Source of the DNA: Boletus sp. NGJ
Lineage: Eukaryota; Basidiomycota; Agaricomycetes; Boletales; Boletaceae
Assembly (NCBI GenBank): GCA_019096195.1
Contig: JAGTXK010000051.1
Span: 1 to 64,000 of the forward strand
Direction of reading: 5' to 3'
DNA length: 64,000 nt
Shown: positions 1 to 64,000 of the stretch, in pieces
Position numbering within the stretch: position 1 is the first letter of the stretch
Layout: every line of letters begins with the position of its first letter
Program-made: the position numbers and the translations under genes
The notes under the pieces: generated by a model
Told to the model about the DNA's origin: nothing
The model's input: the letters and a program-made list of their open reading frames with translations, nothing else
Database searches by the model: none

Positions 1-2144
1 TAGCAATGAAGTGATATTAGAAGCCTGTTCCTCGGCATTCACAGCTCCTAACTGTGATGGAGACAACGAGTCGTATATTGGGCATAGATCGTACCATGAT
101 TCTGTTTGGATGTGTATAAGATCAATTCGGGAGGTTGACAAAGACGCATACCAGGAATTTTGCCGAGATGACTACGCACTCCCGCAGGATTCTCAGCCAT
201 CACAACAGCGAAACCACTAAGGAAAGCTCATAAACAAGCTTCCATGATGTGACAATACAAAACACTAACGCTTCTAGGTGCCAGTCAATATGACTAAATG
301 GCGACGTCAGGATCGGTTATATCGTAGACGATGAATGACTGTACCAGTGCATAAACCATGGACCGGCATTGTCTGTCACAAATCGAATAATCATTTGTTG
401 CCCTTGTGTGCCAGCGGAGGTCACGTCTCGACGGACGGGATTTGCGTAGTTGAAGGTCGTATTGTCACCTGCGCTTTGGATAACATCAAAAGCATGCTGA
501 AAATCAAGTCAGAGGTACGGATGGTTCCTTGGCGATGTACGAACCCCATGAAGGTGGATGGGATGCTTAATATTCATAAGTAACTGCATAGAAACGATGA
601 AGAATAAGAGCTCACAGGGCCCCCAATACCCGCAATCTTCATTGTCAACTCAACGACCTTGTTGGGCTCCAAGACATACACGCTCCCGTTCGGCATGAGG
701 TCAGTCGCTTGTTGAGCACCGCTCAAAATCTGCAACAGTACAGGTACAGTCGGAGGCCGGTACCGAACGCCGTTCATATAAAACACACCGCCAACATTGT
801 CGGCAGTGATCTCAATATTGATATCCGCCTTCCCATACTCTGGGATGCCGGGTGCCCCTGGATTAACGAGAGCGTGCAGATTCCGTTCGTGAAGAGGTAT
901 CACACTCGTTGTCTGCTTGGTCGTTGGGTCTTGGATTGGCGCGCCGCCGTATCGTAAAATCGCGGAATTGAGTCCGCCGGCGAAGGTTGCGCCAAAGGCG
1001 TTCGGCAGGGCCCGTATCCAGTAGTTACCGACGGGCTGCGTGGCGTTCAGGATAACAGAGTAGCGTTGCCCAGGAAGCACCTGGACCGAATCTACAAGGA
1101 GTGGCTCCGTCAAAATTCCATCAGCCTCGATGACGGTCATGTTGTGCCCGTCAATAGAGAACACGAAATTTGGATCGCAGGTCATCCCGACCAAACGGAA
1201 ACGGTAGCGCTTGCCATGTTCGACGTTAACAACAGCGAGCGGTGACGCGGGCCCTCCCGCATAACGCCCAAGTCCGTTGATAAGCGATGTGTTAAAGTTG
1301 ACGCCAATGAAGTAGTTCAGCACCGGAGAAGCGATATGATACCTTGGGACGCGAAACAATCAGAACCACCTCGAAGACACAGGGTAAAACATACCAGTCT
1401 GCGAGGGTAATCACAGTTGTTTCTGGAAAGAAAATCTCATTACAGATTTTACGACCGCGGGATATCTACTTACCATCGTCCACGTCATACAAGTGGCGAT
1501 AGGGATCGTCGGGATCATATATGACGAGAGGTCCTCTCAACCCGTCACAAGTTTGAGAGGAATAGTGTGAGTGATACCAATACGTCCCCGCTTGATTCTT
1601 CGCTTCAAATCGGTGAAGGAATGAGTGGTTCTGGCTGATCGGACATTGCGAGACAAATGATGTGCCATCAGCATAGTTTGTACCGTTTTGAAACAGTCCG
1701 TGCCAATGCTGAAGGAGGTGTGAATGCTGCTTTCTGACCGAGCTCCTCTGTACGTACCACACTAGTGCTCAGCCACATCTCTGAATCCTTCAATTCATTG
1801 ACTACGTTGATTGCAAACCTCTCTCCCTTTGATTGAATTTCAATCAGACGAACAGCGACAGTGGTCAATGAACAGACCTTATGAGCCTTAATTAGCGGTC
1901 CAGGGAAAGTGCCTCCGGCAACCGTTGTCCTGGAGTGGAGTCAATACAAAGGAACGAGTGATCAAAGGACAACGTACGAGCGCAAGAAACCATCTGGCGC
2001 AAGCTTTTGATTGGAAATCGTGAGGTTAGTGACGGGTCCAACGGCATAGGGGGCTGGGAGAGAGCTGGTTGTGGAACGCGAGACAATGTGCGCGGCACGG
2101 GTGATCGAAAAAATTGACGTCAAGAAGACCAGGTGGATAAACAT
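1..2144 (-). CDS. lcc: Laccase (multicopper oxidase), copy A, cut by the window edge
   Basis: A secreted blue multicopper oxidase that oxidises phenols and aromatic amines while reducing O2 to water. Eleven exons on the minus strand: 1978-2144, 1878-1929, 1758-1826, 1474-1708, 1395-1422, 616-1342, 545-565, 345-496, 270-293, 152-216 and 1-101. All junctions are GT-AG and all phases close. The start gives a hydrophobic signal peptide ([17 protein letters not shown]). Copper motifs in order: HWHGLFQNG (L1), [16 protein letters not shown] (L2), HPIHLHGHAF (L3, split by an intron, with HPIHLHG on a 21-base exon) and [12 protein letters not shown] (L4). Phe sits ten residues after the type-1 Cys, the class usually linked to high redox potential (family knowledge; activity not shown). 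The C-terminal [11 protein letters not shown] is typical. The last three codons and the stop lie outside the window; copy B shows what they should be. The frame looks intact. Confidence 0.95.
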
Positions 2145-2257
2145 TACAGGAATAAAATAACGCCTACTGCTCAGTGGAGACTGAACAGCGAGGACAGGAA
2201 ATAAATGAGTAACTGACGTCTGGGTAGTAGCGAGAACTCATTGAGGTTCCTTAGCGG

Positions 2258-2265
2258 TTTTTATG
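2258..2265 (-). promoter_or_regulatory. TATA-like box of laccase copy A
   Basis: On the minus strand this reads CATAAAAA, about 115 bases upstream of the laccase ATG. It is the last stretch shared without change by both laccase copies. Everything further upstream differs, so the two genes share a core promoter but not distal control DNA. Its function is inferred from position only. Confidence 0.3.
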
Positions 2266-2310
2266 CAGTGGATTCGCTCTGAGCTAACCAAGGCTGATGA
2301 GGCCAAGCCG

Positions 2311-3797
2311 TGCCACGGCCATCTACAAACCGAAAACATGAAAACGCAGCGTTTTTGGGACACCCAGTTTGGAATAGGTCAGGGTTTGTGCTGTAAAAAC
2401 GTTTTTGGGATCGGTTAGATGCTCATCAGCCAATGAGAGAGCTCAAAGGGGGCTCGCTGCTTGCGAAAGAATTGCTTAACGGTCGTGAGGCGATAACGTT
2501 ACTCGTCTGCTTTGCAGATGCTGAGCTAGTATAATCTCGGCTACGAGCCTAGAGTCAATTGGTACTACTCGGACTTAATAGTTCCGAAGGCGGCCGATAG
2601 GCGCCGTGACAGGGGCCACGGAGTGTATGTCGGAGGACAAACCATTATTATCGCACGTGATCTATCATGATAAGAATAAGATCATGTGTATTATTATTAT
2701 CTGTCACGCTCGCACAGAACTCCTTGCCTCCAACTAAGGAACAGCACGGGTAAGTACCGCGGGTGCAGCACCTCTCGCCCTCTTCCTCGTCCTCACCCTC
2801 ACCATCGCCCTCCCTACTACCACGAATCCCCTCACCCCCCCACGACCGTCCCTTCCCCTCACCATTCTGTTCCCCTCGTCCCCAAACGAAGTCGACGCGT
2901 CGTCGTCCCACTACCAAGACGTCCGTCCCACCGCCCGATCCACCCCCCGCCACGATACAAACGACGACAATGCATTGTCGTGACGCCACCACGACGAAGA
3001 ACCTCAACCTTGCCCTCACCTCACCTCTCGCCTATGCAGAAGTGACCACACAACGTAATTGCGCGTGTTGGGCCGTCACCCCTGCATGGCGTCACAGTGT
3101 CCCTCATGTCCTCGCCCTCACCCTCGCCCCCTCACCCATCCTCCCCGTTTGCACGGTCAGGTGGGAGACGGTTAATTGACAGCACGACGCGCGCGGTTAA
3201 CTGGCAGCAGCTTCGTGCACGGTGTAATGCAGTATATTTTTTAAAAGTAAAACCACTTAATTGTCTTTCCCGTACAAGAAAGAATCATGCTATTTATTGA
3301 CGATTGGAGCATCATAGTAAGCTACATCAAAAGTGCATCTGCAAGACGGTGTGTAACGTTATCGCTTGACTACTCTACCTCCAGCCATTTGCGAGCTGTG
3401 GTTGGAGGATGGCTAGAAAAAATGCAATAATCAATCCAAAACGGGGTTAGTTACCCTCGGGGAGGCTGCCTCCCCCTCGGGTAGTTTTTCAGATGTAAGG
3501 TGAAAATGTGATGTGACAGTAAAATGATGGAGGTATACAAAATAATTTTGGGATTAGATTAGATTGGATTTGGTGACCAGGCATGTTTTTGGCCAGGGGA
3601 AATCGCGCCGCCATTAAGTGTGTTACTTATGTCATCAATCAAATTCACGCGCGGCGTCGACTGGCCTGCCACCCATCATGCTTTCAAACCAACAATGACC
3701 TCACAAATCATATTCGAGCCCAAACACAACTCGCTGACTTAGCCAAGTGGACGCACACAGCCGCAGACCGCACTTTTTTACCATTTCTACTTGTGGG
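2311..3797. other. Intergenic DNA upstream of laccase A, with a pyrimidine-rich tract
   Basis: No gene is recognised. Bases 2760-3150 are low-complexity, built from CCCTCACC-like and CGACGAC-like words, and yield chance open frames on both strands. The decamer GTTTTTGGGA occurs twice between 2345 and 2412. A short perfect hairpin (GGGGAGGC, one base, GCCTCCCC) sits near 3460. This DNA is absent upstream of laccase B, so it is private upstream sequence of copy A. Confidence 0.5.
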
Positions 3798-5430
3798 GTG
3801 GGTTGCGAACCCTCGGGAGTATCACTCGGCAATCTGATGAGAGTCAGTGGAAGGCTGAAATGGCACAGGCAGCCAACCTGAAGTGAGTATATGCGGATTG
3901 GGTGGAATTCTACGGCGTCTTTGTTTTTAATTTCACTTCGTGGTGGCTTTCGGGTTTTGAGGGACCGGTACGTCGCTCGTTTTGGATCTCCACCGCCGAC
4001 TAACACTGGTTTTATTTCCTTTGTCAGTTCAGCCTCAGGGTCTGCCGCATATACATATATTCAGCGGGGCCCCATGCCGGATCCATATCATAAGGATGAC
4101 ATTTTTAGCGCCATTTTGTCTAGATGCAAGTATATTGCACACCAAAGACCTTATTCTCTATACACAATTTACACAGCCAAGAAATACGGAACATCCACAA
4201 CACGTAGGTTGTATAACGCGCATATAGTTCCTAACTTCGTCGTCCCAACCAGCACCATTCCACGTCTGATCAGAGCAATGGTGAACCTAAACGACACCAA
4301 GGAATGCCCTTTGGAAGTAAACGCATCGTCGTCGCGGAACTCGCTATCGATAAGTCGCCCAGATACGTGTCTTGTGACTCGAACTACTTACATATGTTCC
4401 CTGGGGAATTCTGCTTCCAAGCCGCCCTTGGCTACCGTATATGGCAAAGCGCGAGGACATCGCAGATGTGATGATCGGACACTCGCTCTCGAGCCTCGGC
4501 AGGCCCAAGCTCCGACCTCCACCACATGCCATGTGAGTACAGCCTGTTCGAATATTACAAAAAAACAAGTGCATTTACTACTGTAAACACCATGGCCCGA
4601 GTTTTGCAAGCAGTATCAGGGGCGTCAGGGTAGTCCGAACAACCTGGGTATGAGCACTTATCGGTGTTTGAGTGGGACTTTAATAAGGTAAAGTTGGAGT
4701 GCCGGCGTCGGATCCCAGCAAAGTTACACCCAGGCCAGGGGCAGTAGGGACAGCCCAGCACAGCTGTGTCCACAACATTCTTGTTAGTGACTTTTGACCT
4801 TCTCCTGGCCGTCTCGTAACTCAGGATTCTAGTGGACCTTTCATGAAAGCCTGGGTATGGCATCGAGTGCCTACCAAGAAATGGCCTCGGGGTTGTCTCA
4901 TATGGGCAATGTGCACTGCTCGGCGGTATCCGACACGGCCGCCAATAACGTTTCGATAAGTTAAGTATACCACGTCAATGGCTCAGGGGGTTGATGCAGA
5001 TGCAGCGCTGGCAGTGTTTGACATTAATGTCCTTGAAGTCAAAACAATTGGCCTTGCAACACAGCGCCGAATTTGAACATCAATGTATCACTGCTAAACC
5101 GAATATGACATGTACATATGGTAACTTTGATGCGAAAGCAGAGCCTGAACCATGTGCTGTCGGACAATGTGATACTCCATTACGGTCTTAGAATCACGCT
5201 TCCTCGATCTCCCGGAAATATGTATCTATAATCCGAAAACATTACATGCCGTGCTGTACGTCTCGTATGTTAGGTTCCCGGGGTCGGCCCATGTATATGG
5301 CAAGCGCGCACACACGCACTCGTGCCAACTCGTTCTCGATGAATGCAAGCCGCACCGCAGATTCCTCACTTTACCAACTTTTATGGCGGGCCCTTCACTT
5401 TCACACGCAATCACGTCGTTGCCTTGACGA
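3798..5430. repeat. Diverged duplicated segment, copy A, no recognised gene
   Basis: Pairs with 9759-11675 in the same orientation, starting at the shared words GGTTGCGAACCCTCGGGAG. The copies differ by many substitutions and indels, unlike the laccase block. The most protein-like stretch is 4304-4471 (55 codons, from MPFGSKRIVV to RTSQM). It is alignable at 10457 onward, but the differences I can read there (S/G, E/K, Y/H, Q/H) all change the amino acid, so I see no sign of coding constraint. I do not recognise the product. It may be a dead host gene or an old unclassified repeat. Confidence 0.6.
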
Positions 5431-6851
5431 TCCCAGGTTTACAATGTTACATTGTAGTATTCTTCATTCCCTCTTTGAACAATGGATGACTGTCCGCTGG
5501 CGAAAATGCAGGGGAATAGAATAAAATAGAATTGTGCCGCAATGCCGAAGCCATGTAAAGGGTATTGGCAATCGACCACCCTCGAGTAAACCTTAATTTG
5601 AAGAGGGGGCTGAACCCCCCTCCCCGAATAGATTATTTATATGTTGAGCAACCCATTTCTGGCCACTCACACCAGTGCCACAGCTCATGTCAGCAATTGT
5701 GATTGTGATCGTGACGTCGCTCGCTCTCTCCCGCGACAGCCTATGGTACGCTATCGCGAAGTCATACCAAGCCATGGAACTACATCCCAACAGTTTACAG
5801 GCACGTTTTTCAAAGCACATCAACGCTCATTGCTGCTCAGAGCTTGGGATTGCTACGACGGCATGTGTCACAATGGCCGCATTGTGGCAACGAAATTTGA
5901 CGACGATGGTATACAGATTTCGTTGATGCAAGGGACTCACGTTAAAAATTTGGGGCAGCAGGACTGGAGCACATGCAACAATGAGGTCCCCACTGTGTCC
6001 ATTCCTCATCACAGGCTCGGGAAATGTGCCGACTCCCGGTAAGTATGTTCGTTTGTATTTTTTGACAGTCGGAGCTCATCCAGGCTGCCAGCCGGGAAGG
6101 GTCAGTGATACACATAACCCATAAATATGGAGCGATGTGCATGTGGTGAGCTTAACCACAGTTCGAAAGCCCCGCGGCCCCCGCAAGCTTACTACCGTGA
6201 TGTTAGACAACTTGAACCGGGCGCACAGTCCAACTCTGAGTCGGCCTTCTGATCTACATTATGACGAGGCAAGCAATCCTTTCATCTGTGACGAAAATGG
6301 TGTTTGGATTCCGCACCGCGGGTTCGCTGTGGTATGCACAACTTTTTGCATGAGCCGGTGATTTACTGACTTGTACCTGCTCTCAGTCTCTCGATCAATC
6401 AGTCCACCAGCCTAGCGGCATGTTTGGATCGTCTGTCCGTCCGCCTGTACCAAATTTTTGGTCCAGTAACTCAGCAACTCATTCTATCAAGGTAGGCTTA
6501 TTGCACGACCATTAGTTCAGCATACGAGTATCAAGAATATTCTATTCCGGCAGCCTACGGTTTAATCCATAGCATAAAATTTCCGATTATTTACTATATT
6601 GGATCTCCGGTTTATGATATTCCATGGAATTTTTGCCAGCGGACAGTCATCCAATGATTACATTTTCTATGTATCCCAGTGTATGTATCTGGCCTGATAC
6701 ACACTCCGACCCATTCGTATGTAGCCAGCGACAAAATGAGAAGACGCCCAAATTAGATTATATAATTAGCCTACAATGTACCATCAGTCTACAGCATAAT
6801 GGAGTCCATCCCTCCAAATGAACCCTATGATTCAAATTGTTAAATATACTA
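5431..6851. other. Unassigned DNA between the duplicated units
   Basis: Short protein-like stretches on the plus strand are separated by possible small introns. One at about 6230-6330 reads SDLHYDEASNPFICDENGVW. Another at 6388-6492 is rich in Ser, Pro and Asn. They could be exons of an unrecognised gene, but I cannot link them with confidence. The last 200 bases are A+T rich and form the 3' flank of laccase B. No counterpart was found after 11675. Confidence 0.3.
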
Positions 6852-9007
6852 TCAGTTCGGAAGTAGCAATGAAGTGATATTAGAAGCCTGTTCCTCGGCA
6901 TTCACAGCTCCTAACTGTGATGGAGACAACGAGTCGTATATTGGGCATAGATCGTACCATGATTCTGTTTGGATGTGTATAAGATCAATTCGGGAGGTTG
7001 ACAAAGACGCATACCAGGAATTTTGCCGAGATGACTACGCACTCCCGCAGGATTCTCAGCCATCACAACAGCGAAACCACTAAGGAAAGCTCATAAACAA
7101 GCTTCCATGATGTGACAATACAAAACACTAACGCTTCTAGGTGCCAGTCAATATGACTAAATGGCGACGTCAGGATCGGTTATATCGTAGACGATGAATG
7201 ACTGTACCAGTGCATAAACCATGGACCGGCATTGTCTGTCACAAATCGAATAATCATTTGTTGCCCTTGTGTGCCAGCGGAGGTCACGTCTCGACGGACG
7301 GGATTTGCGTAGTTGAAGGTCGTATTGTCACCTGCGCTTTGGATAACATCAAAAGCATGCTGAAAATCAAGTCAGAGGTACGGATGGTTCCTTGGCGATG
7401 TACGAACCCCATGAAGGTGGATGGGATGCTTAATATTCATAAGTAACTGCATAGAAACGATGAAGAATAAGAGCTCACAGGGCCCCCAATACCCGCAATC
7501 TTCATTGTCAACTCAACGACCTTGTTGGGCTCCAAGACATACACGCTCCCGTTCGGCATGAGGTCAGTCGCTTGTTGAGCACCGCTCAAAATCTGCAACA
7601 GTACAGGTACAGTCGGAGGCCGGTACCGAACGCCGTTCATATAAAACACACCGCCAACATTGTCGGCAGTGATCTCAATATTGATATCCGCCTTCCCATA
7701 CTCTGGGATGCCGGGTGCCCCTGGATTAACGAGAGCGTGCAGATTCCGTTCGTGAAGAGGTATCACACTCGTTGTCTGCTTGGTCGTTGGGTCTTGGATT
7801 GGCGCGCCGCCGTATCGTAAAATCGCGGAATTGAGTCCGCCGGCGAAGGTTGCGCCAAAGGCGTTCGGCAGGGCCCGTATCCAGTAGTTACCGACGGGCT
7901 GCGTGGCGTTCAGGATAACAGAGTAGCGTTGCCCAGGAAGCACCTGGACCGAATCTACAAGGAGTGGCTCCGTCAAAATTCCATCAGCCTCGATGACGGT
8001 CATGTTGTGCCCGTCAATAGAGAACACGAAATTTGGATCGCAGGTCATCCCGACCAAACGGAAACGGTAGCGCTTGCCATGTTCGACGTTAACAACAGCG
8101 AGCGGTGACGCGGGCCCTCCCGCATAACGCCCAAGTCCGTTGATAAGCGATGTGTTAAAGTTGACGCCAATGAAGTAGTTCAGCACCGGAGAAGCGATAT
8201 GATACCTTGGGACGCGAAACAATCAGAACCACCTCGAAGACACAGGGTAAAACATACCAGTCTGCGAGGGTAATCACAGTTGTTTCTGGAAAGAAAATCT
8301 CATTACAGATTTTACGACCGCGGGATATCTACTTACCATCGTCCACGTCATACAAGTGGCGATAGGGATCGTCGGGATCATATATGACGAGAGGTCCTCT
8401 CAACCCGTCACAAGTTTGAGAGGAATAGTGTGAGTGATACCAATACGTCCCCGCTTGATTCTTCGCTTCAAATCGGTGAAGGAATGAGTGGTTCTGGCTG
8501 ATCGGACATTGCGAGACAAATGATGTGCCATCAGCATAGTTTGTACCGTTTTGAAACAGTCCGTGCCAATGCTGAAGGAGGTGTGAATGCTGCTTTCTGA
8601 CCGAGCTCCTCTGTACGTACCACACTAGTGCTCAGCCACATCTCTGAATCCTTCAATTCATTGACTACGTTGATTGCAAACCTCTCTCCCTTTGATTGAA
8701 TTTCAATCAGACGAACAGCGACAGTGGTCAATGAACAGACCTTATGAGCCTTAATTAGCGGTCCAGGGAAAGTGCCTCCGGCAACCGTTGTCCTGGAGTG
8801 GAGTCAATACAAAGGAACGAGTGATCAAAGGACAACGTACGAGCGCAAGAAACCATCTGGCGCAAGCTTTTGATTGGAAATCGTGAGGTTAGTGACGGGT
8901 CCAACGGCATAGGGGGCTGGGAGAGAGCTGGTTGTGGAACGCGAGACAATGTGCGCGGCACGGGTGATCGAAAAAATTGACGTCAAGAAGACCAGGTGGA
9001 TAAACAT
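6852..9007 (-). CDS. lcc: Laccase (multicopper oxidase), copy B, complete
   Basis: Complete twin of copy A. Exons: 8841-9007, 8741-8792, 8621-8689, 8337-8571, 8258-8285, 7479-8205, 7408-7428, 7208-7359, 7133-7156, 7015-7079 and 6852-6964, totalling 1653 bases, that is 550 residues plus a TGA stop at 6852-6854. It has a signal peptide, all four copper signatures ([29 protein letters not shown]) and the C-terminal [11 protein letters not shown], followed by a short tail ending LLLPN. The length is near the usual 500-550 for basidiomycete laccases. Exon 7 (21 bases) carries only HPIHLHG and exon 9 (24 bases) carries CHIDWHLEA. The predicted protein matches copy A wherever both are visible, so dosage rather than a new enzyme property is the likely result. 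Upstream DNA beyond about 120 bases differs from copy A. Confidence 0.96.
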
Positions 9008-9170
9008 TACAGGAATAAAATAACGCCTACTGCTCAGTGGAGACTGAACAGCGAGGACAGGAAATAAATGAGTAACTGACGTCTGGGTAGTAGCGAGAAC
9101 TCATTGAGGTTCCTTAGCGGTTTTTATGGTGGATTTGCTCTGAGCTAACCAAGCCTTGGCGAAGCCGTGA
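6864..9170. repeat. Tandem duplication, laccase block, copy B
   Basis: Counterpart of 1-2310. Identity is unbroken by my reading up to about 9128 and ends by about 9170, where the sequence after GAGCTAACCAAG departs from copy A. Confidence 0.95.
9121..9128 (-). promoter_or_regulatory. TATA-like box of laccase copy B
   Basis: Minus-strand CATAAAAA about 114 bases upstream of the ATG, in the same place as in copy A. The two promoters differ directly upstream of it. Confidence 0.3.
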
Positions 9171-9758
9171 ACTGGTATAATCTCGGCTACCTAGCCCAGG
9201 AACTGTTGACATTGACAGGCACTGTATACGTACGCTGGATGTTCAGCGACAGAGTGTAACGGCAGCCGCATCACACTGCATCCCTTGGCAGTGACCAAGT
9301 AAAAAGTCAACCCCACTTAACGCCGCAGGAGCACATAAGTTCGCAAATTTGCTGTGGGTGGACATGTACTGAGTGCCTGGATCAGGTCCTTAGCTCCTAG
9401 AGTATCTCAAACTTACCAGTCGGATATCACTGCGAAACTGGAAACCAGTGATCCATTACCCGATCGCGGTGAAGACGCCGCTTCGACAAATCGTGTGTCG
9501 TGGTGTTAGCATGGCTTTTCGGCTGTGAATGATTCAAGACGACACGCCACTGGTCTTGTTTTTGATGCTTAGGCTCGGAGTGGTTGACCGAAGGAGGCAA
9601 GTCTGGCTCGGATTAAGTAATTTCGAACCGACCAGATCCGAGGAGTTGAGTGACTCGCTGGCGCTTGTTTCGACCTCGAAAAGTCGCACTATACCCTCAG
9701 TATTTATTGTTATGATGGGCACTTCACTTCGCATTCCAACTTGAAGGGCAATCACGTA
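9171..9758. other. Intergenic DNA upstream of laccase B
   Basis: About 590 bases of unique sequence with no gene recognised. It replaces the roughly 1.49 kb found at this place in copy A, so the upstream control regions of the twin laccases are different DNA. Confidence 0.5.
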
Positions 9759-11675
9759 GGGTGGGTTGCGAACCCTCGGGAGTATCACTCGGCAATCTGA
9801 TGAGAGTCAGTGGAAGGCTGAAATGGCACAGGCAGCCAACCTGAGGTGAGCATATGCGGATTGGGTGGAATTCTACGGCGTTTTTGTTTTTGATTTCGCT
9901 TCGTGGTGGCTTTCGGATCTTGAGGGATCAGTGCGTCGCTCGTTTTGGATCTCCACCGCCGACGAACTCCGGATTTGTTTCCTTTGTCAGTTCAGCCTTC
10001 AGGCCTTTCAGGGTCTGCCGCATATATTCAGCGGCCCCTTGCTGGATCCATATCATAATGATGATATTTTTGGCGCCATTTGTCTAGAGCAAGCGTACCC
10101 ATAGCCAAGATCATGTCTTCCGCTCCAATGGTTATTGACAATGCTTCCTGGAAAAGTTGCTCAACCTGCGGTCAGTGTCTTCAGTGTCCAATCGTGTTAT
10201 GTATCTGACCTGAAACGTTGACGAAATCAAAGTAAAAACAATCGCTTCATGGACACCAACAGGTACCAGTGACAAGTTGCAAGCATATAGTACACCACAG
10301 ACCTTATTCTCTATACACAATTTACACAGCCAAGAAATACGGAACATCCACAACACGTAGGTTGTATAGCGCGCATATAGTTCCTAACTTTGTCGTCCCA
10401 ACCAGCACCATTCCGCGTCTGATCAGAACAATGGTGAACCTAAACGACACCAAGGAATGCCCTTTGGTGGTAAACGCATCGTCGTCGCGAAACTCGCTAT
10501 CGATAAGTCGCCCAGATACGTGTCTTGTGACTCGAACCACTTACATATGTTCCCTGGGGAATTCTGCTTCCAAGCCGCCCTTGGCTACCGTATATGGCAT
10601 AGCGCGAGGACATCGCAGATAGGCTGTGATGATCAGGCACTCGCTCTCGAGCCTCGGCAGGCCCAAGCTCCGACATGCCATGTGAGTACAGCCTGTTCGA
10701 ATATCACAAAAAAACAAGTGCATTTACTACTGTAGACACCATGGCCCGAGTTTTGCAAGCAGCATCAGCGGCGTCAAGGTAGTCCGAACAACCTGGGTGT
10801 GAGTACTTATCGGTGTTTGAGTGGAACTTTAATAATAAGGCAAATTTGGAGTGCCAGCGTCGGATCCTAGCAATACCCAGGCCAGGGACAGCCCAGCACA
10901 GCTGTGCCCACAACATTCCTCTTAGTGACTTTTGACCTTCTCCCGGTTGTCTCGTAGCTCAGGATTCTAGTGGGCCTTTCATGAAAGCCTGGGTATGGCA
11001 TCGAGTGCCTACCAAGAAATGGCCTCGGGGCTGTCATTCTCATATGAGTAATGTGCACTGCTCGACGATATCACACACGGCCGCCAATCATGCAACCAGT
11101 GTTGCATAACGTTTCATGTACGTTAAGCATAGCACGTCAATGGCTTACATTGCCGAATTCGGCAGAGTAGGGACATATGCACATTGCAGGACAACTTTCT
11201 CAGCTTGCTTCTGACCTTTTTGGGCTCGGGGGTTGATGCAGATGGGCCACCGCTGGCAGTGTTTGAAGCCAAAACGACCGGTCTTGCAACATTTAGGCAC
11301 AACGCCAAAAACATCCATGTATCACTGCTAAACCGAATGCGACATGTATACATGGCTTTGATGCTGAAGCAGAGCCTGAACCATGTGTCGCTGGACAACG
11401 TGATGCAATCTATCATAGGTCTTAGAATCACGCTCCCTCGATCTCCCAGAAATATGTATCTAGCCCCGGCCTATGATCCGAAAACATTACATACTGTGCT
11501 GTGCGTCCTGTATGTTAGGTTCCCGGGGTCGCCCTCGGCTCATGTATGTGGCAAGCGCGCGCACACGCACACGCACCAGCTCGTTCTCGATGAGCGCGAG
11601 CCGCACCGCAGGTTGCTCATTTTACCAACTTTTATGGCGTACCCTTCCTTCCACTTTCACACACAATCACGTTGT
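9759..11675. repeat. Diverged duplicated segment, copy B
   Basis: Counterpart of 3798-5430, about 280 bases longer because of indels. Conserved landmarks include the stretch at 10310-10740 and the CTTTATGGCG-containing end near 11630. The frames open here (for example 10457-10735 and 11184-11696) are not maintained in copy A, which argues against a working gene. No family is recognised. Confidence 0.6.
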
Positions 11676-12229
11676 GCTTCGTACTTGTTTAGTTGATAAT
11701 GTTGGTTATATAGGTACATAAATCTGTATGCTACACTGTGTACCTCGGGCCAGTTCTTTTCTTCTTCTCCTATTGCTATTGTCGAGTGTTGCTGGTCATA
11801 TCCTCGAGTGCGCTCCACTGCTCGCATGTCCACATTATGACATTCCATTCCAATAGTCAACTGGTCACGGACAACCTCTGACCACGGAACTTCGGGTTTA
11901 GGCCCATCAATGAGGCCAGTGGAACTTGATTATCTGCTTTGTGTGTATCATCAATATGTTCACTTACTGATGTTTCGTTAGATGATCATAGTGATTAGTT
12001 TGGTCAACTACCACATTCCAAATCCGCTGCTGCTAACCTTGCTCAGGCACGTGCAGAAGCACAGATCTATGGTATGGAGCAGTGGAGAAAGATACGAGAG
12101 CATGTCAAGGCATTCCATAAAGCAAGGGAGATGGTAAATGGAAGCAAGGGTTCCAAGATGCTGGACACATCGAGGATGTGGTAGAGAGAGCTTTCACCTG
12201 CAGAGAAAGGGAGAGGAAGACTGATAACT
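11676..12229. other. Intergenic DNA
   Basis: Nothing is recognised between the duplicated segment and the decayed protease. Confidence 0.4.
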
Positions 12230-12795
12230 GGATGTGAGTCGCCCTGGTGGTGGAGTAGCCATTCTGATGTTCCAAGAATAGCATTCTGAGAATGAAATCC
12301 AACCCCTCTCCACTAGAAGTTCCCAACTTGCTCACCACACTGTATTGTATTCCTGGAACTCCACTGAATGCTGTATTCTCGTCTGTTGGAAATAGTTGAG
12401 CAGCAGTGTCCATAGTGAACACCTGGTCAACCATTGTGAAGTTGAGAGGTTGCATGAGTGGTATGAAGGTAGGAGGAATATTGGTGAGACTTATGATTGA
12501 AGAAGTTGTCTGTGAGAAGGACCACTGAAGAACATGGGATTTGCATCAGATCTAGTGACTGACCATGTAAGCAAGGAGGGAAACATATGCATGGTACCAG
12601 TGTCAATGATCCCAGCAGTGGAATTGGGGATCACTGTGTAGTTGCCATATGTAGTGCAAGTGACATTGATTCCCCAGTAATAGGCTGCTGTATATCTCTG
12701 TCACAGGAACATACACCAGCTTGCGCTTGCACTGTTTGTGTTGCATATTTATTTGTGATTACTATGAGAGAAGGGTCAGTGAAGGCATAATACTT
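12230..12795 (-). pseudogene. Decayed pepsin-type (A1) aspartic protease, C-terminal half
   Basis: On the minus strand the stretch around 12570-12690 reads NVTCTTYGNYTVIPNSTAG followed by IIDTGT, the second catalytic Asp motif (usually IVDTGT) of fungal secreted aspartic proteases. Downstream, 12294-12326 gives LGTSSGEGLDF, a signature of the polyporopepsin-like C-lobe, followed by a degraded LFLE match. The parts lie in different frames (a shift sits between VPVTEIYSS and the DTG block), and the N-lobe with the first catalytic Asp is missing. This is therefore a fragment of a secreted host endopeptidase, not a retroelement protease. The match rests on remembered family motifs. Confidence 0.7.
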
Positions 12796-13115
12796 ATGGG
12801 ATGCACTTGTGCCTGTTGGGTGTTCTAATGCAGGGAAATTTAGTTATCTACTGCCTTCAGCGATCAATCTGATTATAAGTAATTTAAAGAGCAAGTGAGC
12901 CAGGAAACGATGGCCGAGCATGATAACCTTAGCCGTCGCTGTTTTTGTATCCTTATTCATGGTGTGTTCAAACTGACCACATCACAACTGAATGCTTCTG
13001 AAGAAGTACATGTACTTCCACAGGCTTTGTGGGTTCTTATAGTAACATTGCACCCCTATGTCTCTCAACCACATAAGGTAGCAGGCAGTGCCTGTATGCA
13101 AGTAAAATGTGAAAA
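12796..13115. other. Intergenic DNA before the gypsy element
   Basis: No gene is seen. The last five bases, GAAAA (13111-13115), are the left target-site duplication of the retrotransposon that follows. Confidence 0.5.
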
Positions 13116-13690
13116 TGTTATAATTCATTCTTTTCTTTCCTTTCATCAGTTGTCCTCACTCTCATCTCGTCCTTCTGACTTCCCCTGGGCCATTCACTAC
13201 ACAGTGGGACACCGTGTAGTCGAAGCTCGTTTCTCTTATGATTGTACTTCTACGCTGACATCATATGGAAGATCCCTTCTTATTCCCACTTCATAGGATC
13301 TCTCCGATGCTGCAGCTTACTCATCCTTTTCCCATGTTTACTTTGTATATAAATCTAGCACTCATAGTTGATTCCCCAATTTACACCTACTTGGTGAACT
13401 TCCATCATCATTCCTCCGGACCTCTATAAGTCGTTGTTCTACTTTGAGTGAACGCTTCTTCTATGTCTCGACTTCACTCTTTGTGAGTGAACTCTTGATC
13501 ATGACAAGGAAGACCCTTTGTTGCTGAACCCTTGACCCTATGATGAGGGAGACCCTCTGTTGTTGAACCCTTGACTCTACCTAGGGATCCTTCATCTCAT
13601 AGCTTATTGGGCTACCTCCTTGACCTCTATGGCTCGTTACTACTCGACTATCCAAGTTAATGCCTGTCCCTACCTGGAGTAGTCGTAACA
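13116..13690 (+). repeat. 5' LTR of the gypsy element
   Basis: 575 bp from TGTTATAATTC to AGTCGTAACA. A TATATAAA motif near 13350 is a plausible promoter. Confidence 0.95.
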
Positions 13691-13789
13691 AAAGGTGTAA
13701 ATTCTCTACCTTGAGGCTATCGCCATTATAGTCCTCCACCCACCATTGCTTGCCAACGTCCTACCCTGAACCCTGCATGGTGGAACTCT

Positions 13790-14930
13790 TGCGCACGTGC
13801 TGAGACACCCCCCACTGACAACACCTCCTCTAACCACGAAGAGAAATCTTCAGACCTTGACCTTGACCTTGACCTCCCATCCCAACAACAACAGGACATG
13901 GCCCTTGATCTATCACATCAACTTTCAAGTCATCTACACCTACCGAGAACTCCAACACCACCATCTCCGATACCGTTGACGGCAGTACCCTCGTTCTCTT
14001 TACCACCCCCTCCCTTGTCACCTATGTCTTCAGCGACCTGACCCACTGAACTCCGTATCGGTACACCCAAAGCCTATGATGGCTCCTTCAACACCTCTGT
14101 ACCTTGGTTGAACACTGTCCAGTTCTACCTTTATATCAATGCCAAGGTCTACGACACCAATGCTAAACAGATTGCCTTCGCCTTGTCTTATATGACTAAA
14201 GGACTGGCCCTCACCTGGGCTACTACCTATCAACAGAACGCCATCAACGGCATCACCATCACTCTCGGCTCGTTTGCCGACTTCGTCACTGCCTTCAAAA
14301 AGGCATTTAAACACCATGACACCACTGGCAACACCATCGCTTGGCTGTCCATCAAATGCATGGTTAAAAAGCAGGATAACTCATACTCCCCTCCTCTTAT
14401 GCAATATATGTCCAAGTTCCAGAACAACACTTTCCTTGCCAAAATTACCAACCCGAACGTCCTCATCGGGTACTACTCCGCTGGGATCCCATCGGGACTC
14501 ATGCGACGAGTCATGTCCATGGACACAGTGCCCACCACCATCGAAGAATGGTACTCCTGAGCCATTCGCTTCCAGACACAATGGGAAAGAGCTGATGAGA
14601 TCGCCAAGAGGAACAATAAACCCTCCGCACACACCTACCACTCCTTTTCCTTGCCCACCTCGTCCAAATCCCAAGACCCTGACGCTATGGACGTCAATGC
14701 TGTCTCCATCCCCAAGTTAACCTCCAAAGAACGGAAACATTGCTTTGATCAAAAACTCTGCTTCCGCTGTCGTCAACCAGGTCATATCGCCGCCGCATAT
14801 AACACCTTCGCCTCTCCCATCAGGAAAGCAAAGATTCCCTCCACCAAAAAGGTCAGGGTTGTTGAACAAGAAGAAGGAGACTCTGATGGGGAGACCGTCA
14901 GACAAGTCTCTTCAGATTTTTGAATCAGGA
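13790..14930 (+). pseudogene. gag region of the gypsy element (fossil)
   Basis: Capsid-like sequence lies around 14100-14560 and a nucleocapsid zinc knuckle (CFRCRQPGH) around 14760-14790, followed by a charged tail. The region is broken. Order and spacing are normal for a chromovirus gag. Confidence 0.8.
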
Positions 14931-17900
14931 AACACCCTCGACACATGTTTTCCCCTCTCTTAGTTGTGCTGCTGTAATAGTAGAATTGAAATTGAAAGGC
15001 ATTCGCATTCCTGTTCAACTCCTCGTCCCTGCGCATGCTAAGAAAGCCATCGATACCAGAGCCCTCGTAGACAGTGGTGCAGAAATCTCCTGCATCGACT
15101 ACCAATTTGTGTGGAAGCACAAACTCCTGACCACATGACTCCACACCCCCATCCGTGTCTGAAACGCTGACACCTCATTCAACAAGAACGGGGACATTAA
15201 ATTCATGTGTGACCTCTTCGTCAACATCAAGGGCGTCTTCCTGCGAACGACCCTTCATGTCATCTCCTGTGGACAAGAAAACGTCATCCTCAGCCAATCT
15301 TGGCTCTGTTCCTGTAACCCAACCATCGACTGGGTGGCTAACACCCTCACCCTCGACAAAACCCTTGACCAGTCCGCTGACCTCTACCACATGAGGACCA
15401 GACCAACCCCCGCTGAAGTGGATGAACCCTCGTCTCAGCTGGGTCACACCAATGTAAACCTCAGAACCTGTTACCATCTTTGTGGCTTCCTCCAGAAGGA
15501 AACTGATGAACAAGAGTATCTACAAAACGCAGATCGAAACCACATTATGCACTGAATCATCTGGGGGGGTTACAAATATATCGCCTCCTCTGTTGTCGCC
15601 AAACTCGTGATTGCCACTGAACTTGCCGAAGCTGCCAAGAAGGCAAAACCCAAGCCAACTCTCCCTGCCACATACACTGACTATGCCTCCGTCTTCTTGA
15701 AGGAGGCCACCAACCATGTTCCCCTGTCGCGTCTATATGACCATGAGATCAACGTCAAGGAAACTTTTATCCCAAAGATCAGGAAAGTCTACCCCCTTTC
15801 TCCTCATGAACAGAAAGTAACCGAAGACTTCCTCGACGAACATCTCAAGACAGGAAAGATTCGCCCATCGACCCCATCCCCCCAAGCCTCCCCCTTCTTC
15901 TTCATCAAAAAGAAGAACGGTGATCTCTGTCCATGCCAGGACTATCGGTACATTAACAAACACACCGTTCGCGACACCTACCCCCTTCCCTTGGTCTCCA
16001 ACCTCATCAACAAGCTCAAGGGAGCAATTACCTTCACTAAGTTCGATGTCCATTGGGGGTATAACAACGTGCGTATCAAGGACAGCCATCAATGGAAAGC
16101 CGCTTTCGTTACACATCGAGGCCTCTATGAACCCACCGTCATGTTCTTTGGCCTCTGCAACTCCCCTGCGACTTTCCAATGATTCATGAACGACTCCTTC
16201 CAGGACATGATCACTGAAGGATGGCTCATTATTTACATGGACGACCTCCTCATCTTCTCCCCGGATGACGCCCTACATACCAAATGAACCAAACGTGTCC
16301 TACAACAAATGACTGAACTCGACCTTCATCTCAAGCTCGAGAAATGTACCTTCGCTACCAATGAAGTGGAGTACCTTGGGATGATAGTCCGCCCTAACCA
16401 GTTAGCCATGGACCCTGTTAAACTTGACAGGATTGCCAAGTGGCCTGCCCCTACTAAAGTCACCAGAGTCCGATCATTTCTCAGCTTCGCCAACTTCTAC
16501 CGCCGGTTCATTCCAGACTACTCAACAATCGCCCGTCCCCTCATTGACCTCACGAAACTCAATCGACCTTGGGTTTGGTTGGAAGAATGTCAAAACGCAT
16601 TTGACCACCTTAAACATCTCTTCCTGGCCAAACCAGTCCTCCACTTATCCGACTTCTCCACCCCCTTCACCATCGCCACTGATGCCTTGAAATATGCCAT
16701 GGGTGCCATCCTTCTACAGACTGACACCAACAGCGATTGGCACCCCTGCTCCTACCTCTCGCAATCCTTCTCCCCCGCCAAGAGGAACTATGACATCTAT
16801 GACTGCGAACTCCTCGCCGTCATCCACGCATTGAAGTCGTGGCGCCATTACCTCTATGGCTCCCCCTTCCCAGTTTAGGTTTTCACCAATCACAAAAACC
16901 TGTTATACTTTAAATCACCTCAGAACCCCCAATCGTCGGCAAGTCCACTGGCTCCTCGACCTCGCTGACTTCGACCTTAAAATCATCCACATCCCTGGTC
17001 ACCTCCTCACTGGTCCGGACGCTCTTTCCTGTCGCCCCAACCTTATCCCAGTGGCCGATGCCAACAATGAGGGTGTCACCCTTCTTCCCCCTTCCATGTT
17101 TGTCAATTTAATTGACATCTCCTTGGCCTCCCTCATCCAGCAGTCCTCCCTGTCTGACCCCCTCATCCTTCAACACCTCCAGGCAACTGACACCTCCACA
17201 CCTGCTTTTCTCTGTGCCCGCCTCTCCAATTGGTCATGCACAGACGGTCTCCTATTCTATCACAGCTGTGTGTATGTTCTGCTGGACGACTCCCTCCAAT
17301 GTTCAATTCTCCAACGCTGCCACGATCATGAATCAGCCAGCCATCCCAGCTACCAGAAGATCCGACAACTCGTGTCTGCCAACTTCTGGTGGCCCTGGTC
17401 TCGCCTCTTACATTCGTGCTTACGTATCGGGCTGCTCCACGTGCCAACAGAATAAGGCAAACACCCACCCCACGGTACCCCCCTTAACCTCGATCTGCTC
17501 CGCTGCCTCCCTCCCCTTCCGCCAGATCTCTTGCAACCTCATCACTGACCTCCCTTCATCTTCCGGTTTTGACTCCCTGTTGGTCATGGTTGACCACGGG
17601 CTTATGAGGGGGGTAATCCTCTGTCCTACAAAGAAATCTGTGACTGCGGAAGGAATAGCAATCCTCTTTTTCCACAAAGTATACCTTCGCTTTGGTCTTT
17701 ACAACAAAATCATCTCCAACCAAGGACCCCAGTTTGCCTCAGCTTTTGCCAAAGAACTCGGAAAGCTCCTGAAGTATGACCTTTCCCTCTCTACTGCCTA
17801 TCACCCCCAATCTGATGGAGAGACGGAACAAGTTAACCAGGAGATCGAAACCTACCTCTGGGTCTTCTGCGGCAGCAAACCCACTACCTGGGCCGAGAAA

Positions 17901-18545
17901 ATCTCCCATGCCAAATTCACTCACAACCACCGACCCCACTCTGTCACTGGTCAATCCCCATTCTTTCTTCTCATGGAATATGAACCCCGTGCCCTTCCGT
18001 CGGTTGTCCCCGACTCCACAATCCCCACTCTGGAGGAGTGTATCCAGAAACTCTCTGCTGAAAGGGATGAAGCCTTAGCAGCCCATGAACTCACACAACA
18101 AGTCATGGCCTCTCGCACTTGCCGTCACTTCACCCCGTTCAAGAAGGGCGATTGGGTTTGGCTAGAAGCCAGAAACCTGAAACACTCTGTCGCAGACCCT
18201 AAGTTCGCACTGAAGCGAGAAGGCCCCTTTACCATCACAGATGTCCTGTCCCCAATTGTCTATAAACTCCACCTCCCAACCATGTGGAAGATCCACCTGG
18301 TCTTCCATGCTTCACTTCTCACCCCATGTCACGAAAACGCCACATATGGCAAACACTTCGTCAAACCACCGCCTGACCTGATAGCTGGTGAAGAAGAATA
18401 CAAAATTGATAAGATCTTATGACATCGCGGCTCCCTGTCTCACCGCTCCTTCCTGATCCGATGGAAGGGATACTCCGCAGAAGAAGACTCCTGGATCCCC
18501 AAGTGGGATCTGAAACATGCCAAGTCCGCTCTGCTTGACTATAAG
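14920..18545 (+). pseudogene. pol region of the gypsy element (fossil)
   Basis: Recognisable parts: retropepsin-like protease (LVDSGAEISCIDY, near 15065-15105); reverse transcriptase (about 15880-16400, including DYRYINKHTVRDTYPLP and a YMDD-like MDDLLIFS block); RNase H (about 16600-16880, ATDALKYAMGAIL); integrase (about 17300-18100, with the HPSYQKIRQL zinc-binding part and a core containing AYHPQSDGETE); and chromodomain (about 18420-18540, SFLIRWKGYSAEEDSWIP). Broken in several places. Confidence 0.9.
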
Positions 18546-18611
18546 AAATGTCACCTAAAGACGTTCCCTTCCATCGCCTCTTTCACCCTCACACCATGAC
18601 CATCCCCCTCA

Positions 18612-19679
18612 TTGTCAATACCACAACCTCCCCCAATGCCACCGTGTCTCCCGCCTCACATATTATTTCTATCGATATCTGATAGCAGTACTATCTCTCC
18701 TACTCTCTCCTCTCCTTCGTCACTCTCACGTTTTGACTCCCCTCTTGAGGACGACTCTCGCCCTAATTCTCCTTTGTTACCTTCTCCCCGTGGCGAACCT
18801 CGCCTTCCATGCCCACCAATGCCGGTCTTGTTAGCATCTACTCCCACGCCGATCATGTCGGTAGACATCCCCATCTATGCCACATGTCTCCGCAACGACT
18901 TCCCAGATCTAGCTGAGGTTACCTGTCTCACGGAGAACCTCGAAGACCCATGCATGGCATTAGGACTTGGGGCCCACCTAGATTACGCCTCCCCTCTATA
19001 CTCCCTCTACAAGGCGTATCTGCAAGCGGCCAACCTAAAGTCCATCGCCAACCATACTACCGCCAATGCCCACCTGTCTCTAACCCAACTTCGCCTTCGG
19101 GGTATCTCCAGTGAATTGAAAGCGGCGCTCCTTAATGCCCTTCACCAACTAGGGGCTGTAGAACTCCTTGACGACCTCGACAGGTACATGAGGGACCTAG
19201 CCAACTGTCCCTCACCAGTAACACTCCCCACACCCTCCACACCATCTGCCTTGTCGTCCCCTCCAGGTGAGGAAGAACTCGCAGTCATCCGCTGTGAAGA
19301 GGCTTACTGGACGGGTCGTGATGGAGCAGTTCCATTGGGACCCTCTCACCCTCGTTACTCGGAAGCCTGCTATCAATGTCATCATCTTGGTCACTTACGC
19401 GTTTGCTGCCCCGTCTATCAATGCCCCCAATGTCTTCGTTGGGAACCTGGTCATACACAAGCACTGCTGTCCACTATACCGTCATTTAAATCCACAGACT
19501 CCATCCACCTTGTCGTCGTCATCTGGTCGTACATCCTCCTCACCCCACTCAATCCATCATGTACCACCTCCTCCTCCTACTCACAGCAATCACCTTGCAT
19601 GCCATCGCTCCTCCCTCCACTGTCTTACCATGGAGGTTACTCGTCTAAACTGCACCCCCATGATGCCAGACCTTTATGA
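18612..19679 (+). CDS. Extra open frame 3' of the integrase in the gypsy element
   Basis: A continuous 355-codon frame between the chromodomain and the 3' LTR. It has a Pro/Ser-rich N-terminus (about residues 1-80), a Leu/Ala-rich helical middle (about 100-195), and near residue 255 a CCHC-like knuckle (CYQCHHLGHLRVCC) followed by another Cys pair. Most chromoviruses have nothing after the chromodomain. A second nucleic-acid-binding protein is a guess. It is part of the fossil element and I do not claim it is active. Confidence 0.5.
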   Translation: MSIPQPPPMPPCLPPHILFLSISDSSTISPTLSSPSSLSRFDSPLEDDSRPNSPLLPSPRGEPRLPCPPMPVLLASTPTPIMSVDIPIYATCLRNDFPDLAEVTCLTENLEDPCMALGLGAHLDYASPLYSLYKAYLQAANLKSIANHTTANAHLSLTQLRLRGISSELKAALLNALHQLGAVELLDDLDRYMRDLANCPSPVTLPTPSTPSALSSPPGEEELAVIRCEEAYWTGRDGAVPLGPSHPRYSEACYQCHHLGHLRVCCPVYQCPQCLRWEPGHTQALLSTIPSFKSTDSIHLVVVIWSYILLTPLNPSCTTSSSYSQQSPCMPSLLPPLSYHGGYSSKLHPHDARPL

Positions 19680-19795
19680 TGACCTGGACATTTTTGACAG
19701 CACCGCCATGAGCAACATGACCGGATCCCCTTGTGGGTCTTACCACGGTCTGGACTAGATTGCTCAGTGGTACTTCACATGTAATCGGAGGGTAA

Positions 19796-20370
19796 TGTTA
19801 CAATTCATTCTTTTCTTTCCTTTCATCAGTTGTCCTCACTCTCATCTCATCCTTCTGACTTCCCCTGGGCCATTCACTACACAGTGGGACACCATGTAGT
19901 CGAAGCTCGTTTCTCTTATGATTGTACTTCTACGCTGACATCATATGGAAGATCCCTTCTTATTCCCACTTCATAGGATCTCTCCGATGTTGCAGCTTAC
20001 TCATCCTTTTCCCATGTTTACTTTGTATATAAACCTAGCACTCATAGTTGATTCCCCAATTTACACCTACTTGGTGAACTTCCATCATCATTCCTCTGGA
20101 CCTCTATAAGTCGTTGTTCTACTTTGAGTGAACGCTTCTTCTACGTCTCGACTTCACTCTTTGTGAGTGAACTCTTGATCATGACAAGGAAGACTCTTTG
20201 TTGCTGAACCCTTGACCCTATGATGAGGGAGACCCTCTGTTGTTGAACCCTTGACCCTACCTAGGGATCCTTCATCTCATAGCTTATTGGGCTACCTCCT
20301 TGACCTCTGTGGCTTGTCGCTACTCGACTATCCAAGTTAACGCCTGTCCCTACCCGGGGTAGTCGTAACA
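19796..20370 (+). repeat. 3' LTR of the gypsy element
   Basis: 575 bp, same length as the 5' LTR. A polypurine stretch (CGGAGGGTAA) lies directly before it. Confidence 0.95.
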
Positions 20371-20442
20371 GAAAATGCAAAGACAAAAGTTGAAAATCAT
20401 CATGACATCATGACATCCGAGTCTCAGCTGTGCTGGAACTTG

Positions 20443-20920
20443 AAATGAGAACATTATCACAAAGCAAGGCACAAGTCTTTCTGCAATGGAAGATCTTCAG
20501 ACAGGTGGGCGAGATAGCTCTCATGCTTTTTTCTTCCACATCTTATCCAGGCTCAGCTTATCCATGAGCTTCGATGCAGCCACCACACCACACTCAGAGT
20601 GCTGCACCACATGCGACACTTCCTTGCAGCTCCTCAAGTCCATGGACCTGGTAGCAGCACCCTAGGAGCAAGATGCAAGGGTGCCCAGCCCACCCTCGCA
20701 GCTCTCTTGGATACCCAGATGCTCTCTAGGTCGAAGCGCTATGTGCTTGCCCGCCTCTCTCGTTCTTACTTCGTACAATCCCATACAAGCATGTACCTAC
20801 CTTAGTAATACATGCATGCATCATCCCTCAATAGTGATGATAAGCAAAGCAAAGTCCAAAAATGCAATGTGATAGTCTGCATGTCAGTAAGTTATCACAG
20901 ACATGCCCTAAGTTAGTAAT
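20443..20920 (+). repeat. Dispersed 478-bp repeat, copy 1
   Basis: Matches the reverse complement of 50655-51134 at roughly 90% identity, from AATGAGAACATTAT to ACATGCCCTAAGTTAGTAAT. No protein is recognised. It ends exactly where the copia LTR begins. The partner copy adjoins a DIRS-like fossil, so it may be a terminal or non-autonomous piece of that family. Confidence 0.8.
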
Positions 20921-21215
20921 TGTAGTAGGAGTGGTAGATACGAATAGGATAAAATGATTCCCACGATTAGGACTGAGTTCACACAAGTGGGATGTGAGGG
21001 AACGAAGGGTGCAGAACTCTTAATAGCCCCCTCTGGTAGCCTCTGTACTTATACTAGAGTGCTCTATTGATTTTATAAGCTATTTACTCATCTTCAATAC
21101 GAGGGGATAGTCCCTCGATATTCTGGTGTTGTCCTCCTCACTGCCATACTATATGTTCGGCCGGATGTAGCTTGTACCCCATATTTTGGTATATATAGCT
21201 TACTTAAGCTCAACA
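20921..21215 (-). repeat. 3' LTR of the copia element
   Basis: About 295 bp. Read on the minus strand it starts TGTTGAGCTTAAG, directly after a polypurine tract (TTGAGGGGGAG, plus-strand 21216-21226). Confidence 0.85.
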
Positions 21216-21519
21216 CTCCCCCTCAAGCCTAATATACTGTAGGCTGAGCCTGAGAACAAGTTCTTGATGTCTAGCTCTTGGTAGAGCTTTTGTCAATATA
21301 TCTGCTTCCATAGTTTCTATAGGGCAGTAATGTAATTTTATCCACCCTTCTCAGATTTTATCCTGGAGGTGTAGATTTTTGAGATCGAAGTGCTTAGATC
21401 ATTTATGAAATTGGGCATTCATGCCTATTGCAAGTGTGGACTTATTATCTCCATACAATAGTGTAGGTTCACAAGGTATAAACCCAAGTTTGATGTATAG
21501 ATTGCATAGCCACATCACT

Positions 21520-24300
21520 TCTCATCCTGCATCAGCCATTAATGTAAATTTGGCTTTGGCAGTTGATAAGGTTAGCACATTTCCCTTTTTGAAATGCCAC
21601 ATGATGGCACCTCCACTTAGAATAAAGACATTATCATTTGTGGAACTAAGGTTGGGGTTACTCATGAAGCTTGCATCTGCAGAATCATAGAATTCTTGAA
21701 TTTCTGTATTTCTTGCATATGTGAGACTGAGATTTTTAGTTTCTTTTAGATACCGTAATACTTTTTTTGCTACAGTCCAATGTTCCATGTCTGGGTTGCT
21801 ATTGAACGAGCATAGCTTATTTACCGCATATGCTATATTGGGACAAGTATCAATTGCAGCATACATTAGAGATCTGGTTAACAATGTGTAATTCCCATTT
21901 TGGATAGGTGTATCATCTATTTCTGCTTGCAGTTGCAATTTCACATTTGGATTGAGTGGTGTAGATACTGGGTTCACATCCTGCATATTGTACTTTTCAA
22001 ATAGTTTCTTGATGTACTTTGTCTGTTTTATGCAGATCATCCCTTTTGCTCGATCTCATGTGATTTTGAGTCCAACAAGTTTGTTTGGTTCACCTAGATC
22101 AGTGATCTCAAATAGTTTGTTTAGTTCCCTTTTGAGATTATTCATATTGATTCTTGTTATTCATGAATAATAATAGATTGTCAACCCATACTGTAATTAT
22201 TTCTACTGTATCCTCTTTTTATCTTATGTAGATGCATGGATCTGAATATATTTATATTTGCTTGAATCGTATAGTATTTATTTTGGAGTTGAATTCTTCA
22301 TTCCATTCTTGACCAGACTGCTTAAGTTCATATATGGTCTTTATTAGCTGACATAGCCGTGACATGCCATTGTTGTAACCATCTGGCTGACTTATATATA
22401 TTTCCTCTTTTAGGCATCTGTTTAGATATGCTCCTTGATATCCATTTGTTGTATTTCCCAGTCTTCTGCTACTGCTAGTGCTAGGATAGATTGTATACAG
22501 TAGTTTCTAGATGTATGACTGGTGAGAATGTCTTGTTATAGTCCATGCCAGGGATTCGGCTATATCCTCTGACAATGAGTCAGGCTTTGTATTTTTGTAG
22601 ATTACCATATTTGTCATACATATTTTCTGACAAATACCCATTTGTTGGGTATGGGCTTTCTATTTTTGGATGCCTTGGTTAATTCCCAGGTACTCATCTT
22701 ATATAATGTTTTCCACTCTGTCTCAGTGGCTTTTTCCCATTTTGGCCATTTGGGTGATCATTTAGCTTCAGCTAGATTATTCAGGTCTTTATTCCCGAGT
22801 GCCATTTCACTAAATGCCATGTAGATAGTTTCTGCCATAGTAATCCTAGACTCATCTGTGTGATTGCCTGGACTTTCTGACAATGATTCTGACATCTCAG
22901 AATCATCTAATTTCTGTTTTTTATTAGCATTCTGTAATGCCTTGTTATCTATATGTTTGTGTTTGGTATCCTCCCCCTTGAACCGTGGGTCTGTCACTGG
23001 TGCAGGAAGATTTGTCATCAGGAATCTGTAATTCTGTGTGACTTTAAGTGTACAATTTTTCACATTGTAATATTTAATGCCCTTGGAGCCATCCTCATGT
23101 CCTACAAAATTACATTCTGTGGCATGGGGTGCTAATTTAGATAGGTTGAACGATTCATCAAGAATCCACACCTTTCGACTGAATTTCTAAATATGGGAAA
23201 TATCTGGTCGGCTACCATGCCATTTTTGGTAGGGTGTCATATCAGGGACTGATCAGATAAACACATGATTCCTAATATATATCATGTGTCTCATTGCTTC
23301 GGGTCAGAGCTCCTGTGGCATATTCTGGCCTGAAATCATGGCATGTCCTAACTCCATGACAGTTCAATTCCATTGTTCTGCAACGCTGTTTTATTCTGGC
23401 ATATAAGGTGCAGTAGTTTGTATCTCAATTCCCTTATTGAGACACTATATGATTAAGTCACCATTGACACATTCATGTCTGTTATTGGCATGTATCACCA
23501 GTAGTATCTGTTTGTGTCATTCAAGGTAATTCAAGTATTGTTTTACCTTGCTACCAGTCTCATCCTTAGTCATCATAAATGAGATTGTAACATATCATGT
23601 TGCATCATCAATAAATGGTATGTAGTACCTATATCCCTTAAGTGATGAGACCCATGCCAGTTCCCACACATCTGTGTGAATTAACTCACCTGATAAGAAT
23701 TCCCACCAGCTTCCCCTTTTGGGCATCAGCTGTCATGTGATCTTGGATTGAATACATACAGTGCAATCAAAGTCCTGTGAACTCTCACTGATAGATAGTC
23801 TGTTAACTAGATTTTTACCATGTAGTTTTCTTAATCCACTAATACCTATATGTCCAAGATGACAATGCCACTCAGACCAGATATACATGTTCATAATCTT
23901 TATTGCCACATGTGTGGCATCATGTGTGTTGCTTACTATATCGAGATAGCATAGCATCCTTTTTAGGACCATAATTAATCATTCCTTGTCATCATAGATA
24001 TCCAGTTTTCCTTGTGCACATACTGACCATTTGCCTTTGGCATTGATACATCCAAGTGACAGTAAGTTTTCTTGTGCATTGGGTATATGTAGTACATTAT
24101 TTAATCAAGTTCGAACAAGTTGTTTCTCAATTTGTGTAATAAGAACAACAGTGCCTTTACCATATATGGTGACTAGCTTGTTACCCAATCTGGTAACCAT
24201 CTTAGCTGATAAAGTCTGATAATCAACAAATGCTTTTCATTGAGCACATATGTGTGTCATAGCACCAGAATCCACGATCCACGAATAAGCAGAAAATTCC
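21520..24300 (-). pseudogene. pol region of the copia element (fossil)
   Basis: From high to low coordinates: protease motif (IVDSGAMTHICAQ), GAG-pre-integrase and integrase zinc-binding motif (CHLGHIGISGLRKLHGK, near 23850), integrase core, reverse transcriptase, and RNase H with the SLMYAAIDTCPNIAYAV block (near 21820-21880) that is typical of copia elements. Strongly decayed. Confidence 0.85.
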
Positions 24301-24454
24301 ACCTCATTGGCCTCACTTGAATTGCTATCTATGATTATATGAGCATTGTAACTCTTTCCGAGTTTGCTATCACTATCGTTGCTCTCATCCTTATTGACAA
24401 TCTTAGCATGCTCTTTCTCTTTTGGGATGGACTTCTTTCTGTCTTGCCCATTAC

Positions 24455-25462
24455 TCATCCTTCCCTTGCCCTTATTGGCAGGGTTCTTCCAACACTTGGT
24501 ATCTTTGTGACCAAACCTGTCACATATACCACATTTGGGCTTTTCTTTGAAGCAGCAATTGGTGGTGACATGGTTGTTGCATCTGCATATAGCACATTTG
24601 TGTGGCTTGCTGTTTTTGAAAGTGTAGACGATGTCATCTGATCTATTTGCTTGGTGACATGGTGGTCCTTCTTATGGATTATGAAGATGAGGTTGTTGAT
24701 TGTTATGGATATGGGTTGCCCATTATTCCTAGAGCTGCTCCTAGCACCTAAATAGGAACTGATGAACGAGCTCCAGCTGTTGGGAAGTGAGCAGATCATT
24801 GAATATTTGAAATCTTTCTCCTTGATTGGATGTTCAGCATCAGCTAACAGCTCACATAATTCATGTAAAGTGTTGAGATATATTGGCAAATCCATATCTT
24901 TGTCGGCTAACTGAGTATAGTACTCGTGCCTCCTCTGTCTGATGGATTTGTATCCTTGAGGTTCATGTATATCCCTCAATGCCTTCCACATCTCAGCAGA
25001 AGTGGAACAATTAGTGAGATTGTTTATCTGGTCATTTTTAATAGTAGTCATAATGACTTCCTGACTGTGTATATCCTTGCACTTTCAATCTTTGAGTGCG
25101 GCAGGATCCGTGGGTGTGGAAACTTTGCCAGTTGCGACTTCCCACATGTCCTTCTTTTGGAGAATAATTGCTACCCAGCATTTCCACAACTTATAGTTGT
25201 CATTGGAAAGCTTCTCAATCTTCAGGAAGGATGAAGATGAGTTGAATTGATTGTTATTGCCTCCACTAGCTACTGTAGGACTTTGAGTAGGGATGGAGGT
25301 AATCAAACTAGTACTTGACTGATTTTCAGAATTAGAAGTGATGGCATTTGTGGTAGATGCTGCATTGGTAGCAGGTGGCTGTGGTTGTGATGTAGATGAT
25401 GGACCTTGCATAGCCTGCAGCATGGTTGGGGACTGGCCTGATTGGGTGTGGCAGCACAACAT
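24455..25462 (-). pseudogene. gag region of the copia element (fossil)
   Basis: Contains a LSNDNYKLWKCWVAIIL block and a MWKALRDIHEPQG block, both usual in copia gag, followed by a C-rich zinc-knuckle area. Broken. Confidence 0.75.
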
Positions 25463-25515
25463 GTCTTGCCACGTATGGTGGGATAAGCGAAGGGTTCAGA
25501 TAGGCCTAGAGTGCA

Positions 25516-25527
25516 GGGCTCATAACC
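25516..25527 (-). other. Primer-binding site of the copia element (half-tRNA type)
   Basis: Plus-strand GGGCTCATAACC, two bases from the inner edge of the 5' LTR. With three preceding bases it matches the anticodon arm of eukaryotic initiator tRNA-Met (GCAGGGCTCATAACC), not the tRNA 3' end. Priming from an internally cleaved initiator tRNA is known for copia-class elements. Confidence 0.75.
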
Positions 25528-25529
25528 TA

Positions 25530-25825
25530 TAGTAGTAGCAGTAGATACAAATACATAGGGTAAGATGATTCCCACAATTAGGACTGAGTTTGCACAAATG
25601 GGATGTGAGGGAATGAAGGGTGCAGAACTCTTATTAGTCCTCTCTGGTAGCCTTCATACTTATACTGGTGTATTCTATTGATTTTCTAAGCTATTTACTT
25701 GTCTGCAATACAAGGGGATATGCCCTCGATATTCTGGTGTTGTATTCCTCTCTGCCATACTATATGTTTGGCCAGATGTAGCTTGTACCCCATATTTGAT
25801 ATATATAGCTTACTTAAGCTTAATA
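25530..25825 (-). repeat. 5' LTR of the copia element
   Basis: About 296 bp, alignable along its whole length with 20921-21215. The outer end reads TAATA at 25821-25825. Confidence 0.85.
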
Positions 25826-26288
25826 GCATGAAACAACATCTGTCTTACCACCACCAACATCCTGGTGAATGGACTTTGTGCAGGTCCTCCATGTAATAAC
25901 GGTGAGTCCAGCAAGTGGTAGTAGGTACTTATTAGAAATGAAGGATGAATCAATGACACCCAAATTCCACCACTGTGAATAGTAAAGTCACTATACATTA
26001 GTGTCCATATTAATAATAGTTAATGTTCCTGACATTACAAAAAAGTGTCTGGCATTAAAAATTACTATCCAATGTGACACTAAAATGGACATTTGGTCAA
26101 CTAGGGATTAGTGTCCTTGTCATTGAACCAGAGTGCCATCCACCGCAAAATAAGTAAATAAATGACCACAAGCTTGGTGTGGTTTACTGTCCTTAATAAC
26201 CAATGATGCCCTTGATATCTATGATTCAACTAGTAAAGAGTTGAAATACATACAGTAGTAATACTATGTTCAGATCAGGGAAATTAAA
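25826..26288. other. Unassigned DNA between the copia and KDZ elements
   Basis: A+T rich, with no gene recognised. Bases 26282-26288 (AATTAAA) resemble 46458-46464 (AATTGAA) on the far side of the KDZ element and may be a worn target duplication. Confidence 0.4.
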
Positions 26289-27982
26289 CACTTCAGTCAC
26301 CCTCCCAGGGGTATCTCATAGGTCCATCTCTCCCACTAGAGGGTTGGACCTATGAGGTGCCTAGGATCAGGGAATTCCCAATAATATGGGCAAACTGAAT
26401 GATTAAGGACCTTTATTAGAAAACAGGTTGGTTTTTCTAGAGCAGTTTCCAAAGGGAATTCCCAGTGCCCAAAGAGAAGAGAGAATTCCCATATTGACAG
26501 GGTGTTAGGAGTCCTGCTGTGCTTTATTGCAAATGTAATATATGCTATTTAATCATGATTTGAAACTTGAAGGAATTTCTTGTACTAATAAAGAGGTTAA
26601 TTATTGAAACGATCACCGATTATACCACCTATTTATTAGCACTCCCACCTACACTTTCGTACTACCTACAGATGATACACTTGCCAACCCTCACCCAACC
26701 TCCATCCTAGCCTCATCTCGCACACACCTAGAGTAGCCACCTATCGTATCCTCCCTCATACGATACACCACGCGACCACATACACCCACGTACACTTTCA
26801 TTAGTCGTACCCTCGTCATACCCACTACACTATGACACCAAGTAGCCTTACGGCTAAACCCTGGCCTCACAGCCACAAGCAAGGCCCGCACACCTCTAAA
26901 CTACGCCACCCCTGTGGACCTACCTGATGCAGCGCTCGGTAGCCACACTGTGCATCACGATGCCCTGCACGATGACAACAACCCCTTTGTCACGTATACA
27001 CTCGTCACACGCACAACACCCGTAGACAGTACCCGATGCAGTGCTCGGTACGCTACACAAGTACTAATCAGGAGCTCGCCTCCAGATCCTCAAATCCCCG
27101 GCTCACGCCATAGATCACCCCTCGCACTGCCAAGTACTAATCAAGCCCATGCTAGATTAACCCAAGTACTGATCAGGTGAATGTCAGATCACAACCCCTA
27201 GACATAGACAAGACCTGATCTATCACCCGATACGATCTCGTCTCAATACCAGATCCAACGATCACCCCATGCGATGCCTTACACATCAGTCTTTCATTTC
27301 TTCTTTCGTCTCTCATTCCCATTCCTATCTATTAGTTCCTCTTTAGATATATCACACGTAGCCACGCCAAGAGCGCTCCGGACTACCTTTCACTTACATG
27401 TGCATACCACACGCATCTCATTCCACCGTTTCTCCCTTTCGCCATTGGACACTAACATTTCCTCGTTCCTGTGATGTCATACCCAGTACCCTACGACGTC
27501 ATAGCATAGCACGGTCCGTGTGCCACTATCAGTAGTATATAAGTAGCGGTAGAGTACCATGTTTCGCTTAGTCTTGAAATTGCCTTTCTCTCTGTCGCAT
27601 ATTGCTTTAGTTAGCAATGCTTCAGATATTGGGTCTAGGTTCTTTCTTTCATTCATTGCAAGTTCCTTTCAATTATTCATTTGGAATCAAGATAAAAAGC
27701 CTTTTATAGGACTCAGCAGAGATCTGGTGATTGTTCTCCACAGTAGAGAAAATAAGGGCAGGGTACTAAGTAATAAATTTTTATCCTCTGCAAAGCATAT
27801 ACTATAAAATGAGACAGCTTGACTATTGAATTTAATGAGATTGGGATTATTTACAAGATAGCAAAAGTTATTGAGAAATGAGGTTTTGTTCTCAAAGCAT
27901 ATGCTATGAAATGGGGTAGCTTGACTGTTAAATTTGATGAGAATAGGGTGTACTTAGGACAGGCAAACTAGTAAGTGATATA
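26289..27982 (+). repeat. Left terminal inverted repeat of the KDZ element, with a solo LTR inserted
   Basis: The arm is 26289-26604 plus 27677-27982; the part between is a solo LTR. It pairs with the reverse complement of 45208-46457. It contains GGGAATTCCC-like palindromes at about 26393 and 26455, and two copies (reverse orientation) of the subterminal word CAACAGTCAAGCTACC near 27803-27830 and 27906-27933. Its inner edge is where a Tc1 element entered a TA. Confidence 0.9.
26605..27671. mobile_element. Solo LTR, 1067 bp, of an unclassified LTR family
   Basis: Starts TGAAACGATC and ends CCTTTCA, with the 5-bp duplication ATTAT at 26600-26604 and 27672-27676. The right KDZ arm at 46135-46150 preserves the empty site, which proves the insertion. 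It is richer in G+C than its host DNA and contains a TATATAAG motif near 27536. The internal part has been lost by LTR recombination. It differs from the gypsy LTR in sequence and length. Confidence 0.8.
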
Positions 27983-29012
27983 CAGTGGCTCAAAAAACTG
28001 TCCACATGTTTGGTCATTTTTCACTAAACGTGTTATTCCCCAATAACCCCTAGCCCTTACTCTAACATATAGGTGTATGAAATAAAGCACTGACCATTGG
28101 CTTTCTATCCATCAAGGCTTTAAGACATATGAATAAGAATTGATGAACTGGCAGCCATTTCAAAACAATGACTCATTCGGACAGTTTTTTGACTCTAAAT
28201 TTATCTAGATATCTAGTACTTGGTATGAGCTCCTTTGGCCTTGATAACTGCTTCAATCCTTCTAGACATACTTTCTATCCATTTCTGACACTGTTCCTCA
28301 TCAATCTTTCCCCACTGCTCCACTACTCTTTCCCACAATTGATGAACACCTGTAGAAGCATTTTCATAACCTGAGAGGCATCTCTTGAGGTGATTCCAAG
28401 TATGTTCAATGGGATTAAGGTCTGGAGGTTGTGCAGGCCAGTCCAGAAGCTTGATTCCTTGCTCTTCAAACCATCTTTGGGCTCTTTTAGAGGTATGCTT
28501 GGGATCATTATCTTCTTGAAAGATAATGTCATCTTCTGGAATTCCAGATTCCTCCATGCTTTGCGGCAACCCCTGCTCCAATATGGCCACATACTGTTCA
28601 GCATCCATTCTCCCCTCCATCTCACTCAAAATCCCCACTCCATTCCACCCCATACCATCAGTGAACCTCCTCCAAACTTGACTATGCCTTGGACCTCTCT
28701 AGCAATTAGCCCCTCTCCCTTTTTTTTCCACACATACTCTTGCCCATCTGACCCAATCCTATTGATCTTGGTCTCATCTGACCATATAACTCTCTTCCAG
28801 TCCTCCACAGTCCAATGCTGGTACTTGAGAGCAAAGGCTAATATTCTTTTCTTGTGACCACTAGAAAGTAGTGGCTTTTTCTTCTTTACCACAGCCTTTA
28901 AGGAGGCTTCCTTGAGAGTATTTCTAACAGTCTGAGGACAGACAGGGGTATCAATAATGGTATTGATGTATTGGGCAGCATGAACAGCATTCCTGGCCTT
29001 GCCAGTAATAAT
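27981..29012 (-). mobile_element. Tc1/mariner element 1, truncated
   Basis: Begins at a TA with CAGTGGCTCAAAAAACTGTC and has a terminal part of about 220 bp (27983-28204). A transposase follows on the minus strand. The other end is missing: similarity stops near 29012 and KDZ accessory-gene sequence follows. The 220-bp end recurs alone at 37263-37478. Confidence 0.85.
28213..28990 (-). pseudogene. Tc1-type DDE transposase 1, truncated and frameshifted
   Basis: Cut-and-paste transposase. The catalytic core is recognisable: VIWSDETKINRIGSDG (first Asp), IIFQEDNDPKHT (second Asp), PPDLNPIEHTWNHLKRCL (Glu), the DD34E class. It ends SMSRRIEAVIKAKGAHTKY. There is a frameshift near 28640 (after LMVWGGMEWG), and the N-terminal helix-turn-helix (about 85 residues) is absent. 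Related to the transposases at 34908 and 41274 but a distinct subfamily. Confidence 0.85.
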
Positions 29013-29109
29013 TTATTCAGTTTGTTCACACATGATTTGCAGGCCATGTTCCCTTGTTGTGAATTCAAGCCCTACTGCTGACCAGGTCAAGATAAGCCAT
29101 ATCTGATAT

Positions 29110-31161
29110 ACAGACAAGAGGGCTGAGCTAAGATCATTTGAAGAACACATTCATGAATTTGATGCCAACATCATTGCATATTGTGACCCATACATGATAA
29201 CATCCCCAAATGCTGATTGGATTTCAAAATCTCACTGTTTTGAAAATGAAGAACTACATGCTTGTGCAGACAGATGTTTCAGATACCAAGACTGTTTCCA
29301 GTGGCCACAACCTTACAGCAAGAAGTTTGAATACACTGTTTGCACCCTAAATCTGCTGAAAGCCAAAGCTCTTGAAGATCCATCAAAGATGCTCTGGGAG
29401 TTTTGGACACCATCTGAAGATGATTTTGAGCTCATTGATCTGCAATCTCCATTCTGTGTCAGCAAACTCAACCATGATGTATACTACCATCTCTATCAGC
29501 TGTATAACCTAGGCCAAGTGAGCATCAATCATTGGAAGGTGAAGCGGGAGGGAAAGAAAGACATAGTCACTGGCATGTAGCTTCATGCCCAACATCTCCT
29601 CAACATGCTTAAACACCATCCATTGACCTTTCCCAATGTTGTCCTCTATGTCACAGAACTTCAGCACTATCTACTCAACATTACCGCCCATATGTGCTAC
29701 ATCAATAACCATCAGTTCACTCTCACATATTCTGATTTCTCCAAATCCACCAATGACCTATTGATGGGGTGTTTCACAAAAGATATCACCACTTGTGAGC
29801 AGCTCTGGCACACTGGCATTCCTGTCTGGCTTATCTGTTTCCTACAATTCGTCCCACAAAATATTAACATTGTTAATGTTGTCTCTGTCACATGCCCCAA
29901 CCACATCATACAAAAATATTTCATGCACAACACAATCATTACTGTCTACCCAACACTACATCTTGGTCCTGGGGGTACTGACTGACATTTGAACACACAG
30001 TGCACCTTCTGCACCCAACTTATTGAGCCTCCTGCTATCACCCCTTCTGACATTGTTCCTCAGCAAGGCCTGGTAGCCTCTTCATCACAAGGCACATCAG
30101 GTGGCCAGGTGCAAGAAAAAAAAAAAAAAAGTGTAACATTGTTCAGCAACAAATGTATTCCTTAGCCAGTACATATGTTTCTATCTCCATTGCAACAAAA
30201 TGTGTTCTGATGCAGCATTACCCTACTTTCCATAGCATTATACAACAGAGCCCACAACCCAAAGAGTGGTTGAGACAAATGGATAGAGCTTGACGCCACC
30301 AATATGCTGCTAGCATTCCCCCAATGGATCACTATATTTAAATGAGTGGACAAAAATCCCACTAGGATCAGAAGCAGAATGGTGGATGCCAGCTATCATT
30401 TCCCTGAGCCTATGCTTCTTATTACACCTTCATCGCCTCAGCAACAGAAATTGTTTTGCACCAACTGGCTAGCTGCTTGCCCACTTTGGATCAGTCGTAT
30501 TGAGCACAACCCTCTGTGCCCACTTCCTGTGCCTCAGACTTGGTGTGACATTCTCAACTCTATTCCCTCAAACATTGTGGCTGAGAATATAACAACCAGA
30601 TCAGCACAGGAGAGGCTAGCTGCTAAGCTGCTTTTTGAAGATACCCTTATGCATCTGCAAGGAGAGACCTGGGCAGGGCAGGACTCTGTGCTATGGCAGA
30701 ACCAGACAATTGCTATCACAACATTTGAAGACCCGCCTGCTCATTTGATTCATTCCATTCCATGGGAGATCTATGAGCTCAGCTTCCACTATGAACTGTT
30801 GGCCCTAGATCATGCAATGGTTCCAAGGTTGTGGATAGAGGCACCCAAAGAGAGAATCAAATTATTACACAGCATCTTTCCAGGGGAGTCAGGGCTTGTG
30901 ATGTGGGAGGAGTCAATGCTGACAATGGAGCAAGAGATGTGGGCCTTGCTGGACATTGCCTATCCTTTCCTGGAGAGCTGGTGGAAGTTGCTGTTGTCAT
31001 GGCCTCAGGCTCCATCTCACTTGCAATCACCAATCATGCAGGAGTCTTTCACATCTGTTGTGCAATTTGACATGCTGATGAGTGCATGTATGTTTTACAC
31101 TCAAACCTTCTTTGATGCATTTGGTAGGCCTCCAGTTGTCTTGCACTGTGTTCCTATGTGA
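29110..31161 (+). pseudogene. KDZ accessory gene A, uncharacterised, with in-frame stops
   Basis: Largely one reading frame, broken by stops at about 29578 and 29984 and unclear between 29990 and 30346, where a short A-tract lies (30116-30130). Landmarks: CADRCFRYQDCFQWPQPYSK (near 29265-29325), LMGCFTKDITTCEQLWHTG then IPVWLICFLQFVP (29760-29855), and a second half (30346-31161, open) with VWLIEAP-like blocks and ending FFDAFGRPPVVLHCVPM. From memory it resembles a large family of uncharacterised agaricomycete proteins with a GCFT..., PVWLVR... and a F.GR.P.V.H end. No catalytic motif is visible and I assign no function. It lies upstream of the KDZ transposase on the same strand. Confidence 0.6.
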
Positions 31162-31499
31162 TGAGTTTCATGTTGGAATTTTTTATATATGTCAATGCCA
31201 TCAACATTCCTATCTCCCTTTTACCCTGCATACACTGGTTTGATTAATGCATAATGAGTTTTGCTTTTATTATTATTGAGTGATGCTGACATGCTAACAC
31301 TAACTTTGTGCACTCAGAATTCTATAGCACCAGACAACAGTCCCTTTCCTTGATGCTTTCTCCCCTTTCCTTCACATACTGGGACTATGTCTCTCTATGT
31401 ACTGACTTTGTGTCAAATACACCTCTGCCCATTGACTACACATCTCTGGCCTATCTTTGACTTTGTGTCAAGGTATTCTTCTTCATCTCAATGGCTATT
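31162..31499. other. Spacer between KDZ accessory gene A and transposase
   Basis: A+T and C+T rich, with no recognisable protein; it may contain promoter DNA for the transposase. Confidence 0.3.
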
Positions 31500-34400
31500 C
31501 ATTGTCCTCATCTTTGTGTATCTTGCTCCTTATCTCCAGTAAAATTGTTTGGTGGTGGCAACCCTACTCATTCCACCCTTCCAGCTACATGGACTAGTCA
31601 TACAACAGTTGGCACATCATCCACTTGATATACTTTGTGTCAGCCAGACCTTCTGGAGAAGTCCCACTTTCATAATTTCAACCTTCATCTTCTTTGTCAT
31701 GCCCTGCCACATCTTGCACTACCTGGTCATCAATACCTCTCACAAGGTGTTTTGAATAACCATCATCCATGCTCTCCCATCCACAATTCTGCAGATCATG
31801 CTCAGGACAGCAATACATTCATTGATACTATTCAGATTTTTGGCAATCTTCCACCTGTTTGAACATCTGCATCTTAGAAACGACAGATTCAATACTATTG
31901 GTGGTCACAAGATGTCATCCCAGCCATCCTAAAGCCCTATATGCAATATGTCCGTGTGACTATGTCACTTTCCACCTCTGCAACTGTAGATGCCATCCAT
32001 ATCCCACCATGTGATGGAGTCTCATGTCTTCCTAGACAATTAGAGATAACATGCTTGTATTTTGATCATGAGTCGCTTTGTATCTTTTTGATGATATGCT
32101 TTACAAACATTCAACCAGGCCTTGAAATTATTACATCATCCATTTGCTCGTATCACCCAGTGCTCTCACAACTTGTGGCCCTTGGCCTCTTTGGTTGTGC
32201 GCCAGTGTGACCTTCCCTTACTGTCAATTTCTGTATACTGGAGCTGGTGAAGGCATTGTTTGTCTGTATGACACCCAATATGTCTGGGTGGACAGAGGCA
32301 TTGGAGGGCTTCTTGAATGACCACAGGTTTAAATTAGCAACAAATATATGTTGTTTTTTTAAGTGCAGCAACAATTTAGCTCAATTTCACCTAGGATAAT
32401 TTCAGGCAGTGCTTCAGTACTGCCTATCACTGGTACCTTATCCTTACAATTGTGGTGGCAGAACATGTATCTGATCTTCTCTGCTGTCAATCACCTACTC
32501 TTGATTCTGAGGATCAGAATATGTCCGACAGTGAAAACCCACAATCCAGTGAATATCTGAGAACACAGTGTCCATTGTGCTTTGGAGGGAAGGATCAGAG
32601 ATGCAATTGTGATGGAAACAATGAGTATGTTTCAATTTCATTCATAGTATATCTTACTTATGAATGTTTAGCATTGATCCAATTGTTTGTATTAATGCCT
32701 GCTTCACCCAGAAATGTTCATGCAGTGCTTGCAATAATGTCATTCAGGATCTGCCAAATCCTACACAGACTATTTTCATATCTGAATTGGATGTTAAAGC
32801 CATGAAAATGCGTGTTGAGGAGCATTGTGATGGGAATGCAGGTCGGAAGAGATTGTGAATGCAGGCTGCAAAGGGAGATGGATGTGAGAATGGCATGAAA
32901 ATTCCGATATCTGTTCTCAATGCTTGTGGAGACTCATTTGTTGCTGCCGATGAGAAATGCAAGAAGGCCAGCACATGCTATTTTGCTGACACTGGGCTTA
33001 TGGCAATGCTTTGCTGCCATGATCATGTGCTATGGCTTGTCAACATGACTTTTGCAGGAGAAAAACAACATTACACCCTCACACTCATCCAACACCTCTT
33101 TAATCACCTTTCTTTGGACATATCAGTGGAATTACTTTATGATATTGGCTGTCAGCTAGAATGGAGTTGCCAGAAATGGGGATTTTTGTTGGAGGCGATT
33201 CTCTCCCACCTTACCTTTGCCATTGCTGTGTTTCATGCATATGGCCATCAGTGGGCATGTCAAGTTATTTATCACCCTCAGAAGTGTGTCAGTTTCAGCC
33301 TCTCAGATGGAGAAGGATGTGAGCATTTGTGAAGTTTCCTGAAATCCCTCATCTCTGTGCTTCAAGTATCTGGGGTATGTTTAATTATTGTCTCAAGGTC
33401 TTCCTCACCACTAACTAATGTCCCTTTGCAGTTTCATCAATGGCTTTTTGTGCTTGACTCTCAGGTTTGCCACCTGTATGTCAAGTCTCTTGTGTGTTTC
33501 AGTGATTGGTTGCACCAGCAGTGGATGCATTATTGGAAGAAAATGGCTGCAGCTTCTGAGGCACTTGTATTACTGGAGATTGAGAAATTTGTCCTTCAAG
33601 ATCAATGGGCAGCCCAGATTTCTCATCAAATAGCACCTCCAGTTCATACATTGTTCTTACACTCTTCTATTATATGTTCTTATCTAACTGTATGTTATTA
33701 TCTGTGCTGCAGGACAGGCAAAGAACAAGGCTAAGGAGAAGATAACCAGGGTTCTCACACTAGAGAAGACCTTTGCATCAATAGATCATTACCAATGATT
33801 TGGAGCACCAGCTTGTCATGGACAACAGTGGTGATATCATTGAATTAAATATTTGCCTGGTTGAAGCAAGATGAAAGCTGTTGATGACTGCTGCCCTTGT
33901 TAAAAAGCTCTGGGTGGCTTTAGGTGTATCTGATCATGCCAACCTTGCTGTACTCAAGCATAATGTATATTTGCAGGTAAGTGTAAGTAAATTGCAAATC
34001 ATGTAAAGACTGATTGGATTTGGTGCCAGGTATATATAAATGCTCATGAATTAAAAACTCGCATACGGGAGAGGCTTTGTCAATGCAAGTTTGAGTTTGA
34101 ATGTTTGGAGCATGCCTACCACACCACAGTGGATGGTATGTCTATGCTATTCACCTTGGATACTGAAGCTTAATATGCTCTTTATGATGTAGAGAATTAA
34201 CTACAGGACAATGTTCAAGCAGCTATCAAGTGACATGAATCAACCATTCTCAAGCTTATCAGCAATTATAATACTCTTTGCAAACAGCTGTTGACACTCA
34301 TTGATGGTGGCACAGCACCTCCTAGGACAGTTGTCCCTTCTAGTATATCTTGTGAGGGTATATTCCAGCTGAATGTTGATGATGGACATATGGCAAGACA

Positions 34401-34664
34401 TAGGTCTTGATGATGCCATTACTGATCCACCACTTTGGCTTGCTGATGAAAATGTGTGTATTGATATTCACCATCTGCTAGAACATGACTGGTGTGGAGA
34501 AAGAAGCTAGAGTTTGCCATGAATATTGTATTCTTCAGGAATGGATGATTTTGAAGTGAAACAATCTTCAGAAAGCAAAAAATAAAGCAGGTGAGTTGTT
34601 TGCTACTTTTAATGTCTTAAGGATATTCTTATATCTAGCATGTTCTAGATGTAGATGAACTATA

Positions 34665-36275
34665 CAGTGACTCCCAAAACTATTCCAATACCTAATCCTA
34701 ATGCAGTGCGCTTTGTGCACCGCAAACACCTGTGGGAATGTCGCTTGGCTTTGGTGGGACAAATAATCGTACATACCCTTGGCTACCTATGGGCGCTTAG
34801 ATCATGTGATTTGATCCAGAGGAAGTGGAGATATGGCTATTTTGAAACACCAACTACACTGGAACAGTTTTGGAACTTTTGATTATCATAAGGGTATTTG
34901 GTATATATCAGTACTTGGTATATCCTTCTTTGGCTTTAAGCACTACCTGAACCCTCCTAGGCATGCTTTCAATCAATCCCTGACACACCTCAGCTGGTAT
35001 CTCATCCCATTTCTCCTGAGTTCTTCTCCACAACTCCTCTATTCCGTTAGGAGGCTCCTTATAGTCTGCCAGCTTCCTTTTGAGGTGAAGCCAGATATGT
35101 TCTATGGAATTGAGGTCAGGAGACTGTGCAGGTCATACCATGGTCCTAAATTCCTACTCTTCCAGCCACTTCCTGACCTTTTTGCAAGTATGCTTGGGAT
35201 CATTATCTTGTTGAAAGATGACATCAGAAGGATTCAGATCATAGAACTCCAAGGAATCCTGGAGTTCATCCTTCAAAATTTGAAGGTAGAGATCACCATC
35301 CATCCTACCATCAATCTTGGTTGCATAGCCAACCCCATCCTAAGCCATACAGCCCTACAATATCAAAGAACCCCCTCCAAACTTCAAAGTCCCTTCAACT
35401 AATCTGTCACTAAGGCCCTCTCCTGAATTTTTCCATGCCCATTTGCAACCATCTGACCCAAGATGATTGATTTTGGTCTCATCAGACCATACCACCTGCT
35501 TCCAGTCCTCTAAAGTCCAGTCTTTATGAGCATAAGCAAAGTCCAACTGAGCCTTGTGATGTTTGGTAGAGAGTAGTGGGCATTTGGACTTGACTATGGC
35601 TTTCATACCAATCTTTTTCAAATGACAACGAACTATATTAGGATGGAGAGGTTGATTGGTGATACTGGAGAGAGCTTTGGTGACCTGAACAGCATTCTCT
35701 GCCTTATTACTGGAGATAAGGTGAACAGCATAACAGATATTAACAGAGAAAAGCTTTGATGGATGGCCTCCAGCAGACTTTTGAAGGTCAGAACACTCCT
35801 TGGAATGAAGCTTAGAGATGGTAGCAATGCCAATACCTGTACTAGAGGCAATAGAGTGGATGGAATGGCCAGAATCAAGTTGAAAGAGGATAGTGTTATT
35901 TTGAGTGGCAAAGAGAGATCGCATGATGGTAGTGGTTAAGAGTCAAGAAGTGTGGGAACATTTTCAGACTTGACATAATATTTATATGTATATCTTTGTT
36001 TGTACCACCAAACAATAGCAATTATCCCCTTATATCATAAAGATTCTAATGCTCACATCAAAAGTTTCAAAACTATTCCAATGTAGTTGCTGTTTTAAAA
36101 TAGCCATATCTCCACTTCCTCTAGATCAAATCACATGATCCAAGCGCCCATAGGTGGCCAAGGGTATGTACTATTATTTGTCCCACCAAAGCCAAGCGAA
36201 ATTCCCACAGGTGTTTGCAGTGCACAAAGCACACTGCATCAGGGTTAGGTATTGAAACAGTTTTGGAAGTCACTG
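34665..36275 (-). mobile_element. Tc1/mariner element 2, both ends present
   Basis: 1611 bp between TA dinucleotides (34663-34664 and 36276-36277). The terminal inverted repeats are about 215 bp and start CAGTGACTCCCAAAACTATTCC. Within each, the inner edge repeats the outer sequence in inverted form (TGGAACAGTTTTGG). It sits in the C-terminal coding part of the KDZ transposase. Confidence 0.9.
34908..35924 (-). pseudogene. Tc1-type transposase 2, frameshifted
   Basis: From ATG at 35924 a helix-turn-helix region (SIHSIASSTGIGIATISKLH) and the linker are intact, then the catalytic start VVWSDETKINHLGSDG. The frame is lost near 35355 and the rest, including the second Asp and the Glu region, is in other frames. 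The end RYTKY is readable at 34910. Closest in this window to transposase 3 (shared KAENAVQVTKAL block). Confidence 0.85.
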
Positions 36276-36526
36276 TATCAGTTAGATTTGCATGAGGTTG
36301 AATTATGTAGGCTATGTGTCTGGTGGGAGACACAAGTTCATCACATACCTTGTGCTTGGGCTATGCCAGATAGCTGGGGGCCTTCAAGTATCACTCTTGG
36401 CCACACTGCACTTGCCATGCATCAACCACAGAGTGCCCATGGTAAATACAAGCTTCTGATTGTTATTGGACTACATGCTCAGTATATTCCTGTTGGATAG
36501 CTTCTCATCATATAGAAGTAAAGTTT

Positions 36527-36811
36527 TTGCCTGTGAGGTTGATGGTTCATGCTCATTTTGTTGCAAAATATCAGCCTAGTGTGGATGAAGTGGAGGAAAG
36601 AGAGTTGACTGAGGAGAAGGAGGAGGAGGGAGAGAGAGGAGGAAATATTGGTGATGATGAATTGATGGCAGAAGCTGAGGATGCTGCATTAGCCTATGAG
36701 TATCAACTTGATGGGCAAGATGATGACTTGGATAATGATGTGTTTTCTGAGTTCCCTAGTATTATAGATGATGATGTTTGTACTCCACCTTCTAAGAGGC
36801 TGAAAATCTGA
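36527..36811 (+). CDS. Small acidic open frame after the KDZ transposase
   Basis: 94 codons starting MPVRLMVHAHFVAKYQPS, then a strongly acidic Glu/Asp stretch (about residues 20-80), ending in the basic SKRLKI. It may be a terminal exon of the KDZ transposase or of a separate protein. Acidic tails are common in KDZ-associated proteins (recollection). No function assigned. Confidence 0.4.
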   Translation: MPVRLMVHAHFVAKYQPSVDEVEERELTEEKEEEGERGGNIGDDELMAEAEDAALAYEYQLDGQDDDLDNDVFSEFPSIIDDDVCTPPSKRLKI

Positions 36812-36839
36812 ACATACTTTGCTTTTCATCCAGTCTTGT

Positions 36840-37262
36840 CATTGCAATTCTTTATTCCCAGCTTCATCTTTAGCAGCATTTTGGAATTTCCATCTTCACA
36901 TCTAGTAATCATAGGGAATTCCCATTGGCTTTCAGGAATTCCCATCTCCACATCCAATAATCATAGAGAATTCCCAATGGCTTTGGGGAATTCCCACCTC
37001 CCCCATCCTTATCAAATTCAACAGTCAAGCTACCCCATTTTATAGCCTACTATGCATTACATATTACACAAATATCCAGGAGTCTTAGGGAATTCCCAAC
37101 AGCTCTAGAGAATTCCCCTTCCTATATTCAGAAGTCTTGGGGAATTCCTCTTGGCTTTGGGAATTCTCCTCTCTACCTCTAGGAATAATTGGAAATTCCC
37201 ACCTCCTTCCATCCTCATTACATTCAACAGTCAAGCTACCACATTTTATAGCCTAATATGTA
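36840..37262. repeat. Internal cluster of KDZ subterminal repeats
   Basis: Carries GGGAATTCCC-like palindromes (about ten between 36910 and 37200) and two copies of CAACAGTCAAGCTACC (37019 and 37225), each followed by a CATTTTATAGCCTA-type word. The same units occur in both KDZ ends, so an end-like array lies in the middle of the element. It may be a remnant of an older, shorter element end. Confidence 0.75.
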
Positions 37263-37478
37263 CAGTGGCTCAAAAAACTGTCCGCATGTTTGGTCATTTT
37301 TCACTAAACGCATTATTCCCCAATGACCCCTAACCCTTACTCTAATATATAGGTGTATGAAATAAAGCACTGACCCTTGGCTTTCTATCCATCAAGGTTT
37401 TAAGACATATGAATAAGAATTGATGAACTGGCAGTCATTTCAAAACAATGATTCATTCAGACAGTTTTTTGACTCTAA
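37263..37478. repeat. Lone 216-bp Tc1 element 1 end (MITE-like)
   Basis: Almost identical to 27983-28204 and in the same orientation, next to a TA at 37261-37262. It starts CAGTGGCTCAAAAAACTGTC and ends with a near inverted copy (GACAGTTTTTTGACTC), so it could fold and be mobilised as a miniature element. No transposase follows. Confidence 0.8.
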
Positions 37479-37904
37479 GTTTTGATTACATATATTGGAC
37501 CCTAGTATGCTGTAATATGATTACATACATTTGGTAGGGCTTCTATTATGTCACCATTATGTAACTGAGTATCAGACAACATATATAAACCCCATCATTC
37601 CATGTTTATTTTCCCATCATCACCATGAAACCCATTTCCATCTCTCAAAGAAACAATATCATCTCTCTCTCCTCTCATGGGCTTTCCTCTAGGAAAATCT
37701 CTGCCCAAACTGGCCTAGGGATGTGAAGAAAAGAATGAGTAGAATGTATACTGATAATGGACTACAATATATTTTATCCTGAGTTTAAATATACAATGCA
37801 TGACTTAAAGAAACAGATGCTGTGTGAGACATGTGGATTGAGGTTTGTGAGAGATCAACTCACTGAATGGTATCCAAAACTGGAAGACTGCACAATGTTG
37901 AAAT
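37479..37904. other. KDZ interior, unassigned
   Basis: No gene recognised. A short frame at 37757-37978 containing CETCGLRFVRDQL runs into the foldback repeat and is probably chance. Confidence 0.3.
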
Positions 37905-38826
37905 GGAGTATAAGTATGAGTACGACTTTTGAGACTGAATATACTCACATTTGCAGTAGAGTGTTCTTGGAAATATGAAAACACTTTAGGTGGAGCTCAG
38001 TGTACAAAATGAGGAATGAGCAAGAGAAAGAAAGATTGAGTGAATACTTACAAAAGGAGAGGAGTTGTAGAAGATGTGTTCAGAACATGAGGAGATACAC
38101 CCTTAAAACAGTCTTCAACCCTGTTGGTGATACTTCCATGAAAATGGTGGCACCAGGGCAACCATAAGGATGTGAAAGTCCTAAGGGTGCTTCAGCTCAG
38201 AGATGCATAGTCAACTGAGTGAAGATTCAAAAGGCACGAAGCCAATCACAATTCAGACGATCTTGAAGGGTTCTTGCAAAAGCATGGAATAAGAAGCATG
38301 AAGGAAGAAGCAGTCTTGCTGGACATAAAATCATTGTGGGAATTCCCAAAGGAAATTCCTAGTCTTTCAGATGTTTTATAGTTCTCCCATGCTTCTCTGT
38401 TTGTACTTATTGCAACTGCCACACATATTTTCAACAACTCACTGTTTACCACCTGCTATATACTCCTCAACCATCAATGCTTAATTGACTTCGTGCCTTT
38501 CAAATCTTCACTCAGTTGACTATGCATCTCTGAGCTGAAGCACCCTTAGGACTTCATGTCCTTACAGTTGCCCTAGTGCCACCATTTTCACAGAAGTATC
38601 ATCAACAGGGTTGAAAACTGTTTTGAGGGTGTATCTCCTCGTGTTCTGAACACATCTTCTACAACTCCTCTCCTTTTGTAAGTATTCACTCAATCTTCCT
38701 TTCTCTTGCTCATTCCTCATTTTGTACATTGAGCTCCACTCAAAGTGTTTCCATATTCCTGAGAACACTCTACCACAAATATGAGTATATTCAGCCTCAA
38801 AAGTCATACTTATACTCATACTCTAT
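37905..38826. repeat. Foldback repeat of about 0.92 kb
   Basis: Two inverted arms of about 340 bases (37905-38246 and 38483-38826) around a spacer of about 236 bases. The arms share long runs such as GAGTATAAGTATGA, GGTGTATCTCCTC and ATGCATAGTCAACTGAGTGA, with scattered differences (my estimate is about 90% identity). No transposase inside and no clear target duplication. It may be a long-armed MITE or foldback element, or an inverted local duplication. A transcript would form a long hairpin. Confidence 0.85.
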
Positions 38827-39962
38827 ACATCTTGTATTAATGGAGAGCCTCCAGAGGGCAGTGGCAGCACAGACTTTCAAGAAACCTACACAACAAGAGA
38901 GCAGTATCAATGCGGCAAAGAATGAATGGTTTTTCCAACCACTCTGTGTAAGTAATCCTAGCACAACTGTCTTTCAATCACTGATAAATTCATCTCCTAG
39001 CTCTTCTCACATCAAATGTTGTGAGCCAATCCTAGCTACAATCTTGCTGACACTGTAACCTGTTGCTTAGTGAGTGTGCTTTTTTTTTTCCATCAACAAT
39101 TGTCCTAACTGCATGTTTTAGCCTTTCCAACTCCTTCCTGTGCAATGTGATCAGTATTCCAGATGAATACTTTGTTGTGATTCAATATTGTACTGAGATA
39201 ATTCACATGATTCCACAGTAACAAATACTCCCCCACCATGTTCATGCAGCACCTATTAGTCTATCTACATTAACCTGGTTCAGTTTTATGTTTCAGGCCT
39301 TAATCTTGTTGCCTGCATAGACACCACTCATTTTCTATTCTTATCCAGGACAAATGGATTGTTTCTGTTATAAGCAGTGTGTCATGAGTGGATTGCCATC
39401 AGGAGGACAGGGTCACTTTGGGCAGTGCATAAACCTTCTTTCCATTCCATTGCTGTCAGCCTGACTTCATATAGAACTTATATCCTGAGGTGGCTGAATA
39501 GATTCAACTAGTCTTACATTCCTTCTTTTTGGTGTGACTTCATATCCACCTTGCATTGCAGCAGACTGCATGTCCCAAGTGTCACTGGTCCACACATCTT
39601 ATATCTATTAGACTGAGAATTCTACCATTCAATGTTACCATCACCACCTGCTCTGAGTGGCCAACCATCTCGCTGTGCAAAAATAGCACACAAATATATA
39701 CAGCTGACAGTTTGTTTTCATTTATATTGCCACTCTGTTGTCATTAATCAATGCTATCAGCACAGGAAATATACTTGGACTAAAAAGTAGATTAAGGTAC
39801 GTGATAAGAACAACAGTCTGAATTGCAAAACTAACAATACTTGCCATCTAGACAGGAGCAGCACCTGTAGGTGACAGATAATTGTATGGCCTCACTGAAG
39901 TTAACACACTAGAAGGTTAACAGTACCCCCAATGATGCCACACATTTACCAACACCACAGGT
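38827..39962. other. KDZ interior, unassigned
   Basis: About 1.1 kb of A+T-rich DNA with no protein I can recognise on either strand. Confidence 0.35.
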
Positions 39963-40922
39963 AGGATGTCAAGTCACTTCAGACCATCACAATTTAGATG
40001 ATGAGAAGTTCCAGGATGCTTCCATTGATAGAGCAATGCCAGGAGTTCACTCTCCTGAGAGAGAATGTGAGGAAGAGGAAAATGGCAGCCAGTCAAATGA
40101 GGTCGACAGTGAGCTGGCAGGTAATCAGACCAGTGAGACATGAGGTACTCAAGCACTCCTTGGAAACACCCAGATGTATTATGATGCCACCAATAATGGG
40201 CCTGCGAGGGTATGCACCACAGGTAATACCTAATTCCTATCAACAGACTATGCATATTGACCACATACAAGCAACAGGTATCACTCTCAGACAGTAGGAG
40301 AAGAAGCGCTATGTACTGGCGAGTGAAGAAGGTATAGACAACGATGAGCTTCCCCACAGTAAATACAATCTGACTCCCAGTGGTTCATGCTAATGACACT
40401 ACTGACAGATGAATCAGGTCACAATCATGATTGGGAGCCACATGTTCAGCATGAGTTGGAGGAAGAACAGTGGCCAGAGGAGGTGACGTTGAAGAAGGTT
40501 TTAAGAGTTGAGCAACAGACAGTAATGTTTCATTATCACAGGCTTGCACAAATGGAATTAGAATTGAATGCTGTTGCTCAATCTCAATCCTTTGATGCCA
40601 ATAATGGACCATTGCAATTTTCTGAATCAGACAAAGAAGATGTGATTTGTGATTCTGATTCTGATTAGTCTCATGACATGGATGAGCAAGAGGACCAATG
40701 CTGTGGTGTGTCATGACATAAAGGGAAAATGGTCCATCATTCAGGTCCACTCCCTGATGAGGCTTGCCAACAGGCTCATGAACTTGGCGACAACATTATA
40801 AAGAATCTCAAACAATTGGCAGTGCAGTATGGAAAGCCTGTTAAGCAGATCCTTGAAGAAGCTGGCCTGAGAAAGCTAATGACCCGAGCTGAGCAGCAGT
40901 GGAATCTGCATCAAAAGTGGTA

Positions 40923-42539
40923 CAGTGACTCCAAAAACCCTTTCCATGCTAACCCTCAATGTGGTGCGCAAAGCGCACCACCACACACTGTGGGGACTTT
41001 CGCTTAGCTTTGGTGGAGTTATAAATAGTACATACTCTTGGCTATGAGATTGCTTCCTAGGTCATGTGATTTGGTCCACAGGCTGTGGAGATATGATCAA
41101 TGTGAAACAGTAATACCATGGAAAGGGTTTTTTCACTTTTGAACTGATGACTAGGATCTTAGTCAAATCATATCATATTTGCCATTGTTTGTTCATGCAA
41201 ACAAAGATATACATATAAATAGCATGTCTGAGCTTAAAAAAGTTCACACACTTCTTGATTCTCAACCACCACCATGGTCAAATCCCTCTCCCTTCTCCAA
41301 CAAAGCACTATACTCTCTTTGCTTGATTCTGGCTGCTCTGGTGAAGCCATTGCCAAGCAAACTGGTGTCAGCCCTTCTGCCATATCCAAGCTTCGCTCCA
41401 AAGAGCGTTCTGCCCTCTCCCAAAGCTCCTGGGGGTCGTCCTTCCAGGCTTTCTCCCACCAACATTTGTCATGCCCAACATCTAATCACCTCTGGGAAAG
41501 CTGAAAATGCTGTCCAAGTAACCAAAGCCCTCACCAATATCATCAACCAACCCCTCTCTGCCAATACTGTCCGCCTCCACTTGAAGAAAGCTGGTATGAA
41601 AGCTGTGGTGAAGTCCAAATGTCCCCTCCTCTCTGCTAGGCATCACAAGGCTCGCTTGGATTTTGCCTATGCACATAAGGATTGGACTATGGAGGATTGG
41701 AAGAAGGTGATATGGTCTGATGAGACCAAAATCAATCGCCTAGGGTCAGATGGGCGTAAATGGGCATGGAAGAGGGCAGGTGAGGGGCTTAGTGATAGGC
41801 TGGTGGATGGAACCCTCAAGTTTGGAGGAGGTTCTCTGATGATGTGGGGCTGTATGACTTGGGAGGGAGTTGGCTTTGCTACTAAGATTGATGGTAGGAT
41901 GGATGGGGACCTCTACCTTCAAATTTTGAAGGATGAGCTTCAGCAAACCCTGGAGTATTATGGTCTCAATCCTCCTAACATCATCTTTCAGCAGGACAAT
42001 GACCCCAAGCATACCTGCAGGCTGGTCAAGAACTGGCTAGAGGAGCAAGAATTCAGTACTATGGTGTGGCCTGCACAATCTCCTGACCTCAACGCTATTG
42101 AACATCTCTGGAGTTGTCTGAAGAGGAGCCTTGCAAAGCATGAAAACCCCCCTAATGGAATTCATGAATTGTGGGAAAGGGTTCAAGTGGAGTGGGATAG
42201 GATACCAGTGGAGGAGTGTCAGAAATTGATTGAAAGCATGCCTAGGAGGATTCAGGCAGTGCTTAGAGCAAAAGGAGGCTATACCAAGTACTGATAATAT
42301 CCAAATACCCTTTTCAATTCAAAGGTGAAAAAACCCTTTCCATGGTATTACTGTTTCATATCAATCATATCTCCACAGCCTGTGGACCAAATCACACGAC
42401 CTAGGGAGCAATCTCGTAGCCAAGAGTATGTACCATTTATAACTCCACCAAAGCTAAGCGGAATTCCCACAGTGTGTGGTGGTGCGCTTCATGCGCACCA
42501 CATTGAGGGTTAGCATGGAAAGGGTTTTTGAAGTCACTG
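40923..42539 (+). mobile_element. Tc1/mariner element 3, nearly intact
   Basis: 1617 bp flanked by TA (40921-40922 and 42540-42541). The terminal repeats are about 222 bp, CAGTGACTCCAAAAACCCTT outermost, with an inverted copy of the same word (AAGGGTTTTTTCAC) at their inner edge. Inserted in the coding sequence of KDZ accessory gene B. Confidence 0.92.
41274..42294 (+). pseudogene. Tc1-type DD34E transposase 3, one frameshift
   Basis: About 340 residues. The N-terminal helix-turn-helix from MVKSLSLLQQSTILSLLDSG to ISKLRSKERSAL is in one frame and the rest, from GGRPSRLSPTNICHAQHL, in another; the switch lies at a G-run near 41430. The catalytic triad is complete: WSDETKI, FQQDNDPKHT and DLNAIEHLW, with 34 residues between the second Asp and the Glu. 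It ends MPRRIQAVLRAKGGYTKY. Only one break is visible, so this is the youngest-looking Tc1 copy here. A frame-restored sister copy elsewhere in the genome is plausible. Confidence 0.9.
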
Positions 42540-44747
42540 TATGCATTCAGTCATCTGATTGCTGAGGGTGGTAAGTGCATTGCTCTTCAGTAGTGTAACT
42601 CATTGACCTTCCAACAGAGAGGGTCAAAGATTACCACCTCCAACAATAAGAACATTATAAAGCTCATGAAGATGACAAAGAATATAACAAGATATGGGAG
42701 GAGATACAAGAACATGAAAAGGCTATTGTTCAGGAATAGGAAATGTCTATAAAATCTCTTGCTGCATTAATTGAGGAAGTCCAAGAGCAGTTTGCAAAAG
42801 AAGTATATGCCAGCTGTCATGTCATGATATGTCTGCTCATTATCTTTGGTTGTAGGCTTCTACTTGGAGTTGCCTGGATGGTGTAGAGGTGATGGGCATA
42901 GTGGTGTACAAAGGCCATAATGCAGCTGCACAGCATGTTGCTGGGTGGTTTGGTGGATACACCTTTGTCGGAAAGTTAATCAATAGCCATGAACTCCAGC
43001 TGGCTAAGTGGCTGGACTACATTACAATGGTTGTCAAGTATGTCCACAATGTCCTTCATTTTTTGTTCCTAATGGAGTTGTTCAGATATAAGGAGATTGA
43101 CCCATCTGCAAATGTTCCAATCCCTGAGTTTGGTATTCATGCAAACATGAAGGGTAACAGATCAAACACTAATGATGAATTAGACCATGGTCCAACCAAG
43201 GGGTTCCATAATTGGAATCAACGTATCATGCTAATAATGATGGGTAGAAAACTCAGTATGTTTTTCTTATACATTTTTTATCATGATATTCACACAGCAC
43301 AGAGAAATTTGGTTACACAGATGGCAAGAATATTCCATGGCAATCATTTGATGATCTCTTGTATCACTACAAATTAATCATTACTAACTGGCCTGCTGGA
43401 GTTGCTGCCCCACCCATATGGGTGCCCCATGATGCAAAAGTTAATGAACTCATTGCAGTCATTGACCCTTACCTTCAGTGACACTCGCCAAGCCTTCATA
43501 CATGCCACATTGTACCTAATGCTGGTAGGAGAAGATTTGCTAATGTGAAGAACAAACAGCCTCAACTTATGATTCCTGATGTAGAGGTGTCAGTTGGTAT
43601 ATGGACACCAGGTCTGTTTTATTTTTTAATTTGCTTGTTTAACCTGTTGCTCACTTTGAATTATAGAATGGTGTAATTGGGTGGAGAAAAATGACCCAAG
43701 AATGTTTACTATACCATTGATCACTGACATGGAGTCTCAACCACTTTGCATTCTTAGGCAGTGCCACAAGTTCCTCCAGAATGTACCTCATGAAGTCAGC
43801 ATTCCTGCTGAGCCAGACTCAAGGTGGTCCTCCTTGTCATCATCAGTGTCATCATATGAAGATACTGCTTTTGTGACTCATAAGAAGGCTAAGGGTAAAG
43901 TTAAACTGCCTTGCCATGATCAAATGGGACCTCCTCCTATCTACTCTTTAAAATCTCATGTACAATCATGCAAGCATCACCATGATGAAGAGGAGTCTAT
44001 TCTAGAGTGCCCCACACAAAGCTAGAGGCATGATCTAAGATATATCATGTGATCCCTCCTTCATCTTTCAATGTTCATTTTTTTTATGGGAATCACACAC
44101 CCAGCATGCTCATTGACAGGTGCAAGTGGTTATAGTAATTCTTACATATGCACAACTGATGGTTCTCTATATGACCTGATGCCCATGCAGATGAGAGGTT
44201 TCATTATTGTATGCCACCCTAACAGTTAGTGGTCATCTCATGTATATGATAATGAGTTAGACCTGTTTAGACAAGCTGAGTGCTCTGTGGGTAATAACTA
44301 CTATCAATCTGAGGGCTTTAGAAACATAGAGTGAGATTTTAACTCTATTTTTTGATTTGCAAGTGCTGATGTTATAATACCAGCTACAATGAGACCACTC
44401 ATCCAGTGTAAGTGTGTTTTCTGACTGATTACCTTATAAGTCTCCTCCCATCTAGTAACTCTTTTCAACCTCCACATTCTACTCATTAGATTCCTCCAAC
44501 TGAGGCACCTGTGGTTCATTCTTGCCATCTTGATTCTCCATGGCACCAAGCTCCTGCCAGACCACCCACTTCACAAGGAATGTATCCTTCTCATTCACCT
44601 TCATATCAAAGACAAAGCCATGTACTGCAAGATGCTTCTCCTGTTGCAGGCCCATCTCGTGTCCAATATGTTGATGTGGGTAGTGCTGATGAATATGATT
44701 TATCTGAATCTACCAGACATCACTACTATAACTTATACTATGACTAA

Positions 44748-45207
44748 GTTTTCTTAGATGCCAATGTAATTCTCCTTCTATGAATAATAATGAGAATAGT
44801 GTTATCTTGTCCTTGTTGAGGTGTAGTCCTGTGCATGTGTGATGATGACTGTCACCTTTTTGTGTCTCCTGGTGGATGATTATTAGTTGTCCTTTGTGGA
44901 AATTCTCCAAAGCTATCAGGAATTCCAAATAGCTCTTGGGAATTCTCCTCTCTACCTCTAGGAAAAAATGGGAAATTTCCACCTCCTTCCATCCTCCTTC
45001 CATTCAACAGTCAAGCTACCCCATTTTATAGCCTACTATACATTACATATCACACAACTTTAGTGGTGTATTAGATTTATTGTATCACTTACCAGTTTGC
45101 CTGTTCTATATACCCCCCATCCTCATCAAATTCAATAGTCAAGCTATCCCATTTCATAGTCTACTATGCATTATATATTACACAACTTCAGCTATGTATT
45201 ATATTTA
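44748..45207. repeat. Right subterminal repeats of the KDZ element
   Basis: Inside the right inverted repeat, with GGAATTCC-type words at 44900-44945 and copies of CAACAGTCAAGCTACC-type units at 45005 and 45133, each followed by a CATTTTATAG word. The unit spacing is about 128 bases. The next copies (45261 and 45990) lie in the inverted repeat proper. Confidence 0.75.
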
Positions 45208-46457
45208 GTATATCACTTACTAGTTTGCCTGTCCTAAGTACACCCTATTCTCATCAAATTTAACAGTCAAGCTATCCTATTTCATAGCATATGCTTTGAG
45301 AACAAAACCTCATTTCTCAATAACTTTTGCTATCTTGTAAGTAATCCTGTTATGATTCTTACCTATGTTCTCCTTTTCCCTCATCCGCTCCTGTCATCTT
45401 CTCTGTTTTCTCTTATCCTCTTTGCCCCCGTTCCACTCATTGGACTACTCATGTCAGCTTGTTTAGGCCTCTGCTAACGTACCTACCAGTTCCCCTTGGC
45501 CCTACTGGCTGATTACCTTTTACTTATGACTCATGCAGAACTTCTTTCATCTCTGCTTTCCATTCCACGGAGTTCCACCAGTTTCTATACCTTATTCATT
45601 CCTTTCCATTACGGCTCATGGGCTCCCACACCTTACTTATACAGTATAAACCGAACCCTAGATATAATGTCCGACAAGTAGAACCTACTTGATCTACCTT
45701 GAATCTACTTGCACGTTGTCTCCAGGATCTCTATGAGTCCACATCCTCCTTTTGACTGGACACTAGTCCTTTATCACTTGAACTCCAGTAGCTTGCCTAA
45801 ACTACTTGTCTTTGTGAGACTCATCATAGTTCTCAACCCTTGTATAGGAAGACCCTTCACATCTGCATCTCTGGTGGTCCTCAACACCACTCATCCCTTG
45901 TCAACATCACCTAGTTGGTGTGTGTCACCTTCAAGTCTACGACTGTTTCTCCCCAAGCCAGTCGTAACAAATCCCAATCTCATTAAATTCAATAGTCAAG
46001 CTGTCTCATTTTATAGTATATGCTTTGCAGAGGATAAAAATTTATTACTTAGTACCCTGCCCTTATTTTCTCTACTGTGGAGAACAATCACCAGATCTCT
46101 GCTGAGTCCTATAAAAGGCTTTTTATCTTGATTTCAAATGAATAATTAACCTCTTTATTAGTACAAGAAATTCCTTCAAGTTCCAAATCATGATTAAATA
46201 GCATATATTACATTTGCAATAAAGCACAGCAGGACTCCTAACACCCTGTCAATATGGGAATTCTCTCTTCTCTTTGGGCACTGGGAATTCCCTTTGGAAA
46301 CTGCTCTAGAAAAACCAACCTGTTTTCTAATAAAGGTCCTTAATCATTCAGTTTGCCCATATTATTGGGAATTCCCTGATCCTAGGCACCTCATAGGTCC
46401 AACCCTCTAGTGGGAGAGATGGACCTATGAGATACCCCTGGGAGGGTGACTGAAGTG
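45208..46457 (-). repeat. Right terminal inverted repeat of the KDZ element, with a solo LTR inserted
   Basis: The arm is 45208-45347 plus 45975-46457, complementary to the left arm with about five differences, all transitions by my reading. The palindromes near 46255-46300 and 46370 mirror those of the left arm. Confidence 0.9.
45348..45969 (+). mobile_element. Solo LTR, gypsy type, 622 bp
   Basis: Starts TGTTATGATTC and ends AGTCGTAACA like the gypsy LTR at 13116, flanked by AATCC (45343-45347 and 45970-45974). The left KDZ arm (near 27850) shows the uninterrupted site. The internal region was lost by LTR recombination. A related but distinct subfamily. Confidence 0.9.
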
Positions 46458-46749
46458 AATTGAATGCACAACTTCAGGTGACTTCCAAAACTGGAAGGTG
46501 TAAGACCCATTAACTGTTAGACTAAATAACCCAACTGCAAAAAGATATTATTGCTTGAAAACTCCCATCAAGGTATGCAAGCTACCCATCCACAAGCACC
46601 CACACAATGGTAAGACCAAGCCGAGATTCAGTGCACAATTGTCACATTTTTGTCATTGTCACATTCAAGTCGTGAGGCGAGTGCAGGCAGGGGCAAGGTG
46701 AGTGTAATGATGATGACGACACCACGATCGCGTTGGGTGAGAGGGCGGC

Positions 46750-46960
46750 AGCAGTGGTGTCCGAGTTATTGAACCGTCGTTTTCAGGCGAGAGGAATGAC
46801 GACATGACACACGCAGTTGTGTTGCACGCATCCACCTCGGGACCAGTATAAATTTTTGCATCCAATAACTCGGGGGCTGCAAAGCAGAATGAACTGCAGA
46901 AAGTAGAAAGACGTTCGGCAGGGTCATATAAACAAAATCTGATCGCTCCTTTGCCTGGTT
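46750..46960 (-). pseudogene. Fragment of a Kin1/Kin2 (PAR-1/MARK)-like protein kinase
   Basis: Minus-strand 46830-46931 reads [12 protein letters not shown] then [20 protein letters not shown], the activation loop and APE motif of fungal CAMK-type kinases (usual form TFCGSLYFAAPELLNAK.YTGPEVDVWS). The DFG before it and the kinase C-lobe after it are missing, and a Cys-rich unrelated sequence follows. It is a relic of about 35 codons, perhaps captured by a transposon or left by a deletion. Flanked by the KDZ right end about 300 bases away. Confidence 0.65.
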
Positions 46961-48008
46961 GTACATCAATCCACCAATCCATCAATGAAGGCATGTCGAC
47001 CATTCAATATTCAGTATGCACTGCTCACCAACGTGTTCAACACCATCTGCTGTCACTCGTTGACTTGGGTTCATACTGAGCCCACCAGCGTACCCGTGAA
47101 GTTTATGATTACCTTCCGATTACTCCGATCAACCGCCGGTAAGAGGTACCTCAAGACCAACGCGTACCCAATCACGTTCGACACGTTCGACGTTTCCAAT
47201 CGTTCAGGCTCGAACGTAAACGCAGTGTCCAGCGCTAGATTCTACCATGATATTGAGATGAATCAACACATTTTAAACGAGACAATTTGCGACGTTGCTC
47301 AAGAGGCTGGTCGTGACGGATCTGAGACGAAGTCCTTGTGCAAGACGGGAAAATGAGCTCACGGACGAGGTAGTAACATACGCCGTTGAGGAGCGTCAGC
47401 TGTGTAAGCTTCCTCAGGCTTCTTGAAATGTGGACAGTGGTGGAGGTGCACTAGTATTCTGAGATGAACCTTAACTACGATTTAATTAGTAAGCAGTGGC
47501 AGAATAGTACACGACGTTTGTATTTCCAACAATCACTGGAATGCTAATTATTCCTGTGCTCGGGTTTCGAATGCTTGCCAGGCCAGTTTTTACTATTCAT
47601 TCTTGCGATCTACTCCAGATAACGAAGACTAGATATTTAGTTGCAATTCCTGCAGAGTATCACTTTGGTGCTAACCATCGCTAGATGCACAAACACAGCT
47701 CGATTGTCATGATTGTGATTACCAGTCTGATTCGCCATTGGCTGGTGTGCGGCGCATCCTGTTAAACAGGTATACGATGAAGCAAGGTAATTTCTTGGTA
47801 CGTCCGCGGTGATTTAATTTCTACGTTACGAAACTACTGCCCCGCGTTTAGTCCCTCGTGCATTTGCCAGGCTCGTAAGTACCCACACAGTTCCATGAGC
47901 ATGTGGAACTGAAGCGGCATGCATAACACAAGAATACACCGACTAACGGAACATTGCGGCCCTCCACATGCCTCTGAAACAAATTTCGGCGGTTCTCGGT
48001 GTGCCCGA
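46961..48008. other. Intergenic DNA upstream of laccase 3
   Basis: An unrecognised 123-codon plus-strand frame (46985-47356) has no family signature; I regard it as hypothetical at best. The rest, about 650 bases, is ordinary A+T-balanced upstream DNA. Confidence 0.3.
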
Positions 48009-48017
48009 ATATAAGAG
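48009..48017 (+). promoter_or_regulatory. TATA-like box of laccase 3
   Basis: ATATAAGAG, about 50 bases before the start codon. Assigned by motif and position only. Confidence 0.4.
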
Positions 48018-48064
48018 TGCAAGCGTGCCAAAGCGGCGCAAGCCCCCTCCTGTAACATTCAAAA

Positions 48065-50199
48065 ATGGTTTCTGTGTCTATCCTTGCGTTTGCACTCCTC
48101 ACCATTCCCAATGCGTTGTCGATCTCCACGACTTCGAGCTCGACCACACCTTCGCCAGCACCCACTGCTACACCAGCAAGTGTGCTTGGACCTGTGAGCC
48201 AACTGAATATCGGGAACAATTACATTGCGCCAGATGGGTACAACAGATCGTGAATTGATGTTGACTCTCGCTTTTGATACATTCCTAACGATTTGCAGAG
48301 CGGTTCTTGTGAATGGTATATTCCCTGCGCCGCTGATCAAGGCGAACAAAGTGTGGATTTCAATGTTATCTACATCCGTGTACTTATACATTTCTAGAAT
48401 GATCCATTTGCTGTTAAAATCGTTAATGAACTCACGGACAATACTATGCCTCTGGAAACTAGCGTCGTAAGTGGTCATGCATCTGATTTTGCGAACCCCA
48501 CCTGCATGTACTCCCAAAGCATTGGCACGGAATCTTTCAGCACAAGTCCAACTGGGCTGACGGTGCTTCATACGTCACTCAGTGCCCGCTTCATCCTGAC
48601 GAAGCGTTCACGGCACAATTCACTGCTACCGATCAGAGTGGAACATACTGGTATCACTCACATTATTCAAATCAATATTGTGACGGACTTCGAGGCCCAC
48701 TGGTTATTTATGATCCTGAAGACCCTCTAGCACACTTATACGACATTGATGATGGTAGGTTTACATCATATTTCCGACCGCGCTTGTCTTATAACTCCAA
48801 ACAGAAAATACGGTTATCACTCTCTCAGATTGGTAACCAATTTTCTAAGCAGCAAAATGTTGATGTCTGCGCTGACCTGAATTTAGGTATCACCTATCCT
48901 CTGTTGAGCTCAGTACAATATTCGTGCAGGTGTTTCCGAATTCGACCCTGATCAATGGCCGAGGTCGCTATCCTGGTGGTCCGTCGACTCCCCTCTCAGT
49001 CATCAATGTCAAACCAGGGTTACGATATCGCTTCCGCCTGATCGGCTTGGCTTGCGACCCTTCATTCAACTTCACGATTGATGGTCATCGGATGACTATT
49101 ATTGAGGTAGACGGCAATGAAGTGGATCCCGTAGCGGTTGATTCGATACCCATCCTTGTTGGTCAACGCTACTCCGTAGTTGTTACTGCAAACCAGTCCG
49201 TTGGGAACTATTGGATTCGCGCTTCGACAGACCTATCCAGCACCTTCGATGGCGGTCAAAATTTAGCCATCCTGCGATATGAAGGAGCACCAGACGAAGA
49301 TCCCACGTCAACAGCCGGCCCGTACGAACTCTCGTTCAACGAAGGCAACCTGCACCCAATCGTCAACCCTGGCGCTCCCGGGATACCCGAGATCGGAAAG
49401 GCGGACGTGAACATTCAACTTGCTGTGGCCATCAACTCGTCGGGGTATTTTATGTTTAACCAGGTGTCCTATGCCAGTCCCCCTGTCCCTGTGCTCCTCC
49501 AGATTCTCAGTGGAGCACAACCTGCTTCTCAACTGTTACCAAACGGAAGTGTCTATGTGCTTCCCCTCAACCAGACTATAGAAATAAGCTTCCCGAACCC
49601 TACTAGGGCTCCGGGGTTTCCTGTAAGTGCTGCGTTTGTAACACGACGTTCCATGTTGACTATGCGCACGTTTTTTTCCAGCACCCTATACATCTGCACG
49701 GCGTAAGTGGTTCACTCTGCCGTTTTGTTCTAACTAAATGTTCTCTTAGCATACGTTTGATGTTGTAAGGGTTTCGGGTAGCAATGCAACAAACTTTGTG
49801 AATCCTGTCCGCCGCGATGTCGTATCCATAGGCAGCAGCGCTACTGACAACGTGACCATCCGCTTTTCCACAGATAACCCTGGACCTTGGTTCCTTCACT
49901 GGTGAGTGATGACGGGAGTGTGCTCTAAGATCGTGATCTCACTTGACGATATGGATATGTAGTCACATTAACTGGCATCTGAACCAGTACGTCAACTTCG
50001 AAGGATTAACGTGATTTTAGATTTGCTCACCGTGTCTAGTGGACTTGCTGCCGTGATGGCAGAAGCACCGGCTCAAGCGGCTCAAGAACTAGCCCCAGTA
50101 ATACCAGGTATGTCGTGTACCTCATCGTGCTAGCGCAAACTGTAGAGATTGATCACTTCTCACACAGCGGATTGGAATCAACTGTGCACCGAGGCTTAG
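48065..50199 (+). CDS. lcc: Laccase (multicopper oxidase) 3, complete and divergent
   Basis: Secreted multicopper oxidase of 533 residues in eleven exons: 48065-48249, 48299-48350, 48398-48466, 48520-48754, 48805-48832, 48887-49622, 49682-49702, 49750-49901, 49963-49986, 50040-50107 and 50168-50199. All junctions are GT-AG, phases close, and the stop is TAG. Signal peptide [19 protein letters not shown], then a Ser/Thr/Pro-rich linker. Copper motifs: [15 protein letters not shown] (L1), [16 protein letters not shown] (L2), HPIHLHGHTF (L3) and HCHINWHLNHGL (L4). All ten His and the type-1 Cys are present. L4 has Asn for the usual acidic residue after HCHI and NH for EA, and Leu at the axial position. 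Intron positions match laccases A and B exactly, with the same 21-, 24- and 28-base small exons. It ends DWNQLCTEA, shorter than A and B. Opposite strand to the twins. Confidence 0.95.
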
Positions 50200-50654
50200 A
50201 ACTAGGGACCAAGAAGCCCGGGAATGCGTGGCATCTAGGGCATGCATGTTTGGGTCCCGACTTTGCTTTTACCCTTGGCTGAGGGACAGTATACATAGAC
50301 ATGGCATACGACAATATTCCAGATGCTTGCATCCCTTTGTGTATGTGTGTGCGTGCGTGAACTCTGATTTTGTGTATGCTACAAGTAGAAGCAAGGTACG
50401 TGTCATGATGCAGGTCCGGTAGAGTGCCCGAGGATATGACGAGCGACGTCGACGACAGTGATAGAAGAATGAAAAATAGAAATAAAATAAAAATAACAAG
50501 ACCCGGTCCGGGGTACACCGTATCATACAAGTTTATGTACCTGTATAGCTAAAAAACTCTTCAAGTATGAAATAAGTTATAAGCCTCTGGGGAGAGAGAG
50601 CTGCTAATAAGGTTCAGTGGGATTTGAACTTTTGCCGCAACGTGGGGCATTGAT
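50200..50654. other. 3' flank of laccase 3
   Basis: A run of A-rich words (AAATAAAATAAAAATAACAAG, split here as AAATAAAATAAAAATAA near 50480-50500) could include polyadenylation signals, though it is about 280 bases past the stop. No gene seen. Confidence 0.3.
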
Positions 50655-51134
50655 TACTAACTTAGGGCATGTCCGTGATAACTTACCAATGTGCAGACTA
50701 TCACACTTCATCTTTGGACTTTGCTTTGCTTATCATAACTGTTGAGGGATGATGCGTGCATGTATTACTAAGGTAGGTACATGCTTGTATGGGATTGTAT
50801 GAAGTAAGAATGAGAGAGGCAGGCAAGCACATAGCGCTTCGACCCGGAGAGCATCTGGGTATGCAAGAGAGCTGTGAGGGTGGGCTGGGCACCCTCGCAC
50901 CTTGCTCCTAGGGTGCTGCTACCAGGTCCGTGGACTTGAGGAGCTGTGAGGAAGTGTTGCATGTGGTGTAGTGCTTGAGTGTGGTGTGGTGGCTGCATCA
51001 AAGCTCATGGATGAGCTGAGCCTGGGCAAGGTGCAGAAGAGAAAAGTGTGAGAGCTACCTCGCCCACCTGTCCGAAGATCTTCCGTTGTGGCAAGACTTG
51101 TGCCTCACTTTATCATAATGTTCTCATTTTAATG
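50655..51134 (-). repeat. Dispersed repeat, copy 2 (inverted)
   Basis: Reverse complement of 20443-20920, roughly 90% identical. Together the pair brackets the copia element, the KDZ element and laccase 3 in inverted orientation, about 30 kb apart. Confidence 0.8.
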
Positions 51135-51139
51135 TGAGC

Positions 51140-53820
51140 TTTGGCTAGTGACAGATTGGTGTCAGCAGAAGTGTGTTTTTGGGCTCCGTCATTGAAGGAC
51201 CTTAAGAGGCACAAGCATGTGCTTGTGCACCTTGTTCCACTTCTTCTTCGACAGATCGCTCTTTCCTGTACCTACTCTATTCTTCTTTTCACTTTGGTAC
51301 TATGGCTTCTCATACCCATGCATGCACTGCCCTTCCAGGTGATCTGGTGTCCTCCCCCCTTGGGGCAGCCACTCCCTCAGATCCAGGTAGGACCTCTTTG
51401 CCTCCACTCCTTGGGGATCTTGGGGATCGTGCTGACACCCCTCCCCCTGAGTCGGCGGGTCCTGGCACATCCCGAGTTGCCATGGCTGATCTGGCCTCAG
51501 CTGGAGAGAACACACCTGGTGGGCTACCTGCCATTGTCCTTTGCCCTCCTTTGGATGAGCAAGCTGGCTCAGTACCACTCCTCACTCCCTTCCACCCCAG
51601 GGCCCTGCCTCATCAACTCTCTGGGGGGTCTGCTGATGCAAGCCCAGCAGTTCCTACCAAATGTCACCGCAAGCAAGTAGCTTTTCCCACCCCTTCGCCC
51701 TCTTTGGCACCAGAACCTTCTGGGATCACCCTCAGGATATCAGCTCATGTACATATACCCACAATTTTGGAGCACTTGGGGGACTCCTTGGCTCCCGTGG
51801 AGGACTTGCGGGAGCAGATGATGCAGACAGTCTTTTAAGAGGCCTGCAGGTTGCTTGACCTATCCTTCCCCAGAAATGTTGCCTGTCTCAAACAGGTTAT
51901 GGTGGTCATGGCTCTAGGCCTTGATATCTCACATCTCTTTCCCCAAGAACCTGCAGGTATGGACTCTCCCCACCACTATTCACCCCACTCCTACTGTCCT
52001 GCATCCTTTCTCCTTACATTACCTTACCCTGCCATCTTACCTGTGCTGCCCTTGTGTTACCTTACTTTACTGTGCTATTTTACCTGCGCTGCCCTTACAT
52101 CACCTTACCTTACCTTTCTCGTGGCCCCTTGGGTTTAGTGCTTACCATCTTACCTTCTGCCTGCATGGCTGGGCCCCTCCCTCCTGAGGGCCTTTTCCAC
52201 CACTGTCATCCCATGTTGCCCCCCCCCTCTCCATTATTGCCCATTTTTTGTCTACTGTGTGCTAATGCATTCCTGGTGTCTTAAAGACCTTCCTGACCCT
52301 TCCACTCGTGGCCTCCTTCCAGGTCTTCAATTGGCTTCAGTGGCTGCTTCTGTGATCTGTGCCATTCCCACAAACCTGATTCTCCTCAGTGGGTATGACC
52401 TGGGTTTTCCCTTGAAGGTCATTACTGTTATAAAAGCAAATTGGTCATCACACATCCCACTGAATGCCTTGTCTACTACTTCACTTTTGGCGGTTGCCTC
52501 GTCCTTAAAGGATGACTCCTATCAAAATATCTCTGTTGGAGATGGTGGCAATATAAAGCTGATTGCTCCCAAGCTAAATGAGAAAGAGGAACCACTCATG
52601 ACTCCCCAGGATTGGCTGCATGCCCACCTGTGCCTTGTTGCATGCATCCATCAATTCTTGCCTGGTCCTGCAGATGCAGTCACTGACATGTGGGTGGCAC
52701 ACTTCAACCTTATTTACAACAGGGTAGATTTCTTTTCAACATTCAACCTGTACCTTGCATATGACATTCGCCTCCGTTGTCACTATGTCTATGACATGTC
52801 CTTCACCCCCTCCACCTGGCAGAGGGGTGTCTGGGACCAGATTGTGGACGATGCCCGGATGAAAGGCCTCTCCTCCTCATTCTCATCTTCCCACCCCTCC
52901 TCATCCTTGGCCTCATCCTCCCGCACTGCTGCAAGGCTGGATACTTCCTTTTGTCCCATTCTGAACACCCAACACAACATATCCTCCTCCACCTCATGCT
53001 CTCTCTCACACTTTCACTGCATCTTCTGCGGCAGTCTCTCCTGCATTAACTGTGCCTGTGGCACTGTTGCCATGACCTTCCTCACCCTTACAAACAGGTT
53101 CTGGCAGACTGCTTCGGGTGAGCAGGTCTGCTTCTGCTTCAATGGTTCAAAGCTGCTCTGACTCTGGTTGCTCTTGCAAGCACCTCTGCTCCCATTATAG
53201 ATCTGTGCACTCTGTGCAAGACTACAATGTCTGATGGCTTTCTCCCAGTTGTCACCCCTTTCTGTTGGGAAAAGTGGGTGGAACTCCTTACTGCAGCTGG
53301 TTCCATAGAGGAGTTCGTGGATGTTCCAAAAGGCATCCGTTTTGGCTGGCACATTGACGTTCCAGACTCTTATTCACTCTCTGCCACTCTCATGCCTCCA
53401 AATTACAAATCTGCTTTAGAACATTCTGATTTCATTCTTGATTACATTAATTCCAAGGTTCAAGAAAAATGCTATTCAAGTCCTTTCTCTCCTTCTCGTT
53501 TAGAACGTATCATTGGCCCTTTCTGCTCCAGCCCTCTGGGTGTCATCCCGAAACCCAGATCTGCAAAGTTCTTTCTCATCCAAGACCACTCATTTCCTTG
53601 CAATGACTCTTTTCCATCGATTAATTCCATGATCGATGCATCCCTGTTTGAATGTGACTGGGAAACTTTTAGTGATTGCTGGCTTCAAGTGGCATCAGCC
53701 CCACCTGGCTCCCAAGCCACTGTTTTTGATGTTGAGGCAGCTCACCGACGCTCTTCCGTTGCTCCAGAAGATCAGTACCTTGTTTGTGTAACAAGCCCAT
53801 GTGGTCACAATCCCCCATAG
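51140..53820 (+). mobile_element. DIRS-like (tyrosine-recombinase class) retroelement fossil
   Basis: A 5' Pro/Ser-rich and gag-like region (about 51300-53160) includes a WVAHFNLIYNRVDFF block and a CIFCGSLSC zinc-knuckle-like block near 53020. A reverse-transcriptase start region follows (53227-53820), with SRLERIIGPFCSSPLGVIPK then KFFLIQDHSFP and a FDVEAAHR active-site-proximal block. From memory this order and these words are those of fungal DIRS-type elements. The 3' half (rest of RT, RNase H, recombinase) is not present; a minisatellite follows. Broken at several places and truncated. Age cannot be judged without terminal repeats. Confidence 0.65.
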
Positions 53821-54894
53821 CATATGGTGAGCCTGCTTGCAAAAGGCCCAACATGTACGGCTGATTCTGCAGCAGGCCCAAGATATATGAGGCCCATGAG
53901 ACATGGTTGGGCCCAGCTGAGATGGACATACGTAGGATACAGAAGGGCCTGGAAAGGGTGACTAAATGAAGTGTCAATATAAACAAAAGGGCCTTGAGTG
54001 GGGTGGGTGTGACCAACATCAATGGATATGAGGGGCACTGAATGGGGTGGGCGTTACCGAGTGCCGATGAATACGAGGGGACTGCATGGGGTAGGCATCA
54101 CTTACCTCGATTCACAAAAGGGGACCGGACAGGGTGGGTGTGATGGAATGCTGTGGCATATGAGGGCACCAGACAGGGTAGGAATTGCTCACCTTGATGG
54201 ATATGAAGGGGCCGAGCAGTGTGAATGTGAGCAACTGCCAATGCATACAAGTACACCGAGCAGGGTGGGTATCACTTTCCTTGATGTATATGGGGGGACT
54301 GTGCAGGGTGAGTGGGACTGACTGCTGATTCATATGAGGGCACTGGACAGGGTAGGCATCATCTAACTTGATGCATACAGGGGGACCATGCAGTGTGAGT
54401 GTGACCGGCTGCCGATGTATATGAGTATACCGGGTAGGGTGGGTATCACTTTCCTTGATGTATATGGGGGGACAGTGCAGGGTGAGTGGGTCTGACTGCC
54501 AATGCATACAAGGGCACCGGACAGGGTAGGCATCATCTACCTCGATGTATATGGGGGACTGAGCAGTGTGAGTGTGGCTGACTGTATACGGAGGGACCAC
54601 GCAGGGTGAGTGTGGCCGAGTGCTAATGCATACAGAGGCACTGAGCAGGGTAGACATCACTTACAGCAATGTATACAGGGGGACTGAACAGTGTGAGTGT
54701 GACCGAGCACTGATGCATACGATGGCACAGGACAGGCTGGGCCTCGTGTACCAGGCTGCATATGATGGTCCCAAGCTGAGTGGGTGGGACCGACAGCCAT
54801 GTAGGTCTTGATAATATGCTAAGGGCCCTGAGTGATGTGAGTGAGTGAGACTGAGACCTCTTCCACATATAATTTATACAGTATCTATGTCATT
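53821..54894. repeat. Minisatellite, units of about 43 bp
   Basis: From about 53990 to 54835 the sequence is a degenerate tandem array. Words such as GATGTATATGGGGGGAC, GCAGGGTGAGTG and ACCGGACAGGGTAGGCATCA recur, in units of about 42-46 bases and about 18-20 copies by my count. Two unit types alternate in places. Open frames across it (for example minus 54112-54660) are by-products of the repeat. Bases 53821-53990 contain a GGCCCA-rich lead-in. Confidence 0.8.
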
Positions 54895-56100
54895 TTACAC
54901 ACGCTGCTCTTGGATATAATCTAACATGTCTAACAACCTAACCTGAATCTGGAAAAGTTCCATCCTCCACCATGAAGCTCGAATGAACGACTCTGTGGCC
55001 ATTTCCATCCCCACCTGAGCCAATGAATGTTTGATCGGACGATGCTGAACTCTTGTTGACCCCTGCACCATGCTATTGACCATGGCAGCATTTGCAAACA
55101 CTGTGGAACTCATCAGAGTTTGCTATTTAGAGGACTTCTGTGCACTCACCAAAATTTGGAATGTCCTGTATTTTAACCCCCTCTCTACCCAGCTGATTGT
55201 GCTCTGCATCGTTACTTGCAACTGCTGCATGTGGATGCATGATGAAATGTACACTTCACATATGGAATAAGAATTCAGCTTACCCTGACCTTCCATAATT
55301 TCCATGGTCTGAGCCTGCTTCTTCTGTCTTGCCTCACAACCAAGCAGGACCTGAGCATTCCATTGTTCCTTTTTCGGAATTGGTGGACTGGTCTGCATTT
55401 TGGGGGGGGGGCTGGTTGCTGGAAGCATTTTGCCATTACAGCCTCTTGTGAAACCGCGGCCAGGACGTGGCCTTTTCCCATCAGGAGGAATGGAGGAGGT
55501 GTGGGGATATGCAGCAACCCAAAGTTGTCGTTTGGTTGAAATGGTGGAGGAGTTGGCAAGCAGGCACCAGAGAAGGCATCAGGATGAATGCCTGGCATTG
55601 ACATCAAACACATCAATATGAAGGGGGGTGGGGCTGGTGTGCATGCACCTGTGGAAGGGACTTGGCCTTTGGCCATCAGCACAAATGGAGGAGGGGTGGG
55701 GATACACAGAGACACTGTGTCATTGTTTGGTTGAAAGGGTGGAGGGGTTGGCAAGCAGGTACCTGAGAAATCATTGTTGTCAATACCTTGCATCGATGTC
55801 GAAGGCTCCAATGTGAGGGGGGTGGGGTTGGTATGTGGGCGCCTGCAAAATTGTTGATGTTGGTTGTCATTGACGAAGGTTGGTAATGATGGAATGGAGG
55901 CAGGGTTGGAATGCGCCATGGCAGCATTGAGTTTATGCCATGGGTGTCTGACGCATCCTCCATATCCACATCTAAAATGACATTAAATACTGATCCAAAC
56001 CTGGGCCAATCACATACCAATGGAGTCATTCTCAGTGTAAACTGAGACTGACATTTGATCGCTTGTGACCGAGGCCACATCTGCTTTGGAACCAGATAAA
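54895..56100 (-). pseudogene. Uncharacterised gene with repeated PTPPPF motif
   Basis: Minus-strand coding-like DNA. The 55275-55919 part is one open frame with the motif PTPPPF (or PAPPPF) about six times, spaced by roughly 20-40 residues with FSGACL before it, so it is an internal tandem repeat. A second frame carries an earlier unit (IPTPPP near 55830), suggesting a frameshift or intron. The C-terminal part (54895-55300) has the helical blocks KEQWNAQVLLGCEARQKKQ and MVQGSTRV. No domain recognised. Proximity to a KDZ transposase suggests KDZ cargo, but this is inference. Confidence 0.45.
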
Positions 56101-56429
56101 TATTTCTCTACACTGAGTATAGTTGCACATATCTGAGATCCAGAATCGAACTTGCTTTTGCATGGCGAGTAGGTGCCGAAACAGAGGAAAGATAGAATGC
56201 GAGGGAAGGATTGCTGAAGAATTTAAATCGGATGTGGTGATGTGTTTAGTTGCTGGTGGAGTGCTCGGTTATGTGTGGAAAATGTGGACAATAACGCAAT
56301 CAGTGGTAATTGCCAATAAATAATGGCAGAGAGCCAATCAGTGGAAACTTCTGATCAGCATTTGAGTACTAAAGTGACCTGTGCCCCACTCCTCTCTGTC
56401 CAATTCATTCTTTACCAGTTTGAACCATC

Positions 56430-59112
56430 ATGCCGTCCACCATTCAAACCATCCTCGACAATGCTACCACTGCCATTTGCAAGGTTCTGAAGGCCAAGGT
56501 GCTTGGGACGACCGAACAAGGTACCACACGGAGAGAGGCATGGCATCAGGCCATCACCAAGATTAAGGGTCACCTGGTATGTGATCATAGTTCTATACAC
56601 TAACTGTTACGACTACCCCGGGTAGGGACAGGCATTAACTTGGATGGTCGAGTAGTGACGAGCTACCGGGGTCGAGAGAGGTAGCTTCGGAGAGCTACGG
56701 GACAAGGGTACCCTTTGGTAGGGTCAAGGGTTCGGCGACAGGGGTCTTCCTGGTCGCAGGGTCAAGAGTTCAGCGACTAGGGTTCCTAGTTGCAGGGTCA
56801 AGGGTTCGACGACAAAGGGTCTTCCTAGTCGTAGTCAAGGGTTCACTCAAAGAGTGAAGACGAGACGTAGAAGAAGCGTTCACTCAAAGTGGAACGACGA
56901 CTTTAGAGGTCCGGAGGGGCGATGATGAAAGTTCACCAAGTAGGTGTAAATTGGGGGATCGACTACAGAGGGTGGGTTTATATACATACTGAGGTGTGGG
57001 AAAAGGATGAATAAGCCGCAGCACCGGAGAGATCCTATGGAGTGGGAAATAGAAGGGATCCACCGTGTGGGGTTGGTGTAGAAGTACAAATGATGCACAA
57101 GGTGCGAAGGTCGGCCTGACTACACGGAGTCTCACTGTGTAGTAAATGGTCCAAGGGAATTCAAGAGGACGAGACAAGGACAAGGACGATTGAAGGGAAG
57201 AAAAAGGAGAAGAAAGGAGGAAACGTAACACTAACCAGCTAATGAATGAATTTTTAGGAAAGGATTCGGGCGCTCGCAAGTTCTGCTGAGAGCATTCCTC
57301 TACTGGCCATTGCCTATGACATCCAACTTGAGGAATACAAGCACGGTCATTGGCCAGATTGGCTCAAAATTCTCAAATGTGACATCACTGGTTGACCTGA
57401 CCACCCTTGGCTCAAGGTCAGCCTTGTCGATACTGGGAATGCGGTTGCCGCTGTGTCGGTAAATGTTGGTTGGCCCTCCAGACAGCCCATCAACACTGAG
57501 GGTAGGAAGGCAGGGTGAACGCTGGTCGATGAGGACCCCAACATGGACAATGTGCAGATGGTGCCGAAGAAGCCTGCCACAGGGAAAGGTAAGGCTCAGG
57601 AGATTGACTCACTGGAAACTGAGCCTGAGCCACGTGGACGATCAAGACACCACGTTGACACCTCAGAAGCTTTGACCAGTGGCAGGACGTGGGGATGCTC
57701 TGTGGGAAGGTCTCAGCTGCCATCACCTATGGCAGATGTCCAAGGAGAGGCAAACACTGAGCAGGCATGTAACGTCTGCAAACGCCGGGGTTATGCCTGC
57801 ACCCCGAATTCCAGACATGCCTACCTGGAATGCCACCAATGCAAGGTACGGTGCTCTCTGGGAAAGAAGCGCCAACAGTTGCCCTCTTGCGTTCGCTGAT
57901 CTCCATCATCAGATGCCACACAGAAATGGTGGGGACACAGTTAGTCACGCAGTTGGCCACCTCGGTCGAAGCCTTGACATGGTTCCCCTGCATGCCTTGC
58001 CACCCCAACCACTCCCCATGCCAACCCATCCCGCACCAAGAACATCCAAATCCCTGAACCCACAGTGTCCTCGCCCATTGAGCCGGTCGGTGGCTTGAAG
58101 ATTGGCCCCCTGACAAAGAAGGTCAGGTGATCTAGACCAGTCCAGGGTAAGTGGTCATTGTTGCATTTGATTGTTTGACAGAATCATACACCCCATAGTC
58201 CTCGATGTGGTCGTGATACTGAGGCTGATGAAATCGGTACCAGTCGCCCAAGCACCTGCACAACCCACTGCACCGGTGTTGTGCAACCCTCGCGACTATG
58301 ATGAGCTGTTGCAGGAATACTGAGAACTTTGCGACAGCCACAAGTGGCTTCAAGCCAGTCATGTGCAGCTTGAGGATCAGTTAGATTCCATGGCGGATAG
58401 TCTGGCAACATTTAACCAGGTTGTGGCCTGGCTGTGGGACCAGATTGGTGGGATCGGGAGCAAGATGGTTTGTGACACGCATACATGAATGCGCTACCCG
58501 TTTGAACAAATTCCCCCACAGGCCACCTCCAGGGAGGAAGTCTCTGAGCCACCCAACAGGCCATTCATTCCAACTGTCACCAAGCCCGACACTCACAACT
58601 CTCCCTCCCCCCCAATGACTTTGGCTGAAGGACCGCCACCCCTCACTCCACCTGTCGCTGCCCCTGACACATTTCCCCCGCACACCTCCCCCATCCCTTC
58701 TTTATTGGAGGCTGGTGTCCCTTAGTTGATTGCCCCCTTACCTCGGCAAGGATTGCTGCCTTACAGTGAGGCTGCTCCCGTGGTAACATGGGGTAGTGGT
58801 ATGAGCACTAACCCAAATTGGGGTTGGGGCCCTCCATTTCTCTTTCAAACAGGGCTGGCATTGTTCAACCGTCCGGCTGCGCATCTATCCAGCCTGGCCC
58901 TCCCTTCTATCCAAGGAGCTCAGCAACCCTTAGCATGGAGCCTCACAAGGGCTGCAGCACATCAACTGCCTCCACTCCGGCCTCCACCATCTCCCCTACC
59001 AACGATCGCCAGCATCCGAGAGGTAAAAGGGTCGGCTGAACCAGAGTCAATGTTTGAAACGGGGAGTGTGGCCAAGGAGCAGACAGATGGGACAGCCGGT
59101 GAGAGTCCATAA
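56430..59112 (+). pseudogene. Uncharacterised gene with a C-rich zinc-finger-like motif
   Basis: Exon 1 (56430-56576) encodes MPSTIQTILDNATTAICKVL onward. An intron from GTATGT to TTTTTAG (56577-57257) is swollen by a solo LTR. Exon 2 resumes in phase (57258, ERIRALASSAESIPLLAIAY) and reaches LKILKCDITG before a stop near 57393. Later pieces: an acidic/basic stretch (57543-57660), CNVCKRRGYACTPNS with CHQCKVRCSLGKK (57757-57880, a Cys-rich motif I recall from agaricomycete transposon-associated proteins), a helical block with LDSMADSLATFNQVVAWLWD (58380-58440) and a long Pro/Ser-rich tail. Broken by several stops. Function unknown; a DNA-binding role is only suggested by the Cys motif. Confidence 0.5.
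56605..57230 (-). mobile_element. Solo LTR, gypsy type, 626 bp, in an intron
   Basis: Reads TGTTACGACTACC to AACGTAACA on the plus strand, the reverse orientation of the 13116 element. Flanked by CTAAC (56600-56604 and 57231-57235). Shares ACCATTTACTACACAGTGAGA-type blocks with the full element. It lies within the first intron of the gene above, and its duplicated target is a consensus-like branch-point word. Confidence 0.88.
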
Positions 59113-59299
59113 GATGCACAAATGGAATGTGAACAAAGAAGCACTCTCTAGATCTGCTCATTTCCTTTTCAGTAGATGTCCGGGTGTGGACAGCTCGGCA
59201 TCTGGTGGCAGTGGTGCCTTGCATGCCCTCCCTGATTGACATGGGGTTATGCCTTTTTCCAAATTGCTGAGTGAGATGTGATTCAAAAACTGGAAATGC

Positions 59300-61560
59300 A
59301 GCAGTGCCTTCAGGTTGGGTGCGTATCTCAATGGATTCGGCCGGGGTGTGAGCTTGGGACCTTGGCTTTTGGACCCTTGGAATTTGTACTGCTGTTGGTC
59401 TCCACTGTCTTGACCTTGGAAAATGCCTTGCTCATTTTTATCACCGACTTCAATTTTTTGGGTGGGGGTGCTGGGGTTGCATTTAGTATGAATATTCCTG
59501 GCCTATCTGGACAGAAATTCAGCAATCTACCATCGCCACCATTATCAACCAGGACTGGTCTCTTCATCATGGGCTTTGGTCAAGGATTTTCTTGGGCCAT
59601 CAGTATCTCATCTACAATCTTTCTCGCTGATAATACAACAATGTCCTCAATGAAATGGGTCAATTAAAAGCATGTCACCTACCATTTCTTGGTGGTCCGA
59701 CCTTGAATGGCTGGTGAGGGAGTTGTGATGCATCCTTCTCTGACCTCGGATTTGTCGTGGATAGTCTCCTGGCTGCACATGAAGATACTGATAATCAATA
59801 AATTAATATGACAGAGAAATTGCAATCCTTCATCTCTTGAAGATCCGACCTTCATTTCCCTCGGTTGGCGCTCCTTGTCACTCTGGACTATTTGGTCACA
59901 CCCACTCTCTATGCAAGGTTTTCTTGCCGTTGCTCCTTCCACTGTATATGTTGAGTGAATTCGCTGAATGCATTTGTCACCGCATACCTTGTTTTGGTAC
60001 CCCCACCTCAATGCAACTGATTTCCAAGGTAGGTCGCCGACCTCTTGTTCACTCTCGGACCAATCACTATATGGGGCTGATGGGCTCTGTATCTCCCTCT
60101 GTTTTCCATTTCTGATCACAGAGTTAGATCAGACTTCAGCTTCCTCCTAAGAATCCAATTGATCCATGTCACCATCATCCTGTTCCCAGTCCTGGTACTG
60201 GTCCCAAGGCTGATCTTTCAGTCTCAGCATGGCATTCCGAGATCTCTGTGGTAGCTTCACCGGCATTGAGGATTCATCTCCACTGTCTGCTAGGTCCTGC
60301 AGCTGGTTCTTCACATCCAACCAGAATTGGAATGCGAAGATATCATCTGGAACATTTTGTTGTCATTTCCGAATGAATTCAAGAAAGTGTCTTGCATCAC
60401 TTGTATTCATGTGGCTAGGATCATCTGGAAACACAAAATCATCTGGAAGATGCTCAGACCTGAACAGGTTGTCCTAGAACTCGCACAGCCTTTTGAACAG
60501 TGCCGAAACCTTTGGGTTTTTGCATATCAAGCCTAGATATGGTGAATCTTGGCAGGGCGGTCAGATATGAAGGTTACCTATGGTAATGTGAGGTGAGAAA
60601 CCCCCTGACCATGTTTTGCATATCGGCTCAGTTTCGGCCAGTGAAATCTGAGATCCAGATGGTACTATCCAATCAGGTTACCATATTCATGGCATCATCT
60701 CCCCGTTTCTGCCTGGGCTTCCTCTGTTTTTTTGCATCCCCATGGATCACATCCTCACCTTCATCCTCACCCTCCCCTCCATCTCTTGCTGGATCAAAAC
60801 ATCAGCCAAGATACCTATCCCACTCCCCCATGGATGGTGTTCAAGCCCTCAAAGGTTGGGCCATTTTCAATCGCTGAGTTGAAGTCAAAGCTTTTCTCTA
60901 TCAGACAGATGGCAGTTTCCAATTAACTAGAGTTGACCTATGGGGTAGAGAATATTTTGCCTTTCTCGTCCTTGAATCTGGTCAGTATGGCCATCCAGAT
61001 CCCCCCTCTCTTCCACATTTTCTGGGTGAACTGCTTCATTGCAGAAGCTATGCCCTGGGTTGCATACCTGTACAACATGCAGCGCGTGCAATATCTTCAC
61101 CTAATAATCACTTACTGCGCCTTTGCTTTGGTCAAGGCACCTTGCAAATTCCATGCAGCAGCAGTTGACTCAGCATCCTCAATTTCATCGGGAGAGAGAC
61201 CCTTCACCACCTCTGCTAGCATGGACTGATAGTGCTGAAACATCACCGAGGATCCCGGTTGGGCACCAAACTGTTCCTCTATGGTCATCTTGATTTCTTC
61301 CTTGCACTGCTCCTGAATCACAGACCAAGCTGTCCATGTCTTCCCAAGGGTGATGCTCTCCTTCTTCTTTCCTATCTGTCCTTGTTTGTGCATCCATTTC
61401 AGGTATGTCTTTCTGAAGTTTGAGATCAATTCTTAAAACCATGGTGAAGCTTTCTCACCCAAAGTTTATGGTCCCACACAACATGCTCCAGGGTCGGGTT
61501 TTCCCTCAGTTGCTAGATCTGGCTGACCAGAGCCCTCCAGATTGTCTGTCATTTCTTACC
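59300..61560 (-). pseudogene. Uncharacterised gene of the KDZ-associated type
   Basis: The best-preserved part is 61112-61429 (105 codons): LKWMHKQGQIGKKKESITLG, SVMFQHYQSMLAEVVKGL and DAESTAAAWNLQGALTKAKA. In the next exon-like stretch a different frame reads ATQGIASAMKQFTQKMWKRG (near 61020-61070). The same order (a S.YYQ...VV.GL block, a A...A.EWN block, then F...MW...G...) is found, as I remember, in an abundant agaricomycete family near KDZ transposases. The distal region (59328-60120) has lysine-rich low-complexity pieces. Fragmented by stops and shifts. Confidence 0.5.
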
Positions 61561-62519
61561 TCGTGTAGCCTTCCATAATGGCCATCATTCCTGGAGGATG
61601 TGTAGCATGGTGTCAGATATGCCGGTGCTTTCATGTCATAATTCAGTGCGAGATGGCCCGGCCTCATGTTCAGCAGAAATGTCCTTGGGTTGAGATTTCC
61701 CAACCTCCATCTCATCTTCCGAACCATGATAGTTGGTTCCTTGATACTCAGTCTCAGCATAATCCTGCGAGCAGTCAGACATAGTAGAGGATAGACACAG
61801 AGTGCAGTACAACCTTTTATTTTCATCCAATATTATGTTTACAACCACTCAGTATGCCAAGTAGCCAAGGTTACACAATAACTGCAATACCCCTGTAAAA
61901 TGTAACATATCTCTGGGCCTGGTGACCTACTGTGACCTCATTTCACCGACAGATGGCCTTACATACATGACATAATGCCAGACACTGAGTAACCAACTTG
62001 GTTATATGACACTGGAAATGCTGGGTAAGCTAGCTTGTCTTGCTGCCATACATAGTGGTGACAGGCAGAGTGCAAAAAGCTGCATGCAGAGATAGTGGGG
62101 ATGAGTCTCTGCATATTGCATATTGAACACTGCCTGTCCCAACTACCTATGGCAATGAGACAAGTTAGCCTACCCAGCATTGCCAGTGTCATTTATCCAA
62201 GTTGGCAACTCAATGCCTGGAGAGACTACTGCTAGAGCTCATACTCCCGGCCCCATTGACATAGCCAAGGCCATCAGAGCATAATACAGTGCAGTATATT
62301 CCAAATGGGGCTCAGCCAAGGTTACAGAATCACAGTAATGCTGCAGATGAAGTCGAAGATCCGACATCCATAGACTCGGCTCTAACTAGCCAAGATGACA
62401 CACTAAAGTGTCCGAAAAACCACATGGATGAACATATGTGTTACTGATTTGTGTTATGGCTTGCAGTGCGAAGTATGCTGTATCTGTGTTTTTGATACTA
62501 CTATACTGGCTTCCATCCC
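61561..62519. other. Unassigned spacer of the second KDZ locus
   Basis: No gene is recognised. The sequences near 61960-62040 and 62100-62200 share inverted words (for example TGCCAGACACTGAG versus the GGCAATGCTGGG area), a possible divergent-promoter region between genes on opposite strands. Confidence 0.3.
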
Positions 62520-64000
62520 TCTAAGAATGCCAAAGAATGCCTTCAAACAAAAGATTAATCCCACAAGAGTTACTCATGCTAAATGGGTGACAAAAAATAC
62601 CACAAGGGGACCCAAGATGACTCTGGTCAGATTGAATGCCACCAAGAATGCTGCTTCGACAACTCCATCACAATCAACCCAGTCCACTCCCAAGCAAGGC
62701 TGGGCCATCTGGCTCTCAGTTCACCTTCAGTACCATCTTGTATGTTCTATGGCACATTTAAATGCATTGTTCTGATGGTATCTGGTCAAGAGAAGATGCA
62801 GCCGATTCAGAATTAGATGAGATATGCCCAATCCGACTTCCCCCGAAAAACATACCCATCCCTGATTTTGGTAAACACACCGATCAATATGGTTTTATAG
62901 ACCTCAACTGATTATCTCCAGGAAATGGGTCACTCACAAGGAAGAGTTCCTGCAAGCTTTGTTGGACATGGAAGCGCCATCTCAATCCCGAGAATGTGGT
63001 ACATGCCATCGAGATGGCATCTATCGGTGTTCTGACTGTTTCGGTCAGCCCCTGTTTTGCACCGGGTGCTGTCAGGATCGGCATCAGAGGCATCCTTTTC
63101 ACCGCATCCAGCAATGGACTGGTGCATTCTTTGAAGATTCATCTCTTATCTTGGTGCGCTGTGTGAATCATCCCCCAGTTTAACAAAGTTTGAACCATAC
63201 TGCTGCAGACCGGCTTTGAGCTCTATCTCGGACATGACGGGGGCCCTTGTCCCAGCGGTGGCAATGAACGTCAAAATGCTTCCGAAGGCCCGGTACCTTT
63301 GGATGATGACGCATGGGAAGACATTGATCAAGAAGACGTTCCACCACACCTTTGTCCACCGAGCAGATCAGATTATCTGACTGTGGTAGACGTGACTGGT
63401 ATCCATTTCATGACCGTCAACTATTGCACATGCGCTGAATCCGATGTAGAATATCTTCAACTGTTGCGCTGCAAGCTTTACCCGGCAATGTTACAAATGC
63501 CAAGGACCGCATTTACCTTTACCTTGCTAGATGACTTTATCTGAGATAATTTGGAGTGTGGAACATCCGGAATGAACTATTATAGCAAGCTCTGAAGGAT
63601 AACCCCCAACGTCTTTCCGCATGTTGTTCCTGGTACGTTTCCGACCCAGTCTGCACCAAATCATCCACTCAGGCAGGTCCAGAACCGTTACCGAGAGTTA
63701 CTTCGGGTCGCCGGACAGTGGAGGCTACTAAGCTGCTAAAGTGGAATGGCTTTGGCCACCATTCCTGGGGGCCCACAAAGGGGGATCTTGCCCTTTTTTG
63801 CCCTGCCTGTCTGCAACCCGGGATCAATGTGCATGTGTCGGTAAATGAGCTTTCCGATGTTAGTGACGATTTTCGTTGACTGATGCACTGTTTGACTAAC
63901 ATGCCAACAGCTGGAAGTATCGCCGATACTGTTATCATGGATGGAAACTTCAAGGCCAAGCATATGCAGGAAGAGGCGGCCTGATGACCAAATCTGGCTC
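62520..64000 (+). pseudogene. Second KDZ transposase (CxC2 class), N-terminal part, leaves the window
   Basis: Start uncertain (an upstream frame begins MPKNAFKQKINPTR). CxC2 zinc-binding domain at 62995-63117: CGTCHRDGIYRCSDCF and CTGCCQDRHQRHPFHRIQQW. Then VTHKEEFLQALLDME-type upstream linkage, RYRELLRVAGQWRLLKLLKW (near 63680-63740), LALFCPACLQPGINV (63786-63830) and VIMDGNFKAKHM (63932-63968), the start of the KDZ core. Introns and breaks separate these: a shift lies directly after FKAKHM, where a second frame reads RRPDDQIWL to the window end. Of a different KDZ class from the 26-46 kb element, which lacks CxC2. Confidence 0.8.

Follow-up and report, generated by a model that had tools for sequence, protein, structure and literature searches.

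A decayed 20-kb KDZ transposon in Boletus sp. NGJ whose inverted arms were probably matched by copying between arms

Kyakuja (KDZ) transposons of Agaricomycetes encode a KDZ transposase, generate 7-bp target duplications, and have 5'-CA..TG-3' ends (Kojima 2025, PMC12730594). In that source, the Laccaria bicolor elements Kyakuja-1/2 are reported to lack TIRs and to carry a TET/JBP gene. KDZ1 of Cryptococcus neoformans is described in PMC12810828 as an active element of ~11 kb with 241-bp TIRs and 8-bp duplications, for which at most one methylated CpG is reported per copy.

The window analyzed here (positions 1 to 64,000 of contig JAGTXK010000051.1, assembly GCA_019096195.1, Boletus sp. NGJ) contains a genuine copy of a KDZ-type DNA transposon, hereafter the window copy (Table 1), with the termini CACTTCAG..CTGAAGTG. 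An earlier note on this DNA had proposed a 20-kb KDZ transposon in the same interval, which the KDZ domain, the inverted arms, and an empty site bear out. The domain (Pfam PF18758 at 32859-33332; E 1.7e-37, 129.7 bits against a cut-off of 26.6), together with defined ends and a target duplication, places the element in the KDZ superfamily. Its insertion next to a laccase-like gene block produced a 7-bp duplication, AATTAAA/AATTGAA, with one change between the sides. Elsewhere on the contig, the flanks have an inverted paralogue that retains a single AATTGAA and shows the insertion; this empty site is a paralogue within the assembly, not the orthologous locus of another strain. Compared with the empty paralogue, the right flank has 44/3420 changed positions and the left 31/456, and because the two disagree they give no firm insertion age, so dating by the flank paralogue was dropped.

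Table 1. Features of the window copy, in window coordinates
Feature	Position	Strand	Evidence
KDZ-type DNA transposon copy, 20,169 bp, CA..TG ends	26289..46457	.	inverted arms; CACTTCAG end at 14/16 other loci; empty site
Left target-site duplication AATTAAA, 1 change vs empty-site AATTGAA	26282..26288	.	family end comparison and empty site
Left arm outer block; corresponds by layout (inferred) to the R arm of other copies; no CpG	26289..26604	+
Solo-LTR-like insert, TG..CA, 5-bp duplication ATTAT, CpG o/e 0.93	26605..27671	+	insert ends, assembly relatives
Left arm inner blocks; no CpG in 27672-27984	27677..27982	+
Tc1-type element, one end missing (missing arm at 37263-37482)	27983..29016	-
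8.5-kb internal inversion (part B and right subterminal region)	29017..37482	.	inferred from copy layouts
Part B, broken KDZ transposase gene, inverted relative to part A	29017..34664	+	89-90% identity to C3, C103, C109
KDZ transposase domain match with two in-frame TGA	32682..33371	+
Tc1-type element, TA duplication	34665..36275	-
Displaced 3' arm of Tc1 27983-29016; far inversion breakpoint	37263..37482	+
Part A, with the family layout's accessory gene region and left subterminal repeats; runs in reverse complement to C3	37721..45207	-
Palindromic insert with 274-bp and 71-bp arm pieces	37903..38826	.
Tc1-type element, TA duplication, within frame open in C103	40923..42539	+
Right arm inner block	45208..45347	-
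Solo-LTR-like insert, TGTTA..TAACA, 5-bp duplication AATCC, CpG o/e 0.37 (measured on 45353-45970)	45348..45969	+
Right arm middle block	45975..46141	-
Right arm outer block; corresponds by layout to the L arm of other copies; no CpG	46142..46457	-
Right target-site duplication AATTGAA	46458..46464	.	family end comparison and empty site

The ends are not unique to the window copy, a possibility the earlier note had raised: 17 loci in the assembly carry family ends, and five of these have both (9.6-20.2 kb), the four two-ended copies besides the window copy spanning 9.6-17.0 kb. Fifteen of the 17 loci have CACTTCAG, the exceptions being C119 (CATTTCAG) and C20 (TGCTTCAG). Duplications of 7 bp accompany three of the five two-ended copies, namely the window copy, C3 (a clean CTGTGGG), and C109 (a clean TCCCATC); none was found at C81 and C103. 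Arms are ~620-720 bp long in four two-ended copies and longer in C81, which consists of two right halves in a palindrome that could be an assembly artefact. The assembly has 88 KDZ domain matches, and none of those in the family (ten places in nine elements, some truncated) is unbroken.

Nested insertions make up ~7 kb of the window copy. Without them ~13 kb remain, so its size is not odd; the earlier note's view that it is unusually large for a non-autonomous KDZ element finds no support in its relatives or in KDZ1. There are three Tc1-type insertions, of which the one at 40923-42539 was run against Pfam and the other two are named by similarity to it. Both solo-LTR-like inserts have many relatives in the assembly, and the coordinates previously proposed for them (26605-27676 and 45348-45974) were correct to within 5 bp. 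The CpG o/e of the left insert suggests that it is probably younger than its host KDZ element; we label it solo-LTR-like rather than a proven LTR, as several of its relatives occur in inverted pairs ~7 kb long. The layouts of C3, C103, and C109 point to the internal inversion, which would have one breakpoint inside a Tc1 and the other at the A/B junction, intact in those three copies. An origin by recombination of two inverted Tc1 copies was rejected, since the pieces share one orientation and fit a single Tc1 cut by the breakpoint. The stretch beyond the displaced Tc1 arm (37483-37720) has no assigned source.

The description of the genes as ruined by stops, shifts, and Tc1 insertions was accurate. 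Aligned over 4.3 kb to seven frames that are open in C103, the window copy shows 12 stops and 17 gaps that shift the frame; some of these gaps may belong to C103 itself or fall in introns. Part A has open frames without assigned function at 42856-43377 and 43660-44025, and no accessory protein scored above a Pfam cut-off.

The two arms pair in three blocks of 317 bp (one mismatch), 178 bp (one), and 140 bp (three), and the aligned arm blocks differ at 4/622 positions, in agreement with the ~99% likeness over ~622 bp noted before. Their distances to other arms are 13/594 (C41), 19/622 (C117), and 32-38 of 594-604 (C3 and C109). Had the window arms diverged from each other as far as from C41, the Poisson probability of at most four differences over these 622 columns would be 0.0024; C41 and C117 each have one readable arm, so that no arm-to-arm distance of their own is obtainable. 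In a tree of 20 arms, those of the window copy come out as a 99/99 clade, and the internal branching of the six-row clade to which they belong is not resolved. Both window arms carry ten states that none of the other 18 arms has, the equivalent count being zero in C3, C109, and C103 and one in C81. Eight of the ten are also absent from six partly readable arms, while two occur in partial arms (C103_L, C107; C59). Two others are adjacent and possibly one event, which would leave ~7 independent private events.

We consider it probable that the window copy is an old, decayed member of a multicopy KDZ family and that its arms match through copying between arms in its ancestry. A KDZ element would have inserted beside the laccase-like genes, making the 7-bp duplication, and outside CpG its arms would have changed about as fast as its body. 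Sequence would then have been copied from one arm to the other, by gene conversion or by a template switch between the inverted arms, and the arms would be alike only to each other because of this copying. The two solo-LTR-like inserts, one per arm and unshared, probably arrived after the last such event. The donor and direction of copying are not readable from the sequences, and conversion from a third copy, since lost, may instead have shaped the arms. Exchange of this kind also takes place between different copies of the family: leaving CpG sites aside, C3 and C109 show no difference in the left arm or in segment A1 but are 70/5049 apart in part B. Of the two origins that the earlier note had offered, mobilisation in trans and conversion, it is the latter that the 99/99 clade, the private states, and the C3 and C109 arms support.

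The body, in this sequence of events, would additionally have lost most of its CpGs by C-to-T, a loss to which nearly CpG-free arms are blind, and would have been hit further by C-to-T changes, indels, nested Tc1 insertions, and the 8.5-kb inversion; the genes would look far worse than the arms because the body is subject to these additional processes. With CpG-prone columns excluded, the window arms differ from the C3 arms at 33/594 positions (5.6%) and the body from C3 at 232/5081, 98/2222, and 57/1189 (4.4-4.8%), with a range of 4.4-5.2% for the body against three copies. The paradox of perfect arms and ruined genes mostly dissolves, as the arms are about as diverged as the non-CpG body when set against homologous arms of other copies, though not when set against each other.

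Across three body segments, one or more of four copies have a CpG at 356 sites, and it is kept at 32 in the window copy, 206 in C3, 291 in C103, and 249 in C109; the count leans on three related copies, in which some of these sites may be gains. Of 22 arms, the 12 in which CpGs were counted have 0-1 per 600 bp, CpG-rich copies included, and CpG o/e is ~0.06-0.17 in the transposon body versus 0.8-1.1 in neighbouring host genes. At positions conserved in C3, C103, and C109, the window copy has changed 183/407 CpG, 84/750 CpA, and 99/824 TpG; TpG and GpG lie at the level of CpA, all below CpG, and no TCG preference was found among C3, C103, and C109. The C-to-T pattern is plain in these counts, and methylation would be a candidate driver of the CpG loss. 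Only 2/12 stops lie at codons with a CpG in C103, so the idea of CpG decay as their whole cause was scaled back; 7/12 lie outside CpG and reflect one C-to-T or G-to-A substitution each. CpG loss seems to account for the extra body divergence better than for the stops.

It is possible, although we lean against it, that the genes were already broken when a working relative recently moved the window copy in trans, and that the likeness of its arms reflects this movement. The lack of any family copy with an unbroken KDZ domain match would fit, and the retention of so few CpGs is perhaps more loss than the insertion age allows, given the slight divergence of the right flank; the left flank, however, makes that age bound weak. 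Cut-and-paste carries arms unchanged, however, and the moved elements C3 and C109 keep differences of 9/594 and 13/594 between their own arms (1.5-2.2%). These two lie at different sites, yet their left arms match each other (C3_L and C109_L, 0/605) and not their own right arms, and therefore transposition does not homogenise arms and arm likeness does not clock mobilisation. Moreover, none of the lesions that inactivate the window copy can be traced clearly to common descent with an element inserted elsewhere. One shared stop falls at a CpG site that has been hit repeatedly. A stop in common with C36 was left unused, since C36 is not nearer to the window copy than it is to C3, and a KDZ frame shift common to C3, C103, and C112 was dropped because the insertions, in the same four-column stretch, are not identical in all three.

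We regard as quite unlikely the wholesale replacement of one arm through inverted duplication. The two right halves of C81, unless artefactual, indicate that such structures arise in the family, but in the window copy part A lies beside one arm while part B and the right subterminal region form the inverted remainder of the other, a layout suggesting that the inner flanks of the two arms come from different sides of the family layout. Furthermore, toward the interior the arms agree only piecemeal, over short stretches (~84-96%), and only the outer 622 bp are equalised. Selection on arms still bound by a transposase would explain arms that are alike and nearly CpG-free, but this was rejected as highly improbable: each arm holds a large insert, and with CpG-prone columns set aside the divergence from C3 is at least as great in the arms as in the body.

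This one genome shows that the insertion age of a DNA transposon, unlike that of an LTR element with its LTR pair, cannot be taken from the likeness of the inverted arms: old differences between arms persist through transposition, as in C3 and C109, and on our preferred reading arms can be equalised later, as in the window copy. Conversion and nearly CpG-free arms, blind to methylation-driven decay, might even keep the ends of long-armed KDZ elements matched and usable long after gene death, maintaining a reserve of dead but movable elements, a speculation to which we give little credence.

The body resembles fungal repeats decayed by RIP or methylation-driven C-to-T change in its strong C-to-T and G-to-A excess, but differs from Neurospora-type RIP, which acts mainly at CpA, in that CpG is hit most strongly and CpA second. 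If the host is an agaricomycete, it belongs to a kind of fungus reported without detected hypermutation, and the heavy CpG loss is clear beside CpG-rich host genes. TET-positive KDZ transposons carry a TET/JBP gene inside the element, whereas all 23 matches to PF12851 across the genome lie outside members of this family, as far as that Pfam model reaches. The family shares the KDZ transposase with Zisupton and Dileera but has 7-bp rather than 8-bp duplications, as given for those in PMC12730594. KDZ1 is likewise a large KDZ element with long TIRs, but is active and makes 8-bp duplications. Kyakuja is alike in KDZ transposase, 7-bp duplication, and CA..TG ends, a comparison by features rather than by a tree of reference proteins, while Kyakuja-1/2, with no TIRs reported there, differ from the present family with arms of ~620-720 bp or more. 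The window copy and its relatives add a KDZ family that has long TIRs, duplicates 7 bp of its target, and comes with an empty site.

The KDZ transposon under study, hereafter the window copy, spans 20,169 bp, or ~13 kb without its nested inserts; the body holds three Tc1-type elements and one 0.9-kb palindromic insert, and each terminal inverted repeat (arm) holds one insert. Relatives of both arm inserts are numerous in the assembly. Several of those of the left-arm insert form inverted pairs, which is odd for an LTR, and the insert may be an arm of another element. The window arms pair over 317 bp with one mismatch, 178 bp with one and 140 bp with three. With the inserts taken out they differ at 4/622 positions in the aligned blocks, which bears out the earlier note's description of ~622-bp inverted repeats ~99% alike. 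Farther in, the arms match in short pieces only (~84–96%).

Coordinates of the window copy, its surroundings and related features in the assembly
Feature	Location	Size	Remarks
Window copy	26289-46457		both ends; target duplication AATTAAA/AATTGAA
Left-arm insert	26605-27671	1,067 bp	TG..CA ends, duplication ATTAT
Inverted pairs of its relatives (examples)	C89:79629-86644, C114:14830-21925, C35:4411-11965	~7 kb across	
Right-arm insert	45348-45969	622 bp	TGTTA..TAACA ends, duplication AATCC
Putative inversion	29017-37482	8.5 kb	part B and right subterminal region
KDZ domain	32682-33371		two TGA inside
Right flank	46458-49900		recurs inverted at C74:109580-113056
Direct duplication	1-2292 and 6864-9153	2,292 bp	99.9% identical
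Laccase-like gene	~48487-49706		right of element; inverted copy (98%) ~60 kb off, same contig
Other broken KDZ domain	C74:63931-64675		starts at right edge of window
KDZ with opposite-strand TET/JBP (examples)	C133:42932-46788, C56:10564-14088, C5:23765-27319		
Copy on C81	57563-67142	9.6 kb	both ends; palindromic flanks
Copy on C109		14.9 kb	both ends; perfect 7-bp duplication
Copy on C3		17.0 kb	both ends; perfect 7-bp duplication
Copy on C103		15.5 kb	both ends; no duplication

An empty site, as sought by the earlier note, is present as a paralogue within the same assembly rather than in another strain. In the inverted recurrence of the right flank on the window's own contig (C74), the sequences that border the element on either side join directly with a single AATTGAA, which demonstrates the insertion and its 7-bp duplication. 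The flanks disagree on the age of this event, differing from the empty paralogue at 44/3420 positions on the right and 31/456 on the left. The direct duplication near the window's start contains a gene that we take to be laccase-like.

With the outer arm as query, the assembly (32.8 Mb, 141 contigs) yielded at least 27 matches, grouped into 17 loci, five of which have both ends. The terminal sequence CACTTCAG recurs at 15/17 loci, which disposes of the idea that no other copy has the same ends; the C119 locus starts with CATTTCAG and C20 with TGCTTCAG. At C59:583113-583376 and C127:666-957, a 523-bp flank beside the same arm is 100% identical; the two loci may be one, and the common flank would reflect a haplotig, an overlap or a recent duplication. 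The C81 copy is a palindrome of two right halves ~96% alike, with flanks that are also an inverted repeat (99.3% over 558 bp); either a fold-back duplication or a fault of the assembly might account for it. The C3 left flank is homologous to the C103 right flank (93% over 562 bp), and a 575-bp insert occupies the same internal position in both copies. A common origin by duplication and inversion, or by recombination via the arms, is probable, and two separate insertions are less likely.

The window arms are alike to each other only. They differ from the C3 and C109 arms at 32–38 positions per 594–604, from C41 at 13/594 and from C117 at 19/622. In a tree of 20/22 arms (C36 and C107, with <250 aligned letters, left out; arms admitted to a block at ≥90% coverage, giving 16, 21 and 19 arms in three blocks), the window arms group together as a clade with 99/99 support. 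Ten states are common to both and absent from the other 18 tree arms. Two of these recur among six arms partial in block 1, the first in the C103 left arm and C107 and the second in C59. Eight private states remain; a pair of them lies in neighbouring columns and may reflect a single event. C3 and C109 occupy different insertion sites; their left arms are identical to each other (0/605), while the two arms within each element differ, at 9/594 and 13/594. Transposition therefore does not equalise arms. Because the window arms are near-identical and share private states as a clade, and those of C3 and C109 are not equalised, copying between arms in the ancestry of the window copy is the best reading of the pattern, in line with the earlier suggestion that conversion keeps them alike. 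One insert per arm, not shared, suggests that this copying would have come before both inserts. Copying or recombination between copies is also suggested, because C3 and C109 show no non-CpG difference in the left arm or in body segment A1, yet differ at 70/5049 positions in part B, the segment holding the KDZ transposase gene.

Outside CpG-prone columns, the window copy differs from C3 at 33/594 arm positions (5.6%) and at 232/5081, 98/2222 and 57/1189 positions in three body segments (4.4–4.8%), and its body differs from C103 and C109 by 4.4–5.2%. Preservation is thus no better in the arms than in the body, and the earlier contrast between like arms and diverged genes holds from arm to arm but not against C3.

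CpG observed/expected is 0.06–0.17 in 2-kb bins over 28001-46000 and 0.18–0.34 in a retrotransposon-like stretch on the left, against 0.8–1.1 in laccase-like gene regions (1-12000 and 46001-50000). At 356 sites in three body segments where one or more of four copies have CpG, it is kept at 32 in the window copy, 206 in C3, 291 in C103 and 249 in C109. CpG-prone columns of part B differ from C3 at 291/549, against 4.57% elsewhere. CpG loss hardly touches the arms, since they nearly lack CpG (0–1 per 600 bp in 12 arms counted; zero in the window arm blocks measured). Where C3, C103 and C109 agree, 506 C-to-T or G-to-A changes are seen in the window copy and 102 in reverse, the direction being assumed. 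Changed positions by context are CpG 183/407, CpA 84/750, TpG 99/824, GpG 52/441, CpC 43/517, CpT 26/622 and ApG 14/536; no TCG preference was found among C3, C103 and C109. The assembly has five matches to DNA methyltransferase PF00145.

With seven frames that are open in C103 as reference, stops and frame-shifting gaps number 12 and 17 in the window copy, 3 and 12 in C3, and 2 and 15 in C109, some gaps possibly being C103's own or intronic. Only 2/12 stops fall at codons with CpG in C103, so CpG loss accounts better for the excess divergence than for the stops. The assembly gives 88 KDZ matches, among which overlap with the family-body search assigns ten places in nine elements to the family; none of the ten is an unbroken whole-domain match and several are truncated, so the intact relatives envisaged earlier did not appear. 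This absence, like the depth of CpG loss, is compatible with the window copy having moved after its genes were broken, as a dead passenger. We nevertheless regard such movement as doubtful, if far from negligible: no lesion is clearly inherited from before insertion, the insertion is only loosely dated, and the likeness of the arms is uninformative about such movement.

C3, C103 and C109 share the layout left arm, part A (accessory gene region), part B, right arm. The window copy is best read as having part B inverted together with the right subterminal region. The first breakpoint would lie inside a Tc1 previously inserted in the right arm, whose last 220 bp would have moved to 37263-37482, and the second at the A/B junction; this reading leaves part of the Tc1, and ~240 bp at 37483-37720, without explanation. 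The window left arm would then correspond to the right arm of the other copies.

By its domain, the element belongs to the KDZ superfamily. Its accessory proteins gave no Pfam match over the cut-off, and 0/23 TET/JBP matches in the assembly (18 over the cut-off) lie inside family copies. Other KDZ genes of the assembly lie ~2.6 kb from opposite-strand TET/JBP genes and resemble published TET-positive Kyakuja. Titles and abstract openings in the literature searched showed no account of conversion between the arms of KDZ elements. The 7-bp duplication and CA..TG ends of Kyakuja are as in the window family, but the family's long arms do not fit (PMC12730594). Zisupton and Dileera have 8-bp duplications, in contrast to 7 bp here. 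The earlier view that so large a KDZ element is unusual is not supported, since ~13 kb are left without inserts. KDZ1 of Cryptococcus, at ~11 kb with 241-bp TIRs, shares long TIRs and large size with the window family (PMC12810828).
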